From an uncultured Pseudomonadota bacterium (GTDB taxonomy: Bacteria > Pseudomonadota > Gammaproteobacteria > Burkholderiales > SG8-39), in assembly GCA_903921325.1 (NCBI GenBank), contig CAIXPL010000028.1:197829-261828 (forward strand): a stretch of 64,000 nucleotides of DNA, written 5' to 3'. The notes under the pieces are model-generated. The model worked only from the letters and a program-made list of their open reading frames with translations. It ran no database searches and was not told the DNA's origin. The translations under genes were made by a program, and so were the position numbers. Of this stretch, positions 1 to 64,000 are shown piece by piece (positions within the stretch are counted from its first letter, which is position 1; the number at the start of each line of letters is the position of its first letter).

Positions 1-1201
1 CCTGCTCAGAGGCCGCAAGATGATCGTGGTTGGCGATGACCGGCAAGTCTCGCCTGAACCGATTGAACTCACCGAGGAGCGGATCGCAGCCTTGCGCAGT
101 GAGTATCTGAACGATCAGCCATTCTCCGATCAAATGAGTCCGGAGCGATCAATCTATGACCTGGCGCGAGTCGTGTTTTCCTCCAATGCGGTCATGCTGC
201 GCGAGCACTTTCGCTGCGTGCGTCCGATCATTGAATTTGCGCGTCGCGAGTTCTATGACAACGATCTTGTCCCGCTGCGCGTACCGCGCGCCTCAGAGCG
301 GATTGAGCCTTCGCTGGTCGATCATTTTCTCGTCGATGGCCGGATGACTGGTCAGGTAAACGAAGCCGAGGCCGCCTTTGTGGTGCAGGAAGTCAGGCGG
401 ATTCTCGACGACCCGCTGCTCACCGATCGCACCATCGGGGTGGTGTCGCTGCATGGCAGCGCACAGGCCCGTCTGATTTTTGAGCAATTGCGGGCCCAGG
501 TGCCGGCGCGTGATCTCATCGAGCGGCAGTTCACCGCCGGCGATGCGCGTGCGTTCCAGGGCAAGGAGCGCGACATCATGCTGCTGTCCATGGTCACCGA
601 CAGTCAGTGGTCAACGCGCGTCGACAGTCCGGCTGAGGCGCAAGCGTTCAACGTCGCCGCCAGTCGTGCCCGCGATCAAATGATCCTGGTGCGCTCGGTC
701 GACTTGCCAGGACTTGAGCCGGGCGATCTGCGCGCCCGCCTGATTGAGCATTTCGCGCAGCCACGGCGCGAAGTGCCGCCCAGTGTCCCGGGGGCACTGC
801 GCGCGGCGTGCCGCACGGTCTTTGAACGCATGATTTTCGATCGACTCACTGCACGTGGCTATCGCGTGGTTCCGCACGTCGAGGCCGGTGAGTCAACCAT
901 CAATCTGGTTGTCGAAGGTCGTGCCGATCGGCGACTCGCCATTGAATGTGACGGCGACGGCGCGCAGGACCTGGCCGCATGGCGCCAATCACTGGCACGC
1001 CAGCGCGTACTGGAACGGGCAGGCTGGACGGTATGGCGGGTATTTGCGGCGAGCTTCGCCATCAATACCCAGGCCGGTCTGACCACCTTGCAAGAACTGC
1101 TCGATTCACTGGGCATTGAACCGATCGCATCAGGTTCAACTCCGGCCGCCCGGCAAATCGAAAGTGACGCAGCGCCGCGCGCCTCGGACTCGGTCCATTA
1201 G
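1..1201 (+). CDS. SF1 helicase C-terminal part with nuclease-like tail (5' partial)
   Basis: The reading frame is open from base 2, so the gene begins left of the window and only about 400 C-terminal residues are seen. They open with the SF1 motif III-like stretch VVGDDRQVSP, continue through a UvrD/AAA_12-type helicase core (FRCVRPIIEFAR, then FQGKERDIMLLSM and NVAASRARDQMILV, the region of motifs V-VI), and end with a DUF559/Vsr-like endonuclease fold (IECDG near residue 320, RQRVLERAGWTVWRVFA near 345). Helicases with this tail are usually over 1,000 residues and are often found near defence genes, though none are seen here. It is separated by 3 bp from the convergent gene that follows. 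The family call is firm; the biological role is inference. Confidence 0.8.
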   Translation, partial: LLRGRKMIVVGDDRQVSPEPIELTEERIAALRSEYLNDQPFSDQMSPERSIYDLARVVFSSNAVMLREHFRCVRPIIEFARREFYDNDLVPLRVPRASERIEPSLVDHFLVDGRMTGQVNEAEAAFVVQEVRRILDDPLLTDRTIGVVSLHGSAQARLIFEQLRAQVPARDLIERQFTAGDARAFQGKERDIMLLSMVTDSQWSTRVDSPAEAQAFNVAASRARDQMILVRSVDLPGLEPGDLRARLIEHFAQPRREVPPSVPGALRAACRTVFERMIFDRLTARGYRVVPHVEAGESTINLVVEGRADRRLAIECDGDGAQDLAAWRQSLARQRVLERAGWTVWRVFAASFAINTQAGLTTLQELLDSLGIEPIASGSTPAARQIESDAAPRASDSVH

Positions 1202-1204
1202 AGG

Positions 1205-3568
1205 CTAGCGCGTCGCCTGTGCAATGATCTGCCAGAGGCGGTTACCCGTTGTTGGCATCTCGACATGCCGCACACCCAGGTGCGACAGGGCGTCGACGAT
1301 GGCGTTCACCACCACCGCAAGCGCCGGCGTGGTGCCGCCCTCGCCGCCGCCGCGTACACCCAGCGGATTGGTGGGTGAGGGAATTTCCATCAATTCGACA
1401 TCAAACAAGGGAAAGTCATCGGCCCGTCCAATGGCATAGTCCATCAGCGATGCCGACAGCATCTGACCGGTAGCACGGTCATAGTGCGCCTTTTCAAAAA
1501 GGGCCTGGGTGGCACCTTGCACAAACCCCCCATGGCTCTGACCATGCAGGATGAGAGGGTTGATCGCACGCCCTACATCATCGACCGCTGACAGGCGCAC
1601 GATGCGTGCAACGCCTGTTTCGGCATCGACTTCAACCTCGCAGACTTGTGCCCCATAGGGAAATCCGGGCTCGCCCATCTTGTGCACGTGGCTTGCCGCC
1701 AGCGCGCCGCGTAACTCCTCCGGCAGGTCGGTGCGTTCCATCGCAGCCTGAGCCACCCTGTAGAGATCCACTGAGCGATCGGTGCCACTGAGCCGGAACT
1801 TTCCACTCTCGAACGCGATGTCATCGCTGGCCACTTCGAGCAGGTGCGCGGCGATGCGCTTGCCACGCTCGATGATCTTGTCGCTGGCATACCCCATGGC
1901 AATGCCGGCCATGCGCATGGACCGCGCCGAATGCGAGCCACCGCCCTCGCGCACGATCCGGGTGTCACCCGTGATCAGGCGTATGTCTTCAATCGGCTGG
2001 CCGAGCCAACTGGCGACACACTGAGTGAAACTGGTCTCATGCCCCTGGCCGGTCGGGGTCGTTCCGATCACCACGTCGATCCTGCCCGCGGGCAGCACCG
2101 TGATGTCCGCGCGCTCGATCGGGTTGCCGCTGGTGATTTCGATATAGGCGGCAAAACCGATGCCACGCCATTGTCCGCGCGCAGCCGCTGCGGCCCGCCG
2201 TGCCGCAAAGCCATCCCAGTCACCCAGTGCCAGAGCGCGGTCCAGCGCCTGCGGGTAATCACCGGAGTCGTACAGCAGTCCGAGCCGGGTGCGATAGGGC
2301 ATCGCCGACACCGGCACCAGATTGCGCCGTCGCAATTCGATCCGGTCGATGCCGGTCTCGCCGGCTGCGAGATCAATCAGGCGCTCGATGATGAACATCG
2401 CTTCGGGGCGCCCGGCGCTGCGATACGGCGCAGTCGGTGGCGTATGCGTGGTAGCGGCGAGGCAACGCACGGCAGCATTGGGAAAATCATAGACCGTCGT
2501 GAGCAGTTCACCGGATTTGTTGAGCGGCACAAAGGCCACCGTGTAAGCACCGATGTTGCTCGTGAGCGTTGCCCGCAATCCGACAAACCGGCCGTTCGCA
2601 TCCAGCGCCAGTTCAGCATCGGCATCCAGGTCGCGCCCCTGATAGTCGCTGAGCAGGGACTCCATACGGCTTGCACGCCAGCTTACCGGTCGGTCAAGCA
2701 GGCGCGCTGCCCAGGCGGTGAGGATGTACTCTGGATAGCACCAGTTGCGGGTGCCATAGTTGCCGCCGACATCGGCCGCGAGCACGCACACGGATTCCTT
2801 GTCGACCCCAAGCGCAGTCGCAATATCGCTTTTGAGGCGCACCGAGTTATCGCCGCCACACCAGACCGTGTACTGATCGGTCTCGCGGTCGTACTGCGCA
2901 ACAGCTGCCCGGGTTTCCATCATGACCCCGGTCACACGATGCACCCAGGTCTTCAAGCGCGTGACGTGGGTGGCGCTGGCAAACGCGGCCGCGGTGGCAG
3001 ACGGATCGCCAAATTGCGCATCGACGCAGCAATTGCCCGCAATGGTCTCCCAGACCTGCGGCGCCCCGGCTGCAAGGGCATCGGTGGCCATGGTGACCGC
3101 TGCCAGAGGCTCCCACGCCACCTGCACCGCCTCTGCGGCGTCCTGCGCCAGTGCTGCCGTTTGCGCGACCACGGCCGCCACCGCATCTCCGACGAATCGG
3201 GCGCACTCACCAGCCAGCAGAGGAATAGGGGTTACCTTCCGCGGCGACCCGTCGCTGTTGCTGAGCGGCAGATCGACGGTGCCATTGATCGAGGCGTAGC
3301 AGGGCACCGACCCCAGTCCGGCCTGTGCAACATCATGCGCGGTAAGCACCCTCAGCACCCCGGGCATGGCGCGCGCGGCGCTCGTGTCAATGGAAATGAT
3401 GCGGGCATGCGCGTGGGGCGAACGGACTATCGCCATGTACGCCTCCCCCTCCAGACGCACGTCATGGGTGTAGCGGCCCTCGCCACGCAACAGGCGCGGG
3501 TCTTCGCGACGTAATACGGCCGCACCTATGCCGCCAGATTCCACAGGGTTCAGGTGTGCTTCGCTCAT
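1205..3568 (-). CDS. xanthine dehydrogenase family molybdopterin-binding large subunit (CoxL-like, form II)
   Basis: Catalytic Mo-cofactor subunit of a molybdenum hydroxylase, 787 aa from the ATG at 3568, chosen because the family N-terminus (LRREDPRLLRGEGRYTHD) follows at once and AAGGAT lies upstream. The hammerhead domain is in the first 150 residues. PYRSAGRPE at about 381 marks the non-CO (form II) type, GQGHE is at about 507, and the GGGEGGT loop with the probable active-site Glu is near 740. The usual FAD and 2Fe-2S subunits are not adjacent, so it must use partners encoded elsewhere or be fed by a cytochrome. It is divergent from an orphan Bug receptor at 3691. The substrate is unknown; purine- or N-heterocycle-like compounds are typical for the family. 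Confidence 0.88.
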   Translation of the reverse strand: MSEAHLNPVESGGIGAAVLRREDPRLLRGEGRYTHDVRLEGEAYMAIVRSPHAHARIISIDTSAARAMPGVLRVLTAHDVAQAGLGSVPCYASINGTVDLPLSNSDGSPRKVTPIPLLAGECARFVGDAVAAVVAQTAALAQDAAEAVQVAWEPLAAVTMATDALAAGAPQVWETIAGNCCVDAQFGDPSATAAAFASATHVTRLKTWVHRVTGVMMETRAAVAQYDRETDQYTVWCGGDNSVRLKSDIATALGVDKESVCVLAADVGGNYGTRNWCYPEYILTAWAARLLDRPVSWRASRMESLLSDYQGRDLDADAELALDANGRFVGLRATLTSNIGAYTVAFVPLNKSGELLTTVYDFPNAAVRCLAATTHTPPTAPYRSAGRPEAMFIIERLIDLAAGETGIDRIELRRRNLVPVSAMPYRTRLGLLYDSGDYPQALDRALALGDWDGFAARRAAAAARGQWRGIGFAAYIEITSGNPIERADITVLPAGRIDVVIGTTPTGQGHETSFTQCVASWLGQPIEDIRLITGDTRIVREGGGSHSARSMRMAGIAMGYASDKIIERGKRIAAHLLEVASDDIAFESGKFRLSGTDRSVDLYRVAQAAMERTDLPEELRGALAASHVHKMGEPGFPYGAQVCEVEVDAETGVARIVRLSAVDDVGRAINPLILHGQSHGGFVQGATQALFEKAHYDRATGQMLSASLMDYAIGRADDFPLFDVELMEIPSPTNPLGVRGGGEGGTTPALAVVVNAIVDALSHLGVRHVEMPTTGNRLWQIIAQATR

Positions 3569-3690
3569 GACCGGCCATCCTTTGCTACGCATGCGATCCA
3601 AGGCCGACATGGTAATGGCAACGGCGTGCGCTGTGCCCGGTCGGTTAACCGTGCGCTTGCGCTGCATTGCAATACCGGTCAAGCTGGCCC

Positions 3691-4662
3691 ATGCGCTCAA
3701 GGCTTATAAACCTCCTGGCGGTAGCACTGCTGGTTGCCTGCACCGGGCATGCCGCCTACGGTCAGGGTTACCCCGGCCACCCGATGCATCTGATCATTCC
3801 GTTTCCGACAGGTGGGGCGACCGACATCCTTGGCCGGGTTCTGGCGCAGAAGCTGGGTGCCGAGTTGGGGCAGCCCTTCGTCATCGACAACATCCCCGGG
3901 AGCGGGGGCAGCCTGGGTGCAGGCAACGCCGCTCGGGCAGCGGCCGATGGCTACACCTTGTTGCTGGGCACCTCAAGCCTGTCCGTGGCCCGCGCTCTGG
4001 GTGCACCCCTGCCCTATGATGTGGTGCGCGATTTTGCGCCCATCATTCATCTGGCCGATGCGCCGCGCGTGCTGGCTGTGTCCGCCGCACTGCCCTATCG
4101 CAGCATGACCGAGTTGATTGCAGCGGCACGGCAGCGACCGGGGGTGCTCAACTATGCATCCTCAGGCATAGGCACCATTCCTCACCTCAGTGCCGAGGAA
4201 TTCAAACTTCTGGCGCGGGTCGATATCACCCATGTTCCCTACAAAGGCACGACGCAGGCATTCGCCGATCTGGTCACTGGACAGATTGCGATGCTGCTCG
4301 ATAGCGTCGTCTCGGTGCAGGCGAGTGTGCGCTCAGGCAAAGTGCGGATATTGGCGGTCAGTTCAGCGCAACGCAGTGCGCTGATGCCCGATGTGCCGAC
4401 CTTTGCCGAAGCGGGGTTGCCCGGATTCATCGAAAACTCCTACTTCGGCCTGTTTGCGCCGATAGCCACTTCAGCGGCGATCATTGAGCAGATCAACGCG
4501 GCAGCGAATCGCCTGCTCAAGCGCGGTGAATTGTCGGAGCAACTCAGTCGCACCGGCGCCGTGCCAGTGGGGGGTACACCACAGGCACTCGGTTTGCTGG
4601 TTGTGCAGGAAGCCACCCGCTGGTCGGGCGTCATCAAAGCCGCCGGCGTTACGCCGGAGTAG
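3691..4662 (+). CDS. Bug family TTT substrate-binding receptor
   Basis: Periplasmic solute receptor of the tripartite tricarboxylate transporter type, 323 aa from MRSRLINLLAVALL. It has the Bug signature: YPGHPMHLIIPFPTGGATD after the signal peptide, the RAAADGYTLLLG loop, ITHVPYKG in the middle and PDVPTFAEAGLPG near the C-terminus. The signal peptide ends LLVAC, which reads as a possible lipobox and is unusual for Bug proteins. No TctA/TctB is co-directional, so it is an orphan receptor, although a TctABC set lies convergently downstream with 3' ends overlapping by 14 bp. It is divergent from the molybdenum hydroxylase gene at 3568, which hints at a shared substrate (inference). Confidence 0.9.
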   Translation: MRSRLINLLAVALLVACTGHAAYGQGYPGHPMHLIIPFPTGGATDILGRVLAQKLGAELGQPFVIDNIPGSGGSLGAGNAARAAADGYTLLLGTSSLSVARALGAPLPYDVVRDFAPIIHLADAPRVLAVSAALPYRSMTELIAAARQRPGVLNYASSGIGTIPHLSAEEFKLLARVDITHVPYKGTTQAFADLVTGQIAMLLDSVVSVQASVRSGKVRILAVSSAQRSALMPDVPTFAEAGLPGFIENSYFGLFAPIATSAAIIEQINAAANRLLKRGELSEQLSRTGAVPVGGTPQALGLLVVQEATRWSGVIKAAGVTPE

Positions 4663-6148
4663 CGCGCATTCGCTCGAACACGCGACTCAGTAACGGCCAG
4701 AACAGCAGCACCAGTGCGAGCGTCGTGACCGAGCCGACCAGCCCGTTGGACCAGAATACCCGCAGGTCACCGGCCGAACCGATCATCGAGAGCCGGAAGG
4801 CATCTTCCGCACGATTGCCCAGCACCAGCGCAAGGGTGAGCGGTGCAAGCGGGATATCGATCTTCTTGAACACATAGCCCACCACGCCAAAGCCGACCAT
4901 CAGCCAGATGTCAAACACGGCGTTCTGAATCGCATAGGCGCCGATCGCGCACGAGACCACAATCATCGGCGCAATGGCGGCGAAAGGAACCCGCAGGACG
5001 GCCGCAAACAGCGGCACGGTGGAGAGCACCAACACAAGGCCGACGACATTGCCCAGGTACATCGAGGCAATCAGCCCCCACACGAACTCCTTGTGTTCGA
5101 CGAATAGCAGCGGTCCGGGGTTGAGGCCCCAGACCATGAGTCCACCGAGCAGGATCGCAGCGGTGCCCGAGCCCGGAATGCCCAGGGCGAGCATGGGCAG
5201 CAGCGCGGATGTGCCCGATGCATGCGCGGCGGTTTCCGGGGCGAACACCCCCTCGATGCGTCCTTTTCCAAACGATTCCTTGTCTTTGGAAAAGCGCTTG
5301 GCCAGGTTGTAACCCATGAATGAGGCAGCAATCGCCCCTCCCGGGGTGATGCCCAGCCAGCAACCGATGATCGAGGAGCGCAGCAAAGTGGCCCAATAGC
5401 GCGGCAATTCGCGCCACACTTTCCACACCACACGCAGACTGATGCGGGCGCTATGACCGCGCAGGGCGAGGCGTTCTTCCATGGTGAGGAGAATTTCGCT
5501 GATACCGAACAGCCCAATCACGGCCACCAGAAAATTGACACCGCGCAGCAGGTCAGCCGAACCAAAAGTCATGCGCAACTGGCCAGAAACCGTGTCCATG
5601 CCCACGCCGGACAACAGCAGGCCAAGCGCCATCGAAATCAGGGTCTTGTGCTTGGCCTCGCGCCCCAGTCCGACAAATGAACAAAATGTAAGCAGATAGA
5701 CCGCGAAAAACTCGGGCGGACCGAACTGCAAGGCAAACGAAGCGATTCCGGGGGCGAGAAAGGTGATCAGCAGCACCGCCACCAGCGAGCCGATGAACGA
5801 AGAGGTGAATGCCGCCGTGAGCGCTTCTGCGGCGCGCCCTTGCTGAGCCATCGGATAGCCATCAAAGGTGGTAGCCACTGACCAGGCTTCGCCTGGAATG
5901 TTGAACAGGATCGATGTGATGGCACCACCAAACAGCGCACCCCAATAGATGCACGAGAGCATCACGATGGCCGAGGTCGGGTCCATGGTGAAGGTGAGCG
6001 GTAGCAGGATGGCAACCCCGTTCGGACCACCGAGTCCGGGAAGTACGCCGACAAAGATTCCAAGCACCAGACCGACCAGCATCAGCGCCAGGGTCTTCCA
6101 GGTGAGCAGTACGCTGAAACCGTACAGAAGCAGTCCCAAGGCTTCCAT
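4649..6148 (-). CDS. tctA: tripartite tricarboxylate transporter large membrane subunit TctA
   Basis: Large permease subunit, 499 aa, with about a dozen hydrophobic segments. The family signature GVLPGLGGPNGVAILLPLTF is near residue 35, and a second glycine/proline-rich motif (GITPGGAIAASFMG, then LGIPGSGTAAILLGGLM) lies near residues 260-325. It is the last gene of a minus-strand operon with the aminotransferase (9014), TctC (7801) and TctB (6666), each separated by 34 bp or less. With TctB it forms the inner-membrane channel that takes ligand from TctC using an ion gradient. The 3' end overlaps the convergent Bug gene. Identity is secure; the solute is not known. Confidence 0.95.
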   Translation of the reverse strand: MEALGLLLYGFSVLLTWKTLALMLVGLVLGIFVGVLPGLGGPNGVAILLPLTFTMDPTSAIVMLSCIYWGALFGGAITSILFNIPGEAWSVATTFDGYPMAQQGRAAEALTAAFTSSFIGSLVAVLLITFLAPGIASFALQFGPPEFFAVYLLTFCSFVGLGREAKHKTLISMALGLLLSGVGMDTVSGQLRMTFGSADLLRGVNFLVAVIGLFGISEILLTMEERLALRGHSARISLRVVWKVWRELPRYWATLLRSSIIGCWLGITPGGAIAASFMGYNLAKRFSKDKESFGKGRIEGVFAPETAAHASGTSALLPMLALGIPGSGTAAILLGGLMVWGLNPGPLLFVEHKEFVWGLIASMYLGNVVGLVLVLSTVPLFAAVLRVPFAAIAPMIVVSCAIGAYAIQNAVFDIWLMVGFGVVGYVFKKIDIPLAPLTLALVLGNRAEDAFRLSMIGSAGDLRVFWSNGLVGSVTTLALVLLFWPLLSRVFERMRATPA

Positions 6149-6159
6149 GATGCGATCCG

Positions 6160-6666
6160 CTAAAGGCCAAACAGGGCTTCGAGCGGCCCTTTTGGCATGA
6201 TCACGTCAAAGGCAATCTGAAAGGTCACAAACATCAGAGCCGAGAAAACAAACGCAGTCAGCACCGACTTCCAGGTGGCGATGTGTCCGACCCAGCGCAT
6301 GAAACCCGCGACGAGCAGGAAGCTCGCCACATACAAACCCAGCCATTGCATTGCGAAACAAAAGAGCAGCGTCGGGATGAACACCTGCAACACCCGGCGG
6401 AAGGCCGCGCGGCTGACAAAGGTCGGCTCCGGTGCGCGGTGCGCAACCCATTGTCGGATCAGACCAAACAGGCTCGCCGCACCGAGAATAAGCGACAGGT
6501 AGAACGGAAAGTAACCCGCTTGCGGACCATCGGTGTCCCATGACATGCCGGTACGCCAGTTGTCATAGGCAAGCAGTGCGGCGAGCGCGAGAAGCAACAA
6601 CAGGACGACCCGCTCAACCGTCGATTGGCTGCACAGGGGCTCAGACCCGGCCTCATTTTGCGACAA
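6160..6666 (-). CDS. tctB: tripartite tricarboxylate transporter small membrane subunit TctB
   Basis: Small membrane subunit, 168 aa, with four predicted transmembrane segments (VVLLLLLALAALLAYDNW, the YFPFYLSLILG region, and two helices in the C-terminal half). The start used is TTG at 6666, because no in-frame ATG or GTG precedes the first helix and GAGG lies about 7 bases upstream. This makes a 14-bp overlap with the end of tctC, consistent with translational coupling. The gap to tctA is 11 bp. The gene is recognised by position, size and the DTDGPQAGYFPFY loop typical of the family. Confidence 0.85.
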   Translation of the reverse strand: MSQNEAGSEPLCSQSTVERVVLLLLLALAALLAYDNWRTGMSWDTDGPQAGYFPFYLSLILGAASLFGLIRQWVAHRAPEPTFVSRAAFRRVLQVFIPTLLFCFAMQWLGLYVASFLLVAGFMRWVGHIATWKSVLTAFVFSALMFVTFQIAFDVIMPKGPLEALFGL

Positions 6667-7801
6667 AGCCGGCCTCGGTCATCAGATCACGATTGAGCGC
6701 TTCATCGTCTTGCAAAAATTTAAGCATGTCGTTGCCGGTGAGGTAAATCGGCTTCAGCGCCTGCTTTTCCATGTAGTCCTTGTATTCCGCGGTCTGGGTG
6801 ACCCTGTGGAACAAATCGACATAAAACGCCGTTGTGTCAGGTCCAACCTTGCCGGGCAGGAACAGTGCGCGCAGCATGAGATATTGAACATCGACCCCCT
6901 GCTCGCGGCAGGTCGGAATGTCATTCCATGATTGCGTGGCCGTTACCGCCGACTTGTATGCAATCCGCTCCTTGTCAAAGACGCACAACGGACGCACTTG
7001 ACCGGCGCGCCAGACCTCGAGGTTCTCTGACGGGTTGTTGACGTTGGCCTGGATGTGATCACCCACCAGTTGGGTGGCCGCTTCGCCGCCGGACTTATAC
7101 GGCAGGTAGGCGAATCTGGCGCCGGTCTTCTTCTCTAGAAACGCGGTAAGGACATGGTCCTCGCGGCGCGACCCGGTGCCACCCATCTTGAATGGCGTGG
7201 CCGAACTGCGTGCTGCGTCAGCAAACGCCTTCACCGACTCGTAGGGTTGTTTTGCGTTGACCCAGAGCACTAACTGATCAAGTGCGACCACCGAGACAGG
7301 TGTGAGTTCGCGCCAGTTGAACGGGATTTTTGCCGACAACGGCAGCATGTAGATGAGCGAATAGGCAATCAACGCCCGATGCGCATCAGCCGGATCGCTT
7401 TTCATGTACATCAAGGCTTCGGCACCCGAGGCGGCCCCTTTGAGCGACACCACGACGGGCTGCTTCATCAGGCTGTTTTTCTGTATCGCTGCCTGCATCA
7501 TGCGAGCCATCTGGTCAGAGGCCCCACCGGCACCAGCCGCCACCACGATCTCCACCGGCTTGCTGGGTTCCCAGGCCAAGGCAGCACCCGACAGCACAGT
7601 TGCCATCAGCATGGCGGCAAGCCGTGCGGGCCATCGGTTCAGGACGGAATGACAAAGTTCCAAGCCGAACGCAGCGCGCGGCACGCCCTGCGGTGCTGAC
7701 CGACGCGCCCCTGCGCGACGCTCTGCCGCCTGCTCTGCCGGTTGATCTGCTGCCGCGTGGCGTCGTGCTGAAATGACCCGTGCGCTTTGTTCTGCTTGCA
7801 T
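6653..7801 (-). CDS. tctC: tripartite tricarboxylate transporter receptor TctC with long N-terminal extension
   Basis: Periplasmic receptor for the TctAB pair, 382 aa from ATG 7801. AAGGGAG eight bases upstream supports that start. The mature part begins around WEPSKPVEIVVAAGAGGASDQ and is of the TctC branch rather than the short Bug branch. Oddly, the hydrophobic signal segment (LAAMLMATVLSGAALA) only starts near residue 61, after about 60 Arg/Ala/Gln-rich residues, so either the leader is unusually long or translation starts at an internal Met near residue 64. The order aminotransferase-tctC-tctB-tctA suggests the imported acid feeds 2-oxo/hydroxy-acid metabolism such as glyoxylate or hydroxypyruvate (inference). 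Confidence 0.9.
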   Translation of the reverse strand: MQAEQSARVISARRHAAADQPAEQAAERRAGARRSAPQGVPRAAFGLELCHSVLNRWPARLAAMLMATVLSGAALAWEPSKPVEIVVAAGAGGASDQMARMMQAAIQKNSLMKQPVVVSLKGAASGAEALMYMKSDPADAHRALIAYSLIYMLPLSAKIPFNWRELTPVSVVALDQLVLWVNAKQPYESVKAFADAARSSATPFKMGGTGSRREDHVLTAFLEKKTGARFAYLPYKSGGEAATQLVGDHIQANVNNPSENLEVWRAGQVRPLCVFDKERIAYKSAVTATQSWNDIPTCREQGVDVQYLMLRALFLPGKVGPDTTAFYVDLFHRVTQTAEYKDYMEKQALKPIYLTGNDMLKFLQDDEALNRDLMTEAGFVAK

Positions 7802-7835
7802 GCTGTTGTCTCCCTTGCCTGCACCTAATCAGGGT

Positions 7836-9014
7836 CTATGCAACCTTCGCTGTAGCGGCCAAGTGGTCAAGCGCGGCCTGGGCGCCACCTTTTCGATGAG
7901 GGACCCCTGCAAGACTCAATCCCATCTCAACGCCGCTCAGAGTACCTGCCAGCATCAGATCATTGAAGTGACCCAGATGCCCAATCCGAAACACTTTCCC
8001 CGCCAGTCGACCCAGTCCGATGCCGAGCGACATATCGAAGGTTTCAAGAATGACTGCGCGCAAGCGATCGGCATCGTGACCTGCGGGCATCACCACCGCA
8101 GTGAGCGTTCCGGAATATTCCTCGGGCGCCGCACAGAGAACCTCCAGGCCCCAGGCATTGACCGCCCGGCGGGTTGCCTCGGCATGGCGCTGATGGCGCG
8201 CAAATACGCAGGGCAAGCCTTCCTCTTGCAGCATGCACAGTGCTTCGCGCAGACCGTAGAGCAGATTGGTGGCCGGGGTATACGGAAAATAGCCGGTCTT
8301 GTTGCTGGCGATCATGTCCTCCCAGGCCCAGTAGGACCTGGGCAACGCAGCCTGCGCAGACGCCTTGCGCGCTTTTTCGCTGACGCAGTTGAACGACAGC
8401 CCGGGTGGCAACATCAGACCCTTTTGCGACCCACCCACGGTGACATCGACACCCCATTCGTCATGGCGATAGTCGATCGACCCGAGCGAGGAAATCGTAT
8501 CGACCAGCAGCAAAGCCGGATGCGCCACCGCGTCGATCGCCTTGCGTATGAGTCCAATGCGACTGGTCGCACCCGTCGAGGTCTCGTTATGCACCACACA
8601 CACGGCCTTGATCGTGTGGTCCTTATCTTCACGCAAGCGGGCTTCAAGCACGGCGGCATCGGCACCGCGGCGCCAGTCGGTGGCAATGAATTCGGTGACG
8701 ATGCCCAGACGCAGAGCCATTTTGTTCCACAGCGAAGCGAACTGACCGGTTTCGAACATCAGCACCCGATCGCCGGGCGATAAGGTATTGACCAGCGCCG
8801 CCTCCCAGGCTCCGGTACCGGAGGCCGGATAAATCACCACCGGTTGGCGACTCTGGAACACCGCCTTCAATCCTTCGAGCACCTCCAGTCCAAGCGCAGC
8901 AAAGCCAGGGCCGCGATGGTCGATGGTGGGCATATCCATGGCTCGCAGGACACGGTCAGGCACATTGGTCGGACCGGGAATCTGCAGAAAATGACGTCCG
9001 CTGGGGTAGGGCAT
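7836..9014 (-). CDS. class V aminotransferase, serine-glyoxylate type
   Basis: PLP-dependent aminotransferase of 392 aa that fits serine-glyoxylate (or alanine-glyoxylate) transaminases. It has LQIPGPTNVPDRVLRAM at the N-terminus, YPASGTGAWEAAL near residue 62, VHNETSTGA near 141, VDTISSLGS near 171 and the PLP lysine K198 in GGSQKGLMLPPGL. The predicted reaction is serine + glyoxylate to hydroxypyruvate + glycine. It is the first gene of the operon with tctC, tctB and tctA, and it is divergent from a GlcD-GlcF-type dehydrogenase that would make glyoxylate from glycolate. Together they suggest a glycolate/serine-cycle-like module (inference from context). Confidence 0.88.
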   Translation of the reverse strand: MPYPSGRHFLQIPGPTNVPDRVLRAMDMPTIDHRGPGFAALGLEVLEGLKAVFQSRQPVVIYPASGTGAWEAALVNTLSPGDRVLMFETGQFASLWNKMALRLGIVTEFIATDWRRGADAAVLEARLREDKDHTIKAVCVVHNETSTGATSRIGLIRKAIDAVAHPALLLVDTISSLGSIDYRHDEWGVDVTVGGSQKGLMLPPGLSFNCVSEKARKASAQAALPRSYWAWEDMIASNKTGYFPYTPATNLLYGLREALCMLQEEGLPCVFARHQRHAEATRRAVNAWGLEVLCAAPEEYSGTLTAVVMPAGHDADRLRAVILETFDMSLGIGLGRLAGKVFRIGHLGHFNDLMLAGTLSGVEMGLSLAGVPHRKGGAQAALDHLAATAKVA

Positions 9015-9225
9015 CTAAGGCTCCATCGTTCACGCCATGGCGACGCCAGGTTGCCAACGTGCGCCCGCCCCAAAATATGCGCTGCGCGATCGGGTGAGGA
9101 CTCGAGACGGCGGGCGTTCTGGTTTGAGCGATCTGGCCGGGCGTTCCGGCGACCATTTTGTATTATAGGGCTAAGCTATCGGTGCGACGTGCCGGTGCAG
9201 TTCACCCTATCGGGATCATCAGATC
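9015..9225. promoter_or_regulatory. divergent promoter region between aminotransferase operon and GlcD-GlcF gene
   Basis: This 211-bp gap separates two divergent units. An AT-rich patch at 9157-9167 contains TATTAT on the plus strand, and the same patch reads as a perfect TATAAT on the minus strand (9167 to 9162). I could not find a convincing -35 partner for either, so the promoter call is weak. From about 9189 the sequence starts to resemble the repeat units that form the first 50 codons of the plus-strand gene. Confidence 0.3.
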
Positions 9226-12200
9226 ATGAACGAAGTGCCATCGCAGCCGGCCAGCACCACGACCGCAATCCCGTTGCAATCGGTCAGCATCACGCCAAAA
9301 GTGCCATTGGAACCGGTCGGGACCACGGGGGAACTGCCTGTGCCGCCGCTGCTGGCAAGGAACGAGGCGCCATTGCGGCCAGTGCGTACCAGTGCCCAGT
9401 ACAGCGCGCTGGCGCAGCGGCTGCGCCGGGAAATCCGCGGCGAGGTGATGTTTGATTCAGCAAGCCGCGGGCGCTACTCCACCGATGCCTCGATCTATCA
9501 GATTGAGCCCATTGGCGTGGTCGTGCCGCACAGCGAAGCCGATGCCCTGACTGCCATGCAGATCGCCTGCGAAGAGGGGGTACCGGTGCTGCCGCGCGGC
9601 GCCGGCAGCTCGCAATGCGGTCAGACAGTGGGCGAGGCGCTGGTGATCGATACCAGCAAGCACCTCAATCATCTGCTCGCGCTCGACCTGGAAGCCCACA
9701 CCGCAGAGGTGGAACCCGGCATCGTTCTGGATACCCTGAATGCCCGGTTGCGCAAACACGGACTATGGTTTCCGGTGGACGTGTCGACCAGTGCGCAGGC
9801 CACCCTGGGGGGCATGGCGGGCAATAATTCCTGTGGATCGCGTTCGATTCGTTACGGCAATATGGTGCACAACGTGATGGCCATCGATGCCGTGCTGGCC
9901 GATGGCAGCCAGCACCGCTTTGGTCCGATTGCCGAGCTCGCGCAGAGCGGGGCGGCATATCGCACACTGGCCGACAAAGTGCTTGCCATCGTGCAACGCG
10001 AGGGTGCAGAGATCGCGGCGCGCTGGCCCAAAGTGCTGCGACGGGTGCAAGGCTACAACCTGGACATGGCGGGGGCCAATCTGGCCCATCTGTTAGTGGG
10101 CTCGGAGGGCACCCTTGCCTGGTCACGACGCATCCATCTCGGGCTCTCGCCACTGCCACGCCACAAAACGCTGGGGGTATGTCACTTCCCGACGTTTCAC
10201 AAAGCGATGGATTCGGCACAGCACATTGTTCGTCTGGGGCCTGCTGCCGTTGAACTGGTCGATCGCACCATGCTTGGCCTCGCGCGTGACAACCCGGCTT
10301 TTCGCGGAACGGTCAACCAGTTCACCCGTGGTGATCCGGATGCGATTCTGCTCGTTGAATTCGCCAGTGACGAGGCGGCGGGCCCGCTGCGCAGCCTGCA
10401 GCAACTGGTCGAGCTGATGGGTGATCTCGGACTGCCGGGCAGTGTGGTCGAGATTCCCGATGCAGCATTGCAACGCGAGGTGTGGGAGGTTCGCAAAGCA
10501 GGCTTGAACATCATGATGTCGATGAAAGGCGACGGCAAACCGGTGTCCTTCATCGAGGACTGCGCGGTGCCCCTTGAACATCTGGCCGATTACACCGCGC
10601 GGCTGACTGCCGTATTTGAAAAGCACGGCACGCGCGGCACCTGGTACGCGCATGCCTCGGTGGGCACGTTGCATGTACGACCGATTCTGGACATGCGCGC
10701 CGATGGTGCGGTCAAGATGCGCGCCATTGCCGAGGAAGCCTGTGCCATGGTGCGCGAATACAAAGGCGCGTATTCCGGTGAGCATGGTGACGGACTGGTG
10801 CGCTCGGAATGGATCGAACCGATACTCGGAGCGCGTTTGACCGCTGCCCTGGGCGAGGTGAAGGCGCTATTTGACCCGCGCGGCCTGATGAATCCCGGGA
10901 AGATCGTGCGCCCGCCGCGCATGGATGATCGCAGCCTGTTTCGCTTCAAACCGGGCTACCGCGCGGCCAAAATTCCCACCGTACTGGATTGGTCAGAGTG
11001 GGACGCACCGGGCGCGCAGAGCCGTGGACTGGCAGCAGCCCTGGAGATGTGCAACAACAACGGACACTGCCGCAAATTCGACGCAGGCACCATGTGCCCA
11101 TCGTTTCGGGTGACCGGTAACGAGCGTGATCTGACCCGCGGCCGCGCCAACACCCTGCGTCTGGCCCTGAGCGGTCAGCTCGACACACTCAAAGGCACCG
11201 ATGCCCTGAGCTCGCAGGCAGTGGCCGATGCAATGGATCTGTGCGTCGGGTGTAAAGGCTGCAAGCGCGAATGTCCCACCGGCGTGGACATGGCGAAAAT
11301 GAAAATCGAGTTCTTGCACCACTGGCATCAGCGCCACGGCTGGTCGCTGCGCGAGCGTGTCATTGCGCATCTGCCACGCTATGCGCCCTGGGCGAGCCGG
11401 TTAGCGCCCATCGTCAATCGTCTGCAGGATTGGGGTAAAGCCCACCTGGGGTTTGCGGCACAGCGGCCGTTGCCGCAATGGCGTTCGGATGTTTTTGGCA
11501 GTGAGTCGAACCGTGCGCAACACACTGCGCAACCATTCAGCATGGCCGCAGGACACCGCGAGGTCGTGCTGTTGGTCGACACCTTCAATCACTATTTCGA
11601 ACCGGAGAACGCCAAGGCAGCACTGCGCGTGCTCGAGGTGGCCGGCTACACGGTGCACCTTGCGTCGAGTGCCAAGGGTGAGCGGCCGCTATGCTGCGGC
11701 CGCACCTATCTGGCAAGTGGCATGATCGCGCAGGCACGCGAGGAAGCCAGTCGAACCATGGCAGCACTCAAGCCCTTTGTTGAGCGCGGCATTCCTGTGA
11801 TCGGTCTGGAACCCTCATGCCTGCTCACCCTGCGTGATGAGTTTGCGTCACTGCTGCCGGGTGCCGAGAGCAAAGCGCTCGCAGTTCAGGCAGTGCTGTT
11901 TGAGGAATTTCTGGCCAATGAACATGCGGCCGGTCGGCTACGGCTCACGCTGCATCCGTTGCCGCAGACGCGTGCGCTGCTGCACGGGCATTGCCATCAA
12001 AAGGCCTTTGCCGTCATGCCCGCAGTTCAGCGGGTGCTCGGTCTGATTCCGGGCCTTGGCGTGCAGACTGTGGAATCGAGCTGCTGCGGGATGGCCGGAT
12101 CGTTTGGCTACGAAGCCGAGCATTATTCCGTATCGATGAGCATGGGCGAGGCCGCGCTATTGCCTGCGGTTCGCGCCGCCGACGGCGATACACTGCTGGT

Positions 12201-12303
12201 GGCCGATGGCACCAGTTGCCGACATCAGATTCAACACGGTGCGCAGCGTGAAGCCGTTCATGTGGCGCGGGTTCTCGCTGCCGCATTGGGGGAACCATCA
12301 TGA
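9226..12303 (+). CDS. fused FAD-linked oxidase and 4Fe-4S dehydrogenase (GlcD-GlcF/YdiJ-like)
   Basis: Two-module 1,025-aa protein. Residues 60-570 are a FAD-binding oxidase domain with the GlcD/D-lactate dehydrogenase C-terminal region (FAD loop LPRGAGSSQCGQTVGEA; AGNNSCGSRSIRYG; GEHGDGLVRSEW). The rest is an iron-sulfur module: CNNNGHC near 609 and CVGCKGCKRECP near 673 for 4Fe-4S clusters, then two cysteine-rich CCG motifs (PLCCGRTY, SSCCGMAGS). It should oxidise glycolate, D-lactate or a related 2-hydroxy acid and pass electrons to quinone. The first 56 residues are a proline/threonine-rich extension made of degenerate repeats and are not family sequence, so the true start could be later. 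The stop overlaps the next gene by 4 bp (ATGA). Confidence 0.88.
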   Translation: MNEVPSQPASTTTAIPLQSVSITPKVPLEPVGTTGELPVPPLLARNEAPLRPVRTSAQYSALAQRLRREIRGEVMFDSASRGRYSTDASIYQIEPIGVVVPHSEADALTAMQIACEEGVPVLPRGAGSSQCGQTVGEALVIDTSKHLNHLLALDLEAHTAEVEPGIVLDTLNARLRKHGLWFPVDVSTSAQATLGGMAGNNSCGSRSIRYGNMVHNVMAIDAVLADGSQHRFGPIAELAQSGAAYRTLADKVLAIVQREGAEIAARWPKVLRRVQGYNLDMAGANLAHLLVGSEGTLAWSRRIHLGLSPLPRHKTLGVCHFPTFHKAMDSAQHIVRLGPAAVELVDRTMLGLARDNPAFRGTVNQFTRGDPDAILLVEFASDEAAGPLRSLQQLVELMGDLGLPGSVVEIPDAALQREVWEVRKAGLNIMMSMKGDGKPVSFIEDCAVPLEHLADYTARLTAVFEKHGTRGTWYAHASVGTLHVRPILDMRADGAVKMRAIAEEACAMVREYKGAYSGEHGDGLVRSEWIEPILGARLTAALGEVKALFDPRGLMNPGKIVRPPRMDDRSLFRFKPGYRAAKIPTVLDWSEWDAPGAQSRGLAAALEMCNNNGHCRKFDAGTMCPSFRVTGNERDLTRGRANTLRLALSGQLDTLKGTDALSSQAVADAMDLCVGCKGCKRECPTGVDMAKMKIEFLHHWHQRHGWSLRERVIAHLPRYAPWASRLAPIVNRLQDWGKAHLGFAAQRPLPQWRSDVFGSESNRAQHTAQPFSMAAGHREVVLLVDTFNHYFEPENAKAALRVLEVAGYTVHLASSAKGERPLCCGRTYLASGMIAQAREEASRTMAALKPFVERGIPVIGLEPSCLLTLRDEFASLLPGAESKALAVQAVLFEEFLANEHAAGRLRLTLHPLPQTRALLHGHCHQKAFAVMPAVQRVLGLIPGLGVQTVESSCCGMAGSFGYEAEHYSVSMSMGEAALLPAVRAADGDTLLVADGTSCRHQIQHGAQREAVHVARVLAAALGEPS
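9235..9396 (+). repeat. degenerate in-frame tandem repeats in N-terminal extension
   Basis: Five units of 36, 30, 36, 30 and 30 bp start at 9235, 9271, 9301, 9337 and 9367. They encode VPSQPASTTTAI, PLQSVSITPK, VPLEPVGTTGEL, PVPPLLARNE and APLRPVRTSA. Units 1 and 3 are the most alike at the DNA level, both starting GTGCCAT. A further related stretch starts at 9189 before the start codon. All unit lengths are multiples of three inside the frame. The conserved FAD domain begins right after the last unit. Confidence 0.6.
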
Positions 12304-12863
12304 GCAGTCCGAATTCCGTGCGCCGAACCGATCGTCTGCTGAGCGATGAAGGTGTCGAGGCGTTGTTGCAATCCGGGTATTGCGGCCATCTGGGAACCGT
12401 CGGAGCGGATGGCATGCCCTACGTCTGCCCCCTGCTCTATGTCTGGATAGACCGTGAAATCTGGGTACATAACACCGCAGCCAGTGGACATCTGAAAACC
12501 AATGTTCAGCACTCTGCCAAGGTGTGCTTTGCGATTGACAAGCCCGGTGAGGTTTTTCCCTATGGCCGGTTTGAATGCGATACCTCGGTGGCCTACGCCA
12601 GTGCCATCGCATTCGGACAGATTCGCATCATTGACGATCGCGAGCAGAAAAGTGCTTTCTTTGATGCTCTGATGCACAAATACGCAACGCCCGATCCGTC
12701 GCGCCCAAAGGGTTTTTATCCGCGGCTCGATGATGTCACCGTGTATGCCATCACCCCGGAGCGGATCACCGGCAAGGAGAATCATCTGCCCGCGCCGCAG
12801 GCGCGGTGGCCGGCGGTGGACATGACCCGAACGCCACGCGCGGTTCCGCCTGCGTCGCCTTGA
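12300..12863 (+). CDS. pyridoxamine 5'-phosphate oxidase family flavin-binding protein
   Basis: A 187-aa split-barrel flavoprotein of the NimA/PPOX-like type. The signature GYCGHLGTVGADGMPYVCPL is at residues 26-45, WVHNTAASGHLKTN near 65, and VCFAID near 79. Such proteins bind FMN or F420 and either reduce small nitro/oxidised compounds or act as flavin reductases; the substrate cannot be told from sequence. Its ATG overlaps the stop of the GlcD-GlcF-like gene, so the two are translationally coupled. The stop codon lies inside the first unit of the 22-bp ladder that fills the gap to the next gene. Confidence 0.85.
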   Translation: MSSPNSVRRTDRLLSDEGVEALLQSGYCGHLGTVGADGMPYVCPLLYVWIDREIWVHNTAASGHLKTNVQHSAKVCFAIDKPGEVFPYGRFECDTSVAYASAIAFGQIRIIDDREQKSAFFDALMHKYATPDPSRPKGFYPRLDDVTVYAITPERITGKENHLPAPQARWPAVDMTRTPRAVPPASP

Positions 12864-13003
12864 GTGCCGCGCGATAAGCAATTGAGTACCGCCTGGGAAC
12901 TTCTTTCGTGTGCCAACTGATACCCCTTGGTTGTCGACTGATAATCTGTTGAGTACCGACCGATGACCTTTTGTATAGCGACCAATGGCACACTTATTTG
13001 AAC
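12849..13003 (+). repeat. 22-bp degenerate tandem ladder spanning a whole intergenic gap
   Basis: An 11-bp core related to TTGAGTACCGA recurs at 12860, 12882, 12905, 12927, 12949 and 12971, with steps of 22, 23, 22, 22 and 22 bp. The cores read TTGAGTGCCGC, TTGAGTACCGC, TTCGTGTGCCA, TTGGTTGTCGA, TTGAGTACCGA and TTGTATAGCGA. A second phase of the same unit gives CTGATA at 12917 and 12938, CCGATG at 12960 and CCAATG at 12982, the last containing the start codon of the next gene. The first core contains the stop codon of the previous gene. The ladder therefore covers exactly stop to start. Confidence 0.65.
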
Positions 13004-14124
13004 CCCTGACTCTGCGCAACCTCACGGTACGCAATCGCATCGTGGTCTCGCCGATGTCGCAATATGCGGCGGTCGATGGCGCGCCGACTGACTGGCATCT
13101 GGTGCACCTGGGAAAATTTGCCATTGGCGGCGCGGGCATCGTGTTTTGCGAGGAGACCTCGGTTTCGCAGCGATCGCGCAAAACCTACGACTGCCCGGGC
13201 ATTTATAACGATGAGCAGGTGCGGGCGTGGCGGCGTGTCACGGATTTCATTCGTGCCCAAGGCTCGGCCGCAGCGATTCAGCTCGGCCATGCCGGTCGCA
13301 AGGTGGCCACTCGTGCACCGTGGGATGGTTTCTCGCCGCTCGGACCAGACGATGCGGCAGCCGGCCGTCCGCCATGGGCAGGTCTGGCACCAAGCCCCAT
13401 CGCATTCAAGCCTGGCGCGCTCGTCCCGAAAGAAATGGACCGCGATGACATTCGTGCAGTGATTCAGTTGCATGTGGATGCCGCGCGGCGCTCAGTCGAT
13501 GCCGGCTTTGACATCTGCGAGATCCATGGCGCCCACGGCTACATCATCCAGCAGTTCCTGTCACCGATTACGAACAAGCGCAGCGATGGCTATGGCGGCG
13601 ACATCGATGGTCGGATGCGTTTCGGGCTTGAGTTGATCGAGGCGGTGCGCGCGGTGTGGCCCGCTGATCGGCCGCTATTTTTCCGTGGCTCTTGCGTCGA
13701 CGGGCCGGGTGGCATCTGGAGTCTTGAGGACACCACAGTGCTCGCAGCACAACTGAAGCTGCGCGGTGTGGATGTGTTTGACTGTTCCTCGGGCGGTATC
13801 GAAGGCCCGTTGACCCTGCATGTGGTGCCGCGTCGTCCTGGCTACCATGTGCCGTTTGCACGTCACATCCGGCGCGAAACGGGCATCGCCACCATGGCCG
13901 TGGGCTTGATCACCGAGGCGGCACAAGCCGAACAGTATCTGGCCGCCGGTGATTGTGATCTGGTCGCACTGGCTCGTGAGTTGATGTGGAACCCCAACTG
14001 GCCGGTGCACGCGGCACAGGCCCTGGGACTTGAGCGGCCGCACGAGATTCTGCCGCAGCGCTACGCCTGGTGGCTGCAGCGCCGTGAAGAAACACGGGCG
14101 GTGTCGGCCAACGACGAGCAGTAG
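12985..14124 (+). CDS. Old Yellow Enzyme family NADH:flavin oxidoreductase
   Basis: A 379-aa FMN-dependent ene-reductase of the YqjM-like branch. It shows LTVRNRIVVSPMSQY for FMN binding at the N-terminus, IQLGHAGRK near residue 93, the substrate-binding pair in IHGAHGYIIQQFLSP near 175 followed by NKRSDGYGG, and VALARELMWNPNWP at the phosphate-binding end. It reduces activated C=C bonds with NAD(P)H; xenobiotic or aromatic-degradation intermediates are typical substrates. It lies 121 bp after the split-barrel gene on the same strand. The gap is the degenerate 22-bp ladder, whose last unit holds this start codon, and no clear ribosome-binding site is visible. Confidence 0.92.
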   Translation: MAHLFEPLTLRNLTVRNRIVVSPMSQYAAVDGAPTDWHLVHLGKFAIGGAGIVFCEETSVSQRSRKTYDCPGIYNDEQVRAWRRVTDFIRAQGSAAAIQLGHAGRKVATRAPWDGFSPLGPDDAAAGRPPWAGLAPSPIAFKPGALVPKEMDRDDIRAVIQLHVDAARRSVDAGFDICEIHGAHGYIIQQFLSPITNKRSDGYGGDIDGRMRFGLELIEAVRAVWPADRPLFFRGSCVDGPGGIWSLEDTTVLAAQLKLRGVDVFDCSSGGIEGPLTLHVVPRRPGYHVPFARHIRRETGIATMAVGLITEAAQAEQYLAAGDCDLVALARELMWNPNWPVHAAQALGLERPHEILPQRYAWWLQRREETRAVSANDEQ

Positions 14125-14150
14125 CGACGCGTATCGCCTGCGGGCAGCTT

Positions 14151-14198
14151 GCACTCGCACCCTGCTACCCTGCTGCTCTCGCACCCTGGTGCACTGCG
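14151..14198. repeat. 24-bp degenerate tandem pair between convergent genes
   Basis: Two adjacent 24-bp units (14151-14174 and 14175-14198) share the 11-mer CTCGCACCCTG and match at most positions. They fill most of the 84-bp gap between the convergent OYE and isochorismatase genes. No terminator hairpin is evident in the gap. Confidence 0.5.
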
Positions 14199-14208
14199 GC
14201 CTTGCTGA

Positions 14209-15012
14209 CTACTTGCGGGCCACCATCCCGATGAAATTCTCGCCATCGATCACGCGCGAGAAATACGGGTAGACCGCCTCGAGCATATTGTTGGCAAATT
14301 CGGGCCGGAACGAAATCATCAGATCGCGCAAGGCATAGGTGCGATAACCGAGGTCATGCGCCGAGAGCACGGTTGCATAGACGCAGATTTCGGTGTTGAA
14401 ACCCATCACCGCCACGTTGCGAATGCCACGCGCCTTCAGGATCGTATCGAGCCCATTGGACATAAAGCCGCTTGCGGCAATGCGGTTCGGAATGAGGATG
14501 TCATGATCGGCGGGGCCTGGCTTGAGTGGTTCATACAAATCAACGGCCCAGGTGCCAGCCTTCCAGGCCTGGCGCAGAATCTGCGCGCGGTGGAAGCTGC
14601 CAGTCGTGCCCCAGTCCAGTTCGCGATAGTCGTTGGTGTAGCCTTCGGTGACATGCACAACCTGCACCCCGGCTGCGCGTGCCTTCTTCACCGTCTCCAC
14701 CGCCCGTTCAAGCATGTGGTTCTCGCGATACTGGGCGGCCAGTCGTGGATAGTGTTCGCCCTTCTCGGCGGCAAAGTTGTTCTGGAAGTCGACCACGATG
14801 AGTGCGGTCTCCTCGGGCTTCAGCGTGGTGGCCGGTGGCGGCAACGCGGTGAGGGGCTGCGCCTTCAGCGCGGGGGTCCCCAAGAGACAGCTCAGTGCCA
14901 GTGCCGCGTGCATTGTCAGCCGCAGGACAGTCGTCGAGCGCAGATCGACCATAGAGGGCGGCACAGTCCTGTGCTGCATCATGGTCACTGGTGGTTCAAG
15001 TACGGAAGTCAT
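14209..15012 (-). CDS. exported isochorismatase-fold cysteine hydrolase (atypical triad)
   Basis: A 267-aa protein with an N-terminal export signal (LTMHAALALSCLLGTPALKAQ) and an isochorismatase/nicotinamidase-fold domain from about residue 65. The nucleophile Cys is in TEICVYATV and the conserved Asp in IVVDFQNNF. The middle catalytic Lys position appears to be Asn (ILIPNRIAASGF where a Lys is normal), so activity may be altered. The start is secured by GAGGAG eight bases upstream of ATG 15012. Periplasmic export is unusual for this mainly cytoplasmic family, whose members include maleamate and nicotinamide amidases. It follows the Rieske gene on the same strand after 156 bp. Confidence 0.82.
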   Translation of the reverse strand: MTSVLEPPVTMMQHRTVPPSMVDLRSTTVLRLTMHAALALSCLLGTPALKAQPLTALPPPATTLKPEETALIVVDFQNNFAAEKGEHYPRLAAQYRENHMLERAVETVKKARAAGVQVVHVTEGYTNDYRELDWGTTGSFHRAQILRQAWKAGTWAVDLYEPLKPGPADHDILIPNRIAASGFMSNGLDTILKARGIRNVAVMGFNTEICVYATVLSAHDLGYRTYALRDLMISFRPEFANNMLEAVYPYFSRVIDGENFIGMVARK

Positions 15013-15168
15013 TGCTTGATCTCCTCATTGGTGATTGTTTTCTGGTAGGTGCCACGTGCGATACCCTGGCATGCCTTGAATTGACCTGCCTCGCGTCGTC
15101 GCGCCTCGTCATGCAACCATGCACCCGCGCAACGCGCGAACGCCGTGGATCAGTAAGATGATCGCCGG

Positions 15169-15678
15169 TCAGCGAATGACCTCTGCACCAGCCTCGAGCG
15201 CGAGCACTTCAAGCGACCCGCTCTCCTCGCGAATTTCAAAGCGCCACGGAGGTCGCTTGGCCGGCCCCGAGACCACTGCGCCGTCACGCAGCGGATCGTA
15301 CACCGAGAGATGACAGCGACAGAGAAACACCGGGTTGGACAAGGTCTGTCCGACAATGGAACCTACCAGGTCGTATTCCCGTTCCAGGGCGAACGTGCAA
15401 CCCTCATGCGGGCAGATGCGGCATGCCGCGTAGAGAGCACCGGCACCGCCGTTGGTAGCAGGCAGGCGCACGGCTATACCGGGCAGCAGTCGCCCGTCCT
15501 TCTCGAATTCAAACTCGGTCGACTGCCAGGGTTGCATCGGAGCGACCACAGTTACCGGTATGCGGGCGCGTGCAGCCGATGGAGCCATGATCGCAGCGAC
15601 GAGGACAGCCAGTGAGCGCCATAGCCCGCCGAGAAACTGTTTGCGCGAACCCACTGGGTTCGACCGTGCTTCAGTCAT
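15169..15678 (-). CDS. Rieske [2Fe-2S] protein, exported
   Basis: A 169-aa protein with a signal anchor and a C-terminal Rieske domain. Box 1 is CPHEGC (Cys89, His91, Cys94) and box 2 is CRCHLS (Cys120, Cys122, His123), giving the two Cys and two His cluster ligands plus the disulfide pair. SRKQFL before the hydrophobic segment fits a Tat motif with Lys in place of the second Arg, as expected for a protein folded with its cluster before export. Size and layout resemble cytochrome bc-type or arsenite-oxidase small subunits, but no cytochrome b/c1 or molybdenum partner is adjacent, so its electron partner is unknown. Confidence 0.88.
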   Translation of the reverse strand: MTEARSNPVGSRKQFLGGLWRSLAVLVAAIMAPSAARARIPVTVVAPMQPWQSTEFEFEKDGRLLPGIAVRLPATNGGAGALYAACRICPHEGCTFALEREYDLVGSIVGQTLSNPVFLCRCHLSVYDPLRDGAVVSGPAKRPPWRFEIREESGSLEVLALEAGAEVIR

Positions 15679-15825
15679 GGAGTCCTACTGCCGGCACATC
15701 GCTTGGAGGCGAACCCACCCGATGTCCACCGAATATTGTCTGCGTGTGCACTGTCGATCTGTCGGATGTGCCCTCATAACGGCCCGAACGTCCACTGCCA
15801 GTCACCCTCATGATTGAGTCGCCAC

Positions 15826-16743
15826 TCAGCGAATCGCAAACTCGGGTTTCGGGCCAGTCATACGGCTCAGCCCCAGAATGTCACGCGCTTCACTGGGTGT
15901 CGCGGGCTCAAACCCGAGGTCGCGCACGATGCGCACCAAGCGTTCGGTCAAGCGCTGATTGGTGGCCAATTCGCCGGCCGCGTAATAGTTGTTATCCTCA
16001 AGACCGGTACGCGCGTGTCCGCCCAGCAAGATGGACTGGACTGAGGATGCCAATTGCGCCGGTCCGATTCCGCTCACACCGAATATCGCGTTCTTCGGCA
16101 GCAGATCGATCATGAACTGAAAGGTCTTCGCCGAATACGGCATGGCACCCTGAAATCCGCGGTGACAGTTGAGCACCATGTTCACGTAGGGCGGATCATC
16201 ATCAAGGCCTTCACCGATCAACGTGGTCACATCCTGCACGATATGCGTGGGACTGAAGACCTCCCATTCCGGCTTGATGCCGCGCGCGCGCATCGCCTGG
16301 GCCAGTTCGCGATTTTTTGACAGCGGGCTATTGAAAATAATGTCGTTGCCGGCAAAACTCAGATTCACCGTGATCGCATCGAGGGTACACATCTCGGCAC
16401 CGGCCTCGACCCCCTTGATGCGCTCCTCCCACTGGGTTTCCCAGCGTCCGTCGGGCATTTGTTTCACCACATCACCATCGACACCACCACCAGTCGAATT
16501 GTTGATGATGATGTCACTGCGGGCGCGAATGCGTGAATTGATATCGCGATAGATCTCGGGGTTGCAGGTCGCCTGATCATCCGGTCGCCGCGCATGGACG
16601 GCGACCACGGATGCACCAGCATTCCAGCAATCGATGACATCACGGGCAATCTCGTCGGGTTGGGTCGGTAGATTGGGATTCTGCTTCTTGCCGGCCATGC
16701 CGCCCGTTGGCGCGATGGTGATGATGACCTTGTTGCTGCCCAT
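15826..16743 (-). CDS. BKACE family beta-keto acid cleavage enzyme (DUF849)
   Basis: A 305-aa TIM-barrel enzyme starting at MGSNKVIITIAPTGG (ATG 16743, GGAG ten bases upstream; the in-frame codons upstream are not family sequence). BKACE enzymes condense a beta-keto acid with acetyl-CoA to give acetoacetate and a new CoA ester. The GLEDN motif with the metal-binding Glu is present near the C-terminus. The HxH metal motif (HIHAR in the second BKACE of this window) reads AVHAR here, so the first His ligand appears replaced by Ala. The gene is 45 bp downstream of a deacetylase-fold hydrolase on the same strand, probably one operon. The substrate is not predictable. Confidence 0.87.
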   Translation of the reverse strand: MGSNKVIITIAPTGGMAGKKQNPNLPTQPDEIARDVIDCWNAGASVVAVHARRPDDQATCNPEIYRDINSRIRARSDIIINNSTGGGVDGDVVKQMPDGRWETQWEERIKGVEAGAEMCTLDAITVNLSFAGNDIIFNSPLSKNRELAQAMRARGIKPEWEVFSPTHIVQDVTTLIGEGLDDDPPYVNMVLNCHRGFQGAMPYSAKTFQFMIDLLPKNAIFGVSGIGPAQLASSVQSILLGGHARTGLEDNNYYAAGELATNQRLTERLVRIVRDLGFEPATPSEARDILGLSRMTGPKPEFAIR

Positions 16744-16788
16744 GATGTGTTGTCTCCGGTATTGATTTATTTGTCGATAATGGAACAT

Positions 16789-17688
16789 TCAAACGGTGGC
16801 GATCGTGCCCTGCGGCAGGGTGAGGCAGTGGCCGGCGATATCGCCAGGGCGGGTAAGCCATACACGATCAAACAGCGGGTGGGCCACCATCTGACGCAAA
16901 CCTTCACGCAAAGCGCGCAGACGATGCGGCTGACCAAAGATCATTGTATGTAACGAAATGGCAAACACCAGGGGCTGCTGTTCGCTTTGTTCGACCATTT
17001 CTTCGAATTGGCGCACACAGGTGTCTACAAACTGCACCGGATCGTGGTGCAGTTGCAGAATGGGCACAAAATCGTTGGTCTCGATCGGATAGGGTATCGA
17101 GAGCAAGGGACCCGAGCGCGTTTTCATCCAGAACGGTTGATCGTCACAGGGCCAGTCCAGGACATAGGTATAGCCGGCCTCACGCAACAGATCGAGCGTG
17201 ACCCCGCTGGGCATCATCAAGGGGGTCATCCACCCGGACGGAGCGCGACCTTCGTGATGTCTGATCGCCGCGGTTGCTTCGCTGATCAGGCGCCGTTCAT
17301 CATCTTCGGGACGCGCACCGGGCTTTTCTGAATTGGTACGGCCATGGCCGACGATTTCATGGCCGTGATTGCGGATGCCCGCCATCACCTCAGGATGTGT
17401 GTCATAGAGATAGCTGTTGCACAGACAGGCCGCCGGCAGGTTCAATTCCCCGAACAGCTCGAGCAGGCGCCACAGGCCGACGCGGTTGCCATATTCACGC
17501 CAGGACCAGTTGCGATGATCGGGCATCGGCAGGCCACCACCCAGCACCGGCCCCACTTCCATTCCGAAGCCGAAGGTCTCGACATTCAATGCGATATACA
17601 TCGCCAGGCGTTTGCCACCTGGCCAATCGTAGTTCGGGCGGGTCGTGATCGGGCTGAAATTAAAGCGATCGTGCGTTGGCAATACCAT
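16789..17688 (-). CDS. polysaccharide deacetylase-fold hydrolase (PuuE/HpPgdA-like)
   Basis: A 299-aa NodB-homology protein of the branch that contains cofactor-free allantoinase PuuE and HpPgdA rather than classical chitin deacetylases. Recognisable parts are LAMYIALNVETFGFG near residue 28, HGHEIVGHGRTNSE near 108, SGWMTPLMMPS near 151 and FAISLHTMIFGQPHR near 243. Such enzymes hydrolyse amide bonds, including cyclic ureides. It is the first gene of the minus-strand set with the BKACE, and is divergent from an ABC-type binding protein at 17812. A paralog is at 42818. The substrate is unknown; a small amide is more likely than a cell-wall polymer, since no signal peptide is seen. Confidence 0.85.
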   Translation of the reverse strand: MVLPTHDRFNFSPITTRPNYDWPGGKRLAMYIALNVETFGFGMEVGPVLGGGLPMPDHRNWSWREYGNRVGLWRLLELFGELNLPAACLCNSYLYDTHPEVMAGIRNHGHEIVGHGRTNSEKPGARPEDDERRLISEATAAIRHHEGRAPSGWMTPLMMPSGVTLDLLREAGYTYVLDWPCDDQPFWMKTRSGPLLSIPYPIETNDFVPILQLHHDPVQFVDTCVRQFEEMVEQSEQQPLVFAISLHTMIFGQPHRLRALREGLRQMVAHPLFDRVWLTRPGDIAGHCLTLPQGTIATV

Positions 17689-17708
17689 GGTTTGGAGTCT
17701 CCGCAGGG

Positions 17709-17731
17709 TGTCGAATACTATGACATCGACA
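17709..17731. promoter_or_regulatory. possible operator: TGTCGA-N11-TCGACA inverted repeat
   Basis: Perfect 6-bp arms (17709-17714 and 17726-17731) sit in the 123-bp gap between the divergent deacetylase-fold gene (starts 17688) and the ABC binding-protein gene (starts 17812). The position and spacing suit a dimeric regulator. Arms this short can arise by chance. Confidence 0.3.
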
Positions 17732-17811
17732 GCATGTTTGTTCCAGTCGCGATTGCTGTCATGATTTTTGCTGGTTTTGCTTGCCGATGTCCTCTACCGG
17801 AGTCTTGATCC

Positions 17812-18948
17812 ATGCTGATAACTGCAATGAATCGCCTGGCCGATCGAATGGACGCTTGGTCCCCTGTCACCCCTGAGCGCGGGCGCGGGTCTGCCCGTCT
17901 CCGGGTTATCGGCATGGCGCTCGCCATCCTGTTGGACGCGGTCGGGGGGGCGGACCTTGCTCTGGCGCAAGAGACACGTCCCGCGGGCGCACAGGCCTTG
18001 ACCAAGGTGCGCTTCACGCTGGACTGGCGCTATGAAGGTCATATGTCCTACTTCATGGCAGCCAAGGCGCGCGGCTATTTCGAGCGCGAAGGAATTGATC
18101 TGGTGCTTGATTCCGGCGCCGGATCCGGTGCAACGCTTAATCGGGTCGTCAGTGGTGCCTATGACATGGGCACCGCGGATCTGAGCTCGGTGATTGAGTT
18201 TCTGGGGAACAATCCGGACAAGAGCGCGTTTCAGTCGGTCTATCTGCTCTACAACCGCTCGCCGTTCATCATCCAGACGCTCAAGCGTACCGGCATTCGT
18301 TCGCCCAAAGATCTCGCGGGCAAGCGGATGGCGTCACCGGCCTTTGATTCGGTTCGCAAGGCCTTTCCGATCTACGCCAAGGCCATCGGCATCGACCCGG
18401 CCTCGGTGAGTTGGACCACGGTTGATATCGCCTTGCGCGAGACCATGCTTGCTCGCGGTGAGGTTGATGCCGTGCCCGGTTTTGAACTCGATCGGCTCAC
18501 CTTGATGGCGCGCGGTGTCAATGAGGATGATATCGTGAGCTTTGCCTACGCCGATGCAGGCGTTCGGCTCTATAGCAACGTGATCATTGCCAGCAGGAAA
18601 ATGATCACCGAGCAACCGGCGGTCGTCGCAGGGGTGCTGCGCGCGATCAATCGGGCGTTGATCGAGGCAATCGACAATCCGGCGGAAACTGCCAAATACA
18701 CGCGCCAGTTTGATGCGCTCGTGGATGATGCGGTGGCGCTACAAAAGCTTCGCATCCTGCTGCGTGTGATCGACACGCCGTTTGCACAAAATGTCGGCCT
18801 CGGTGACATGGACAAAACCGACCTCGCCAATCAGGTGAACGATGTTGCCGCGGCCTTTGGCCTCAAATCGCGACCGAACGCCGAGGACTTGTTCAATCCG
18901 GCTTTTCTGCCGCCAAAGGCTGATCGCATTCCGCACAAGGCTAGATAG
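17812..18948 (+). CDS. NMT1/SsuA-type ABC transporter substrate-binding protein
   Basis: A 378-aa periplasmic binding protein with a signal sequence (VIGMALAILLDAVGGADLALAQ). The family opening is VRFTLDWRYEGHMSYFMAAKARGYFEREGIDL near residue 65, then YDMGTADLSSV near 119 and LAGKRMASPAFDSVRKAFP near 168. Relatives bind pyrimidine precursors, sulfonates, nitrate or taurine; the DWR/EGH opening is closest to thiamine-precursor and pyrimidine binders. Start ATG 17812 has GGAG nine bases upstream. No ABC permease or ATPase gene is near, so it is an orphan receptor. It is divergent from the deacetylase-fold/BKACE set, possibly sharing a regulator. Confidence 0.88.
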   Translation: MLITAMNRLADRMDAWSPVTPERGRGSARLRVIGMALAILLDAVGGADLALAQETRPAGAQALTKVRFTLDWRYEGHMSYFMAAKARGYFEREGIDLVLDSGAGSGATLNRVVSGAYDMGTADLSSVIEFLGNNPDKSAFQSVYLLYNRSPFIIQTLKRTGIRSPKDLAGKRMASPAFDSVRKAFPIYAKAIGIDPASVSWTTVDIALRETMLARGEVDAVPGFELDRLTLMARGVNEDDIVSFAYADAGVRLYSNVIIASRKMITEQPAVVAGVLRAINRALIEAIDNPAETAKYTRQFDALVDDAVALQKLRILLRVIDTPFAQNVGLGDMDKTDLANQVNDVAAAFGLKSRPNAEDLFNPAFLPPKADRIPHKAR

Positions 18949-19059
18949 AGGCGATCGTACTGCGGGAGGCAGTCCGCTGATTCGTGGCGCCCGGGAGACC
19001 AGCGCTACTTTGAAGTTCGGTGCCGCGCTAAACTACCGGCGTCGAACTGGTGAAATGAG

Positions 19060-20667
19060 ATGGCAATCATGCAACTTGACCATGCGTGGGTTGGTGCACT
19101 GGCACTGAGCACTCTGCTGCTCGGCTGTGGCGGCGGCATTCGCTCATCGTCGGGCACGGGGACGGAAAGCGGGGGGACTACAAGCGCGCCTTGGAATGTC
19201 AATTCGCTGGCCGCGTGGTCAACGCTTGCGGCGCAGTGTGTATCACCCCGTACCGGCACTGATCCCTATACCGGTGTTGCCTACTCAGACCGGCAGGGCA
19301 ATTTGCTGAGTGAGCAAAACTGGCTCGCCTCCTGGACCAACGATACCTATCTGTGGTTCCAGGACGTCAGTTTCACCGATCCTAGTGGCTATTCAACTGC
19401 GATCAATTATTTCAACACCCTCAAGAGTTCACTCACCACGGCGAGCGGTAAAGCAAAGGATCGGTTTCATTTCACCCTTCCCACCAATGTGTGGGAGGCT
19501 GATTCCGTTGCCGGGGTCAACATTGGCTATGGGGCGACTGTGTCAGCGATCAGCCAAGTGCCGCCCAGGCAGTACGTCGTGGCCTACACCGAGCCGGGCT
19601 CGCCGGCTACGGCGCTCGTACCACCGCTTGCCCGTGGCGCCCAAATCCTCGCCATCGATGGCGTGGATCTGGTAAACGACTCGACAACGGCTGGTGTCGC
19701 CACACTTAACGCCGGCTTGTTCCCTGCGACCGTCGGCGAGGCCCATCTGTTCACAGTGCAGGACCTCGGTGCGAGCGCGACCCGGACGGTTGCGCTGATC
19801 TCCGCGAATATCACATCTACGCCCGTACAGAACGTATCGACGCTGGCGAGCGGGAGAGTCGGTTACTTTCTATTCAACGATCATCTGGCGACCGCCGAGC
19901 CGGCCCTCTATAACGCAATCACCCTACTGAAGAGCAGCGGCGTCACCGATGTCGTGATCGATATGCGGTACAACGGCGGTGGCTATCTCGACATCGCAGG
20001 GGAACTGGCCTACATGGTTGCCGGACCGGTTCGAACTGCGAGCAAAACGTTCGATCTACCCGTGTTCAATTCAAAACACCCGACCACAGATCCGGTGACA
20101 GGTTCGACAATTGCAGCCGTTCCGTTTCATTCGAGTTCAATCGGTTTTACAGCCTCGCCCGCTGCAGGTACGGCATTGCCGCATCTTGATCTGACGAGGG
20201 CGTTTATTCTGACGGGCAGCGGAACCTGCTCGGCGAGTGAAGCCGTGATCAACGGGCTGACCGGAATCGGCGTTCAGGTCATTCAGATCGGCTCTACGAC
20301 GTGCGGTAAGCCCTATGGGTTTTATCCTGCGGACAACTGCGGCACGACATACTTTTCGATTCAGTTTCAGGGAGCCAATCAACTCGGCTTTGGTAACTAT
20401 TCGGATGGCTTTGTGCCGCAGAATGGCACAACCACTGGCATCGCCTCCGCAGCGATCCTTCCAGGATGCGCCGTGGCAGATGACTACACCCATGCCTTGG
20501 GTGACCCGACCGAAGCCCGTCTGGCGGCTGCCCTGCAATACCGGACGAATACTACTTGCCCCGCCCCGAGCGCACAGGCACGCGGGCCGAATACGTCGCT
20601 GGATGCCACAGAAGGTCAGGTCGTGAAGTCGATTTTTCGCTCGAACCAGTTTCTACGTCGTCCGTAA
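19060..20667 (+). CDS. S41 family C-terminal-processing-type peptidase, lipoprotein
   Basis: A 535-aa serine peptidase anchored as a lipoprotein (lipobox LLLGC, Cys near residue 24, followed by a Gly/Ser linker). A PDZ-like segment (SPATALVPPLARGAQILAIDG) lies near residue 180, then the S41 core: VGYFLFNDHL near 267, VVIDMRYNGGGYLD near 305, the nucleophile Ser in GTCSASEAVINGL near 390 and the base Lys in TTCGKPYGFYP near 414. It resembles tail-specific proteases acting on periplasmic or outer-membrane proteins. No obvious partner is adjacent; the downstream gene is convergent with 12 bp between. Confidence 0.88.
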   Translation: MAIMQLDHAWVGALALSTLLLGCGGGIRSSSGTGTESGGTTSAPWNVNSLAAWSTLAAQCVSPRTGTDPYTGVAYSDRQGNLLSEQNWLASWTNDTYLWFQDVSFTDPSGYSTAINYFNTLKSSLTTASGKAKDRFHFTLPTNVWEADSVAGVNIGYGATVSAISQVPPRQYVVAYTEPGSPATALVPPLARGAQILAIDGVDLVNDSTTAGVATLNAGLFPATVGEAHLFTVQDLGASATRTVALISANITSTPVQNVSTLASGRVGYFLFNDHLATAEPALYNAITLLKSSGVTDVVIDMRYNGGGYLDIAGELAYMVAGPVRTASKTFDLPVFNSKHPTTDPVTGSTIAAVPFHSSSIGFTASPAAGTALPHLDLTRAFILTGSGTCSASEAVINGLTGIGVQVIQIGSTTCGKPYGFYPADNCGTTYFSIQFQGANQLGFGNYSDGFVPQNGTTTGIASAAILPGCAVADDYTHALGDPTEARLAAALQYRTNTTCPAPSAQARGPNTSLDATEGQVVKSIFRSNQFLRRP

Positions 20668-20679
20668 TCATCGCCGCGC

Positions 20680-22332
20680 TCAGGCGTCGCCAGGCCAACG
20701 ACCTGCACCACGCACAGCATCAATGATGGCGAGCGGGTCGTCGGCCATTTGCTGCGCCCGCCATGCGACATGACCATCAGGGCGCACCAGCACCAAGGGC
20801 GCTGCATATAGGCGTTCAACTGCAGGGTCTTGAATGCGAACTGCGCTGATCGGCATGCCTCGTTGCACCGCCGCGTTCATCATGGGTTCGATCGGCTGCG
20901 CCTTGGCACCGAGTTCGAGAAGCACAAATCCGCGACCGAAGAGATCCAGGGTTGAGCGGCCGTCGGGCAAGAACGCGTGCGGCGCGCGCGAACCAGGGCG
21001 CGCGGTCTGGGCGTAAGTGCTGGCCGTGTCTTCCGGACGCGCGCTGCCATCGTCCACACACAGCGGCGAGGGATCGTAGCGATAGCCCAATACGATGCCT
21101 TCATTCTTGAATTCTCGTTCGAAGTCGTTGTCTGCAATGTGCCGACTCAGTGTTGCTCGTGCCGCTTCACCTTCTGGCGTCGAATCGCGCAACGCGGCGA
21201 GCTTGGGCAGCGCAAGGAATTTGGCAAAGGTAAACGTTGCCTCAGTGACATTGCGATCGGCCACCGGTCGACGCTCGATCTGGTAGCTGTCAAGGATGCG
21301 CTCGGGCGCCCAGCCATCCCGCACCGCTTCGATTTTCCAGGCCAGATCAACCGCATCAAGGATGCCGGTGTTCATGCCAAAGCCACCCGTCGGCGTGAGA
21401 TTGTGGATGGCATCACCACACAGAAACACCCGCCCGCGGCGAAACTCATCGGCCACTCGTTGCTGGCGCAACCAGGGCAGAATGCCGACGACTTTGCACG
21501 GAACTGATTCACCGATCGCCTGCTCAATATACGGTGCCGGGTCAAACGTAGTCAGATCGGTATCGGGTGACATCTGCGAGAGCCACAGCCGCCATAATTT
21601 GCGCCCATCGATCGTAGACAGACCTGCCCACATGCCTTGCGGTCCGATCAGCCAACTGAGCACCGACGGGCGCTCGCCGGCCCGAAAGACCTGCTCGGAT
21701 TCAAAATATATGTTGATCTCGTAGCTCAATTGCGCCGAACCGATCATGGTGATACCAAGCGATTCGCGTATGCCGCTCCTGGCGCCATCACAGGCCACCA
21801 GATAATCGGTCGTCATCTGCCGGGTAGCTCCGCTATCCCGGTCAGTCAGGGTGACGCAGACATGATCGCCACGATCTTCAAAGTGATCGAGCATCGTACG
21901 GTAGAGCAAGCGATTGCTCGGATAACTGCGCGCATGTTCGCGCAAGATGGGATCGAACCAGGTCTGCGGGCAGCGCTGAAAACTCTCAGGCGAATTGCCT
22001 GACGGCTTGCGCTCGGCATCAGTGCCATAGTCGATGACGGCCAAGGGATCGGAGCGTAGTTGAGTTACATACTGCATGCGCCTGGGGTAGTCGCGGGGCC
22101 AACCGGCGTTACGTACCTGATCGGCAATACCCCAACGCCGACATACTTCCATCGAACGGGCATTGACTGCGTTCATTCGCGGCAGCGGAATGGACCCATC
22201 GCGCCGCTCGACCAAGGTGCAAGCAATCCCGCGCCAGGCGAGCTCAGTTGCCATGGCCAGACCGACCGGCCCGCCACCGACCACCAGTACCGGGGTGTGC
22301 TCCAACTCTGACACTGTAAAGTCCCTCGTCAT
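20680..22332 (-). CDS. FAD-dependent aromatic-ring monooxygenase (PheA/MhpA-like)
   Basis: A 550-aa flavoprotein hydroxylase from ATG 22332 (MTRDFTVSELEHTPVLVVGG). It has the Rossmann GGGPVGLAMATELAWRG near residue 17, the DGARSGIRESLG motif near 180 and the second FAD motif VFLCGDAIHNLTPTGGFGMN near 300. A thioredoxin-like C-terminal domain ends near PAPLVLVRPDGHVAW. It is related to phenol and 3-(3-hydroxyphenyl)propionate hydroxylases, which use NADPH and O2 to hydroxylate aromatic rings. It is divergent from a Bug receptor at 22523, a common pairing in Burkholderiales catabolic loci; the compound itself is unknown. Confidence 0.9.
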   Translation of the reverse strand: MTRDFTVSELEHTPVLVVGGGPVGLAMATELAWRGIACTLVERRDGSIPLPRMNAVNARSMEVCRRWGIADQVRNAGWPRDYPRRMQYVTQLRSDPLAVIDYGTDAERKPSGNSPESFQRCPQTWFDPILREHARSYPSNRLLYRTMLDHFEDRGDHVCVTLTDRDSGATRQMTTDYLVACDGARSGIRESLGITMIGSAQLSYEINIYFESEQVFRAGERPSVLSWLIGPQGMWAGLSTIDGRKLWRLWLSQMSPDTDLTTFDPAPYIEQAIGESVPCKVVGILPWLRQQRVADEFRRGRVFLCGDAIHNLTPTGGFGMNTGILDAVDLAWKIEAVRDGWAPERILDSYQIERRPVADRNVTEATFTFAKFLALPKLAALRDSTPEGEAARATLSRHIADNDFEREFKNEGIVLGYRYDPSPLCVDDGSARPEDTASTYAQTARPGSRAPHAFLPDGRSTLDLFGRGFVLLELGAKAQPIEPMMNAAVQRGMPISAVRIQDPAVERLYAAPLVLVRPDGHVAWRAQQMADDPLAIIDAVRGAGRWPGDA

Positions 22333-22522
22333 TGCGTTGCTTTGTATCGTGTCGTGACGCATTCCGTGATGCGCGTTCCGGGTTGCGTCTTTGCACCTGT
22401 ATCGCACCGACTGCTTTGCACAGGCGCGCTTGTCCAGGCGCAAAAGGCTCTCAAGGTGCACCGTCGCACGCCAGCACGGTCTAATATCTGTCAATAATAA
22501 TCCCGTGGGCAGGAGACTAACC

Positions 22523-23521
22523 ATGCCTTATTCGACGTGTGCAAGACGAGCCGGTGCGTGGGTGCTCGCGGTGAGTATTTTTGTGGTGTTCATGGGTAGC
22601 GCGCGAGCGCAAACCGACGAGCGTTATCCGTCGCGACCCGTCAAATTGATCATTGGTGTCCCGCCAGGTGGTCCAACCGATCTGGTTGGCCGATTGATTG
22701 CTACCCGACTAGGCGAAGTCCTGGGCCAGCAATTGGTGGTTGAAAATCGCGCGGGGGCCTCAGGCGCGTTGGGTATGGAGGCCGTTGCCCATGCTGCACC
22801 CGATGGCTACACCCTTGCCTATGGTGCATCGAGCAACGTGGCGCAACTACCGGCCCTGCGCCGCAACGTCGCGTTCAATCCGCTGGAGGATTTTGCGCCG
22901 ATCAGCATGACCGTAACCGGGACATTCACACTAGTGACGACAGTGAGTGTGCCAGCGACCACGATGGCCGAATTCATCGCCTATGGTCGTGCGCATCCGA
23001 ACACACTGAACTTTGCCACTGCGGGCGCGGGCTCAGCACCGCACCTGGCGGCCGTCCTCTTCAATGAGCAGGCGGGCATCCAGGCGGTGCATGTGCCCTT
23101 CACTGGCGGCGGGCCGGCATTGCAGGCAACCATGCAGGGCAACACCCACTATGTGTTTGACACCGTGGCCACCTCCGTTCCTCTGCTTAAATCGACCAAG
23201 GTGCGCGTACTGGCTGTCACCAGCGCTGAGCCATCACCGTCACTGCCCGGGGTGCCCACGGCGAGCGCGGCCGGATTGCCCGGGTTGGTCATCACCACCT
23301 GGAACGGCCTCCTCGCGCCACGCGGAACGCCGGGTCCCATCGTTGAACGCTTGAACAAGGCGCTGCGCACGGCACTGGGTTCGCATGACTTCTCCGAGCG
23401 CCTGTCGAGCATGGGTCTCGCTGCAGCACCGACATCGCCTGAAGCCTTCAGCGCCTTTATTGCGCGCGAACTGGAGCGCTGGCGCGGCGTGGTGGAACGG
23501 TCAGGAGTTAGTGCGGAGTAG
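22523..23521 (+). CDS. Bug family TTT substrate-binding receptor
   Basis: A 332-aa periplasmic receptor. ATG 22523 is favoured by GGAG about ten bases upstream and because it gives a clean signal peptide ending GSARAQ. Bug motifs: YPSRPVKLIIGVPPGGPTD, NRAGASGALG, AAPDGYTLAYG and LPGVPTASAAGLPG. It is divergent from the FAD monooxygenase, so it may capture the aromatic acid that enzyme processes. No TctAB genes are next to it; orphan Bug proteins are thought to share permeases or to act in sensing. Confidence 0.9.
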   Translation: MPYSTCARRAGAWVLAVSIFVVFMGSARAQTDERYPSRPVKLIIGVPPGGPTDLVGRLIATRLGEVLGQQLVVENRAGASGALGMEAVAHAAPDGYTLAYGASSNVAQLPALRRNVAFNPLEDFAPISMTVTGTFTLVTTVSVPATTMAEFIAYGRAHPNTLNFATAGAGSAPHLAAVLFNEQAGIQAVHVPFTGGGPALQATMQGNTHYVFDTVATSVPLLKSTKVRVLAVTSAEPSPSLPGVPTASAAGLPGLVITTWNGLLAPRGTPGPIVERLNKALRTALGSHDFSERLSSMGLAAAPTSPEAFSAFIARELERWRGVVERSGVSAE

Positions 23522-23730
23522 GTCGATCGACCGGCGCGTTCAATCAGTTCCGGTATCTCCCGTTATGGGAGCTCCGTCCAACAAATTTCTTTCCCCAACC
23601 GGTCACACCTATTTTGGTGAGGGCATTGCGATACCATTCGCTGTCGATGGGTCGGGTCATTGGACCAGCGCGGCAACAAGTGGCTACCGTACCGGGAACG
23701 GGTTTCTCATTAAATTCAAGGAGTTTTGAT

Positions 23731-24009
23731 ATGCCCAAGATGTTCTCCCTTGCTTTCGCGAGTCTGTTTGCCCTTGGCCTGATGTTTTCGCAAACCGCCA
23801 GCGCGGCGTCGGCATGTGAGGCCAAAGCTCTCAGTAAGGATGGCAAGCCGCTGTCAGGCGCGGCCAAGGCATCCTCCATCAAGAAGTGCGAAGAAGACAG
23901 CAAAGCCGCGATGAGTTGTGCTGATAAGGCGATAGACAAGAACGGCAAGCCACTTTATGGCGCCGCAAAAGACTCCTTCATCAAGAAGTGCGAAGGTGGC
24001 GCAAAGTAG
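23731..24009 (+). CDS. PsiF repeat-containing small exported protein
   Basis: A 92-aa protein with a signal peptide (LAFASLFALGLMFSQTASA) and two tandem PsiF-type repeats: CEAKALSKDGKPLSGAAK, then CADKAIDKNGKPLYGAAK, each ending IKKCE. AAGGAG lies nine bases before ATG 23731. E. coli PsiF is induced by phosphate starvation but its role is unknown. The 209-bp gap upstream holds a small CTCCC/GGGAG hairpin and nothing else I can identify. The gene is convergent with the end of the pilus island. Confidence 0.85.
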   Translation: MPKMFSLAFASLFALGLMFSQTASAASACEAKALSKDGKPLSGAAKASSIKKCEEDSKAAMSCADKAIDKNGKPLYGAAKDSFIKKCEGGAK

Positions 24010-24022
24010 TACTTCGATCTCT

Positions 24023-24059
24023 GAAAAGCGCTGACCGCAATCAGCGGCCGGCGCCTTTC
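24023..24059. terminator. candidate bidirectional terminator hairpin
   Basis: In the 84-bp gap between convergent psiF-like and pilus-island genes, CGCTGA (24029-24034) pairs with TCAGCG (24041-24046). An alternative outer stem pairs GAAAAGCGC (24023-24031) with GCGCCTTTC (24051-24059), one mismatch. Short A and T runs flank the outer stem. The position between converging ends supports a terminator role. Confidence 0.45.
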
Positions 24060-24093
24060 CTGCGACCGCGTCAAAGCGATCTGCAGCATCAGA

Positions 24094-25608
24094 TCATTGG
24101 AGCGCAAACGTACCGCTGCGGGCAGGCGCAGTACAGTGCGCGAGCGCCGGGCCGGTGAGTCCACCCGCGGCACATTTCAAGGCCTGCTGATAAAGCAGGT
24201 GCGGGACGACCGGATCCACCAAATCGTCGGCTCTGGGCACGATGCCGGCATCAAGGCTTTGCGCATGACAACGTGCTGAAGTCTGCGACGGATCGCATTG
24301 ACCCCAGACCAACTGAACCACCGCTTGTACAGTCGCGCTTAACGGCGCATCGATCAGGGATCGTTGTATCTGAAAAAATAGTGCCTGACTGGTCGGGTCC
24401 AGATTGCCGATGGCATTCGCCACGCCGTCATTGATCGGTCCAGACCATTGTGGCGCTGAGCCACCAGGTGAGCTCGGACTTGCACCGATCCAGTTCGACC
24501 CCAGATCAATGAGTCCGGCACCCGTCGCTGTAAGGTCAATCGGCCGGCCATTGTTCAGGCCCGTGGCCAACACGCCGGCATTCTCAAGGACCCCCACGCC
24601 CTCTGGCAACAGCGCAACCGCATCGGCGGCAACAAGGGCAGGGGCAACCGAATATCGCTCTGGCACGTCGATCGAAACGGTGAGCCGCTGCGGTGATGAG
24701 GGCAGCTTGCCGCCAGTCCACACGGTGGCCCAGACCCCTGAGCTCACACGATGGGCTGATTCATCACAGTCGGTTACTGCCGGTGGGCCCGGATCACTGA
24801 TGACGACCTGACCCGGGTCAGCGCAGATCACCGCCGAGATCGCGTTGCTCGCGGCAAGCTCTCTGGAGGACAACAGATACCACTGAGGTTTGACGAAGCC
24901 ATCGATCGTCCAGGTGACGGTGCGAAAGAATAGTCCCCCCACCGTTGTGCTCATGGTTTTGAATTGATAGTCACTCACCGCGAGCCAGCCAAAAACACTA
25001 TCGTGCGTGCGCATGGCCAGACCCATCGCCACTTGCGCTGCCGCAAATGTCATGCGGTGGAATATGGGGTCTTGAGCGTCTCCCCGATGAGCGTTGAACG
25101 GGTTGTAACCCGGTGCGCCGGAGGTCTGCTCAGCGAGTGTCCGATATCGCCCATATGCGCGAAGATACTCTCCATGCCATGGGGTGAAATCCGCCAGGGA
25201 TACGTACGCGGCCCCGTCCGGGCGTCGCTCCAGCCGCAGAGCCTGAACTCGCAATTGCGCCGTTTGGGGAGAATACCGCCCGACGATCAGCGTGATCGGT
25301 CGGCGCAATCGCGGAATGGCGTCGCTCGTCATCGTACTGTCCAAGCCCAACATGCCCACTTCCTGTCGCCCTCTGGTTACCCAACCGGGCGCGGCCAGCG
25401 GTGCTGTCTCTCGTGCGCTTGGCGCATGGGGTAACAGCTTGGCGATATCAACAAACTGGGCCTTTGGCACAGCGACCGGCCCGTTTGTCGTGCGAAGGGT
25501 CAGCCAATCGGCAGCATCACCAGAAGACCCGGCGAGCACCATCACAAACGCGATAAAGCATGCAATCGTGCGCGTGAACGCTCGGGCAGTCCGATCAACT
25601 TCCAGCAT
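24094..25608 (-). CDS. unrecognised exported cysteine-containing protein, last gene of the pilus island
   Basis: No family recognised. The 504-aa product from ATG 25608 starts with a signal peptide (TIACFIAFVMVLAGSSGDAA). The mature part has six cysteines, an even number that would suit disulfides, and Trp/Tyr-rich stretches such as FTPWHGEYLRAYGRYRTL. A GTG at 25629 is an alternative start. The ATG overlaps the previous gene by 14 bp, so the two are probably co-translated. As the terminal gene after pilP and another exported protein, it could be a pilus-tip, adhesin or secreted cargo protein (inference only). Confidence 0.6.
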   Translation of the reverse strand: MLEVDRTARAFTRTIACFIAFVMVLAGSSGDAADWLTLRTTNGPVAVPKAQFVDIAKLLPHAPSARETAPLAAPGWVTRGRQEVGMLGLDSTMTSDAIPRLRRPITLIVGRYSPQTAQLRVQALRLERRPDGAAYVSLADFTPWHGEYLRAYGRYRTLAEQTSGAPGYNPFNAHRGDAQDPIFHRMTFAAAQVAMGLAMRTHDSVFGWLAVSDYQFKTMSTTVGGLFFRTVTWTIDGFVKPQWYLLSSRELAASNAISAVICADPGQVVISDPGPPAVTDCDESAHRVSSGVWATVWTGGKLPSSPQRLTVSIDVPERYSVAPALVAADAVALLPEGVGVLENAGVLATGLNNGRPIDLTATGAGLIDLGSNWIGASPSSPGGSAPQWSGPINDGVANAIGNLDPTSQALFFQIQRSLIDAPLSATVQAVVQLVWGQCDPSQTSARCHAQSLDAGIVPRADDLVDPVVPHLLYQQALKCAAGGLTGPALAHCTAPARSGTFALQ

Positions 25609-27505
25609 ACAAAGTGCAGACAAGGTCACAGGGATACCAGGGCATGGTTTGCGAACGCTGCCAGATCGGCTCTACGGCAACATAGGTCGAGCACTGCGGC
25701 ACGTCATCAAATATCTGGCAGCCGAATATGGGACCAGCATCTCCTGCAGGGTCAAGGCATGTCGTACCCGGGTCGCCGGACAGCGCCAGGAGCAGCGTGA
25801 ACTGCCCGACGCGCAAGGATCCGGCAGGACAAGCAGACCCTTCAAACCAGAAGTTGATTGGCCCGCCCGACGGAAAATTCTTCCGGTCGACAAATCCGAA
25901 ATTCGAGAAAAAGGCGGTCGCAGCAAACGTCTGCATCCCGGCGATATACCCTCCCTGCCACGCGATGCTCTGGTAAGCACGGGCAAATGTGAGGTTGTTC
26001 GCGCCATCGTACGACCACTGCACCGCTGGAATTCGGTCGCCGCCGTGGTACCACTGGTTTTGCAATGGCTGGCCCTGCACCAGCACCCAACTTTGGGCAG
26101 TGAACATGTCCTCGCTGCGAGCACAGTAATCGACACCGGCGCCCCCACCGATGACCAGATCAATATTGCCATCTGGTCGACACGAAGCACTCAAGGCGAT
26201 GGCCCGACCACACCAGCCAAAATATAGGTCGGCAAACAAGAAGCTGGCTGGTTGCACGCCGGTCGTTGTAACTGGTGCCAATTGAACGATGCCCGGAGTC
26301 GCTGCCACGGTTCGCAGTGGTCCTTCAGGATTGTCCAGATCGACCACAAAGTCCGCAATTGCGCTTTGCGATTGATTGGTCAAGTTGGTTCGGGTCACAT
26401 CAAAAGGCACCCTGGGCGACATGTCAGCGCGGCTGAGAATGTCCACCAGATGTGCCGCCCCTCCGATCTCAACCCGGTAGCGCTCAGTGCGGGATTCCAG
26501 CATCACGCTGTAGGTCCCGCTATTTCGATAGCTGCCAGCAGTACAGGTATGTGGCCCCCACTGTCGATAGTCGACGCTGATTACTGCTCGGGCGACCTGT
26601 TGCCACGATCCGTTATCTGTCTGGGTGAGCTTGTATACCGGTTTCAATTCGCGCAAGTAATCAAGTAAGGCGTAGGGCGCACCGGTTTGATCGAGAAGCT
26701 GTTGCACGTCGGGTGCCACCGGACAATGAGCGCCCGCCTGCCTGTTTTCAAGGCAGTAAAGTCCGAAGTCCGGGTCAATCGTTATTCCAGTATTGTTGAC
26801 AGGTTCGTCGTATGCCCCCTGCACATTGATGATTTTCCAATCGTCTAGCGCGACCAGCTGTCGATTCAACTGCCGCCAGAGCAATTTTCCTGCATTGGGA
26901 TAGGCAAATGCAGCAGGCAGTCCAGAGGTCACCGCCAGGGAAACGTAGGACACTTCGATGGGGCCTGTTTGCGAATCGATAATCTCAGCATCGCCGTATT
27001 GAATGCGCGCCCCCGCTTGCAATAGCAAATGCCACGAGAGCGTGACTGGATGCACGACACCCGATACCTGAACTGTCTGCAATAGATTGAATAGAGCGGC
27101 ATCAGCGCCGTTTGAATGCATCCATGCCTCCAACGGTGCCGCGACCACCGCAGCCAGTGTTTGAGCCTGGCGGTTGATCGCTGACAGGATTCCTGATCGA
27201 GTCTGCGACATTCCGAACTCAGTAGCCGGGAGAATCGGTAACAAGGAAGGATCGGCAACCACGTACGAAGTCGTATCGAGGGTGAGCACGCCGGCCTTGA
27301 TGTGACCGCTGCCCACCTGAGCGGCAATGTTGACTCGCATATCGCCAGGGCCGGCAACCGTCTGGGTCACAACGACGACATTTTCAGCCTGCACAGTGCG
27401 CGCCTGCGCAACGACGAACAGCAAGAAAAAAAGTGGACCGAATGTTCGGATTCGCTGCGCAATCCAACAGATCGAAAGACACATCGATTTAGTCCGAATC
27501 CTCAT
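25595..27505 (-). CDS. unrecognised exported cysteine-rich protein
   Basis: No family recognised. The 636-aa product has a long basic signal region and a hydrophobic core (TFGPLFFLLFVVAQARTVQA). The mature part carries about 12 cysteines spread over its length, rich in short Trp/Tyr motifs such as YRQWGPHTC, and ends in a CDLVC pair. ATG 27505 overlaps the pilP stop by 4 bp (ATGA), which fixes the start and argues for co-expression with the pilus. Size, export and even cysteine number suit a disulfide-stabilised surface or pilus-tip protein replacing the PilV adhesin of R64-type pili, but this is inference. Confidence 0.65.
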   Translation of the reverse strand: MRIRTKSMCLSICWIAQRIRTFGPLFFLLFVVAQARTVQAENVVVVTQTVAGPGDMRVNIAAQVGSGHIKAGVLTLDTTSYVVADPSLLPILPATEFGMSQTRSGILSAINRQAQTLAAVVAAPLEAWMHSNGADAALFNLLQTVQVSGVVHPVTLSWHLLLQAGARIQYGDAEIIDSQTGPIEVSYVSLAVTSGLPAAFAYPNAGKLLWRQLNRQLVALDDWKIINVQGAYDEPVNNTGITIDPDFGLYCLENRQAGAHCPVAPDVQQLLDQTGAPYALLDYLRELKPVYKLTQTDNGSWQQVARAVISVDYRQWGPHTCTAGSYRNSGTYSVMLESRTERYRVEIGGAAHLVDILSRADMSPRVPFDVTRTNLTNQSQSAIADFVVDLDNPEGPLRTVAATPGIVQLAPVTTTGVQPASFLFADLYFGWCGRAIALSASCRPDGNIDLVIGGGAGVDYCARSEDMFTAQSWVLVQGQPLQNQWYHGGDRIPAVQWSYDGANNLTFARAYQSIAWQGGYIAGMQTFAATAFFSNFGFVDRKNFPSGGPINFWFEGSACPAGSLRVGQFTLLLALSGDPGTTCLDPAGDAGPIFGCQIFDDVPQCSTYVAVEPIWQRSQTMPWYPCDLVCTLYAGS

Positions 27506-28443
27506 TTGCTGACCGGGCCCGCGGGCCCGATCTCCTGCCCGCGAGGGAGCGCAACGCTGGGGCGTGCCTCGGATGGTGCTGGAGGTAACACCCATTGTGG
27601 GGCCTCACGATTGCCCGATCTTGAGGCATCTGGGTTGCTCAACCGATTGATCTCCAGACCAGGAATCGGCGGGAGAACTGCGACTGGCGCTGTGACTGCC
27701 TGCGCATCCTGGCGAGCGATTGCGACATCCCTGCGCTCGCTTCCGCTGGGAACACGGTAGGTTCGTCCATTGAGGCTGATGTCCAGGCCGTCAATTTTGT
27801 CGACATGAATTGAGCCATGTGCCGACCCCTCAGACATCACCTCAATTTTGGAATTGACTTCGACCAGGGCAAATTGCTTGCCCATCACCGTACTCACCCC
27901 CAGCACGCGCAGAGGTCTATCCGCCTCTGCCTGCGGTAGAGTCACAGGATGCGTGGTCGGCAAGACTGGAGACTCGGTGATCGGCGTGCCCATGGGCGAG
28001 CGCGACCTCGGTGGCACTGGCATTCCCGTTGCATTCCGCGGCATCGCCGAGCGCGCACTGCTTAATGGCGGCGCGATCGCGTTGACGTCCTTTGCCGCGA
28101 GCGCAGGAGCACTCGGACTTCTTAGCCGCTCAAGCTCGGCATGCAAGCGAGCCGCCGCCACTTCCTGCTCAAGCAGGCGGGTTCGTTGCTTTGCCAATTG
28201 AAGAGCAAGTCCAAGGCGATCATATTCAAGACTATTGGTGGAAAATGGGTTACGAGTAGCAACGCTGCCCGGCTCGTGCTCGATGAGCTTGGTGTTATCA
28301 CCTACAGAAAAAGTATCGGCCGGCACACCCTCCTTGAGTCCGACAGTCGGCTGGGCGTTGGCCATCGCGCACAACGTACTAAACGATCCTGCAAGGATAA
28401 CCGCACCCGAGATTCGGGCTATTGGGAGTTGGTAGGTCAACAT
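27502..28443 (-). CDS. pilP: type IV pilus biogenesis protein PilP
   Basis: A 313-aa exported protein. ATG 28443 is supported by AAAGGAG seven bases upstream and gives a signal peptide ending CAMANA. A coiled-coil segment (LALQLAKQRTRLLEQEVAAA) near residue 80 and a C-terminal OB-like PilP module (RVLGVSTVMGKQFALVEV, then IDGLDISLNGRTYRV) match the R64 PilP family. PilP proteins sit in the periplasm and help link the inner-membrane assembly complex with the secretin. The last third is a proline-rich tail not seen in the core family. Its place near the end of the cluster, away from the secretin, is unusual. Confidence 0.75.
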   Translation of the reverse strand: MLTYQLPIARISGAVILAGSFSTLCAMANAQPTVGLKEGVPADTFSVGDNTKLIEHEPGSVATRNPFSTNSLEYDRLGLALQLAKQRTRLLEQEVAAARLHAELERLRSPSAPALAAKDVNAIAPPLSSARSAMPRNATGMPVPPRSRSPMGTPITESPVLPTTHPVTLPQAEADRPLRVLGVSTVMGKQFALVEVNSKIEVMSEGSAHGSIHVDKIDGLDISLNGRTYRVPSGSERRDVAIARQDAQAVTAPVAVLPPIPGLEINRLSNPDASRSGNREAPQWVLPPAPSEARPSVALPRGQEIGPAGPVSK

Positions 28444-28475
28444 GGTTGGTTCTCCTTTGGGACCTCGGTCGCGTA

Positions 28476-29522
28476 TCAACCGTATGCTCCAATGACCGTT
28501 GTGATCAAAGTCTGACCGCTGGGCAGCGGAGCAATGACGCGCGCAGTGAACGGTGGCAAGCTCCGGCGAGGGTCCGTCTGATCCGGGTTGTTGACCGCAT
28601 CCGATGAGTTGTCAATCTGCAATTTCCAGCGGGTCATCAACGTGACATCGTCCGGCGCGAGGCCCAAGCCGGCGAGCAAATTGAGATCGGGAGAGTCTGC
28701 ATTGACTGCGTGCCCCAAGGTGGAGGCGATCATGCCCTGCGATGCCGCGCTCTCAACTGATCCATCCCACATTGGTGATGCCCAATCGCCCAGGCGGTTC
28801 GAATTGGCGAAGTAGTCCACCTCGATCGCACGCGAAACGGAACTCAAATATCGTGTCGAAAAATAGGCCGCATAGGCCGCCGCAACGCGTGCGGATTTCT
28901 TTTGCGCATCGTCATAGGCGGCGCGTACGGCAGGTTGCCCGCTGACAACCTCTGCAATGTCATCGCCCTGCACCGTCAAGATGCCGCTTGACGAATTGAA
29001 GCTCGATTCGAATCGACCATTCATCCCGGCGGAAATTAATGCAATGACCCGATAGTTCAGGCGAACCTCGGGGAGTTCCAGAACGAGGTCATCGGAAATC
29101 ACCACGTTGACCGGGCGATGAAAGCTGTCGTTAGTTAATTGATTGACGCCGCTGGTTGCGCAAGGTTGCAATGCCTGGGTGACATTCGGATTCCATTGGA
29201 ATCCATTCGCATTTGCACTCAGTGCAGTGCCTCTTGTGGAACCGTCCGTCGCTGACAGCTTTCCTCCTTTCAGTAGCACACCATTGAAGGCCACGGAATT
29301 GGGATCCGACGAGAAAGCGGTGGCAATCTCTTGCGTGATACAGCGCTCAATAGCCATTCGCAGTAGCCGCAGATTGAAGTGCGATTCCTGCCTTTGACCG
29401 TATTCCAGAATACTTGCGCCGGTCGATAGAAGACTGACCGACAGCAGCGAAATGACAGCCATCACCACGACGAGTTCGAGTGCGCTGAATCCTCCGGCAG
29501 TTCCCGTTCGTGGTGGCGGCAT
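28476..29522 (-). CDS. minor prepilin with GG/FSALEL cleavage site
   Basis: A 348-aa prepilin-like protein: an 11-residue leader ending GG, then FSALELVVVMAVISLLSVSL with the conserved Glu at mature position 5. The large C-terminal part has only a few cysteines and no known fold by eye. It occupies the place of the PilV minor pilin in R64-type clusters but lacks the long tip domain and there is no shufflon downstream. Start ATG 29522 lies 8 bp after the previous stop. It is probably processed by the same prepilin peptidase as the major pilin, encoded outside the window. Confidence 0.75.
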   Translation of the reverse strand: MPPPRTGTAGGFSALELVVVMAVISLLSVSLLSTGASILEYGQRQESHFNLRLLRMAIERCITQEIATAFSSDPNSVAFNGVLLKGGKLSATDGSTRGTALSANANGFQWNPNVTQALQPCATSGVNQLTNDSFHRPVNVVISDDLVLELPEVRLNYRVIALISAGMNGRFESSFNSSSGILTVQGDDIAEVVSGQPAVRAAYDDAQKKSARVAAAYAAYFSTRYLSSVSRAIEVDYFANSNRLGDWASPMWDGSVESAASQGMIASTLGHAVNADSPDLNLLAGLGLAPDDVTLMTRWKLQIDNSSDAVNNPDQTDPRRSLPPFTARVIAPLPSGQTLITTVIGAYG

Positions 29523-29530
29523 TGCCAGGG

Positions 29531-30373
29531 TCAGAGCTTTTGAATTGCGTAGATTCGGATCGACTGCCCAAACGGGGTCCTGGACCGCAAGACCATCGAA
29601 TAGGGGGGCGACTGAGTTTCACAGTCCTGGTCATTGGAAATCTCGATTGCGCCTCCCCAGGCATCGGTCGCTGGTGCGGGATCCAGGCCGAACGATGCCC
29701 AGGCGATGTCCTTTGCTCGCATGTATCCGTCTGTCGCAGGCAGGGACTGCCCTTGAGCCTGGCAACTCGGGTCGGGGCGGAAGGGATTGCAGGCAATCTC
29801 ACCCAACTCTTGTCGAGCCCTGGATGCCGCCCAATGTTCAATTCGCTCGGCAAATTGCGCAAGGTACGCTGACGTATCCTTGAACGCAGCCTGCTGCAGC
29901 GAAAGGCCCGACACCACTTCAGTAAGTGCACCAGAAAAATCCACGACGTGACCGCTGCGTGGGTCCCAGTGAGGTGAGCCGGCGGATTGACCCGGTATCC
30001 ACAGCAGGAGGATATGTCCCGCCACTTGTCGATCTGAAATCAACGCGCTGGACCAGCTCCGCAAACCAAATTGAGGCGTGATGTTTGCTGCCGTAAGCAG
30101 GCTGCCCATTTCAAGCGGTCCTGAGATTGCCGCCACTTCAGCCAGGTGGCTTCGATACCATAGCGTTACCAACGCAGCGCTTCGCGAAAGATAATCTCGT
30201 TGTGATGAATTCCGATTCGCTGCAATGGCGGCCAACCGCTCCACCATCAGCGAGGCAAGGCACAGACTGAACAGGCTCATTGCCCCGAGCAGCAGAATCG
30301 CGACGGCAAATCCCCGCTGAAGGCGCATTGGCCGCTGGGGGCACCGCAGTCGCCCGGCCAATCCCGATTGCAT
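29531..30373 (-). CDS. GspK/PilX-like minor pseudopilin lacking Glu5
   Basis: A 280-aa protein with an N-terminal RLQRGFAVAILLLGAM segment. Gly21/Phe22 is a plausible prepilin cleavage point, but mature position 5 is Ile rather than Glu. Loss of Glu5 is typical of GspK-type tip pseudopilins, which cap the filament, and the size above 250 aa also fits. C-terminal cysteines (CNPFRPDPSC) could form a disulfide loop. It lies between the major prepilin (16 bp gap) and a second minor prepilin (8 bp gap). The assignment is by position and topology rather than strong sequence match. Confidence 0.6.
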   Translation of the reverse strand: MQSGLAGRLRCPQRPMRLQRGFAVAILLLGAMSLFSLCLASLMVERLAAIAANRNSSQRDYLSRSAALVTLWYRSHLAEVAAISGPLEMGSLLTAANITPQFGLRSWSSALISDRQVAGHILLLWIPGQSAGSPHWDPRSGHVVDFSGALTEVVSGLSLQQAAFKDTSAYLAQFAERIEHWAASRARQELGEIACNPFRPDPSCQAQGQSLPATDGYMRAKDIAWASFGLDPAPATDAWGGAIEISNDQDCETQSPPYSMVLRSRTPFGQSIRIYAIQKL

Positions 30374-30389
30374 GATGCGCTGCCGGTGA

Positions 30390-30944
30390 TTAAGTCAGGT
30401 CGAATTCAAGCGTCAACGTGCCATTGCCGCTGGAACCCTCGGCAGCGACGCAACGTCCGGCAGACTGGCGTGCACCGTTGCACGCAGTTAGGGCTTTGGG
30501 TAACACCTCATTTGGAATATGGGATGCCGTGATCCGCCAGTGCGTTCCGATCGAGTCCTGCGACTGTGTGATGCCCAGAGTCGCGCCGGCTCCAATATTG
30601 GAGATGATGATGTTGCCGCTGCCATCGACTGGCGCGGGCTGAGCGTAACGTTGATGCCATTGCGCGGAGATGTCCAAACCACAAAAACTGTTGTCGGCAT
30701 TCGCTTTTGTAGGATCAAACAACACATCCATTCTGGTTGGATAGCAGGAAAAGTCGTTCTTTGCCATGAGCATGGCATTGGCATAGTCGTTCATTGCACT
30801 TGACAATGCGATGCCTCTTGAATTGCTCTGGTCATAGCTGAAAACTGCGATTCCGCTGATCAGCGCCATCGCTGCCAGTACCGCAATCATTTCTATCGCA
30901 GAAAAGCCGCCTTGGCGGTCAATACGGCTGAGCTGTGACTTCAT
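30390..30944 (-). CDS. pilS: type IVb major prepilin (PilS-like)
   Basis: A 184-aa prepilin. ATG 30944 is preferred over the upstream in-frame ATG at 30968 because GGAG lies six bases before it. The leader MKSQLSRIDRQGG is cut before FSAIEMIAVLAAMALISGIA, which has Glu at position 5 and a 25-residue hydrophobic helix. Mature length is about 171 residues with four cysteines (FSCYP, FCGLD, TACNG, GRCVA), as in type IVb pilins whose C-terminal loop is closed by a disulfide. It follows the platform-protein gene, the same order as pilR-pilS in R64. Confidence 0.85.
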   Translation of the reverse strand: MKSQLSRIDRQGGFSAIEMIAVLAAMALISGIAVFSYDQSNSRGIALSSAMNDYANAMLMAKNDFSCYPTRMDVLFDPTKANADNSFCGLDISAQWHQRYAQPAPVDGSGNIIISNIGAGATLGITQSQDSIGTHWRITASHIPNEVLPKALTACNGARQSAGRCVAAEGSSGNGTLTLEFDLT

Positions 30945-30979
30945 CTGTTCTCCAGGAGTTTGGTTCATAGGTCGAAGAT

Positions 30980-32179
30980 CTAAAGATGAGCAAAGGCAGC
31001 TAGCAGCTGGGGCAACACTGCGACGCCGGCCGTTGCGACAACCATGCAGGCAATAACCAGGTACGACAGCACAGTCACGGTGTGTTCAATTTGATCGCAA
31101 TGCTGCGACACCTCTGAGTGCAAGCGACCAAGCACCCGCTCTACGCCCAGCTTGTAGTTTTGCGCTGATTCGGCCGCTGCCAATTCCGTTGCAACCGATG
31201 CTGGCCACCCTACCCGTCGCGCCACCACGGCGAGCGATGCCGTTCCCGAGCGGAGCATATTGGCCATTGCTTCGAGCCGCTCGCGATGCTCGGCGAGGCT
31301 GGCGGCACGGGCAAGCGTTGTAAAGATTTCAACAGGCCGCATGCCAATCTCATACATCAGCAAAAACGCTGACCATGTTGCTATCAGTTCAAGTTTGATG
31401 CGCAGCTTCGCAAGCGGCGGCAATACGCGGGTGAAACGGGCCGAATCCAGATTGCGCACGATGAGCACAGCCACGATCGGCAGCGCGAACCAACCGCAGC
31501 TGAACAACCGCGGAAACTCCGAGACAGCCACAGCGAACCGATAGTACTCAGCCGCCAGCGAAGGCACCTGGATGCCAAGACTCGACGAGGTTCCAAAGAA
31601 TTTCGCCAGTCTTGGTGCGATGAATAGAGTCACGCCCCACATGACGATCCACATGAAGAGAAACACCAGGGTCGGGTACCAAATGAGTCCGGTGACCCGC
31701 GCTTTCAGTTTGATCTGAACGTCGATTTGCTCCGCGAGCGCCTGAAAGACTCGTGCCTCTTGCCCGGTGTCATGCACCGCTCGGATCGCCTGGACGTGGT
31801 TCATCGGGAATCCGGCAGCAAGCATCGCGTCAGCGATCGGCAAGCCGGCCAGTACGGCTGTGCGCAGACTCGACAACGCAACCGAGGAACGTGGTCGATC
31901 GATAAATTCCTCTGCATCATTCAGACCCTGCGGAAGCGAAAGACCAGCACGCAAGCGGTCTGACAGAACTCGGTACAAGCGACTCAGTTCCGCTGGCGCT
32001 AGCGCTTCGCGATATGCCAAAGCAGCGATCGACCGACCCCAATTCAATCGGACTTCTGCGTCAAGTACGCCCAGTCCGTCGTACACCTGCCTGTGTGCCT
32101 CCTGCAAGGACGCGCTCACCACCGTGCCATTGAGCGGTCCTTTCGGGCCATGAATGACGTAGTCGAACACGTATTGCAT
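30980..32179 (-). CDS. pilR: type IV pilus inner-membrane platform protein (PilR/GspF-like)
   Basis: A 399-aa GspF/PilC-superfamily protein starting MQYVFDYVIHG at ATG 32179, 2 bp after the ATPase stop. It has two GspF repeats, each with a cytoplasmic helical part, and three main hydrophobic segments (TGLIWYPTLVFLFMWIVMWG near residue 170, a second near 220, and VLSYLVIACMVVATAGVAVL near the C-terminus). It anchors the assembly ATPase and passes pilin subunits into the filament. Adjacent ATPase and pilin genes support the role. Confidence 0.85.
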   Translation of the reverse strand: MQYVFDYVIHGPKGPLNGTVVSASLQEAHRQVYDGLGVLDAEVRLNWGRSIAALAYREALAPAELSRLYRVLSDRLRAGLSLPQGLNDAEEFIDRPRSSVALSSLRTAVLAGLPIADAMLAAGFPMNHVQAIRAVHDTGQEARVFQALAEQIDVQIKLKARVTGLIWYPTLVFLFMWIVMWGVTLFIAPRLAKFFGTSSSLGIQVPSLAAEYYRFAVAVSEFPRLFSCGWFALPIVAVLIVRNLDSARFTRVLPPLAKLRIKLELIATWSAFLLMYEIGMRPVEIFTTLARAASLAEHRERLEAMANMLRSGTASLAVVARRVGWPASVATELAAAESAQNYKLGVERVLGRLHSEVSQHCDQIEHTVTVLSYLVIACMVVATAGVAVLPQLLAAFAHL

Positions 32180-32181
32180 TG

Positions 32182-34179
32182 TTAGGCCTCCAGGTCGATG
32201 TGGGCGCACAGCTCATCAATCGAAGTCAGTCCTTCAGCGACCAACGCCAGTGCGTTGTCGCGCATTGAATTGCCCTCCATTGCCTTGCGCAGCGCTGAAA
32301 GGGGTGCCGCCGTTTCAAGTTGATCGCGGAGCTTCTTTCCGCAGTGAAGCAATTCATAGATCATCCGACGTCCTCTGTAGCCGGTGTGCCCGCAACTTCC
32401 GCACCCGTTGTCGGCCGCCCGAAATGCAATTGGATCGCGTTCCCTGGGCATTGACCTCTGGCCCAAGGGGGCAAGCAATTGGTAGGTGCTCTGCCGCTCA
32501 TCGGGCACTTTGCAGCGAACGCAGAGTTTGCGAACAAGTCGTTGGGCAAGAACGCCCAGCAGGATCGATGCCGCCTTTTCACCTGGCACCGCCAGGTCTT
32601 CAAGCCGTCTGATGGCCTCTGCCGCACCATTGGTGTGAAGTGTCGAGAGAACCAAATGGCCGGTGTTGGCCGCCCTGAACAGCTCACGAGCCGTATTCTC
32701 GTCACGAACCTCGCCAAACAGAATCTTGTCCGGCGCATTGCGCAACAGGCCCTTCAGCGCCAAGGCCCATTGGTCACCCTCATCCTTATTCAGACCCGGA
32801 CTCAATGGAAACTGTTGCCACAGTCCGTGCGTGTATTCAACTGGTGATTCAACGGTTTGAATGCTCTCGCACACAGGGTCAACCGATTGCAGCAACGCGT
32901 ACAGTGTGGTCGTCTTGCCCGATCCTGTAGGCCCGCAGATCAGAAGTACCCCGCTTCTCGAGCGCATGTATGCGAGCAGCAGGTGCAATGTCCGAGTATC
33001 AAACCCGAGTTGATTCAATTCGACGGCAGTTGACTGACGGTCATTGATCCGAATGGTGACCGTTTTCCCCTGAACTGCGTTGCCTATCTCTACCCGGAAC
33101 ACGTAACGCTCAACGATGTCTGCATAGCGATCTCGGATTCGCACTGCGTGTTCGTTTCTGCTGGTGTTGAGGTCAAGGGAACACTCTGTGAAGCCGCACA
33201 GCAGCTTCTCGTCTGCCACACCGCTCAACAGGGAATTTCGCATGACACCGATCATCTGATCGAGCAGATCCGTCGGAACGCTGCGCAGGAGTGCCCAAAT
33301 GCCATCGGTCTTCAGCTTGATCATGCCGATCCGATGCGAGCGATAAAGGCAAAGGTCACTCGCTCCGGTATAGCACGCGTGTCTGAGCAGAGCCATGAAC
33401 ATGTCCTGATATAGCCCGCTCTGAGTCAAATCTTCACGAAGCCGCAGCGCAAGGAAATGCCGTTCCATCAGATCCGTGAGCGCGGCCGCAGTTCGCGCGA
33501 AGTGTCGTCGATAGAGCACCTGGCAAGTCGCACTCGATGCGACGTGGAAGTGACACTCATAGTCGCGGAATTGACTGGTCGCCTCTGCAATCGATCGAAT
33601 ATCGGATATGACAATCGAGATCCTGACTCGCGGATGAGCGCGAACCAATGCAATCGGTACAAAGCCGCGAAATTCTTCCAGTCGAATCTCGGAATCGAGC
33701 AAAGACTCGATCGGAACGTCATCAATTTCGCTCCACGGAAGGAAGTCCAGGCCGTGCTCAATCGCGATCACCTTGGCAACCTGCTCTTGCGATAACAATC
33801 CCCAATCTCGCATGACCTCTGATAGCGGTTCATGAAACTGCTTTTGGCGCTCGAGGGCGATCTGGATGTGATGATTTGGCATCCCCATGCGTTGAAGAAT
33901 TTCGCGAGATGTCATGAAACCTGAAAAGAGCCGTTGAACCGCCTGCGCTAGATCTTCAGGCTTCAGCGCCGTCTGATCGATCAGAACACGGCCCAGCAAT
34001 TGACCGGATCTCGCCTGGCGTGCCAATGCGTCTGCAAGCTGTGTCTGCGTGATGCTTCCAGAGTGCACAAGCAACTCCCCGAGGCGCATTCGTCCGGGTG
34101 TTGGCAGTGCGGCTGCCAACTCGTCGGTGACATCGCAATTTCTTTCCCGATGCAGTGGTTCTGATATCAATTGGGTCAT
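32182..34179 (-). CDS. pilQ: type IV pilus assembly ATPase (PilQ/GspE-like)
   Basis: A 665-aa ATPase. Residues 1-200 form MshEN-type domains (LGELLVHSGSITQTQLADAL; VMRDWGLLSQEQVAKVIA). The C-terminal motor has Walker A GPTGSGKTTT near 415, an Asp/Glu box (TVESPVEYT) near 445, Walker B-like KILFGEVRD near 485 and a His box (STLHTNGA). A zinc-binding cysteine set, CVRCK near 550 and CGSCGHTGYRGR near 588, is typical of GspE/PilB assembly ATPases and absent from PilT-type retraction motors. It is longer than R64 PilQ (about 500 aa) because of the N-terminal domains. ATG overlaps the previous stop by 4 bp. No retraction ATPase is in the cluster. Confidence 0.9.
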   Translation of the reverse strand: MTQLISEPLHRERNCDVTDELAAALPTPGRMRLGELLVHSGSITQTQLADALARQARSGQLLGRVLIDQTALKPEDLAQAVQRLFSGFMTSREILQRMGMPNHHIQIALERQKQFHEPLSEVMRDWGLLSQEQVAKVIAIEHGLDFLPWSEIDDVPIESLLDSEIRLEEFRGFVPIALVRAHPRVRISIVISDIRSIAEATSQFRDYECHFHVASSATCQVLYRRHFARTAAALTDLMERHFLALRLREDLTQSGLYQDMFMALLRHACYTGASDLCLYRSHRIGMIKLKTDGIWALLRSVPTDLLDQMIGVMRNSLLSGVADEKLLCGFTECSLDLNTSRNEHAVRIRDRYADIVERYVFRVEIGNAVQGKTVTIRINDRQSTAVELNQLGFDTRTLHLLLAYMRSRSGVLLICGPTGSGKTTTLYALLQSVDPVCESIQTVESPVEYTHGLWQQFPLSPGLNKDEGDQWALALKGLLRNAPDKILFGEVRDENTARELFRAANTGHLVLSTLHTNGAAEAIRRLEDLAVPGEKAASILLGVLAQRLVRKLCVRCKVPDERQSTYQLLAPLGQRSMPRERDPIAFRAADNGCGSCGHTGYRGRRMIYELLHCGKKLRDQLETAAPLSALRKAMEGNSMRDNALALVAEGLTSIDELCAHIDLEA

Positions 34180-34724
34180 CCCAGAATCACGAGGTCGGCA
34201 TCAAAGGTGTCGGCAAATACGTCGATGCCGGCAATCACCGCGCCCAGTTCGCGCAGGCACTCAAGGAAAGCAGTCAGACCCTCAATAGACTCATGCCGAC
34301 CGCGCAAGCGCAGGCGAACGCGCTGCACCTGGGGTGCCGCGGCAAGGTGCTCGATCAACTCGGAGATTCTTCGAGACTTTCCCAAAGCTGGTTTTGCGGC
34401 GGGACTCAGCTGCGTAATGCTGACCAGGTAGGCAGAGGACCGTTGCTTGAGCATTTTATTCAGGCGATGCAATCTCGCTGCCATCGGGATTGCGTGGTTG
34501 CGGGCGCGGGTATCGACGAACTGATCCATTGAGCGGTTGGTCTTTCCAGCCGAGGAAAGCGCCGTGGTCAGTGCCGCGAGCTTCCCGCGCCTCTCGGTAA
34601 GCGTATGGCTCAGTTCCTCCAGGCGCATTCTCTGTGCCTCGAGCGTTGTGTGTCGCGGTTCGATGATGGCGACGCTAACGCACGAGATAATCGAGCAAGT
34701 GATCGTTAGGCGTCTGGAATTCAT
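34176..34724 (-). CDS. PilO/GspM-like inner-membrane protein
   Basis: A 182-aa protein from ATG 34724 with a single N-terminal membrane segment (LTITCSIISCVSVAI). A coiled coil follows (LEAQRMRLEELSHTLTER) and then a small alpha/beta domain (VRLRLRGRHESIEGLTAFLECL) of the ferredoxin-like kind found in PilO and GspM. It would form part of the periplasmic alignment complex between the inner-membrane platform and the secretin. It overlaps the upstream gene by 50 bp and the ATPase gene by 4 bp. The sequence match is weak and the call rests mainly on topology and position. Confidence 0.65.
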   Translation of the reverse strand: MNSRRLTITCSIISCVSVAIIEPRHTTLEAQRMRLEELSHTLTERRGKLAALTTALSSAGKTNRSMDQFVDTRARNHAIPMAARLHRLNKMLKQRSSAYLVSITQLSPAAKPALGKSRRISELIEHLAAAPQVQRVRLRLRGRHESIEGLTAFLECLRELGAVIAGIDVFADTFDADLVILG

Positions 34725-35844
34725 AGTCGAAATCCATTTCACGGTCGGCGCCCTCAAATGTCATAACAGGTGATTCGCCCATAGGCTGCAATCGCACGAC
34801 CGAATCGGTTGGGCCAGAAGGCAGTTTGGGCAGCTGCGGTTGATCGGTTGCCGCGCTATCGGTAACCGCCACACTCACGCGCGCCGGGCGTTCCAGTGCG
34901 TGAATCGTGGCGCGCCCCCCAGGCGGCGTGACCGATGAGGCCGATCGCACGAGTGCCGTGACGTCAAGCGACCCTAACTCTTCCAATAGGGGTAGACCGT
35001 TTTCAATCGTTGCAGCGAAGCTGGATCGGATCAGCTCTTCCTCTGCCGCAAGCCTTGCCTGCGCGGTCTTGAGATGTTCCGCTTGAGTCGAAAGCGAGAC
35101 GACGTCGACTGCCAGAGCCATGCAGGCGGCCAGACTGCCCCCAGCTGCAGCCAGCCACCAGCGACTGGTGGGCACTCCCAGAAACATGTCCTCGTTTGGA
35201 TAAGCTGGTGGTGCCGGAGTGGCTGTGACGGCGTCATACAGGGCGACGCAGTCAAGCAGCGCTAGGCGATGCGCCTGCTCATTCTGCAGTCCGTGTCTCG
35301 CACAGTATTCATTGATGATTTGTTGCGATTGATACTGGGCGTTTTCGGTGTACTCGAGGTCACGCATCTGTCCATACCCGTCCATCGCCCACAGCGCCAG
35401 AATCTGGCACTCGCCTGGTGCGCCTCCGAGGTTCACACCGACGACCGCGGGACGGGTCGAGTGGACTGCTGCTGGAACAAGCGATTCGACGACAAGTCCC
35501 AGCGGAGTCATGCTGCAACCGCCTGACAGCGAGTCAGCGGTTCGCGCGTAGATCGCCCCTGTCACCAATGAGTAGTTGATGATCCGAACGCGCTTGCCCA
35601 AGCGCAGCCGCGCAAGGCGCGTGGCTTTGGTCGTTGATACTGGCCGTTTGGATACCAGCCTTAAATCGGTCGTGGTCAGCGTGAGCGCTCGCGCAGGTGC
35701 AGGTTCAGGACCAGTGCCTGACCCCGCGAACCGGTCTAGACCGGTTCGCGTGATTCGCCACCAGGTGCCTGAGTGCAAGCGTGACTCCAAATAGAGCCAA
35801 ACCTCTGCGGTTCGAGGATTATCGGAATCCCTTACTCGCTTCAC
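34675..35844 (-). CDS. PilO2/GspL-like bitopic pilus assembly protein
   Basis: A 389-aa protein. The GTG at 35844 overlaps the secretin stop (GTGA), which fixes the start; the longer frame upstream is antisense noise inside the secretin gene. Residues 1-230 look cytoplasmic and beta-rich, followed by one membrane span (WWLAAAGGSLAACMALAVDVV), a coiled coil (LKTAQARLAAEEELIRSS) and a periplasmic tail. This layout is that of R64 PilO (the PilO2 family) and of GspL, which recruit the assembly ATPase. The 50-bp overlap with the next gene suggests tight coupling. Confidence 0.65.
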   Translation of the reverse strand: MKRVRDSDNPRTAEVWLYLESRLHSGTWWRITRTGLDRFAGSGTGPEPAPARALTLTTTDLRLVSKRPVSTTKATRLARLRLGKRVRIINYSLVTGAIYARTADSLSGGCSMTPLGLVVESLVPAAVHSTRPAVVGVNLGGAPGECQILALWAMDGYGQMRDLEYTENAQYQSQQIINEYCARHGLQNEQAHRLALLDCVALYDAVTATPAPPAYPNEDMFLGVPTSRWWLAAAGGSLAACMALAVDVVSLSTQAEHLKTAQARLAAEEELIRSSFAATIENGLPLLEELGSLDVTALVRSASSVTPPGGRATIHALERPARVSVAVTDSAATDQPQLPKLPSGPTDSVVRLQPMGESPVMTFEGADREMDFDYEFQTPNDHLLDYLVR

Positions 35845-37421
35845 AGTGATTCTCCGATCAGCGGGTCGATGCTGGGCGCTGGCGCGATCCTCGCGTGGAG
35901 CATCAATACGAGTTCGCGCGTGAGCTTTTGTTCTTCGGATCCTGCAATCCACTGACCGATGGTGTAATCGAAAAGACCGGGAATGCCACTGGCACTTTTA
36001 TATTGATTGGTAAAGCGACTGCCGCCGATGATGTAAGTCTTACCGGCTTCCAGCAATACCTTGAGATGGCTCGAACTTGTCGGTATGTCGTATCCAACCA
36101 GGATCGTGGACGGACCGGCAGCAAATGACTGCTGGTTGGTGGCTGTGGTCAGCATCGGGATAATGGTCATTTCGGCGTGCGAGTCGTCGATGATGTTGGG
36201 GCGAAACGCCAGTGAGACACCGTCCATCACATATGAAAGTGTCCCTGCGGTCGTTGCCAGTGAACCCGTTGAACTGATCGAGGTGGCAACTGAGCCCAGG
36301 TAGGGCTTCTCGGTTGCGTTTAGAACAATGCCGGCTTGGTGATTAAGCATCCAGAGTTGCGGCTCAGCGACGACTTTGGTCCGGGTACGGGACTGGAGCG
36401 CCTTGATGACGCTGGTGATAGTCGCGCTGGTGACCTGACCACTCGCGCTTGGATTTTGGACAACCGAGGAGCCCGTTACCCCGAAGGTGAGGGTGCGCCC
36501 GTTCGGACTCAGGATTCGAGTCCAGTCGATGCCATGAGAAAGTTCGTCATCGAGCGAGATCTCTACCAGGGCGACTTTGAGTTCGACCTGTCGAGCAGCG
36601 TCTTGAGTAACTGTCTCCATGAATGCGGTCACCCGCTGGAGGGCCGTGCCGTCAGCACGCACGGTGATCATGCCGGTCTCGGGGATGATGGTGACTTGTG
36701 CTTGACGTCCGGCCAATTCGCGCAGTGCGGTGAGAATGGATGAGAGCGCACCGGTGGTTCTGCCCTGTACCTTCATTCCTGTTGAATTGGCGCCATGACT
36801 TGCGCCTGCAATGGCTGACAGTGGTGTCGTACCTGACCCCAGTGGTGCGCCCGAAGGGCCTGCAGCGCCAATACCCGAAGCATTTGCCCCAGGCAGACTG
36901 GTTCCCGACAAGCCTGCTGCGGTATTGGAGCTGACGAAATAGTCAGTGTTTACGTTCTCTAATAGATGAACCGGTATCCGATAGGTATAGGTGGCCTCTT
37001 TCGCGACATAGATCGCTCGCCGTTGCGGATTGATAATCGCTGCGAGTCCTGCTGATGCGGCGATTTCCCGCACGGTGCGATCGAAGGTCAGGTCGCTGAG
37101 ATGGACCGTGCGTTTGTCGTCCGGAATTCCCGCGACTGCGATAACGGTGTAGCCGTTCGGCTCAGCGACTGACCGAAGAAGCGCAAGCAACGGAGTATCT
37201 GTCGCCTGAACGGAAACGGAGTCAGCGGTGGCGGCATAATCGATGCGATCCGCGCCGACGTACGGTTGCGAGACACGCCTCAGATCGTGCGCAATGCTCA
37301 GTGCTTCAGCGATCTGTTTCGCCTCAGCTTGGGTCTGGCGATGAACTTCCGAAGCATTGTCCGGAAGGGTGCAAGCGCTTGCCATTGCGGTGGCAAGAGC
37401 AAAGTGCGCCGGAATTTTCAT
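35841..37421 (-). CDS. pilN: type IVb pilus secretin (PilN-like)
   Basis: A 526-aa outer-membrane secretin with a short signal and a Cys at residue 17 (AMASAC) suggesting a lipoprotein, as in R64 PilN. N-domains cover about 90-260 (VHLSDLTFDRTVREIAASAG; ALSSILTALRELAGRQAQVT). The beta-barrel secretin domain follows (VELKVALVEISLDDELSHGIDW near 290, TRTKVVAEPQLWMLNHQAG near 345, YIIGGSRFTNQYKSASGIPG near 470). A Gly/Ser/Ala-rich linker lies at about 170-215. It forms the channel through which the pilus leaves the cell. ATG overlaps the TcpQ-domain gene by 4 bp. Confidence 0.9.
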   Translation of the reverse strand: MKIPAHFALATAMASACTLPDNASEVHRQTQAEAKQIAEALSIAHDLRRVSQPYVGADRIDYAATADSVSVQATDTPLLALLRSVAEPNGYTVIAVAGIPDDKRTVHLSDLTFDRTVREIAASAGLAAIINPQRRAIYVAKEATYTYRIPVHLLENVNTDYFVSSNTAAGLSGTSLPGANASGIGAAGPSGAPLGSGTTPLSAIAGASHGANSTGMKVQGRTTGALSSILTALRELAGRQAQVTIIPETGMITVRADGTALQRVTAFMETVTQDAARQVELKVALVEISLDDELSHGIDWTRILSPNGRTLTFGVTGSSVVQNPSASGQVTSATITSVIKALQSRTRTKVVAEPQLWMLNHQAGIVLNATEKPYLGSVATSISSTGSLATTAGTLSYVMDGVSLAFRPNIIDDSHAEMTIIPMLTTATNQQSFAAGPSTILVGYDIPTSSSHLKVLLEAGKTYIIGGSRFTNQYKSASGIPGLFDYTIGQWIAGSEEQKLTRELVLMLHARIAPAPSIDPLIGESL

Positions 37422-38032
37422 CGTGTCAGCGCTCCGTCGGAGAGACGGACCTCCAAAACCTGGTTGCCTTCCCAGTAGGTTGCCGATAGATCGTAGGAGT
37501 CCAGAGCCTTCCTTACGATGGATTCGACCGAATCTCCGTCAATTCGATAGCCCTGCTGGGCGCGGAAGTCCGCCCTTGCATTCCACTGGAGGGCGATCCG
37601 ATGACGATTCAGGAAAGACTTCAATGCCATTGATAAACGTTGGCCCTTGGCCACCTCGAGGGTGTAGGCAACCTCTTGCCCATTGGGACCTGATGACAAT
37701 TGCGCAAGGTTGGTTGGCTCATTCTGCGAAATTGCGCGCGAACGGACGGAAGCATCGGTGTGATTCATTGTTTCTGCCGTGTGACCAGCCTCGACACCTG
37801 CGTGCTCTACGCTGGCCGCTGCTAGAAGTAATTCACCGTGTGCAATTTCAGGCGGTGGGGTTTGCAGCTCGCCTCGGATCGCTTCAAACCTCCAAACGGG
37901 AATCGGACCACCGCGCACGATGATTCCCGCGGTCAGACGGGACGCGATCGTTCCGTCTGACAATCGGTAAAACGCATACGCGCTGGGTAAATGAGCGCAG
38001 ACCACGATCAATGCGATGACGACAAGGCGCAT
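37418..38032 (-). CDS. TcpQ-domain pilus protein (PilL C-terminal-like)
   Basis: A 204-aa exported protein from ATG 38032 (MRLVVIALIVVCAHLPSAYA signal). The C-terminal 80 residues are TcpQ-like: VAKGQRLSMALKSFLNRHRIALQW, then YRIDGDSVESIVRKALDSYD. TcpQ of the toxin-coregulated pilus and the end of R64 PilL stabilise the secretin, and here the gene lies directly before it. A longer frame beginning with TTG at 38176 exists but overlaps the transglycosylase gene and lacks a signal at its start, so the internal ATG is preferred. Confidence 0.72.
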   Translation of the reverse strand: MRLVVIALIVVCAHLPSAYAFYRLSDGTIASRLTAGIIVRGGPIPVWRFEAIRGELQTPPPEIAHGELLLAAASVEHAGVEAGHTAETMNHTDASVRSRAISQNEPTNLAQLSSGPNGQEVAYTLEVAKGQRLSMALKSFLNRHRIALQWNARADFRAQQGYRIDGDSVESIVRKALDSYDLSATYWEGNQVLEVRLSDGALTR

Positions 38033-38117
38033 AGTCAAGCGGGCTTCCGGTCGCCGCCAAAGGGCGAACGCGTGTTGGTGGCGCGGGCTGTTTGCCGCAC
38101 GCCTCCTGTCGGTTTCA

Positions 38118-38642
38118 TCATCGCCGCGCGTCGCGCTCAATCTGCGCGATCGCTGCGTGAAAGCGCTCGTCGACAAACCGGAAATTTCGAGTCAGACGAG
38201 CGTAATACTGGCGAGCTGCGGGCGTGCCCGCGCTCGCTTCGGCGTGAGACCAGTAGGCTGCATAGGCTTGCCATGTCCAGCCAAAGGTGCGTAGGTTGTC
38301 GCGAATGACTTCGGCTGCGATATGCGCACCGTGGTAGGGGTGATGTACCCGGTCGAGGCCTGTGCGCCCGGCCTGATGGTACGTGTTGATTTGAAACAGG
38401 CCGCGGTCGAGTCCTCGCGCACCTGGTCGAACCGCATAGAGGTCAATCGTGCTGTTTTCATTGAGCATGTAGGCCGCCAACAATCGAGGGTCTGTTTCTG
38501 TATCTTTCGCCGCCGCGCAGAGGCTTTGAGCGATCCATTTGCTCGTGGCTTGGCCAAGATTCGGATTTTTTTCGGTTACGACCAGAAGCAAGGCAATGGT
38601 GCAAGTGGCCAGAGAGAACATGAGAGCGAGGGCATCAGGCAT
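38118..38642 (-). CDS. lytic transglycosylase-like protein (PilT of R64 type)
   Basis: A 174-aa protein with an N-terminal hydrophobic segment (LALMFSLATCTIALLLVV) and an SLT-type lysozyme fold. The catalytic Glu is E62 in AAYMLNENSTIDLYAV, followed by GLDRGLFQINTYH and YAAYWSHAEA. Such small transglycosylases open peptidoglycan for pili and conjugation machines; R64 PilT and VirB1 are examples. The start overlaps the sigma/ParB-like gene by 8 bp, so the two are expressed together. Confidence 0.8.
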   Translation of the reverse strand: MPDALALMFSLATCTIALLLVVTEKNPNLGQATSKWIAQSLCAAAKDTETDPRLLAAYMLNENSTIDLYAVRPGARGLDRGLFQINTYHQAGRTGLDRVHHPYHGAHIAAEVIRDNLRTFGWTWQAYAAYWSHAEASAGTPAARQYYARLTRNFRFVDERFHAAIAQIERDARR

Positions 38643-39849
38643 TCATTTTCAAGGCCTGCCCAATGCGCTCGCGAGATCGCTCCAGTTGAACGCGCACACT
38701 TGAGAGCAGAACCCCCTCGCGCGCAGCGCGCAAGAGGGCTTGCGCCTCAGTCGAACCGATGGTGGTGATCACGGTCGTACCCAGTTCCCTTAAAACGAGA
38801 AACTGCGCACTGGCAGGCATTTCGTCAAAGAATGCGGCGACCAGAGGCGACAGGGACCCCTCGTCATAGAGTTTCTGAAAAGCGGGAATCAATTGTGGAG
38901 CTCTGGTGTGGTCGGCTCTCATCGCCCCACACATGCTTTGAAATGCCAGATCGTCGATATCCGATGAATCCGAAGCAACAACATGGAGCAGTGTTGCGAC
39001 GGATTCGAGTCCGAGAATCCTGGCCGCCACGCAAACCTCGGCGCATTGCAGAACACGGCTGTATTGATCGACGTAAACGATCGCTGGCTGTACGCCCAAA
39101 CAGACGAACTGGCGCAAGGCTTTCAGCACGTCCGTGCCGGACCGATCCATTCGATTGGGCAGGCGCAGACTACGCAGCGCGCGACGCGTAATTGGGCTGG
39201 ATGGTAACCACTGCTCCTCAGGCAATGCGCGAAAGATCCGATCGATCCGGCCTGCATCGGGTGCGGAAAACAAGTGATAAATGTCTTCCATTTGGGAATT
39301 GACGCGCCGCTTTGTCACTCCCATTCGGGCGGCGATTTTCTCCGTTGACTCCTGGGCAAGAATTCCGTCCAGCACGCTGCGATACGAGGGATGGTTGTAC
39401 AGAGGGTGGGCGCGGACTGCATCTGGAAAGGCAATCTCCGAACAACAGCGGATGAACAGCATCCTGATCTGCTCATCGACTGGTGGGACTGCGCTTGAGT
39501 AGTTGTGATCATCCGGTGGGAAGTCGACCAGTACGTGGGCATCTGCATCCCCCTGCGGCGAGGCGGATCGTCGTACCTCATAGTCCTCGAAGCTCTCGGT
39601 GGGATGCATGCCGATCGAATCGCTCAATTCGTTCACTAGGGAGCGGTACAAGTATTTGAAATAGGCCTCGCGGTCCTGGGTGTGGGCGCCCTCGCTTAGC
39701 TTGCCGACCCGCCGCCAGACAACGTAGAGGGTTTGGCGGACGTCGGCGACCTCTACCCGATATCGATCAGCTAACCGCGGCAAGTGCCCTTTCATGCGGG
39801 CTATTGATTCTTCGTAGGTTGCGTGAGCATTTTGAGCAGGCGGTTTCAT
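38635..39849 (-). CDS. sigma-70-like / ParB-like chimeric regulator
   Basis: A 404-aa protein with two recognisable halves. Residues 30-78 resemble sigma-70 region 2 (DVRQTLYVVWRRVGKL, then FKYLYRSLVNELSD). Residues 155-194 resemble the region 4 helix-turn-helix (TEKIAARMGVTKRRVNSQM). Residues 240-292 resemble the ParB N-terminal fold (VLKALRQFVCLGVQPAIVYV, AARILGLESVATLLHV), but the GERR nucleotide-binding motif is missing. Residues 320-355 resemble the ParB DNA-binding helices. It is preceded by a 120-bp AT-rich gap with nested palindromes that could be its target. It probably controls the pilus genes it heads. Both domain calls are by eye. Confidence 0.6.
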   Translation of the reverse strand: MKPPAQNAHATYEESIARMKGHLPRLADRYRVEVADVRQTLYVVWRRVGKLSEGAHTQDREAYFKYLYRSLVNELSDSIGMHPTESFEDYEVRRSASPQGDADAHVLVDFPPDDHNYSSAVPPVDEQIRMLFIRCCSEIAFPDAVRAHPLYNHPSYRSVLDGILAQESTEKIAARMGVTKRRVNSQMEDIYHLFSAPDAGRIDRIFRALPEEQWLPSSPITRRALRSLRLPNRMDRSGTDVLKALRQFVCLGVQPAIVYVDQYSRVLQCAEVCVAARILGLESVATLLHVVASDSSDIDDLAFQSMCGAMRADHTRAPQLIPAFQKLYDEGSLSPLVAAFFDEMPASAQFLVLRELGTTVITTIGSTEAQALLRAAREGVLLSSVRVQLERSRERIGQALKMNA

Positions 39850-39885
39850 GAGTGGGAACCTAGTCGTATGTTTAGTTGATAGACT

Positions 39886-39929
39886 ATTACGCTAGTATTT
39901 CAGATGGTAATACTATATTATAGTGTAAT
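39886..39929. promoter_or_regulatory. nested AT-rich palindromes before the sigma/ParB gene
   Basis: TAGTATT (39893-39899) and AATACTA (39909-39915) form a perfect 7-bp inverted repeat with 9-bp spacing. Outer arms ATTAC (39886-39890) and GTAAT (39925-39929) also pair. ACTATA-T-TATAGT (39912-39924) is a perfect 13-bp palindrome. The minus strand reads TATAAT (39922 to 39917), a consensus -10 for the downstream gene, though no good -35 was found. The 50 bases 39881-39930 are 28% GC by count. Likely operator/promoter or parS-like site. Confidence 0.55.
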
Positions 39930-39969
39930 GATTGTCGAGTGCTGTTAACATGCTGAAACTAATGGACAT

Positions 39970-40989
39970 TCAGCAGTTGCTAACCGAATCGAATGGAACG
40001 CAGCAGGTAGTCGGCCGCCAATAAATCCAGGCGTAAGCGCCATCGGAGCTGCGCAACATATCGGTGGGTAACGCTCCCGGTGCACCCGCCTGAACGCAGG
40101 AACTCACCGCCGGATAGGCCTGCTGGAACTTGCCGGCAACGTCCACCGGAAAGGGAAAGCTGCCCAAGTCGGTGCGTGCTACAGACATCCCGCGATAGGC
40201 TGCAATCGCCGAACTGCGAACCTCATCGGACCCCAGTGAGCGCATTTGCCGCGGATAGAGTGGTCCCCAAGCGCCAATGCAAGGGTCACCTTCCAAAGAT
40301 TGGACGAGCGTGCCGCCGACATCAACAGACGCGGTGATCGCGCATTTTGCAACGCCCCTTTCAAAGAGATTTTGAAGCGTCAAGTCGCGGCAACCCGTCC
40401 GCCAGTTGAGAAAGTCCAGTTCGCTTAGATACGCAGGGGTCATCGTTACACCGAGCGTCTCAAACGATCCCTCCACCGCGGCACCGAGTGCAGCCGATAG
40501 CATCTCCGTGCCACACATGTTGATTGCGGCCATCGGACTTGGTTGCGCAGGAACACGAGCACTCGAGAGTTTGCAACTCTGGCAGCCGTTGTGAAGCTGC
40601 ACCAGACGCTCGGGCATCGAAAAGACATGAACCTCGTAAGTTGAATCCTTGCCGTTGGCGTGCGTCTGGCGCGTCTGAGCCAAAGCCGCCGCTCCGCTCG
40701 AACCCATTGCCATCAGATCGAAGCCTGCGAGCATTGACTCACCCGGGAATCGGGTGGTTTCGATAAAGCTCGCAGGCACGAACTGGCTCACCCGATACGC
40801 GCACGGTACGGCACCGCAATAGCAGACACCGGTGACCACGCGCGCCGAACAGGTGGGGGACGAGCTGATCCGGGAGACCACATCGGCAGGGGTCTGCGCC
40901 GGCAGCGCCCAAAGGTCGGCGGGTAAAGCGAAAAGGATCATCGCCCACGCACCAAACAGGATCGTCACGGATCGATCTGCATTTCCCAC
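39970..40989 (-). CDS. TraU-like conjugation protein (TIGR03756/PFL_4710-type)
   Basis: A 339-aa exported protein starting with GTG 40989 (GAGG nine bases before; an in-frame stop lies just upstream). It matches TraU-family proteins of integrative conjugative elements in pattern: VTGVCYCGAVPCAYRVSQFVP near residue 50, AYLSELDFLNWRTG near 190, WGPLYPRQMRSLGSDEVRSS near 245 and a C-terminal WRPTTCC. TraU acts in the periplasm in DNA-transfer channel or mating-pair functions. No other F-type transfer genes (TraW, TrbC, TraN, TraH) are here, so it is an orphan heading a pilus operon, separated from it by 120 bp. Confidence 0.68.
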   Translation of the reverse strand: MGNADRSVTILFGAWAMILFALPADLWALPAQTPADVVSRISSSPTCSARVVTGVCYCGAVPCAYRVSQFVPASFIETTRFPGESMLAGFDLMAMGSSGAAALAQTRQTHANGKDSTYEVHVFSMPERLVQLHNGCQSCKLSSARVPAQPSPMAAINMCGTEMLSAALGAAVEGSFETLGVTMTPAYLSELDFLNWRTGCRDLTLQNLFERGVAKCAITASVDVGGTLVQSLEGDPCIGAWGPLYPRQMRSLGSDEVRSSAIAAYRGMSVARTDLGSFPFPVDVAGKFQQAYPAVSSCVQAGAPGALPTDMLRSSDGAYAWIYWRPTTCCVPFDSVSNC

Positions 40990-41282
40990 GCTTTCTTACC
41001 TCACCCTCCTGGGAGCACTCTGAAACAGGTGCCGCATCGACTAAACCCCGGGGTGGGAAGCCGATCGAGGGGATAGCCGGTGTCGCCTTCTTCAGCTGAG
41101 ATGTAATCGACAGCGTCAATGGAAATGCCACAAACTGGAAACGTGCAGATTGGTCGGCAAATCGCCCAAGCGTCCGTTTCAGGGGCTATTTAATGTGCGG
41201 GCCGACCACCGCTGGCATTCCCCTACTGGAATCTTTGTATGATCTGAATTGCGCAGCACCCAGACAGACCGAGGAGAACGCG
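40990..41282. other. divergent intergenic region, pilus island boundary
   Basis: This is the longest non-coding gap in the window (293 bp). It contains the ribosome-binding sequence of the TraU-like gene (minus strand), a perfect palindrome ACCCCGGGGT at 41045-41054, an AT-rich TATTTAAT patch near 41186, and GAGGAG before the cupin start. It marks the right edge of the low-GC island. I see no tRNA, att-like direct repeat or integrase remnant in it. Confidence 0.5.
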
Positions 41283-41765
41283 ATGCAGAACCCGTCCCGC
41301 CCGATCGCCATCGTTGCTGCTGATGTCCCGCCAAAGTCCAAACAGACGGCCTACCCCGAACCGTTCGCCTCGCGCATGACCGGGCGCATCAAGCATGCGC
41401 TCGGCGACCATTTCGGACTGCAAAACTTTGGTGTCAACCTCACCACGATTGCCCCTGGTGGCGTGACCGCGCTGCGGCATGCGCATACGAGACAGGACGA
41501 ATTTGTCTACATCTTGCAAGGCACGGCAACACTCAAGACCGATCACGGGGCGACTCGACTCGGCCCCGGCATGTGCGCCGGATTTCCTGCCGGGAGCGGC
41601 GATGCGCATTGCCTCGTCAACGAGACCGATGACGATGTAGTCTATCTTGAGGTCGGTGATCGCTCGATCGGCGACGAAGTCACCTATCCAGAGGACGATC
41701 TCAAGGCCATCATGATCGGTACCGAGCGCGGTTTCGTGCACCTTGACGGCACACCGTATCGCTAA
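41283..41765 (+). CDS. cupin domain protein
   Basis: A 160-aa single-domain cupin starting MQNPSRPIAIVAADVPP. GAGGAG seven bases before ATG 41283 selects this start over the upstream frame. The core shows LRHAHTRQDEFVYILQGTATL (cupin motif 1 with metal His and Glu) and GMCAGFPAGSGDAHCLVNE (motif 2). Similar stand-alone cupins bind a metal and act as sugar isomerases, dioxygenases or sensors; none can be chosen here. It is the first gene right of the pilus island and appears monocistronic. Confidence 0.85.
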   Translation: MQNPSRPIAIVAADVPPKSKQTAYPEPFASRMTGRIKHALGDHFGLQNFGVNLTTIAPGGVTALRHAHTRQDEFVYILQGTATLKTDHGATRLGPGMCAGFPAGSGDAHCLVNETDDDVVYLEVGDRSIGDEVTYPEDDLKAIMIGTERGFVHLDGTPYR

Positions 41766-41813
41766 GCAAGCGGGTCGCGTCCGGTAACCTGCGCCGACTC
41801 AGGCGGTTGCCTG

Positions 41814-41833
41814 TGAGCCCGATTGAGCCCGGC
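41814..41833. repeat. 10-bp tandem pair in spacer
   Basis: TGAGCCCGAT is followed directly by TGAGCCCGGC (8 of 10 identical) in the 139-bp gap between the cupin and hydrolase genes. It may be trivial, but it is noted because several spacers in this window contain degenerate tandem units. Confidence 0.35.
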
Positions 41834-41904
41834 TACGTCACGCACACTCCAGGGTAATCGCGCATCACAACCAAGATTCTGACACTCCCATAGCGACTGA
41901 TTCC

Positions 41905-42672
41905 ATGCTCAAGAAAGTTGTACTTGTTCTCAGTGCAATTGCTGCCATCCTTTATGTTGCCTTCTGCGGCGCCTTGCATGCCTATCAGGACAGTCTCATT
42001 TACCACCCGGTACCGGCCGCCGCAGGCACGCCGCAGACTGTCATGGTCATGCCAGCGGATGGGGTCGAGATCCATGTGTCGGTGAGACCACATGCAGGTC
42101 CCGATGCGATGATCTACTTTGGTGGCAACGCCGAGGATGTTTCGCGCGATCTGGCGGGCTTCGCGCAGGCCTTCCCCGATAAGGCCCTGTATCTGATGCA
42201 CTACCGCAGCTATGGCGGCAGTACCGGTGTGCCGAGCGAAGAGGCATTGCAACGCGATGCGCTTGCCTTGTTCGATCGCGTGCAACAAGAGCATTCAAGG
42301 ATTGCCGTCGTCGGGCGCAGCCTCGGCACCGGGATAGCGGTCCGGCTGGCAGCACGCCGCCCGGTGGCGCGGCTGGTGCTGGTGACGCCGTACGACAGTC
42401 TGCTCGGGCTGGCGGCGGCGCTGTATCCCTACGTTCCAGTGAGCCTGCTGCTGCGTGACCCGTACGATTCAGGCAGCTACGCTGCCAAGGTCAAAGCCCC
42501 CACACTATTCATTGTGGCTGAGCACGACGCAGTAGTGCCGCGGGAGAGCACAGAGCGATTGTTTGCACGCTTTGACAAAGGGCACGCGTCTTGGGTGCTC
42601 CTCAAAGGGACCGACCACATTACGGTCACGGACAGCCCTGAGTATTTCGCAACGCTGGCTTCCGGGCTTTGA
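41905..42672 (+). CDS. alpha/beta hydrolase (ABHD13/BEM46-like)
   Basis: A 255-aa membrane-anchored hydrolase with an N-terminal hydrophobic segment (VVLVLSAIAAILYVAFCGAL). The family loop YQDSLIYHPV follows, then YFGGNAEDVS (oxyanion region), the nucleophile Ser in VVGRSLGTGIAV near 136, Asp in FIVAEHDAVVP near 202 and His in GTDHITVT near 235. Members of this group are esterases or palmitoyl-thioesterase-like enzymes on the inner membrane. Neighbouring genes give no specific context. Confidence 0.85.
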   Translation: MLKKVVLVLSAIAAILYVAFCGALHAYQDSLIYHPVPAAAGTPQTVMVMPADGVEIHVSVRPHAGPDAMIYFGGNAEDVSRDLAGFAQAFPDKALYLMHYRSYGGSTGVPSEEALQRDALALFDRVQQEHSRIAVVGRSLGTGIAVRLAARRPVARLVLVTPYDSLLGLAAALYPYVPVSLLLRDPYDSGSYAAKVKAPTLFIVAEHDAVVPRESTERLFARFDKGHASWVLLKGTDHITVTDSPEYFATLASGL

Positions 42673-42817
42673 CTTTTATGCGACGATTGGTTGCCTCGGC
42701 TAGCCGGACTGACAGCCGTTATCCGTCATAACCGGTCGTGCACTGGCGCATGCCCCTAAGCCGTGGATCGACCGGGCACCGTAGGCCTTTCAATAGCACC
42801 ACCGAGGAGCCATTCCG

Positions 42818-43681
42818 ATGTCTGATACCGCCGTGGTCTGGCCTGACGGTGCTCGAGTCGCCGTGCTTGTCAGCGTGCTGCTTGAAACCTGGGCCGACGG
42901 ACGCTCACCGACCTATTTCCCACGCACCACGCCGCTAAAAGCGGGTATGCGCGACGAGGCGGGGATTCAATGGTCACAGTACGGTCCCAATGAAGGCATC
43001 TGGCGCCTGATGCGCATCGTCGAGAGCCACAGCATCACCGCCACCGCGTTTTGCAACGGCTTATCTGCCGAGCAGTACCCGGATGCAGTCGCGCGATTGG
43101 CCAGTGGCGGCCATGAGATTGCCGCGCACGGCTTTGCTCAAAGCGAATATCTGCATGAACAAGGCCCTGCCGGTCAGGCAGCAACCATTGAACGAACCGT
43201 CACAGCGATTGAACGAGCCAGTGGCAAGCGACCCACCGGGTGGCTTACCCCTGTCTATGGCGGCGATAAGGACACCGTACCACTACTGGCCAAAGCCGGA
43301 TTGCAGTGGCACTGCGACGTACTTGATTCCAGCTGCCCAAGAATTGAGACTCATGACTCGCACACCATGGTTGGCATTCCGTGGTCGGAATTTGTCGATA
43401 ACCGGGTGCTGCGCAGCAGCCCACGCGATTACTTTGATGTCTACAAAGGGACTTTTGACTATCTGCATCGCAATGAACCGGGCGGCGTGCTGCATATCGG
43501 TATCCATGCCCATTTTGGTGGCCGCCCGCTGATCGCCGCGGTATTCAATGAAGTGCTCGCCTATGTGCGCCGCCACGACAGCGTCTGGTTTCCGACCTGT
43601 AGCCAACTCGCCGCGATCGTTGCCGCAGCACCGGCACAAACTTACAGCTACCGGCAGCGCTTTTTTCCGGGCAATCCATGA
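42818..43681 (+). CDS. polysaccharide deacetylase-fold hydrolase (second copy)
   Basis: A 287-aa NodB-fold protein with no signal peptide, of the same PuuE/HpPgdA-like branch as the gene at 17688. Landmarks are RVAVLVSVLLETWADG, GGHEIAAHGFAQSEYLHEQG near residue 97, RPTGWLTPVYGGDKDT near 144 and GVLHIGIHAHFGGRP near 228. GAGGAG eight bases upstream supports ATG 42818. The stop overlaps the Bug receptor start by 4 bp, so enzyme and receptor are co-translated, which links a small amide-type solute to uptake (inference). Confidence 0.85.
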   Translation: MSDTAVVWPDGARVAVLVSVLLETWADGRSPTYFPRTTPLKAGMRDEAGIQWSQYGPNEGIWRLMRIVESHSITATAFCNGLSAEQYPDAVARLASGGHEIAAHGFAQSEYLHEQGPAGQAATIERTVTAIERASGKRPTGWLTPVYGGDKDTVPLLAKAGLQWHCDVLDSSCPRIETHDSHTMVGIPWSEFVDNRVLRSSPRDYFDVYKGTFDYLHRNEPGGVLHIGIHAHFGGRPLIAAVFNEVLAYVRRHDSVWFPTCSQLAAIVAAAPAQTYSYRQRFFPGNP

Positions 43682-44703
43682 TCATCACCGCACCCTGTTG
43701 CGTCGCTCGTTCGGTACCCTCCACGCGAATGGCACTGGCGCGCTACGCCGTCGGTGGTCTGATCGCGCTGCTGGCGATGGGTTCGCAGATAACGCTTGCG
43801 CAGAACCTGAGTTACCCGGCCAAACCGGTTCGCATCATTCTGTCCTATCCGCCCGGTGGCATTACCGATCTGCTTGCACGCACGGTTGCGCAGTCGATGC
43901 AGGAGCATTCAAAGCAAGCGGTGGTGGTCGAGAATCGTCCCGGTGGCAACTTCGTCATAGCCGCGGAAACGGCGGCACGCGCACCGGCCGATGGCTACAC
44001 GCTGTTACTTGGGACTGACAGCATTTTCACGGTCAACCCGCTGAGCGAGGCCCGCTTGGGCTATGACGCGGATCGGGACTTTGCGCCGGTGTCGCTGGCC
44101 GCCTTGCAGACGCTGTTTGTCGTCGGGAGCGGCAAGTCGTCCGCGCATACCCTCAAGGACATGATCAGCTACGCAAAAGCGCATCCCGGTGAACTGTCTT
44201 TCGGCTTCTCGGCACTCGTCTCGCAGTTGGTCGGTGAGCAGCTGAAGCAATTCACCGGCACCCAGATTCAGGCGATTCCGTTCAAGGGCTCCCCGCCCAT
44301 GCTGCAGGCTCTGCTCAACGGGGATGTCGCGTTTGCGATCGCCACGTTCACCCCTTATGCCAGCTACACCCATGACGGCCGCCTGGTCGGCCTCGCGGTG
44401 ACCAGCAAGCAGCGTGCGGACATTGTCCCTGATGTGCCGACCCTGGCTGAACTCGGCATGGAAGATGTGGGCTATGACCTGTGGTACGGGTTCTTCGTGC
44501 CCGCTGCGACGCCGGCCCCGATTCAGGCACTCGTGCTGACCGAGATTCACCGGGTGCTCAATGAACCGGCGGTGCGAAAAAAATTGCTCGACGCGGGCAT
44601 GACACCGGCTCCAAGCAGCCCGGGCGAACTCGCCGCACGCATCCAGACCGATCGCGCAAAATGGAAGCGGGTGGTCCGCTCAGCCGGGATACCGCTCAAC
44701 TGA
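43678..44703 (+). CDS. Bug family TTT substrate-binding receptor
   Basis: A 341-aa receptor whose ATG overlaps the preceding hydrolase stop (ATGA). The signal segment is RYAVGGLIALLAMGSQITLAQ. Bug landmarks: YPAKPVRIILSYPPGGITD, RAPADGYTLLLG, IQAIPFKGSPP and PDVPTLAELG. Coupling to a deacetylase-fold amidase suggests the ligand is that enzyme's substrate or product. A later Met (43729) is possible but lacks a ribosome-binding site. A strong hairpin covers its stop codon. Confidence 0.9.
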   Translation: MIITAPCCVARSVPSTRMALARYAVGGLIALLAMGSQITLAQNLSYPAKPVRIILSYPPGGITDLLARTVAQSMQEHSKQAVVVENRPGGNFVIAAETAARAPADGYTLLLGTDSIFTVNPLSEARLGYDADRDFAPVSLAALQTLFVVGSGKSSAHTLKDMISYAKAHPGELSFGFSALVSQLVGEQLKQFTGTQIQAIPFKGSPPMLQALLNGDVAFAIATFTPYASYTHDGRLVGLAVTSKQRADIVPDVPTLAELGMEDVGYDLWYGFFVPAATPAPIQALVLTEIHRVLNEPAVRKKLLDAGMTPAPSSPGELAARIQTDRAKWKRVVRSAGIPLN

Positions 44704-44732
44704 GCCGACCAACCCCCTGCGCGGTGGCTCAG
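44700..44732. terminator. hairpin covering two convergent stop codons
   Basis: CTGAGCCGACC (44700-44710) pairs with GGTGGCTCAG (44723-44732) over ten base pairs with one bulged G and a 12-base loop. The left arm holds the TGA of the Bug gene and the right arm the stop of the convergent GST gene. No T-run follows, so if it is a terminator it is not a classical intrinsic one. Confidence 0.45.
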
Positions 44733-45382
44733 GCTGCCTTGGTGAAGGCATCCTGCGTTTGCTTCTCAAATGCGAGCAGCTTTTGCACGCTGGGTCGTTC
44801 GCGCATGCGATCGTAATGCGCGTAGCAATTCTTGAATTTGGTCAGATCAAGATACTTGAGATCAAACCGGATCGCACGAATGAACGTCCAGAAAAAGTAC
44901 GCATCGACGGCCGTGTAGTGATCAAAGAACCATTGCCGTCCCGCGAGCAGATTGTCAGCGACGGTGAAGTTCTCATCGAGCAGCTTCTGCGCGCATTGTT
45001 TGACGCTCTCCTCAGTGCCTGGCACATCGCAGAAGCGCTTCTGATTGTTATTCGGAGTAAGGCCCGGGTGAATGCCCGAGGCACACCAGGCCATCAGTGA
45101 AATCGCCTTGATTTCTTTCATCGGATCCTTCGGCAACAGATTTGCCTCGGGAAAATTGCGCGCAATCCACACATTGATGGCGACATTCTCGGTGAGTGGC
45201 TCACCGTCAATCACCAGGACCGGCACTTTGTGCTTGGGATTGATACGCAGGTACTCCGGGCTGTTGTGCTGACCCTTGCCCATATTGACCGGCAGCACCT
45301 CGAAATCGGCGGCGGCCTCGGTCAGATTGATATAGGGCACCATCGAACAGGCGATCGGTGAATAGCAGAGCTGCAGTTTCAT
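44729..45382 (-). CDS. glutathione S-transferase
   Basis: A 217-aa protein with a thioredoxin-fold N-domain (LCYSPIACSMVPYINLTEAA; HKVPVLVIDGEPLTENVAIN, where the cis-Pro and Glu/Asn glutathione contacts lie) and an all-helical C-domain from about residue 85. The CSMVP motif near residue 10 suggests a beta-class or maleylacetoacetate-isomerase-like bacterial GST. Start ATG 45382 is preceded by GGAGGAAG. It is divergent from a Bug receptor and convergent with another. Confidence 0.88.
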   Translation of the reverse strand: MKLQLCYSPIACSMVPYINLTEAAADFEVLPVNMGKGQHNSPEYLRINPKHKVPVLVIDGEPLTENVAINVWIARNFPEANLLPKDPMKEIKAISLMAWCASGIHPGLTPNNNQKRFCDVPGTEESVKQCAQKLLDENFTVADNLLAGRQWFFDHYTAVDAYFFWTFIRAIRFDLKYLDLTKFKNCYAHYDRMRERPSVQKLLAFEKQTQDAFTKAA

Positions 45383-45510
45383 GTCTTCCTCCAGTTTCGG
45401 TGCAGTTCATTTGCGGTGCCGCGGCAGTATAGCGAATGCACGGGTCGGCCTACCGGCAGGGACGCGCTCACGGTAAAGTGTGCGCCGCCCCTTCCCGCGG
45501 TGTGACCTCA

Positions 45511-46518
45511 ATGCGCAGCCTGAATCAGCCCGGTGTCCGCCGACGCACTCGAACAACCTTGATCGGCATCGGCATCCTGGCGGCCTCAGCGTTCGCGGTG
45601 CCGACAGTAAACGCCCAATCCTGGCCCAACCGCCCGGTCAAAATCATTGCGCCCTACGCCCCAGGGGGGGTCACTGATCTGCTTGCCCGCGAACTCGCCA
45701 ACGCCCTTACCCAACGCATGGGTGTCACGTTCATAGTCGAGAACCGCCCCGGCGGCGGCGGCAATGTGGGCCTTACGCTGCTCGCCAAAGCAGCACCGGA
45801 CGGCTATACGATTGGCGAGGGCGCGGTTAATTCCCTGGTCGCCAACCGGTTCCTGTATCGCACACGGCCGTTTGATGCATTGCGCGATTTCACTCCGATC
45901 GCTTTTGTCGGCCGGCTTCCATTCGTTCTGGTGAGCAACCCGTCAGTGCAGGCGGCCAACCTGCAAGTGTTGGTCGAACACATGAAAGCAGCACGCCTGA
46001 GCTATAGCTTCGGGTCCTCAGGCATTGGTAACACCGCTCACCTGTTTGGCGAACTACTGGCGCGGCGTGCCGCGATAGATCTGGTTCACGTCCCCTACAA
46101 ATCAAGCGGCGAGGCACTGCGCGATCTTATCGCCGGTCGCGTCCAGCTCCAGTTCATCACACCGATCGAACTGGCCGGTCCGATCCAGCAGGGTCTGGTG
46201 AAGCCGCTTGCGGTTGCCTCGCCCGTGCGGATTGCGAGCCTGCCCAATGTGCCCACCATGGATGAAATGGGGTATGAGGGTTTTGATTCACCCACCTGGT
46301 TTGGCTTCATCGCGCCAAGCGGTGTACCGGCCGATATCATCGACCGGCTGAGCCATGCGATGCGTGAGGCTTTGATGGAGCCCGGTGTGCGCGCCCGGCT
46401 TGCTCGCGGCGGGCTGGAATTGCAGGACATGGATCCGAGCCAGTTCAAGCAGTTCATCGCCAAGGAAATGATCCGCTGGGAGTCCATCGTGCGGGATGCC
46501 AATGTCCAGCTCGATTGA
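45511..46518 (+). CDS. Bug family TTT substrate-binding receptor
   Basis: A 335-aa receptor starting MRSLNQPGVRRRTRTTL with signal segment LIGIGILAASAFAVPTVNAQ. Motifs: WPNRPVKIIAPYAPGGVTD, NRPGGGGNVG, KAAPDGYTIGEG, LVHVPYKSSGEA and LPNVPTMDEMGYEG. It is 51 bp upstream of the dihydroxyphthalate-decarboxylase-like gene on the same strand, which may be in the same transcript and use the imported aromatic acid (inference). Confidence 0.9.
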   Translation: MRSLNQPGVRRRTRTTLIGIGILAASAFAVPTVNAQSWPNRPVKIIAPYAPGGVTDLLARELANALTQRMGVTFIVENRPGGGGNVGLTLLAKAAPDGYTIGEGAVNSLVANRFLYRTRPFDALRDFTPIAFVGRLPFVLVSNPSVQAANLQVLVEHMKAARLSYSFGSSGIGNTAHLFGELLARRAAIDLVHVPYKSSGEALRDLIAGRVQLQFITPIELAGPIQQGLVKPLAVASPVRIASLPNVPTMDEMGYEGFDSPTWFGFIAPSGVPADIIDRLSHAMREALMEPGVRARLARGGLELQDMDPSQFKQFIAKEMIRWESIVRDANVQLD

Positions 46519-46590
46519 CCGCGTGTTCCATCCTGAAACCATTGCTGCCTTCTTGAAACCGCTGATGCCATGTTGAATCGACCCTTGCGT
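46511..46590 (+). repeat. 20-bp degenerate tandem ladder across stop and start codons
   Basis: Four consecutive 20-bp units start at 46511, 46531, 46551 and 46571. The clearest are 46531 (TCCTGAAACCATTGCTGCCT) and 46551 (TCTTGAAACCGCTGATGCCA), which share TGAAACC at the same offset; unit 46571 has TGAATCG there. Unit 46511 contains the stop of the Bug gene and the junction of the last two units contains the start of the next gene (ATG 46570). Confidence 0.55.
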
Positions 46591-47544
46591 TTCGCCAGCA
46601 GCTTGTATGACCGCATGATCCCGCTATATGCCGGGGATGTTCAGACCGAGGGAATCGAGCTTGACTTCATCGCCAATGATTCGGTGCGGCAAATCTTTGA
46701 CCAGATGGCAGGCAAGCAGGCTTTCGATGCCTCCGAGATGTCCACCTCGGAGTTCATCACCCGATATGCCGCCGGGGATCGCAGTTTCGTTGCCATTCCG
46801 GCCTTTCCCTCCAAGGTGTTCCGCCACGGCTTTATTTGTATCAACCACGATCGCGTCGGCCACCCGACCGAGCTGGCAGGCAAACGAATTGGCGTGCCCT
46901 TATGGACCATGACCGCGGCAATCTGGATCCGTGGGCATCTCGCACAGGACTATCAGGTTGATCTGTCCGGGGTCACCTGGGTACAAGGGGCGATGAATGC
47001 GGCTGGTGGCCATGGCAGTCCGGCTGCCTTGCCGGCACCGTCCAATGTACGAATCGAAGTGAACGACAGCGGCCGCTCACTGAGTGAACTCCTGGACGCA
47101 GGCGAAATCGACGCCACGCTTGGCACCAGCCTGCCTGTTGCAATGAAGCAGAATCGCTCGCTTACACGGCTGTTTCCCGACTTTCGTGCCATCGAACGCG
47201 ACTACTTTCTGCGCACCGGTGTCTTCCCGATCATGCACCTGGTGGTGATCCGGCGTGAGGTGTATGAAGCCTATCCCGCTGTCGCGCGCTGCCTCTATCG
47301 TGCTTTGGATGCCTCACGCCAGGCGGCCCTGGCAAAAATGCGTTACCTGGGCACGCTGCGCTATATGCTGCCGTGGCTGACCGCCGATATTGACGAACTC
47401 GATGAACTGTTCGCCGGTGACCCATTTGTGTATGGCATTGACCCGAATCGGCGGACGTTGCAGACCTTGATCGAATTCATGGTGCAGCAAAACATGCTGC
47501 GCGCGCCGATTCCGATCGAAGACCTGTTCGTATCAGTCGATTAA
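46570..47544 (+). CDS. 4,5-dihydroxyphthalate decarboxylase-like / binding-protein-fold enzyme
   Basis: A 324-aa cytoplasmic protein (no signal) resembling Pht5-type 4,5-dihydroxyphthalate decarboxylases, which have a periplasmic-binding-protein fold. Landmarks are LRFASSLYDRMIPLYAGDVQ, FDASEMSTSEFITRYAAGD near 56, VAIPAFPSKVFRHGFICIN near 75 and LAGKRIGVPLWTMTAAIWIRG near 101. The metal or substrate residues cannot be assigned by eye. Co-location with a Bug receptor fits an aromatic-acid pathway. The start lies within a 20-bp repeat ladder and lacks a good ribosome-binding site, so translation may be coupled to the gene before. Confidence 0.8.
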   Translation: MLNRPLRFASSLYDRMIPLYAGDVQTEGIELDFIANDSVRQIFDQMAGKQAFDASEMSTSEFITRYAAGDRSFVAIPAFPSKVFRHGFICINHDRVGHPTELAGKRIGVPLWTMTAAIWIRGHLAQDYQVDLSGVTWVQGAMNAAGGHGSPAALPAPSNVRIEVNDSGRSLSELLDAGEIDATLGTSLPVAMKQNRSLTRLFPDFRAIERDYFLRTGVFPIMHLVVIRREVYEAYPAVARCLYRALDASRQAALAKMRYLGTLRYMLPWLTADIDELDELFAGDPFVYGIDPNRRTLQTLIEFMVQQNMLRAPIPIEDLFVSVD

Positions 47545-47547
47545 GTC

Positions 47548-48276
47548 TCAGGCGTAATCCCCGGAATCAGACGGATAGCTGTCATCGCCCGCTGACAGAT
47601 CACCGTCATCGACGCTCAAATCATAGTCCTGCGCGCTGGAAGCGTCGGAATAGACCGCCCCGGCGGTTACTGCGGCTGGATCGACTGGTGAGTCGGATCG
47701 AAAAGATTGCAGGACCGCAGAGGGAGAATCCATGTCGTTCGACGCCAGAGGCATCACCGGATCAAAGGCCGCCGCGGCGCCGCTCGCGTGATGGCCCATG
47801 AGGTTCTGTATCCCCTGATAGAGTAGCGAGCCGGCAACGACGCCCGCGGCCGTAGTTGCCACCGAACCGAGTATCCCGCTGCCCCATGAGCTTGCTGGTG
47901 CTGGTGCGTAGGCAGGCGCGGGTGCGATTACCGGCGCCGGGGCTGGTCGCAGCGGTGGTATCGCGTTGGCCGTCAATGGTGCGGCAACCGTGCCCGGATG
48001 TCGTCCCCAGGCATTAGCACCGCTCAGAAAACTACTCGGCTCCACGCTGGTACGCAGCTGCTCGAGCTCAGCCTGCAGGCGAGTGATCTGAGCCTGCGCG
48101 GCTTGCACCGCCAGTTCAAGCCCCATTGTGCGCTGCACCAGCAGATAGCTCGCATCTGGCTGACGGGTCACCGCCTCGTGAATCAAGCTGTCGGCCTCGG
48201 CATCTTTGACTTGCGCCTGTGCCTGAGCCAGTTGTTGCAGAAAAGCCTGCAGCATCTCGCGTTCCTGAAGTGTCAC
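47548..48276 (-). CDS. DUF2076 domain protein
   Basis: A 242-aa protein starting with GTG 48276 (AAGGAG six bases upstream; the longer upstream frame has no such signal). The N-terminal two thirds match DUF2076: a helical LQEREMLQAFLQQLAQAQAQ segment, DAEADSLIHEAVTRQPDASY, a coiled coil, a Pro/Ala linker and a glycine-rich hydrophobic segment (ILGSVATTAAGVVAGSLLYQ) that may sit in the membrane. The tail is very acidic (DYDLSVDDGDLSAGDDS). The function of the family is unknown. Confidence 0.8.
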   Translation of the reverse strand: MTLQEREMLQAFLQQLAQAQAQVKDAEADSLIHEAVTRQPDASYLLVQRTMGLELAVQAAQAQITRLQAELEQLRTSVEPSSFLSGANAWGRHPGTVAAPLTANAIPPLRPAPAPVIAPAPAYAPAPASSWGSGILGSVATTAAGVVAGSLLYQGIQNLMGHHASGAAAAFDPVMPLASNDMDSPSAVLQSFRSDSPVDPAAVTAGAVYSDASSAQDYDLSVDDGDLSAGDDSYPSDSGDYA

Positions 48277-48479
48277 GGGAAACTCCTTCTGAGTGGACAG
48301 CGCCGCGCGGTCACCAGTCGATGACCCAGCGGTGAAGGTGGTGGCGGCCTTAACAGAATTCAAGAGTCGGCGCAGTGCGCTCGCCAACATTTGCGCTGGC
48401 AAATAGGCTGTCACGGGTGTCCACGGTGCCGTGTTTTGTTTTATGGTCCTATCCGGGCATTTCAACAGGCACCCACGTC

Positions 48480-48896
48480 ATGGCACAGGACATTCCGGCA
48501 GGGTTCACCCTGCGCTCCGAAGACAACACTTTCATGGATCACGTCGGTCCGATTTATCAGCGCGTGCTCGCGCATGGCGTGCAACTGGGGGTGCGCCTGC
48601 AGCGGCACCAGCTCAACCCGATCCGAACCACGCACGGTGGCATGCTCATGAGTCTCATCGATGTCACGCTGGGTTCGACCGCGGCCCTCGCACTCGGTCA
48701 TCCCGGCGTGGTGGCCACTGTGCAACTATCGTGCAATATGCTGGGTGCAGCACGCGAAGGTGACTGGATCCAATCCGAGGCGAGTGTGGACAAAACGACG
48801 CGCAATTTGTCTTTTGTCTCGGGGCGCATCATGAATGGTGACCAGGTGCTGCTGACCGCCACCGGCATCTTCCGTAACCCACCGCAGCGGGTCTGA
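48480..48896 (+). CDS. PaaI-type hotdog thioesterase
   Basis: A 138-aa single hotdog domain starting MAQDIPAGFTLRSEDN. It has the helix/turn RTTHGGMLMSLIDVTLGSTA with the HGG motif and an Asp in the catalytic helix, then VVATVQLSCNMLGAAREGDW. These enzymes hydrolyse acyl- or aryl-CoA thioesters, rescuing stalled CoA in aromatic degradation. It is 18 bp upstream of the MazG-like gene and divergent from the DUF2076 gene. Confidence 0.88.
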   Translation: MAQDIPAGFTLRSEDNTFMDHVGPIYQRVLAHGVQLGVRLQRHQLNPIRTTHGGMLMSLIDVTLGSTAALALGHPGVVATVQLSCNMLGAAREGDWIQSEASVDKTTRNLSFVSGRIMNGDQVLLTATGIFRNPPQRV

Positions 48897-48914
48897 ACAG
48901 AGCGAGTTCACCAT

Positions 48915-49271
48915 ATGCCCAATCTGGCACCGCTGGTCGATGTCTCGGCGCTGGAGGACGCGCTGCGAAAATTTGCCGCCGAGCGCAACTGGCAGGCATA
49001 TCACTCACCGAAGAATCTGGCGATGGCGCTCACCGCCGAGCTCGGTGAGCTGGTCGAACTGTTTCAATGGATCACCGAGGATCAATCCCGCGAAGTTGCG
49101 CGTGATCCTAAATTGGCGCGCCCGGTCCGCGATGAACTGGCCGACGTGCTGATCTACCTGGTGCAACTGTCGACGGCACTCGGTGTCGATCTGAATGAGG
49201 CAGTTACCCAGAAACTCAAGACGAACGCCAAGAAGTACCCGGCTGGCGATTCGCGCCCGAAGCGGGCCTGA
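48915..49271 (+). CDS. MazG-like nucleotide pyrophosphohydrolase
   Basis: A 118-aa all-alpha NTP pyrophosphatase. The metal motifs are ELGELVELFQW (ExxE) near residue 47 and DELADVLIYLVQL (ExxD) near 78, preceded by HSPKNLAMALT. The size and form fit the short MazG-like/dCTPase (RS21-C6-related) group that removes non-canonical nucleotides. It lies between a thioesterase and a beta-propeller gene, with 18 and 5 bp spacing, in one transcript. Confidence 0.88.
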   Translation: MPNLAPLVDVSALEDALRKFAAERNWQAYHSPKNLAMALTAELGELVELFQWITEDQSREVARDPKLARPVRDELADVLIYLVQLSTALGVDLNEAVTQKLKTNAKKYPAGDSRPKRA

Positions 49272-49276
49272 ATTCG

Positions 49277-50389
49277 ATGAACAATCGACCTGCCGACGAC
49301 CCGCTCAACGCAAACCAGGATGACAACGAGTCGCATTCGCCCAATGGCCAGGCAAACGCTACCACTGAGGTTGGGCGCGCAGGTACCTATCGACCTTTTA
49401 GCGCGGTGGCTTGCGCCAACCCGATCGAGGGTGGTATGGCGGGAGCCGGGCGCGAGGTGCTGGTGGTTAACAAGCTCGCCGGACGCGTACAGTTCTTCGC
49501 GCGCTCCGGCTGGACACTGCTGGCCGAACTCGAGATGGAGTCCTTTCCGCATGAGGTGGTGATTGACCCCGGCGGACGCTTGGCGTACGTGTCGATCTAT
49601 GGTCGCGGCGTGTTTGGCAAAAATAGCGAGCAGCCCGGTCGCAATATCGCGGTGATCGATCTCAGCACGCGGCAACAGGTGCGCAGCATTGATGTCTCGC
49701 CGTGGCGCGGACCGCATGGCATGGCATTCGATGAACAGGGCGTGCTGTGGGTGTCCTGTGATGTGTCCGGTGTTGTCCTTGCACTCGATCCGGTGCGTGG
49801 CGAGATTTTGAGTGCGGTGCCAAGCGGCAGCTTCGGGACACACTGGCTGGTGGCCTGTCATCTCCACAGCAAGATCTACGCTTCGAACAAGACCTTTGAT
49901 TTTCTGTGCGTGATCGATTCGCGCGAACGCAAGCTCATCGGCAGGATTCCATTCCCTCACGGCAGTGAAGGGCTGGCCTTATCCCCCCTTGGCGATCGAC
50001 TGTACGTCACCGCCCAGCGACCGCAGATGATGGCCGTCATCGACACGCAGACCGATGCGATCATCGAAGAGGTGTCGCTGACAGTCTTCTCGCCTACGCC
50101 GCCTGAGCGTAACCCGCAGAAGCGCGTGCGGGTGTCACCGGATGGCCGCTGGCTGTTGCTTACCAGTTTCAACACCGGTGAGATCGCCATCCTGCCCGGC
50201 AATGACTTGCGGGCGCAACGCCTGTTCTCAGTTGAGAAAGGCCCGATGGGCATTACCTTTGCAGACTCGAATCATGCGTTCGTGATGAACCATGATCAGG
50301 GCACTGTATGGCTGATCAATGTCCAGAGCGGCCAGGTGGTCGATCGATTTGTCACCGCCGCCGGGCCGGAAACCCTCGCGATGGTCTGA
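49277..50389 (+). CDS. YncE/YVTN-type beta-propeller protein
   Basis: A 370-aa protein with repeated beta-propeller blades: EVLVVNKLAGRVQFFARSG near 57, NIAVIDLSTRQQVRSIDVSP near 122, KIYASNKTFDFLCVIDSRE near 199, MMAVIDTQTDAIIEEVSL near 250 and VWLINVQSGQVVDRFVT near 345. No signal peptide is seen; the first 35 residues are polar and low-complexity. YVTN propellers serve as lactonases or as binding scaffolds; the activity is not predictable. A 7-bp inverted repeat follows its stop. Confidence 0.8.
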   Translation: MNNRPADDPLNANQDDNESHSPNGQANATTEVGRAGTYRPFSAVACANPIEGGMAGAGREVLVVNKLAGRVQFFARSGWTLLAELEMESFPHEVVIDPGGRLAYVSIYGRGVFGKNSEQPGRNIAVIDLSTRQQVRSIDVSPWRGPHGMAFDEQGVLWVSCDVSGVVLALDPVRGEILSAVPSGSFGTHWLVACHLHSKIYASNKTFDFLCVIDSRERKLIGRIPFPHGSEGLALSPLGDRLYVTAQRPQMMAVIDTQTDAIIEEVSLTVFSPTPPERNPQKRVRVSPDGRWLLLTSFNTGEIAILPGNDLRAQRLFSVEKGPMGITFADSNHAFVMNHDQGTVWLINVQSGQVVDRFVTAAGPETLAMV

Positions 50390-50407
50390 CTGCGAGTGGA
50401 TCGCAGT
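50389..50407. terminator. candidate terminator hairpin between convergent genes
   Basis: ACTGCGA (50389-50395) and TCGCAGT (50401-50407) form a perfect 7-bp stem with a 5-base loop directly after the beta-propeller stop and before the convergent dioxygenase stop at 50430. No T-run follows. Confidence 0.45.
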
Positions 50408-50429
50408 GCCCTGAAAGAATTAATCGACC

Positions 50430-51305
50430 TTAAAGGGCGTGCTCGACATCGACAACGATGCGCCGCAACTTTCTTGCCTCACCCGGATTGAAGTGGGTAC
50501 GGGCATGCATGACGCAGCGATTGTCCCAAATCAGCGTGTCGCCCGGGGTCCAGCGATGCTCGTAGCAAAAGGCGGGTTGCTCCTGGTGATCGAAAATCGC
50601 CTGCAGCAACTCATCGCTCTCCGCCCGCGGGATACCAACGATGTATTCAGTCATCAACCGGTTGGCATAGATTGCCTTGCGTCCGGTGGCCGGATGGGTG
50701 CAGACCAGCGGATGCGCAGCACGTAGTGCCTTCGCCGAGTGCGTCGCCCGACTCGCCGGAGCGGTGTTGTCCGCCTTGATGCCCGGCTCGTAGGTATTCA
50801 TCGCGTCCCGACCCTCGATCCTGCGCTTGAGCGCGTCAGGCAAAGCTTGCCAGGCGGTGTACTGATTGGCGAAGACGGTGTTGCCGCCGTGCGCAGGAAT
50901 GTCAATGGCATAGAGCATGGTGGCAATGGTCGGTCGCGCGACATAGCACCGATCAGAATGAAAGAACATCTCGCCGTCGGGCAACGCCCCGACATAACGG
51001 CCGTTCTCCTTCTCGTTGGTGACATACATGACCGCAGGGTGAGTGCGACTGTTCATCCCATAGTCACCCAGGGTCCGGCCGAGTTCGCCGAAGTACTCGC
51101 CAAAGCGCACCTGTGCCAGCTCATCCAGGCGCTGCCCGGGCACCAGGAGAACGCAGTGCTCATAGAGTAAGGCTCGGATTGCGAGCGCCACATCGCGTTC
51201 GACCGGCTGTGACAGATCGAGTCCGTGCACTGCGACGCCAAGGGCCAGGGATAGCGGGCGCACATCAAGCCGGGTTGCGGTGACAGTTTGCGCAGACGTT
51301 GTCAT
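50430..51305 (-). CDS. TauD/TfdA family Fe(II)/2-oxoglutarate dioxygenase
   Basis: A 291-aa enzyme from ATG 51305 (MTTSAQTVTATRLDVRPL). The iron facial triad is His116 and Asp118 in FFHSDRCY and the distal His in VMHARTHFNPGEARKLRR, which also supplies the Arg that binds 2-oxoglutarate. Family members hydroxylate taurine, phenoxyacetates or other acids and release CO2 and succinate. It is divergent from a Bug receptor (51407), which may import its substrate. Confidence 0.9.
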   Translation of the reverse strand: MTTSAQTVTATRLDVRPLSLALGVAVHGLDLSQPVERDVALAIRALLYEHCVLLVPGQRLDELAQVRFGEYFGELGRTLGDYGMNSRTHPAVMYVTNEKENGRYVGALPDGEMFFHSDRCYVARPTIATMLYAIDIPAHGGNTVFANQYTAWQALPDALKRRIEGRDAMNTYEPGIKADNTAPASRATHSAKALRAAHPLVCTHPATGRKAIYANRLMTEYIVGIPRAESDELLQAIFDHQEQPAFCYEHRWTPGDTLIWDNRCVMHARTHFNPGEARKLRRIVVDVEHAL

Positions 51306-51406
51306 GGGTATCGCCCCTACCTTGCACAGATTGGGCATAGCATACCAGTCCGTGGAACGCGATTTGCTGTGAGGATTTCAACCCACCCGCCAAGGAAAGT
51401 GAGTCC

Positions 51407-52399
51407 ATGTGCCTGCGTGCCTTCATCGCCCCGCTGGTCCTGCTACTAATCACCGCAACGGCATCGCCGAGGACCGCGGCGCAAAACGCGACGAGCTCCG
51501 CGTACCCCACGCGTGCGGTGCGCGTCATCATTCCCTATGCTGCGGGGGGCGTCGGAGACATTCTCGGTCGCATCGTCTCGCAGCGCATGGCAGACGTGCT
51601 TGGGCAACCGTTTGTAGTCGAAAATCGTGGTGGTGCCGCCGGTACGATAGGCTCGGATATGGTCGCCAAGGCGGTGCCCGATGGCTACACGCTGATGGCC
51701 TCGACGATCGGTGCATTTTCCATTGCGCCCCACCTGCTCAAGTCCATGCCTTACGATCCGGCGACTGCGTTCACTGCGATCGGTGGAGTGGCGCGTTCCA
51801 CCAGCATGCTCGTGGTCGGTGCGAGCCAGCCCATCCATTCGGTAGCCGACTTGATCGCACGAGCCAAAGCATCACCCGGGCGAGTCAGCTATGGCTCTGC
51901 CGGGATTGGCAGCATCGGACATTTGACCGGCGAATTGCTGGCGATGGCTTCCGGCATCGAAATGACCCATATCCCCTACAAAAGCGCTGTGCTGGCATTT
52001 CCCGAAGTCATCAACGGCAGCATCACCCTGGCGATCGACACTTTGCCCTCGGTGATGCAATTCCTCAGGGCGGGCAGCGTACGACCATTGGCGATGCTGT
52101 CCCTGGAACGCGTCGCTACCGCCCCAGCGGTGCCCAGCATCGCCGAGGCTGGTTTTCCAGAGGCGGTGCTTGAATTCTGGTCCGCCCTGCACGCGCCGGC
52201 TCACCTGCCCGCGCCGGTCACGGAGCGCCTTGCGCAGGCTCTCGCACGAGTCCTTGCGCAGCCCGAGATGCGTGTTCGCTTGGAAGGCCTCGGTGCCGAG
52301 CCCTGGTCGATCAGCGGGCCCGCGCTTGATGCACGGGCACGTGTCGACCGCGACCGCATCGGCAAGGTCGTCAAAGCCGCTGGAATCCAGGCGGAATAG
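51407..52399 (+). CDS. Bug family TTT substrate-binding receptor
   Basis: A 330-aa receptor with an AAGGAAAG ribosome-binding sequence before ATG 51407 and signal segment FIAPLVLLLITATASPRTAAQ. Motifs: YPTRAVRVIIPYAAGGVGD, NRGGAAGTIG, KAVPDGYTLMAS, MTHIPYKSAVLA and APAVPSIAEAGFPE. It is divergent from the TauD-like oxygenase and convergent with a tandem pair of further Bug genes. Confidence 0.9.
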   Translation: MCLRAFIAPLVLLLITATASPRTAAQNATSSAYPTRAVRVIIPYAAGGVGDILGRIVSQRMADVLGQPFVVENRGGAAGTIGSDMVAKAVPDGYTLMASTIGAFSIAPHLLKSMPYDPATAFTAIGGVARSTSMLVVGASQPIHSVADLIARAKASPGRVSYGSAGIGSIGHLTGELLAMASGIEMTHIPYKSAVLAFPEVINGSITLAIDTLPSVMQFLRAGSVRPLAMLSLERVATAPAVPSIAEAGFPEAVLEFWSALHAPAHLPAPVTERLAQALARVLAQPEMRVRLEGLGAEPWSISGPALDARARVDRDRIGKVVKAAGIQAE

Positions 52400-52430
52400 T
52401 GCGATAGCGGACCCAAACCTGATACAACGC

Positions 52431-53399
52431 TCAATCCGCGGTGGCGCCGGATTGCTTGACCAGTACCGCCCAGCGGGCAGTGTCCTCGCGCATGCGCCGG
52501 CTCAGTGACTCGGCGCTGTCAAGAATGGGCTCAAGACCGTTTTCCGTCAGATACTGACGTTTGAAATCAGGTTCGCTCATGATTCTGACCAGGTCGCCAT
52601 TCAGTCGATCAACGAGTGGTTTAGCCATCGATCCGGGCGCGACAACCGCAAAAAATGAATTTGCCTGAAACCCGGGCAGACCTGATTCACTCACCGTGGG
52701 CAGCGTCGGATAGAGCGCGAGTCGTTGCGGCGTGCTCGATCCTAGCAAGCGCAGCCGGCCGGTGCGGGCATTGGGCTCTACCACGTTCACGTTGACCAGC
52801 ATCATCGAGATATGTCCGGCCAGCAAATCAGCCAGTGCCGGTGCCGACCCCTTGTATGGCACATGCACGAGTTCTATGCCGGCTTCATGCTTGAATTGTT
52901 CCATTGCGATGTGGGCGTAAGAACCGGTGCCCATGGAGCCATAGGAATACGGCGTTGACTGTGTCCGTGCCAGGGAAATAAATTCTGCAACGGTCTTGGC
53001 AGGAACGACCGGGTTGAGCGCAATCACTGGCGACAGGCTCGCAATCGCCGTGATCGGCGTGAAATCGCGCTCGACATCGTAGGGTAGCTTTTTGTACAAG
53101 TGCGGATCGATCACGAACTTGGAGCTGTCTGAGACCAGCAGCGTGTAGCCATCCGGGGCCGCGTGCGACACAAACTCGGCACCAATAATGCCGGCCGCAC
53201 CTGGGCGGTTATCGACGATCACCGCTTGATTCCATAGCGGGGCGAGTTTTTGCGCAATGGCGCGGCCGAGCAAATCAGTGACGCCGCCGGCGGGCGTCGC
53301 CACCACAATATGAACCGGCCTCGCCGGAAAGGGTTGGGCTTGCGCGGCGGACGAGACCAACGCAAGCAGTGCGGCTATCGACAGCAGCCGGAAAATCAC
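52431..53399 (-). CDS. Bug family TTT substrate-binding receptor (second of a tandem pair)
   Basis: A 322-aa receptor starting with GTG 53399 that overlaps the stop of the upstream Bug gene (GTGA), with GGAG about nine bases before. Signal segment: FRLLSIAALLALVSSAAQAQ. Motifs: FPARPVHIVVATPAGGVTD, NRPGAAGIIG, HAAPDGYTLLVS, LVHVPYKGSAPA and YPTLPTVSESGLPG. Two receptors translated together suggest a heteromeric or broad-range uptake unit, or a recent duplication followed by divergence. Confidence 0.9.
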   Translation of the reverse strand: MIFRLLSIAALLALVSSAAQAQPFPARPVHIVVATPAGGVTDLLGRAIAQKLAPLWNQAVIVDNRPGAAGIIGAEFVSHAAPDGYTLLVSDSSKFVIDPHLYKKLPYDVERDFTPITAIASLSPVIALNPVVPAKTVAEFISLARTQSTPYSYGSMGTGSYAHIAMEQFKHEAGIELVHVPYKGSAPALADLLAGHISMMLVNVNVVEPNARTGRLRLLGSSTPQRLALYPTLPTVSESGLPGFQANSFFAVVAPGSMAKPLVDRLNGDLVRIMSEPDFKRQYLTENGLEPILDSAESLSRRMREDTARWAVLVKQSGATAD

Positions 53400-54385
53400 T
53401 CGGCGCGCGCTCCGCTCGCCTTCACAAACGGTCCGAGCTTGTCCATATCGGTCCGGATATAGGCATCGAACTCAGCCAGTGGCACGTTACGGGCACCCAG
53501 ACCGAGTTTGGCGAACTCGGCTTTGATGTCCTCATGCTCTTGGGCGATACGCACGGTGCGGCTCAGCTGCGCAAGAATGGCCGGACTGACATGGACCGGA
53601 GCGAGCAAGCCAAACCACGCGGTGTACTGATAGTCGATTCCGGCTGCTTCGCGCGCACTCGGGACCTCCACCGGACTGTGCATCGATTCGGCGCTCGACA
53701 CCCCCAGCGCGAGCAGCTTGCCCGCCTTCACCTGACTGAGCAGGAAGGCGGTCGGAACAAAGGTGACTTCGATGCGGCCACCGAGCAGGTCAGACACATA
53801 ATCCGATGAATTCTTGTATGGCACATGGCGCAATTCAATGCCCGCCAGTTTGCTGAAATAGGCGCCGGCAAGATGGGTCGATGTGCCGATCCCGGCCGAT
53901 GCATAGCTGACGTCACCGGGTGATTTTTTTGCCAATGCGATGAGGTCTTTCAGCGTCTTCGCACCGGACTGCAGGCTCGCCACAATCAGGTAGGCAGACT
54001 CTGCCATCAGTGCCACGCCTGCAAAGTCGCGCTTGCTGTCATAACTCAATGCGGGGTATAGCGCCGGGTTGATCGCATGCGTGGAATTGGCCATCAGCAA
54101 GGTGTATCCATCGGCCGCTGCGACTGCCACCATCTGTGTTGCAATCGTGCCGCCCGCGCCAGGGCGGTTTTGCACCACCACATTGCCGCCCAGGATCTCC
54201 GAGAAGCGCGGCGCAAACGCGCGCGCGATCAGGTCCGTCGTGGTGCCCGTTGCATAGGGTACGACCAGGGTCACTGGCTTGACCGGATAGTGCTCCTGCG
54301 CCCTTGCAGGCGCCGCAATCACCGTGAGGCCTGCCTGCAGCACCGTAGTCAAGAGTGCCAGAGTGCCGATACGCAATCGGATCAT
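53396..54385 (-). CDS. Bug family TTT substrate-binding receptor (first of a tandem pair)
   Basis: A 329-aa receptor from ATG 54385 (MIRLRIGTLALLTTVLQAGL signal), chosen because GAGGAG lies about nine bases upstream. Motifs: YPVKPVTLVVPYATGTTTD, where the usual Gly-Gly is replaced by Thr-Gly-Thr, NRPGAGGTIA, VAAADGYTLLMA and LRHVPYKNSSDY. It is translationally coupled to the next Bug gene and divergent from a molybdenum hydroxylase large subunit at 54595. No permease subunits are adjacent. Confidence 0.9.
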   Translation of the reverse strand: MIRLRIGTLALLTTVLQAGLTVIAAPARAQEHYPVKPVTLVVPYATGTTTDLIARAFAPRFSEILGGNVVVQNRPGAGGTIATQMVAVAAADGYTLLMANSTHAINPALYPALSYDSKRDFAGVALMAESAYLIVASLQSGAKTLKDLIALAKKSPGDVSYASAGIGTSTHLAGAYFSKLAGIELRHVPYKNSSDYVSDLLGGRIEVTFVPTAFLLSQVKAGKLLALGVSSAESMHSPVEVPSAREAAGIDYQYTAWFGLLAPVHVSPAILAQLSRTVRIAQEHEDIKAEFAKLGLGARNVPLAEFDAYIRTDMDKLGPFVKASGARAE

Positions 54386-54533
54386 TGCTGCTGTCTCCTC
54401 ATTCATGCTCACTCGAGCAATACGCTCGGGGATTTCTCGCACCCTATAATAAGCGAGGTGGCGGCAGGGCGGTCACCTGTAGCTCACAACGTACTTCCGT
54501 GGAGCGATGCATCCCTCTGACGGAGTGTCCACG

Positions 54534-54627
54534 GTGAGCGCTGACCTATGCCGAGTAGCCCGCGGATCGGAGAGTCCTGAGTGAGCACAGACCCATGCTG
54601 AGTAGTGCACGGATTGGAGAATCGGTG
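54534..54627 (+). repeat. 47-bp degenerate tandem duplication of a gene start
   Basis: Copy A (54534-54580) and copy B (54581-54627) both begin GTGAGC and agree at 34 of 47 positions. Copy B contains the true start of the molybdenum hydroxylase gene and codons for MLSSARIGES. Copy A encodes MPSSPRIGES and then a TGA. Four of the codon differences are synonymous. A further partial match (CGGAGTGTCC against CGGAGAGTCC) lies just before copy A at 54521-54530. Confidence 0.65.
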
Positions 54628-56931
54628 CGCCGGGTCGAAGACGCGCGGTTTCTGACTGGCGCCGGTCGATTTGTCGATGACATTGAACTGCCGCGCCAGG
54701 CTTATGCTGCGCTGGTGCTCTCACCCCATGCACACGCCACTATCGACCAAATCGACACTCAGGTTGCCCGTGCAATGCCCGGCGTGCTGTGCGTATTGAC
54801 TGGAGCCGATGTCAAGCTCGACGGTCTGGGCGCGTTCCCGACCATCTACATTGCCGATGAACGCGGCGGTCCTGCGGGCTTTCGGACCTTCCGGCCGTTG
54901 CTCGTGCTTGATCGCGTTCGCTGTGTCGGCGATCGGGTGGCGCTGGTCGTTGCTGATACGCTGCAGCAGGCGCGCGACGCGGCCGAGCAGGTGCAGGTTG
55001 ATTACACGCCACTGCCTGCGGTGACGCGGCCGGATCAGGCAATTCTTGCCGATGCCCCGCGCTTATGGGAAGGATGCTCGGACAACATTTCATTCCGGAT
55101 CGCATTTGGTGATCCGGAGCTGACCCGCGCCGCATTCGCGCAGGCCCACACCACGGTGTCGTTGCGCCTGGTGAATCAGCGCGTCTCGGCCAATCCGATC
55201 GAACCGCGTGCGGCGTTGGGGCATTACGATGCTTCAAGCGAGACGTATACCTTGTACGCCACCTCGCAGGCACCGCACAGCGCGCGCGGTATCCTGGCAC
55301 GCGAGATATTTGCGATTCCGGAACAGCGTTTGCGCGTGATCTCCGGCGATGTGGGCGGTGGATTCGGACTCAAGATCCACCCCTATATGGAAGACGCGCT
55401 GGTGTTATGGGCATCGCGCCGCTGCGCGCGTCCGGTCAAGTGGGTGGCCACCCGATCGGAGTCGTTGCTCGGTGACAACCACGGCCGCGATCAAGTCGTC
55501 GAAGGCACCCTGGCACTTGATGCTGAGGGGCGCATGCTGGGCCTGCGCGTACGCGGATGGCATGGCATTGGCGCCTACGCTTTTCACGGCGCAGTGACGC
55601 CGGTCGATTACGCCATGAAGCTGCTGCCCAGCGTTTATGATCTGCAGGCGGTTGATGTGATCGGGCACGGAGTCTTCACCAATACCTCGCCCACTTCGGC
55701 CTATCGCGGTGCCGGGCGACCGGAGGCGGCGCTGTTGATTGAACGGCTCATTGATCGCGGTGCACGCGCACTGGGCATCGACCCGGTGCAGATGCGCGCA
55801 CGAAACCTGATCGACTGCTCCGCAATGCCGTATCGAAGCGCCTGCGGGCTGGTCTATGACAGTGGCGACTTTGCACGGGTGATGGCCCATTGCATTGCAT
55901 TGGCCGACTGGCAGGGCTATGCAACCCGTCAGGCCACTGCGCGCAATGCCGGCCGCTATTACGGCCGCGCACTGGCTTGCTATATCGAAGCCGGGGGACG
56001 TTTCAACGATCGGATGGAGTTGCGCTTTGATCCCACCGGAGGCCTTTGCATCCTCGCCGGTACCCATTCACACGGTCAAGGTCACGCCACCACCTTTGCC
56101 CAGTTGACCCATGAGTGGCTGGGGATACCGTTCGACACGATTCAATTTCGCCAGGGTGATACCGAACAGGTCGCCTTTGGACGCGGCACCTATGCCGCGC
56201 GCAGTTCCATGGTGGCCTGCGGCGCGCTGCGGCTGGCGGCCGATGCGATCATCGATAAGGCGCGCCCGCTCGCTGCCTTTTTACTGGAGTCTTCCGCCGA
56301 AGAACTGGTGTTTGCCAACGGGCAATTTGTTGTCACCGGGACGGATCGCGGCGTACCACTCACCGAGGTGGCCCGTGCCGCCTTTCGCCCACGTGGTGTG
56401 CCCGAGCATCTGGCGATCGGACTGGAAGCGAGCGCCATGTATTCCAGCAAAGGACAAAACCACCCGAATGGCTGTCATGCCTGCGAAGTCGAAATTGACC
56501 CCGATACCGGCCAGGTACGCATCACCCGTTACACCGCCGTTGATGATCTGGGTCGCGTGATCAACCCGATGATCTGCGAGGGCCAGATCCACGGCGGCGT
56601 GGCGCAGGGTATCGGACAGGCACTCATGGAACAGATCAGCTATGACCCGCACTCGGGACAGTTGCTCTCCGGCACCTTCACCGACTATTGCATGCCGCGC
56701 GCCGATGACATGCCGCACCTGCAGGTGGGTTTCGACGAGATTCCGAGTACCTCCAATCCGCTGGGCCTCAAAGGCGTCGGGGAAGCAGGCACAATCCCGG
56801 CACCACCGGCCATCATCGAGGCGATACTGGATGCTCTGCGACCGCTAGGCGTTGAGGACATCGCCATGCCGGCAACCGCAGAAAGAATTTGGCGCGCTAT
56901 GGCAACGGTGCCTCGAGCAGACCCGGTTTGA
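54595..56931 (+). CDS. xanthine dehydrogenase family molybdopterin-binding large subunit (second copy)
   Basis: A 778-aa CoxL-like catalytic subunit. The family start RIGESVRRVEDARFLTGAG follows at once from ATG 54595. VGGGFGLK is near residue 255, AYRGAGRPE (form II, not CO dehydrogenase) near 368, GTHSHGQGHATTFAQ near 492 and the active-site Glu in GVGEAGTIPAP near 727. The FAD and Fe-S subunits are missing nearby, as for the copy at 3568. It is followed after 67 bp by a BKACE gene and is divergent from the Bug pair, so it may start oxidation of an imported heterocycle or aldehyde (inference). Confidence 0.88.
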   Translation: MLSSARIGESVRRVEDARFLTGAGRFVDDIELPRQAYAALVLSPHAHATIDQIDTQVARAMPGVLCVLTGADVKLDGLGAFPTIYIADERGGPAGFRTFRPLLVLDRVRCVGDRVALVVADTLQQARDAAEQVQVDYTPLPAVTRPDQAILADAPRLWEGCSDNISFRIAFGDPELTRAAFAQAHTTVSLRLVNQRVSANPIEPRAALGHYDASSETYTLYATSQAPHSARGILAREIFAIPEQRLRVISGDVGGGFGLKIHPYMEDALVLWASRRCARPVKWVATRSESLLGDNHGRDQVVEGTLALDAEGRMLGLRVRGWHGIGAYAFHGAVTPVDYAMKLLPSVYDLQAVDVIGHGVFTNTSPTSAYRGAGRPEAALLIERLIDRGARALGIDPVQMRARNLIDCSAMPYRSACGLVYDSGDFARVMAHCIALADWQGYATRQATARNAGRYYGRALACYIEAGGRFNDRMELRFDPTGGLCILAGTHSHGQGHATTFAQLTHEWLGIPFDTIQFRQGDTEQVAFGRGTYAARSSMVACGALRLAADAIIDKARPLAAFLLESSAEELVFANGQFVVTGTDRGVPLTEVARAAFRPRGVPEHLAIGLEASAMYSSKGQNHPNGCHACEVEIDPDTGQVRITRYTAVDDLGRVINPMICEGQIHGGVAQGIGQALMEQISYDPHSGQLLSGTFTDYCMPRADDMPHLQVGFDEIPSTSNPLGLKGVGEAGTIPAPPAIIEAILDALRPLGVEDIAMPATAERIWRAMATVPRADPV

Positions 56932-56945
56932 TCGAACGCGCATGA

Positions 56946-56973
56946 GGCCACAAGTAATCGGCCATAAGCAATC
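56946..56973 (+). repeat. 14-bp tandem pair upstream of BKACE
   Basis: GGCCACAAGTAATC (56946-56959) is followed directly by GGCCATAAGCAATC (56960-56973), 12 of 14 identical, in the 67-bp gap before the BKACE gene and just upstream of its ribosome-binding site. Confidence 0.5.
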
Positions 56974-56998
56974 AAGAAACACAGGAGACCACCGCACC

Positions 56999-57889
56999 AT
57001 GACCAAGAACAAGCTCGTGATCATCGTTGCCCCGACCGGTGGCAACGCCATGGATCGTGAAGGCGCCCAGGTGCCGCTCAGCCCGAGCGAAATTGCCGCC
57101 GAGGCACTGCGCTGCCGTGAAGCAGGCGCTGCCGTGGTGCATATCCATGCGCGCGATCCGGTGACTCGCCAGGCAAGCGGTGATCGGGCCATCTTCAGCG
57201 ACATCATCCGGCGCATCCGGGCACAAGGCGACATGCTGATCCAGACCACCACCGGCATCGGCATCACCGGGGCTGAGGTGCGCCCCGGACACGATGAGCG
57301 CCTGGGTCTGCTCTCGATCGAACCCAGGCAGGATCTGGCCACCATTCCACCCGGTAGCTGGGACATCTGGCGGCCAGGTGGCAGCACGGCCTACAAGCCC
57401 GATGCGACTTATCACAACACGCCAGCGTTTCTGCGCAGAAATATCGCGGCAATCGTCGAAAAAGGCTTGCCCTGGGAAATGGAAATCGCCGACACCGGGT
57501 TCCTCAACAACGCGCTGCGCCTTGCCGATGAAGGCATCTTTGATCGCAACAGCACGACGTTCTGGCTGGATTACTGCATGGGCTTTGGCGCCATGCCGGC
57601 GACCGCGCGGCATTTGATGTTTGCGCAGGAGGAAGGGCGCCGCTTGTTTCCGCAGGCGAAGTGGGCCGTACTCGCAACCGATCGCGACCAGTTTCCGATG
57701 AACACGCTCGGCATGGCGATGGGATGCGACATTGTGCGAGTCGGCTTCGAGGACAATATCTATTTGCCCGATGGCCGACCGGCACGGCATAACCATGAGT
57801 TGGTGCAGGCAACCGTACAGATCGCCAAGGCACTTGGCCGAGACGTGGCCAGCGTGGCCGAGGCGCGACAGATATTCGGTATTGCCTGA
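56999..57889 (+). CDS. BKACE family beta-keto acid cleavage enzyme (second copy)
   Basis: A 296-aa DUF849 TIM-barrel enzyme starting MTKNKLVIIVAPTGGNAM at ATG 56999, with AGGAG upstream. Unlike the copy at 16743 it keeps the full metal motif VVHIHARDP (two His) near residue 43 and the later Glu in VRVGFEDNIYLPDGR near 245. It would transfer acetyl-CoA onto a beta-keto acid, giving acetoacetate and a CoA ester. The same-strand upstream gene is a molybdenum hydroxylase large subunit, likely in the same transcript. Confidence 0.9.
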   Translation: MTKNKLVIIVAPTGGNAMDREGAQVPLSPSEIAAEALRCREAGAAVVHIHARDPVTRQASGDRAIFSDIIRRIRAQGDMLIQTTTGIGITGAEVRPGHDERLGLLSIEPRQDLATIPPGSWDIWRPGGSTAYKPDATYHNTPAFLRRNIAAIVEKGLPWEMEIADTGFLNNALRLADEGIFDRNSTTFWLDYCMGFGAMPATARHLMFAQEEGRRLFPQAKWAVLATDRDQFPMNTLGMAMGCDIVRVGFEDNIYLPDGRPARHNHELVQATVQIAKALGRDVASVAEARQIFGIA

Positions 57890-57898
57890 TACCGCGCG

Positions 57899-59044
57899 CT
57901 AACCGAGCACCGCGCTGACCAGGTGTTGATAGTCCTGGCGACTGGGTCGACGCGGTGCGGTCAGATTGAAATCGCTGCGCGTGGCTTCGTCCACCATGCG
58001 CACAGTATCGGTCCTGGCGTACCCCATGGCCCGCACGCTCGCTGGCAGCCCGAGACTCGCATTCATCTGCTCGACCGCATCGGCAATACGAAGGCCGGCA
58101 TCTTGATCTCCCGCCAGGCCCATTGCCTCGGCCAGACGTTGCATGCGCATGCCGGGCAGGTCGTTATAGAAGCGCATGACCGCGGGCGTTGCTACGGTCA
58201 CCAGCGTGCCGTGATGCAGAGGACTGTCGCCAAATGCCATCGACAACGCATGGATCGGTCCCAACCCCGCGTAGATCGCCATGCCACCTTCGAGCGCGGC
58301 CATCATCATCTGCTCGCGCGCCGTCCTGTCCTGTCCATCGGCCGTCGCCCGGCCAACGAAATTCACCACCCTCGCAATACCATCCAGCGCGATCGCCTCT
58401 GCTGGCGGATTGTCGCGATTGGACAGAAACCCCTCGATACAGTGGGTGAGCGCGTCCATGCCGGTTGCTGCCGTCAAATGTGCTGGCAACGAGAAGGTGA
58501 GCGCCGGATCGCAGATCGCCAGATCGGGTTTGACAAACGGACTGCGGATCGACATCGCATGTCCATGCGCCTCGGGATGAATGCCACCGCCAAAGGTCAC
58601 TTCTGCACCGGTGCCTGCAGTTGTCGGGACCGTGATATAGGGCGCCACTGTACGACCGATCCGTGCCGGATCACGCAGGTATTCAATGAGCGACCCGCCC
58701 TGGTGGGTAAGCACGCGCAGCGCCTTGCCTGAGTCGAGAACCGAACCGCCGCCCAGACCGACAATGCCATCGCAGCGATTCGCTTGGTACGCGACCAGTG
58801 CTTTCTCCACGCCGGCAATTGTTGGGTTTTCTGGAATCTCGTCGAACACCGCCGCACTAAAAGCATGGCCGGCCGCGCCGCCCACCAGCGAGCGCAGCAC
58901 CTGATCACACACACCGTGTCGTACCAGTCCTTGATCGGTAATGATCAACGGCCGGCTCACCCCGCGCCGAGTTAATTCAGGACCCAACTGATCCAATGCG
59001 CCGTAGCCAAAATGCACGTCCGGGTACGCGGGAATGAAATTCAT
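57899..59044 (-). CDS. iron-containing alcohol dehydrogenase
   Basis: A 381-aa group III Fe-ADH or maleylacetate-reductase-like protein. The NAD-binding GGGSVLDSGKALRVLTHQGG is near residue 98, TVPTTAGTGAEVTFGG near 139, and the metal site covers TGMDALTHCIEGFLSNRDNPPAEA near 195 and the His set in IHALSMAFGDSPLHHGTLV near 262. It reduces or oxidises a short-chain alcohol, semialdehyde or maleylacetate. It is 62 bp upstream of a Bug gene on the same strand and converges with the BKACE gene. Confidence 0.9.
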   Translation of the reverse strand: MNFIPAYPDVHFGYGALDQLGPELTRRGVSRPLIITDQGLVRHGVCDQVLRSLVGGAAGHAFSAAVFDEIPENPTIAGVEKALVAYQANRCDGIVGLGGGSVLDSGKALRVLTHQGGSLIEYLRDPARIGRTVAPYITVPTTAGTGAEVTFGGGIHPEAHGHAMSIRSPFVKPDLAICDPALTFSLPAHLTAATGMDALTHCIEGFLSNRDNPPAEAIALDGIARVVNFVGRATADGQDRTAREQMMMAALEGGMAIYAGLGPIHALSMAFGDSPLHHGTLVTVATPAVMRFYNDLPGMRMQRLAEAMGLAGDQDAGLRIADAVEQMNASLGLPASVRAMGYARTDTVRMVDEATRSDFNLTAPRRPSRQDYQHLVSAVLG

Positions 59045-59106
59045 GAGACGGTCCCTGAGTGTTTCGGTAGATCAATGGCGAGGTGTAGGTGCCTTGTCCC
59101 CACCTC

Positions 59107-60084
59107 TTACTCTGGCTGTAAACCGAGGGCGCGAATGAGTTCACCGTTGCGCTTGAAATCAGACTGCAGCAATTCGCCCAGTGATTGCGATGTGCCCGCT
59201 GCCGGAACAAAACCAAAACTCGCCAGGCGCTCTTGAATCACGGCGTCATGGAGCAGACGGTTGATCTCGCGGTTGAGGATGGTGACCGTCTCCGCTGCCA
59301 TGCCACGCGGTCCGAAAAATGCCGCCCAGGCATTGAGCTCAAACGGTGGACCACCGGCCTCGCGAAACGTCGGAATATCGGCAAACCCGCTCATCCGTTC
59401 AGCAGACGATACCGCCAGCGCCTTGATGCGCCCGCTGCGATAGAACGCGCCGCTGCTGCCCATGGTCGCAAACGCCCACTGCAGATCACCGTTCAGAATG
59501 GCGGAAAAAATCTGGCTGTTTTCCTTGAACGCCACATGCAGCATATGGGTGCCCAGCATCTGATCGAGCCGCAATACCCCGAGGTGGCTGGCGCTGCCCA
59601 CATATTGAATGCCACTACTCACTGCACGTGAATCCCGTTTGGCCACATCAAGCAAATCACCCAGTGTCTTGAACGGTCCGTTCGTTGCCACCATCACAAA
59701 GAACGGTGTTCGATAGAGCAGGGCAATCGGTGTGAAATCAGCGATCGGATCGTAGGGCAGGTTACGCAGAAGCGAGGGATTGATTGCAAGCTGAGGATCG
59801 CCGGCAATGACCAGTTCGTAACCGTCGGGCGACGCGCGCTTCACCGATTCAAGCGCGGCAATGCCGCTACCACCCGGTTTGGATTCGACGATCACCGGCT
59901 GCTTCCACGTCTGCGACAGGCGGTCAGCAAATAATCGTGCCACCAGGTCGGGGCCGGCACTGGTGGAATAGGGCGAGGTGATATGCACAGGGCGCGCCGG
60001 ATAGCCCTGACCATAGGCCACCATCGAGGACGTAACCAATGCGACCAGGATGGCGAGCGCGAACGCTGTTACGTTGTCTTGCAT
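59107..60084 (-). CDS. Bug family TTT substrate-binding receptor
   Basis: A 325-aa receptor. ATG 60084 with GAGGG six bases upstream is preferred over an in-frame GTG four codons earlier. Signal segment: ALAILVALVTSSMVAYGQ. Motifs: YPARPVHITSPYSTSAGPD, KRASPDGYELVIAG and FADIPTFREAGGPP. The usual Gly-Gly after the first strand is replaced by Ser-Ala and the HVPYKG motif is altered (MLHVAFKENSQ), making it the most divergent Bug here. It lies 20 bp downstream of IorB and likely in its operon. Confidence 0.88.
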   Translation of the reverse strand: MQDNVTAFALAILVALVTSSMVAYGQGYPARPVHITSPYSTSAGPDLVARLFADRLSQTWKQPVIVESKPGGSGIAALESVKRASPDGYELVIAGDPQLAINPSLLRNLPYDPIADFTPIALLYRTPFFVMVATNGPFKTLGDLLDVAKRDSRAVSSGIQYVGSASHLGVLRLDQMLGTHMLHVAFKENSQIFSAILNGDLQWAFATMGSSGAFYRSGRIKALAVSSAERMSGFADIPTFREAGGPPFELNAWAAFFGPRGMAAETVTILNREINRLLHDAVIQERLASFGFVPAAGTSQSLGELLQSDFKRNGELIRALGLQPE

Positions 60085-60104
60085 GCTTGCCCTCACTCGT
60101 CCTT

Positions 60105-62276
60105 TCAGGAGGCCAGCAGCGGACTGCTGCGCAGGCGCCTGCCGGTCAACGCAAAGATCGCATTGGCCACCGCGGGCGCGGTTGAAGGAACCGTACCCTC
60201 ACCCATGCCCCCCGGCTCGCCACCCCCTTCGATCAGTTGCACATGAATGCGCGGCATTTCGGCCAGGCTCAGCAAGGGATAGTCGTTGAAGTTGCTTTGC
60301 GCAACCCGGCCGCCCGTAAAACTGATCGCACCTTTGAGCGCGCTACTTAACCCCCACCCGATCGAACCCTGGACCTGCGCCTCGACCAGGCGCGGATTGA
60401 TCACCAGGCCGCAATCAACCGCCACATGGATATCGTGCACCTTGAGCCGTCCGCTGTCGTCGAACGACACCTCGGCAATCTGCGCAGACCGGGTGCGATA
60501 GATATCGGCCCGCCCAACATACATGTGGTAAGCAATGCCCAGGGCTCGTCCTTTCGGCATCGCCTTACCCCACCCGGCTGCACGCGCCACGGCATCAAGC
60601 ACCGCCAGCGCCCGCGGATCGTTCTTCAACAGGTGCCGACGCAGTGCCAGCGGGTCTTTGCCGCCCGCATGCGCGATTTCGTCGATGAAGCTCTCCAACA
60701 TGAATGCGTTCGGACCATGACCGATAGAGCGCAGCCATCCCAGCCGCACCGGCCCTTCAACATTCACTCCTTCGACCTGCAGGTGACTGATGCCATAGGG
60801 CATGTCAGCCGTTCCTTCGACGGTTGTTTCGTCGAGCTTGTCTTGGCGTAACCACCGTGGATTACGCTGGGCGAGCAGCGAGGGCGCGGCAATGCGCGCC
60901 GTGAGTCCCACCAGATTGCCTGTCGCATCCAGACCCGCCCGATAGCGCCCGAGAAACGCCGGGCGATAAAAGTCATGCGCGGTATCTTCCTCGCGCGACC
61001 AGATCAACTTGACCGGCGCTCGCACTGCTTTGGATGCAAGCACCGCCTGAATCACAAAATCGGGTTGCCCCTTGCGGCCAAAGCCACCGCCGATATAGGT
61101 GACATGAATGGTGATTGCCTCGAGGGGCAACTTGAGCATTCCGGCCAACATCATGCGTAATGGCCCTGGGCTCTGAGTCGGCGCCCAGATCGTGCAACGA
61201 TCGGGTGTGACCTCAGCGGTGCAGTTGACTGGCTCGAGCGTTGCATGCGCAAGGTAAGGCAGCCGATACTCGGCTTCGATCACCTTCGCTGCGGCCTTCA
61301 AGGCGCCCGACGCATCACCTTCGCTGCGCGCAACGAGGATCCCTGTACCAGTCGATGCCCGTTCCATGGCTTGCCACAATGCTGCGGAATCCGTGGCCGC
61401 CTGCGGGCCCGGTTCGATATCGAGCCGCAGCGCCTGTGACGCTGCCCGCGCCTGCCAATAATGATTGGCCACAACAATGAGCGCGTCCTCAGTCTGCACG
61501 ACCGTGCGCACGCCAGGCATGGCTTTCACGCTTGCCTCGTTGTAACCGACGATCTTCCCGCCCATCACGGGACAGTGCCGAATGGCGGCATTGAGCATCC
61601 CGGGTATGCGAACATCAATGCCAAATTGCGCCTTGCCGGTGCTCTTGGCTTGCGTGTCGAGACGATGGATCGGCTTGCCGATATAGCGAAATTGCGCGGG
61701 TGATTTGAGTACAGGCTCGCGTGGAATGGGTAACGCGGCGGCGGCCTGCGCGAGCGCGCCGTAGCTCATACGCCGCCCACTCGCCTCGTGCAGAACAGCA
61801 CCTTCGCGCGCCTGGCACTGATCACGCGAAACTTGCCACTGGCTGGCTGCAGCCTCAATGAGCATGGCTCGTGCGCACGCCCCGGCCATGCGCAGTGGTC
61901 CGTAGAGCAAGGTGATCGCTGAACTGGCTGCCGTGAATTGACTCGAAAATCCGCGAATCGTGATCTGGTAGGGTGCGGCAACCGGAGCGTTTTCCAGGCG
62001 AATGCGCGACCAGTCCGCCTCAAGCTCATCGGCCAGGATCTGCGCAACCCCGGTACGAGTTCCCTGGCCCATTTCCGCCTGCGACATGTACAGAGTGATC
62101 GTCTCATCGGTGCCGATCCGGATCCAAGGGGTAATCAGCACAGGGCCAGACGCACTGGTCGCTCCTGAGGTCTGCGCGTGCACCATCGGCATCGGGATGA
62201 TCAAACCACTGGCACTCGCCGCCATGCTCGCCAGAAAGCGGCGACGGCCCACTTCGGAGATCAATCGTGAGCTCAT
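60105..62276 (-). CDS. iorB: isoquinoline 1-oxidoreductase-type molybdenum large subunit (IorB-like), Tat-exported
   Basis: A 723-aa IorB-like hydroxylase subunit. ATG 62276 overlaps the IorA-like stop (ATGA). The N-terminus has a Tat signal ([19 protein letters not shown]). Landmarks: [20 protein letters not shown] near 82, [10 protein letters not shown] near 392 and the active-site Glu region [18 protein letters not shown] near 680. This type passes electrons through the 2Fe-2S subunit to a cytochrome rather than FAD, and hydroxylates N-heterocycles or oxidises aldehydes. With IorA upstream it forms a complete two-subunit core, unlike the two other large subunits in the window. No cytochrome c gene is adjacent. 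Confidence 0.88.
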
Positions 62277-62767
62277 GGGTGCGTCCTTTCGGTCGAACGG
62301 GGCGGCGGAACGTAGGCAATTCGCGCCGCGGTATGGATGGCTTCGCGCACCCGATGATAGGTAGCGCATCGGCACAGGTTGGTGATTGATGCATCAATGT
62401 CGGCGTCACTTGGGTTCGGCGTGGCCGCCAAGAGCGCGGCAGCGGCCATGATCATCCCCGACTGGCAGTATCCACATTGCGGCACATCATGTTCGATCCA
62501 GGCCTGCTGCACCGGATGCCCTGCCGGGCGGTCCGCTTGCAAGCCTTCAATCGTGGTGACCACACGGCCGGTCACGCTTGCGACCGGCGCAACACACGAG
62601 CGCACCGCCTGACCGTCGACGTGCACAGTGCAAGCCCCGCACAACCCGGCACCACAGCCAAATTTGCTACCGGTGAGTCCGAGGGATTCTCGTAGGACCC
62701 ATAGCAGAGGGGTATCGGGGGGCACGTCGACAAACTCGTCCCTCCCGTTCACATTCACGCTGATCAT
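62273..62767 (-). CDS. iorA: 2Fe-2S subunit of molybdenum hydroxylase (IorA-like)
   Basis: A 164-aa protein with two 2Fe-2S clusters: the plant-ferredoxin type at Cys38, Cys43, Cys46 and Cys58 ([15 protein letters not shown]) and the all-alpha type at Cys98, Cys101, Cys132 and Cys134 (CGYCQSG, NLCRC). It moves electrons from the Mo centre of IorB. ATG 62767 has GAGGAG upstream. Its stop overlaps the iorB start by 4 bp. Identity as a molybdenum-hydroxylase small subunit is certain; the substrate of the pair is not. Confidence 0.93.
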
Positions 62768-62807
62768 GGACCGTCTCCTCTGTGGTTATTGTCAGGCCGA
62801 GTACGAC

Positions 62808-63206
62808 TCAAGCCTGTTCGATCGCACCGGTTTGGCTCTTGCGCGCATCGCGCGGGGCACCCCAGTAATCAAAAGACTCCTGCACGGGTTCGAGCACGCG
62901 GGGCCTCCGTGCGCCTCGTTCGGGAAACTCTTCCATCCCGAAACTGTATTCCAGGGTCAATCCATCGGGATCAAGAAAATAGAGAAACACACTGCCCGAA
63001 GGGGGATGCCGGCCCGGCCCGTGAACCACTGGCACGCCGGGATGCAGCGCAATAGCGTGATGCGAAGGGCCACAGCGAAAGTAGCGCGCGCCCGCCGGTC
63101 CCTCACCCGTGGCGCCCAAGCCGAGCACATCACGATAGAACACGGTTGAGCGCTCGATGTCACTCACGTTGAGCGCGACATAGCCGAGCTTGCCAAACCG
63201 GATCAT
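62808..63206 (-). CDS. VOC family (glyoxalase/dioxygenase-fold) protein
   Basis: A 132-aa vicinal-oxygen-chelate domain: LGYVALNVSDIERSTVFYRD, then FRCGPSHHAIALHPG and VFLYFLDPDGLTLEYSFGM with the metal Glu. It could be a small dioxygenase, a glyoxalase-like enzyme or a resistance protein. GGAG is near ATG 63206. It precedes iorAB on the same strand after a 40-bp gap and is divergent from the lipocalin-like gene. Confidence 0.88.
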   Translation of the reverse strand: MIRFGKLGYVALNVSDIERSTVFYRDVLGLGATGEGPAGARYFRCGPSHHAIALHPGVPVVHGPGRHPPSGSVFLYFLDPDGLTLEYSFGMEEFPERGARRPRVLEPVQESFDYWGAPRDARKSQTGAIEQA

Positions 63207-63250
63207 TCTGTCTCCGAGTGCGTCTTGTCGTTGTGGCTCATCTTAACAAG

Positions 63251-63277
63251 ATTCGAACGAATGCCAGATTCGTGACG
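63251..63277. promoter_or_regulatory. possible operator between divergent VOC and lipocalin-like genes
   Basis: A perfect 12-bp palindrome ATTCGAACGAAT (63251-63262) is followed by a second half-site AGATTCGTGACG starting at 63266, one and a half helical turns on. It lies in the 115-bp gap between divergent genes, where a TetR- or MarR-type regulator could bind; no such regulator gene is in the window. Confidence 0.35.
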
Positions 63278-63321
63278 CTGGTAATTCCGTGGTAGAACGC
63301 CACCCAACGGAGGGCATTACG

Positions 63322-63753
63322 ATGCGCATCGAGGACATACGCGGACGCTGGGACATCGTGTCATGGGACCAGGCCTATGACGATGGCCGGATCATGTACC
63401 CGATGGGCGACGATTTAACCGGATTCATCGAATACGGTACGCACAGCATGTTCTGCGTCATCGCACGTGGCGCCCGCGCGCCCTTCGCCTCAGGCGCTCA
63501 ATGGGTGGCCAGTGATGCGGAGAAGGCGGCGGCCTACACCAGCTATTTCAGCTACGCCGGGGACTATCGGCTCGACGGTGATGTCCTCGTGCACCGAGTC
63601 ACCCACAGCCTGTTTCCGAACTGGGTCGGCGGTGAGCAACGGCGCCAGGCAAGTCTGAATGGCGATACCTTGCATCTGAGCGCCCGTCTGGAATCAGAAT
63701 CACCGCAAGCACGCACCGCTCGGCTAATCTGGCGGCGTGCTACCCAACTTTGA
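63322..63753 (+). CDS. lipocalin-like domain protein
   Basis: A 143-aa protein starting MRIEDIRGRWDIVSWDQAYDD. The N-terminal GRWDIVSW turn and later strands (YSGDYRLDGD-type loop AGDYRLDGDVLVHRVTHS; RRQASLNGDTLHLSARL) fit the lipocalin_5 family of small beta-barrels. GGAGGG lies about nine bases before ATG 63322. These proteins often sit in aromatic or steroid catabolic clusters, but their role is unproven. Confidence 0.8.
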   Translation: MRIEDIRGRWDIVSWDQAYDDGRIMYPMGDDLTGFIEYGTHSMFCVIARGARAPFASGAQWVASDAEKAAAYTSYFSYAGDYRLDGDVLVHRVTHSLFPNWVGGEQRRQASLNGDTLHLSARLESESPQARTARLIWRRATQL

Positions 63754-63758
63754 TCGCC

Positions 63759-64000
63759 TCACCGCTTGGGTTTGCCGTATTTCACCGGTCGGACCGAGCT
63801 GGGCGGTGGGCCTCCACGCGGTGGTTTTGATCCGCCCGGCGGGCGGCTACCTGACGCCTCGGCCGGTGCAATTTCGTCTGACACGCTGATGCGCAGCGGT
63901 TGACCACCCACTCGCACAGTCTGTAGTTGCCGCAGCATGGGCTTGGGCATATCGACCGGCAGATCAAGCAGGCTGTAATCATCGAGGATGCGGATGCGAC
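63759..64000 (-). CDS. C-terminus of DbpA-domain protein, probably a DEAD-box RNA helicase (partial)
   Basis: Only the last 80 codons are in the window, and the frame stays open to the right edge. The fragment RIRILDDYSLLDLPVDMPKP, then LRQLQTVRVGGQPLRIS, is the second half of a DbpA RNA-binding domain found at the C-terminus of DEAD-box helicases such as DeaD/CsdA. It ends in a Pro/Gly/Arg/Lys-rich tail (SGSRPPGGSKPPRGGPPP) typical of RNA-binding proteins. It converges with the lipocalin-like gene, 5 bp apart. Confidence 0.72.
   Translation of the reverse strand, partial: RIRILDDYSLLDLPVDMPKPMLRQLQTVRVGGQPLRISVSDEIAPAEASGSRPPGGSKPPRGGPPPSSVRPVKYGKPKR

Follow-up and report, generated by a model that had tools for sequence, protein, structure and literature searches.

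A putative ECF-type sigma factor with a degenerate ParB-like extension, encoded in a traU–thin-pilus operon

Described ParB-fold and ECF sigma factor proteins

Proteins of the ParB fold are increasingly seen as general switches outside chromosome segregation. A bacterial fusion of the ParB-CTPase fold with Sigma70, which binds ATP, was described by Kaljevic et al. in 2025 (PMC12704722); ParB-fold/Sigma70 fusions are thus already known as a kind, and this is the one fusion report that we recognised in the literature pairing ParB with sigma factors. The protein considered here, encoded at positions 38635–39849 of the analysed stretch of DNA (the window, 64,000 nucleotides), likewise joins a Sigma70 domain and a putative ParB-like domain in one bacterial chain, with a caveat concerning its ParB half. 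A sequence-only reading of the window had known of no standard family with this order of domains. The published fusion narrows that statement, although the available text of PMC12704722 gives neither the domain order nor the number of sigma regions, and the two proteins can be compared by description only. According to the same text, nucleotide binding needs the arginine of the GxxR motif, whereas all four homologues of the protein described here lack this arginine.

Another related group is formed by the ECF sigma factors with extensions, in which, as in the fusion protein, a sigma2–linker–sigma4 core is followed by a fused domain (PMC8999054). At least 26 ECF groups have members with regulatory N- or C-terminal extensions, and the SnoaL-type extension of ECF41 inhibits through contact with a linker motif (PMC8999054). 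Given that the fusion protein has the same sigma2–sigma4–extension layout, its extension might mask the sigma half in a similar way until a ligand, a partner (e.g., ParA) or a pilus-assembly signal frees it. However, the extensions named in the available text of the review are SnoaL-like, TPR, cysteine-rich and anti-sigma-derived; none is ParB-like, and the word ParB occurs there 0 times. As no ligand site or partner was identified for the fusion protein either, we regard this kind of self-inhibition as improbable.

By functional analogy, the nearest precedent is BisD of ICEclc, which has a ParB domain and regulates transcription in connection with conjugation genes (PMC7423338). It is described as a CTP-using clamp sliding on ICE DNA (PMC13098234). 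BisD differs from the fusion protein in that the available text describes no sigma half and in that BisD works with BisC (PMC7423338). As judged from a set of ParB proteins and the Noc model, the N-terminal ParB-like stretch of the fusion protein and the helices that in ParB follow the HTH are arranged as in Noc, ParB and KorB, but the fusion protein lacks the GERR and QPR motifs and the HTH, and a sigma half stands in front. Within the literature searched, a complete ECF core followed by a degenerate extension that lacks the HTH is new, and so is the regulon motif.

The fusion gene and its two halves

The gene is read on the minus strand, from 39849 to 38635, as a single intact ORF of 404 aa; the plus-strand translation of the same interval contains 10 stops. 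The ORF and the length given in the sequence-only reading hold, and its reading direction has to be corrected to the minus strand. The peptides that it quoted are present in the protein, DVRQTLYVVW as residues 36–45, EKIAARMGVTKRRVNSQM as residues 170–187 and CAEV as residues 269–272.

Full-length identity to the three homologues is 58, 59 and 30% in the alignment, whereas in the search the two homologues from the same genus (genomes G001 and G002) showed 60 and 61% identity. The third homologue, also full-length, with 30% identity, belongs to genome G051 of the same order but of another family. The four homologues from the two families share 76 invariant columns, and in all four the match is free of stops. 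Conservation over the entire length and the tight operon indicate that the fusion gene is real. A decaying relic, in which neither half works and which persists only through its embedding in the operon, would agree with the rarity of the family and with the loss of the ParB nucleotide boxes; given the invariant columns and the absence of stops, we consider such decay very improbable.

Comparison of the sigma half with a set of ECF proteins by hhalign gave an alignment of residues 7–187 over 150 columns (E 1.3e-8). Its score was 58.8, against a mean of 13.2 and a maximum of 26.4 for shuffled columns, and none of the 200 shuffles scored as high. The ECF profile set consisted of eight proteins; three of the 11 sigma loci yielded no ORF passing selection. 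The region 2-like part (residues ~7–95; 39565–39831, minus strand) includes DVRQTLYVVW (39715–39744) and FKYLYRSL (39637–39660), and its DVxQ and LYR core is aligned with the ECF set. The region 4-like HTH (residues ~140–195; 39265–39432, minus strand), with EKIAARMGVTKRRVNSQM at 39289–39342, is covered by the same alignment and also gave weak Pfam matches. Neither the ParB set (E 0.1) nor a pilus control profile (E 0.85) matched the sigma half in hhalign.

Searches with curated models agree with this in part. Sigma70_r4 matches three of the four homologues at E ≤ 10, with the best E of 0.0038. The window protein alone has no Pfam match above the cut-off, its Sigma70_r4 matches being sub-threshold only (E 0.23 and 2.6), and no NCBIfam match at E ≤ 10. 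TIGR02937 (sigma70-ECF) matches three of the four homologues, the window protein not among them. The lowest E is 5.6e-5, over residues 11–180 of the protein from G051, and the others are 0.003, confined to region 4, and 0.11; the best of these matches, 22.8 bits, misses the curated ECF family cut-off of 42.9. The N-terminal columns of the family profile also pick up genes in four other genomes (of 369 class genomes); these are RpoE/ECF-like by eye at loci L010, L012 and L013, and the one at L011 was grouped with them in the ECF set. Region 2 is the part of a sigma factor that binds core polymerase. In the fusion protein it is as well conserved in the alignment as region 4, and we infer that the protein binds core RNA polymerase.

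In the other half, residues 232–382 are colinear with ParB residues 72–254 in an hhalign comparison with 31 ParB proteins, one per locus from 31 loci. With the G051 homologue leading the profile, the E-value was 3.6e-4, and the score of 33.8 was reached by 0 of 200 shuffles, the highest of which scored 21.6. With the window protein leading, the result was borderline: E was 0.01, and the score of 24.4 compares with a shuffle maximum of 24.5 (1 of 200). Weak matches were also given by PF02195 to one of the four homologues (E 0.0035) and by the Noc model TIGR04285 to the G051 homologue (E 0.0011). These profiles point weakly to the C-terminal half being a colinear relative of ParB.

The degenerate stretch corresponding to the N-terminal CTPase fold of ParB occupies residues ~205–295 (38965–39237, minus strand). 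At the position of GERR (Box II, the GxxR P motif), the four homologues have CAEV (the window protein, 39034–39045), GDDI, AEEI and GDYA, so that the arginine is absent from all of them. QPR (Box I), which we take to be the C motif of ParB, is replaced by LPN in the window protein (within 39142–39162) and by LPA in the G051 homologue. The central ParB HTH is skipped in both alignments, and the helices after it are kept; the alignment and the model place these C-terminal helices at 38638–38898 on the minus strand, with LIPAFQKLYDEGSLSPL at 38842–38892. Thus, the profile alignments agree with the proposed order of sigma regions 2 and 4, a degenerate ParB-like stretch and ParB-like helices, and the absence of GERR is borne out by CAEV standing opposite it. 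In the survey, alanine in place of the GxxR arginine abolished nucleotide binding (PMC12704722). Given this result, the residues lost from Box I and Box II and the skipped HTH, a canonical CTP clamp is predicted to be absent and canonical CTP clamping by the ParB-like half is unlikely. The same losses make the DNA spreading or clustering suggested by the sequence-only reading unlikely by the canonical route.

These losses also bear on a mechanism resembling that of BisD, in which the ParB-like half would still dimerise or clamp on the DNA of the locus and activate at a distance, the sigma half serving for DNA binding only and not as a sigma factor. BisD activates ICE promoters together with BisC (PMC7423338), the ParB-like regulator described here likewise accompanies conjugation-type genes, and the region 4 HTH of the sigma half could replace the skipped ParB HTH. 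However, the GERR arginine is lost in all four homologues, the conservation of region 2 equals that of region 4, and no BisC-like (DUF2857) match was found among the neighbours scanned with Pfam; we therefore consider such a mechanism unlikely.

Two AlphaFold models of the protein had a mean pLDDT of 54 and 51, with the ParB stretch almost wholly below 50, that is, of low confidence. For neither of these poor models did Foldseek return a PDB match at E ≤ 0.001. Among the 50 matches listed for the first, low-confidence model, a chain of the M. tuberculosis initiation complex ranked first, ECF sigma structures occupied ranks 2–5, and Spo0J (1vz0) appeared at ranks 6, 12, 29, 34 and 49, which carries little weight. 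For the second model, ECF structures were again high and Spo0J was absent among the 50 listed; this, too, should not be weighted heavily. Searching PDB sequences with a profile returned nothing relevant. The ParB assignment is accordingly a prediction from sequence profiles.

The traU–pilus operon and the distribution of the family

The operon consists of 15 assigned genes, all on the minus strand, running from 40989 down to 24094. No gap exceeds 16 bp except the 120 bp ahead of the fusion gene, which itself overlaps the following gene by 8 bp; several larger overlaps elsewhere are probably due to ORF starts taken too early. The first gene (39970–40989) belongs to the TraU family (PF06834, E 1.2e-17; TIGR03756, E 2.7e-14, below the cut-off). 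Behind the fusion gene lie a lytic transglycosylase-like (SLT) gene (38118–38642), which has a homologue in G051 and was not found in the DNA examined from G001 and G002, a PilL/TcpQ-like gene (37418–38176; PF10671, below the cut-off) and a secretin gene (35841–37421; PF00263). A PilO-like gene (34675–35952) has no Pfam match and was named by its position; homologues occur in G001, G002 and G051. It is followed by a GspM-like (T2SSM) gene (34176–34757; PF04612, below the cut-off), a secretion/pilus ATPase (T2SSE) gene (32182–34179; PF00437), a gene for a T2SSF/PilR-like membrane protein (30980–32209; PF00482) and a prepilin-like gene (30390–30968; N_methyl motif, below the cut-off). The rest of the operon (24094–30373) contains five genes, at 29531–30373, 28476–29522, 27502–28479, 25595–27595 and 24094–25629; homologues of all five are found in order in G001 and G002, and of four in G051.

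The order traU, fusion gene, thin-type-IV-pilus operon is the same in all three genomes of the genus and in G051 from the other family. Blastp found counterparts of 14 of the 15 operon genes in G001 and likewise in G002 (the SLT gene was not found in either), and of 14 in G051 (the gene at 27502–28479 was not found); in all three their order is kept. Directly upstream of the fusion gene in G051 is the end of a traU-like gene, with 61% identity over 97 residues. At the other side, a 327-aa protein without a Pfam match (L004:428–1411, minus strand) overlaps the end of the G051 fusion gene.

The gap upstream of the fusion gene (39850–39969, minus strand) is AT-rich (35% GC) and contains no terminator match. 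A sigma70-like consensus match, TCGACA-17-TAGTAT, is located at 39938–39910; it is the single match in the 601 bp scanned, where 0.4 would be expected by chance. Possibly, the fusion gene may have its own basal sigma70 promoter inside the operon. The sequence TAGTATTACCATCTGAAATACTA in the same gap was considered as an operator palindrome and found unconvincing, as about 0.1 such occurrences (a rough estimate) are expected in such an AT-rich stretch.

The genome from which the window comes (G000; 4.5 Mb, 38 contigs) has one copy of the fusion gene, and both other genomes of the genus carry it. The family is rare: it was found in four of 61 genomes, its own included, in two of 399 genomes of the order (its own and G051), and in one of 150 relatives of G051, namely G051 itself. 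Among 369 class genomes and 398 phylum genomes there was no full-length match besides its own. In the order, class and phylum searches, four or five first-look candidates were scored per genome; the samples overlap, and distant members may be missed. Four other matches in the class and one in the phylum were all partial; by eye, four of these five loci hold what look like ECF genes of the RpoE type (three loci) and a response regulator of the LuxR type (one locus). The plasmid and phage collections contained no relative of the window protein, the plasmid collection none of the G051 homologue, and the viral contigs none.

PilO-like homologues were detected in 19 of the 399 order genomes, the window's genome and G051 included. 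Of the other 17 genomes, 10 supplied 11 PilO loci, one of them (L086) a contig of 3.9 kb; no ORF in these loci matched the fusion profile at E ≤ 1. These related pilus operons occur without the fusion gene, so a pilus module does not by itself call for it. By eye, the neighbours of four loci (L080, L081, L085 and L087) resemble VirB8, VirB9 or VirB10.

One more ORF of similar length was considered as a paralogue and rejected, as its C-terminal half is different. It encodes a 405-aa ECF-like sigma factor with a long C-terminal extension (L029:772–1989, minus strand) and adjoins a gene that is YCII-like by eye. We assume its C-terminal half to be of the TPR type and the protein to be ECF42-like.

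The second T4SS locus and the shared promoter-like motif

In the genome of the window, a TraC-like ATPase gene (TIGR02746, E 2.5e-53, below the cut-off) and a TraB-like gene lie about 15 kb from gidA/gidB–parA–parB. The gid and par genes were named by eye, parB by PF02195, and the other T4SS genes of this locus by eye. The chromosomal parB has a PF19044 gene at a distance of 15.1 kb in G000, 15.4 kb in G001 and 15.6 kb in G002, and by eye the three PF19044 proteins look alike. Given the like distance and the similarity of the proteins, the T4SS locus near parB seems to be a fixed part of the chromosome in this genus. The TraC/TraB-type T4SS cluster is divergent (L101:296–9728 and L100:18324–19994).

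A motif, CTTCCC-N6/7-GTTTAG-N4/5-TGAG, precedes three transcription units: traU, the pilin-like/T4SS operon and a third gene. The copy upstream of traU, CTTCCCA-N7-GTTTAG-N4-TGCG, is at 41033–41060 of the window (minus strand). The third copy lies before a gene of about 180 codons, which in G000 and G002 is part of the T4SS locus; in G001 this place would be beyond the contig end. This conserved ~180-aa protein (MTLRATVYLDP...; L100:17582–18136 and L103:3435–4232) is perhaps, by eye, a ribbon-helix-helix accessory protein.

The scans for the motif covered 0.85 Mb in G002, 0.54 Mb in G000 and 0.05 Mb in G001. With models built from two species and applied to the third, the three sites were the top three in the 850-kb scan of G002 (27.6, 27.6 and 25.8; next 16.9), ranked 1, 2 and 6 in 539 kb of G000, and two sites ranked 1 and 2 in 53 kb of G001. 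Models built from one transcription unit ranked the remaining two among the best three places of G002, where the sites scored 19.6–28.1 and the best non-site 16.0–16.6. In G000 the sites fell within ranks 1–5 with these models, but the best non-sites (17.9–19.8) exceeded the weakest true sites (16.1–17.4); the best of these non-sites, at window position 36306, is inside the secretin gene. The pilus genes and the T4SS elsewhere in the genome appear to share one promoter signal, and further copies may exist beyond the scanned DNA.

The spacing of CTTCCC 6–7 nt from GTTTAG is unusual for a −35/−10 layout, so the motif may instead be bound by an activator or recognised by a different factor. Based on the location of the fusion gene, which is also the sole regulator gene recognised in the loci read, we infer that the fusion protein reads the motif. 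With a probability of about one half, the fusion protein is a dedicated transcription regulator of a chromosomal T4SS/thin-pilus regulon, an ECF-type sigma factor with a ParB-derived extension. Its sigma2/sigma4 half would direct RNA polymerase to the motif before traU, the pilin-like/T4SS operon and the third gene, and its ParB-like half, with no canonical CTP binding and no HTH of its own, would presumably serve for built-in control or for dimerisation. More speculatively, and in our estimation rather doubtful, the family could be a new ECF class with its own promoter class (CTTCCC/GTTTAG/TGAG), differing from the promoters known so far; a retired ParB clamp would have become a sigma-control domain, and the sigma factor would coordinate a dispersed, chromosomally fixed conjugation-type T4SS with a thin pilus. 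A natural fusion with a lost nucleotide site, a complete ECF core and defined candidate target promoters would permit a direct test of the role of the fold without CTP; it would also let the switching-on of chromosome-fixed conjugation-type machines be tested.

In all three species, the pilin-like operon has a leader with a long hairpin that begins at TGAG (L101:9672–9781, L102:11216–11325 and L103:17453–17562, minus strand), which suggests a transcription start nearby. The minimum free energies are −52.9, −56.4 and −51.7 kcal/mol, with z of −3.3, −2.7 and −2.7; 1, 3 and 3 of 200 shuffles, respectively, were as stable. The stem sequences differ between the species, and the presence of a strong hairpin in all three suggests a conserved leader structure.

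The GGGACTGTCCCC stretch beside the motif was considered as a dispersed repeat and discarded, as exact strings were found only at the G002 traU site in the DNA searched. The 114-kb contig C38 of the window's genome has identical 141 bases at both ends (L163:1–141 and the end of L098) and carries ParA/ParB-like genes and a VirB4-like ATPase gene; it is probably a circular plasmid.
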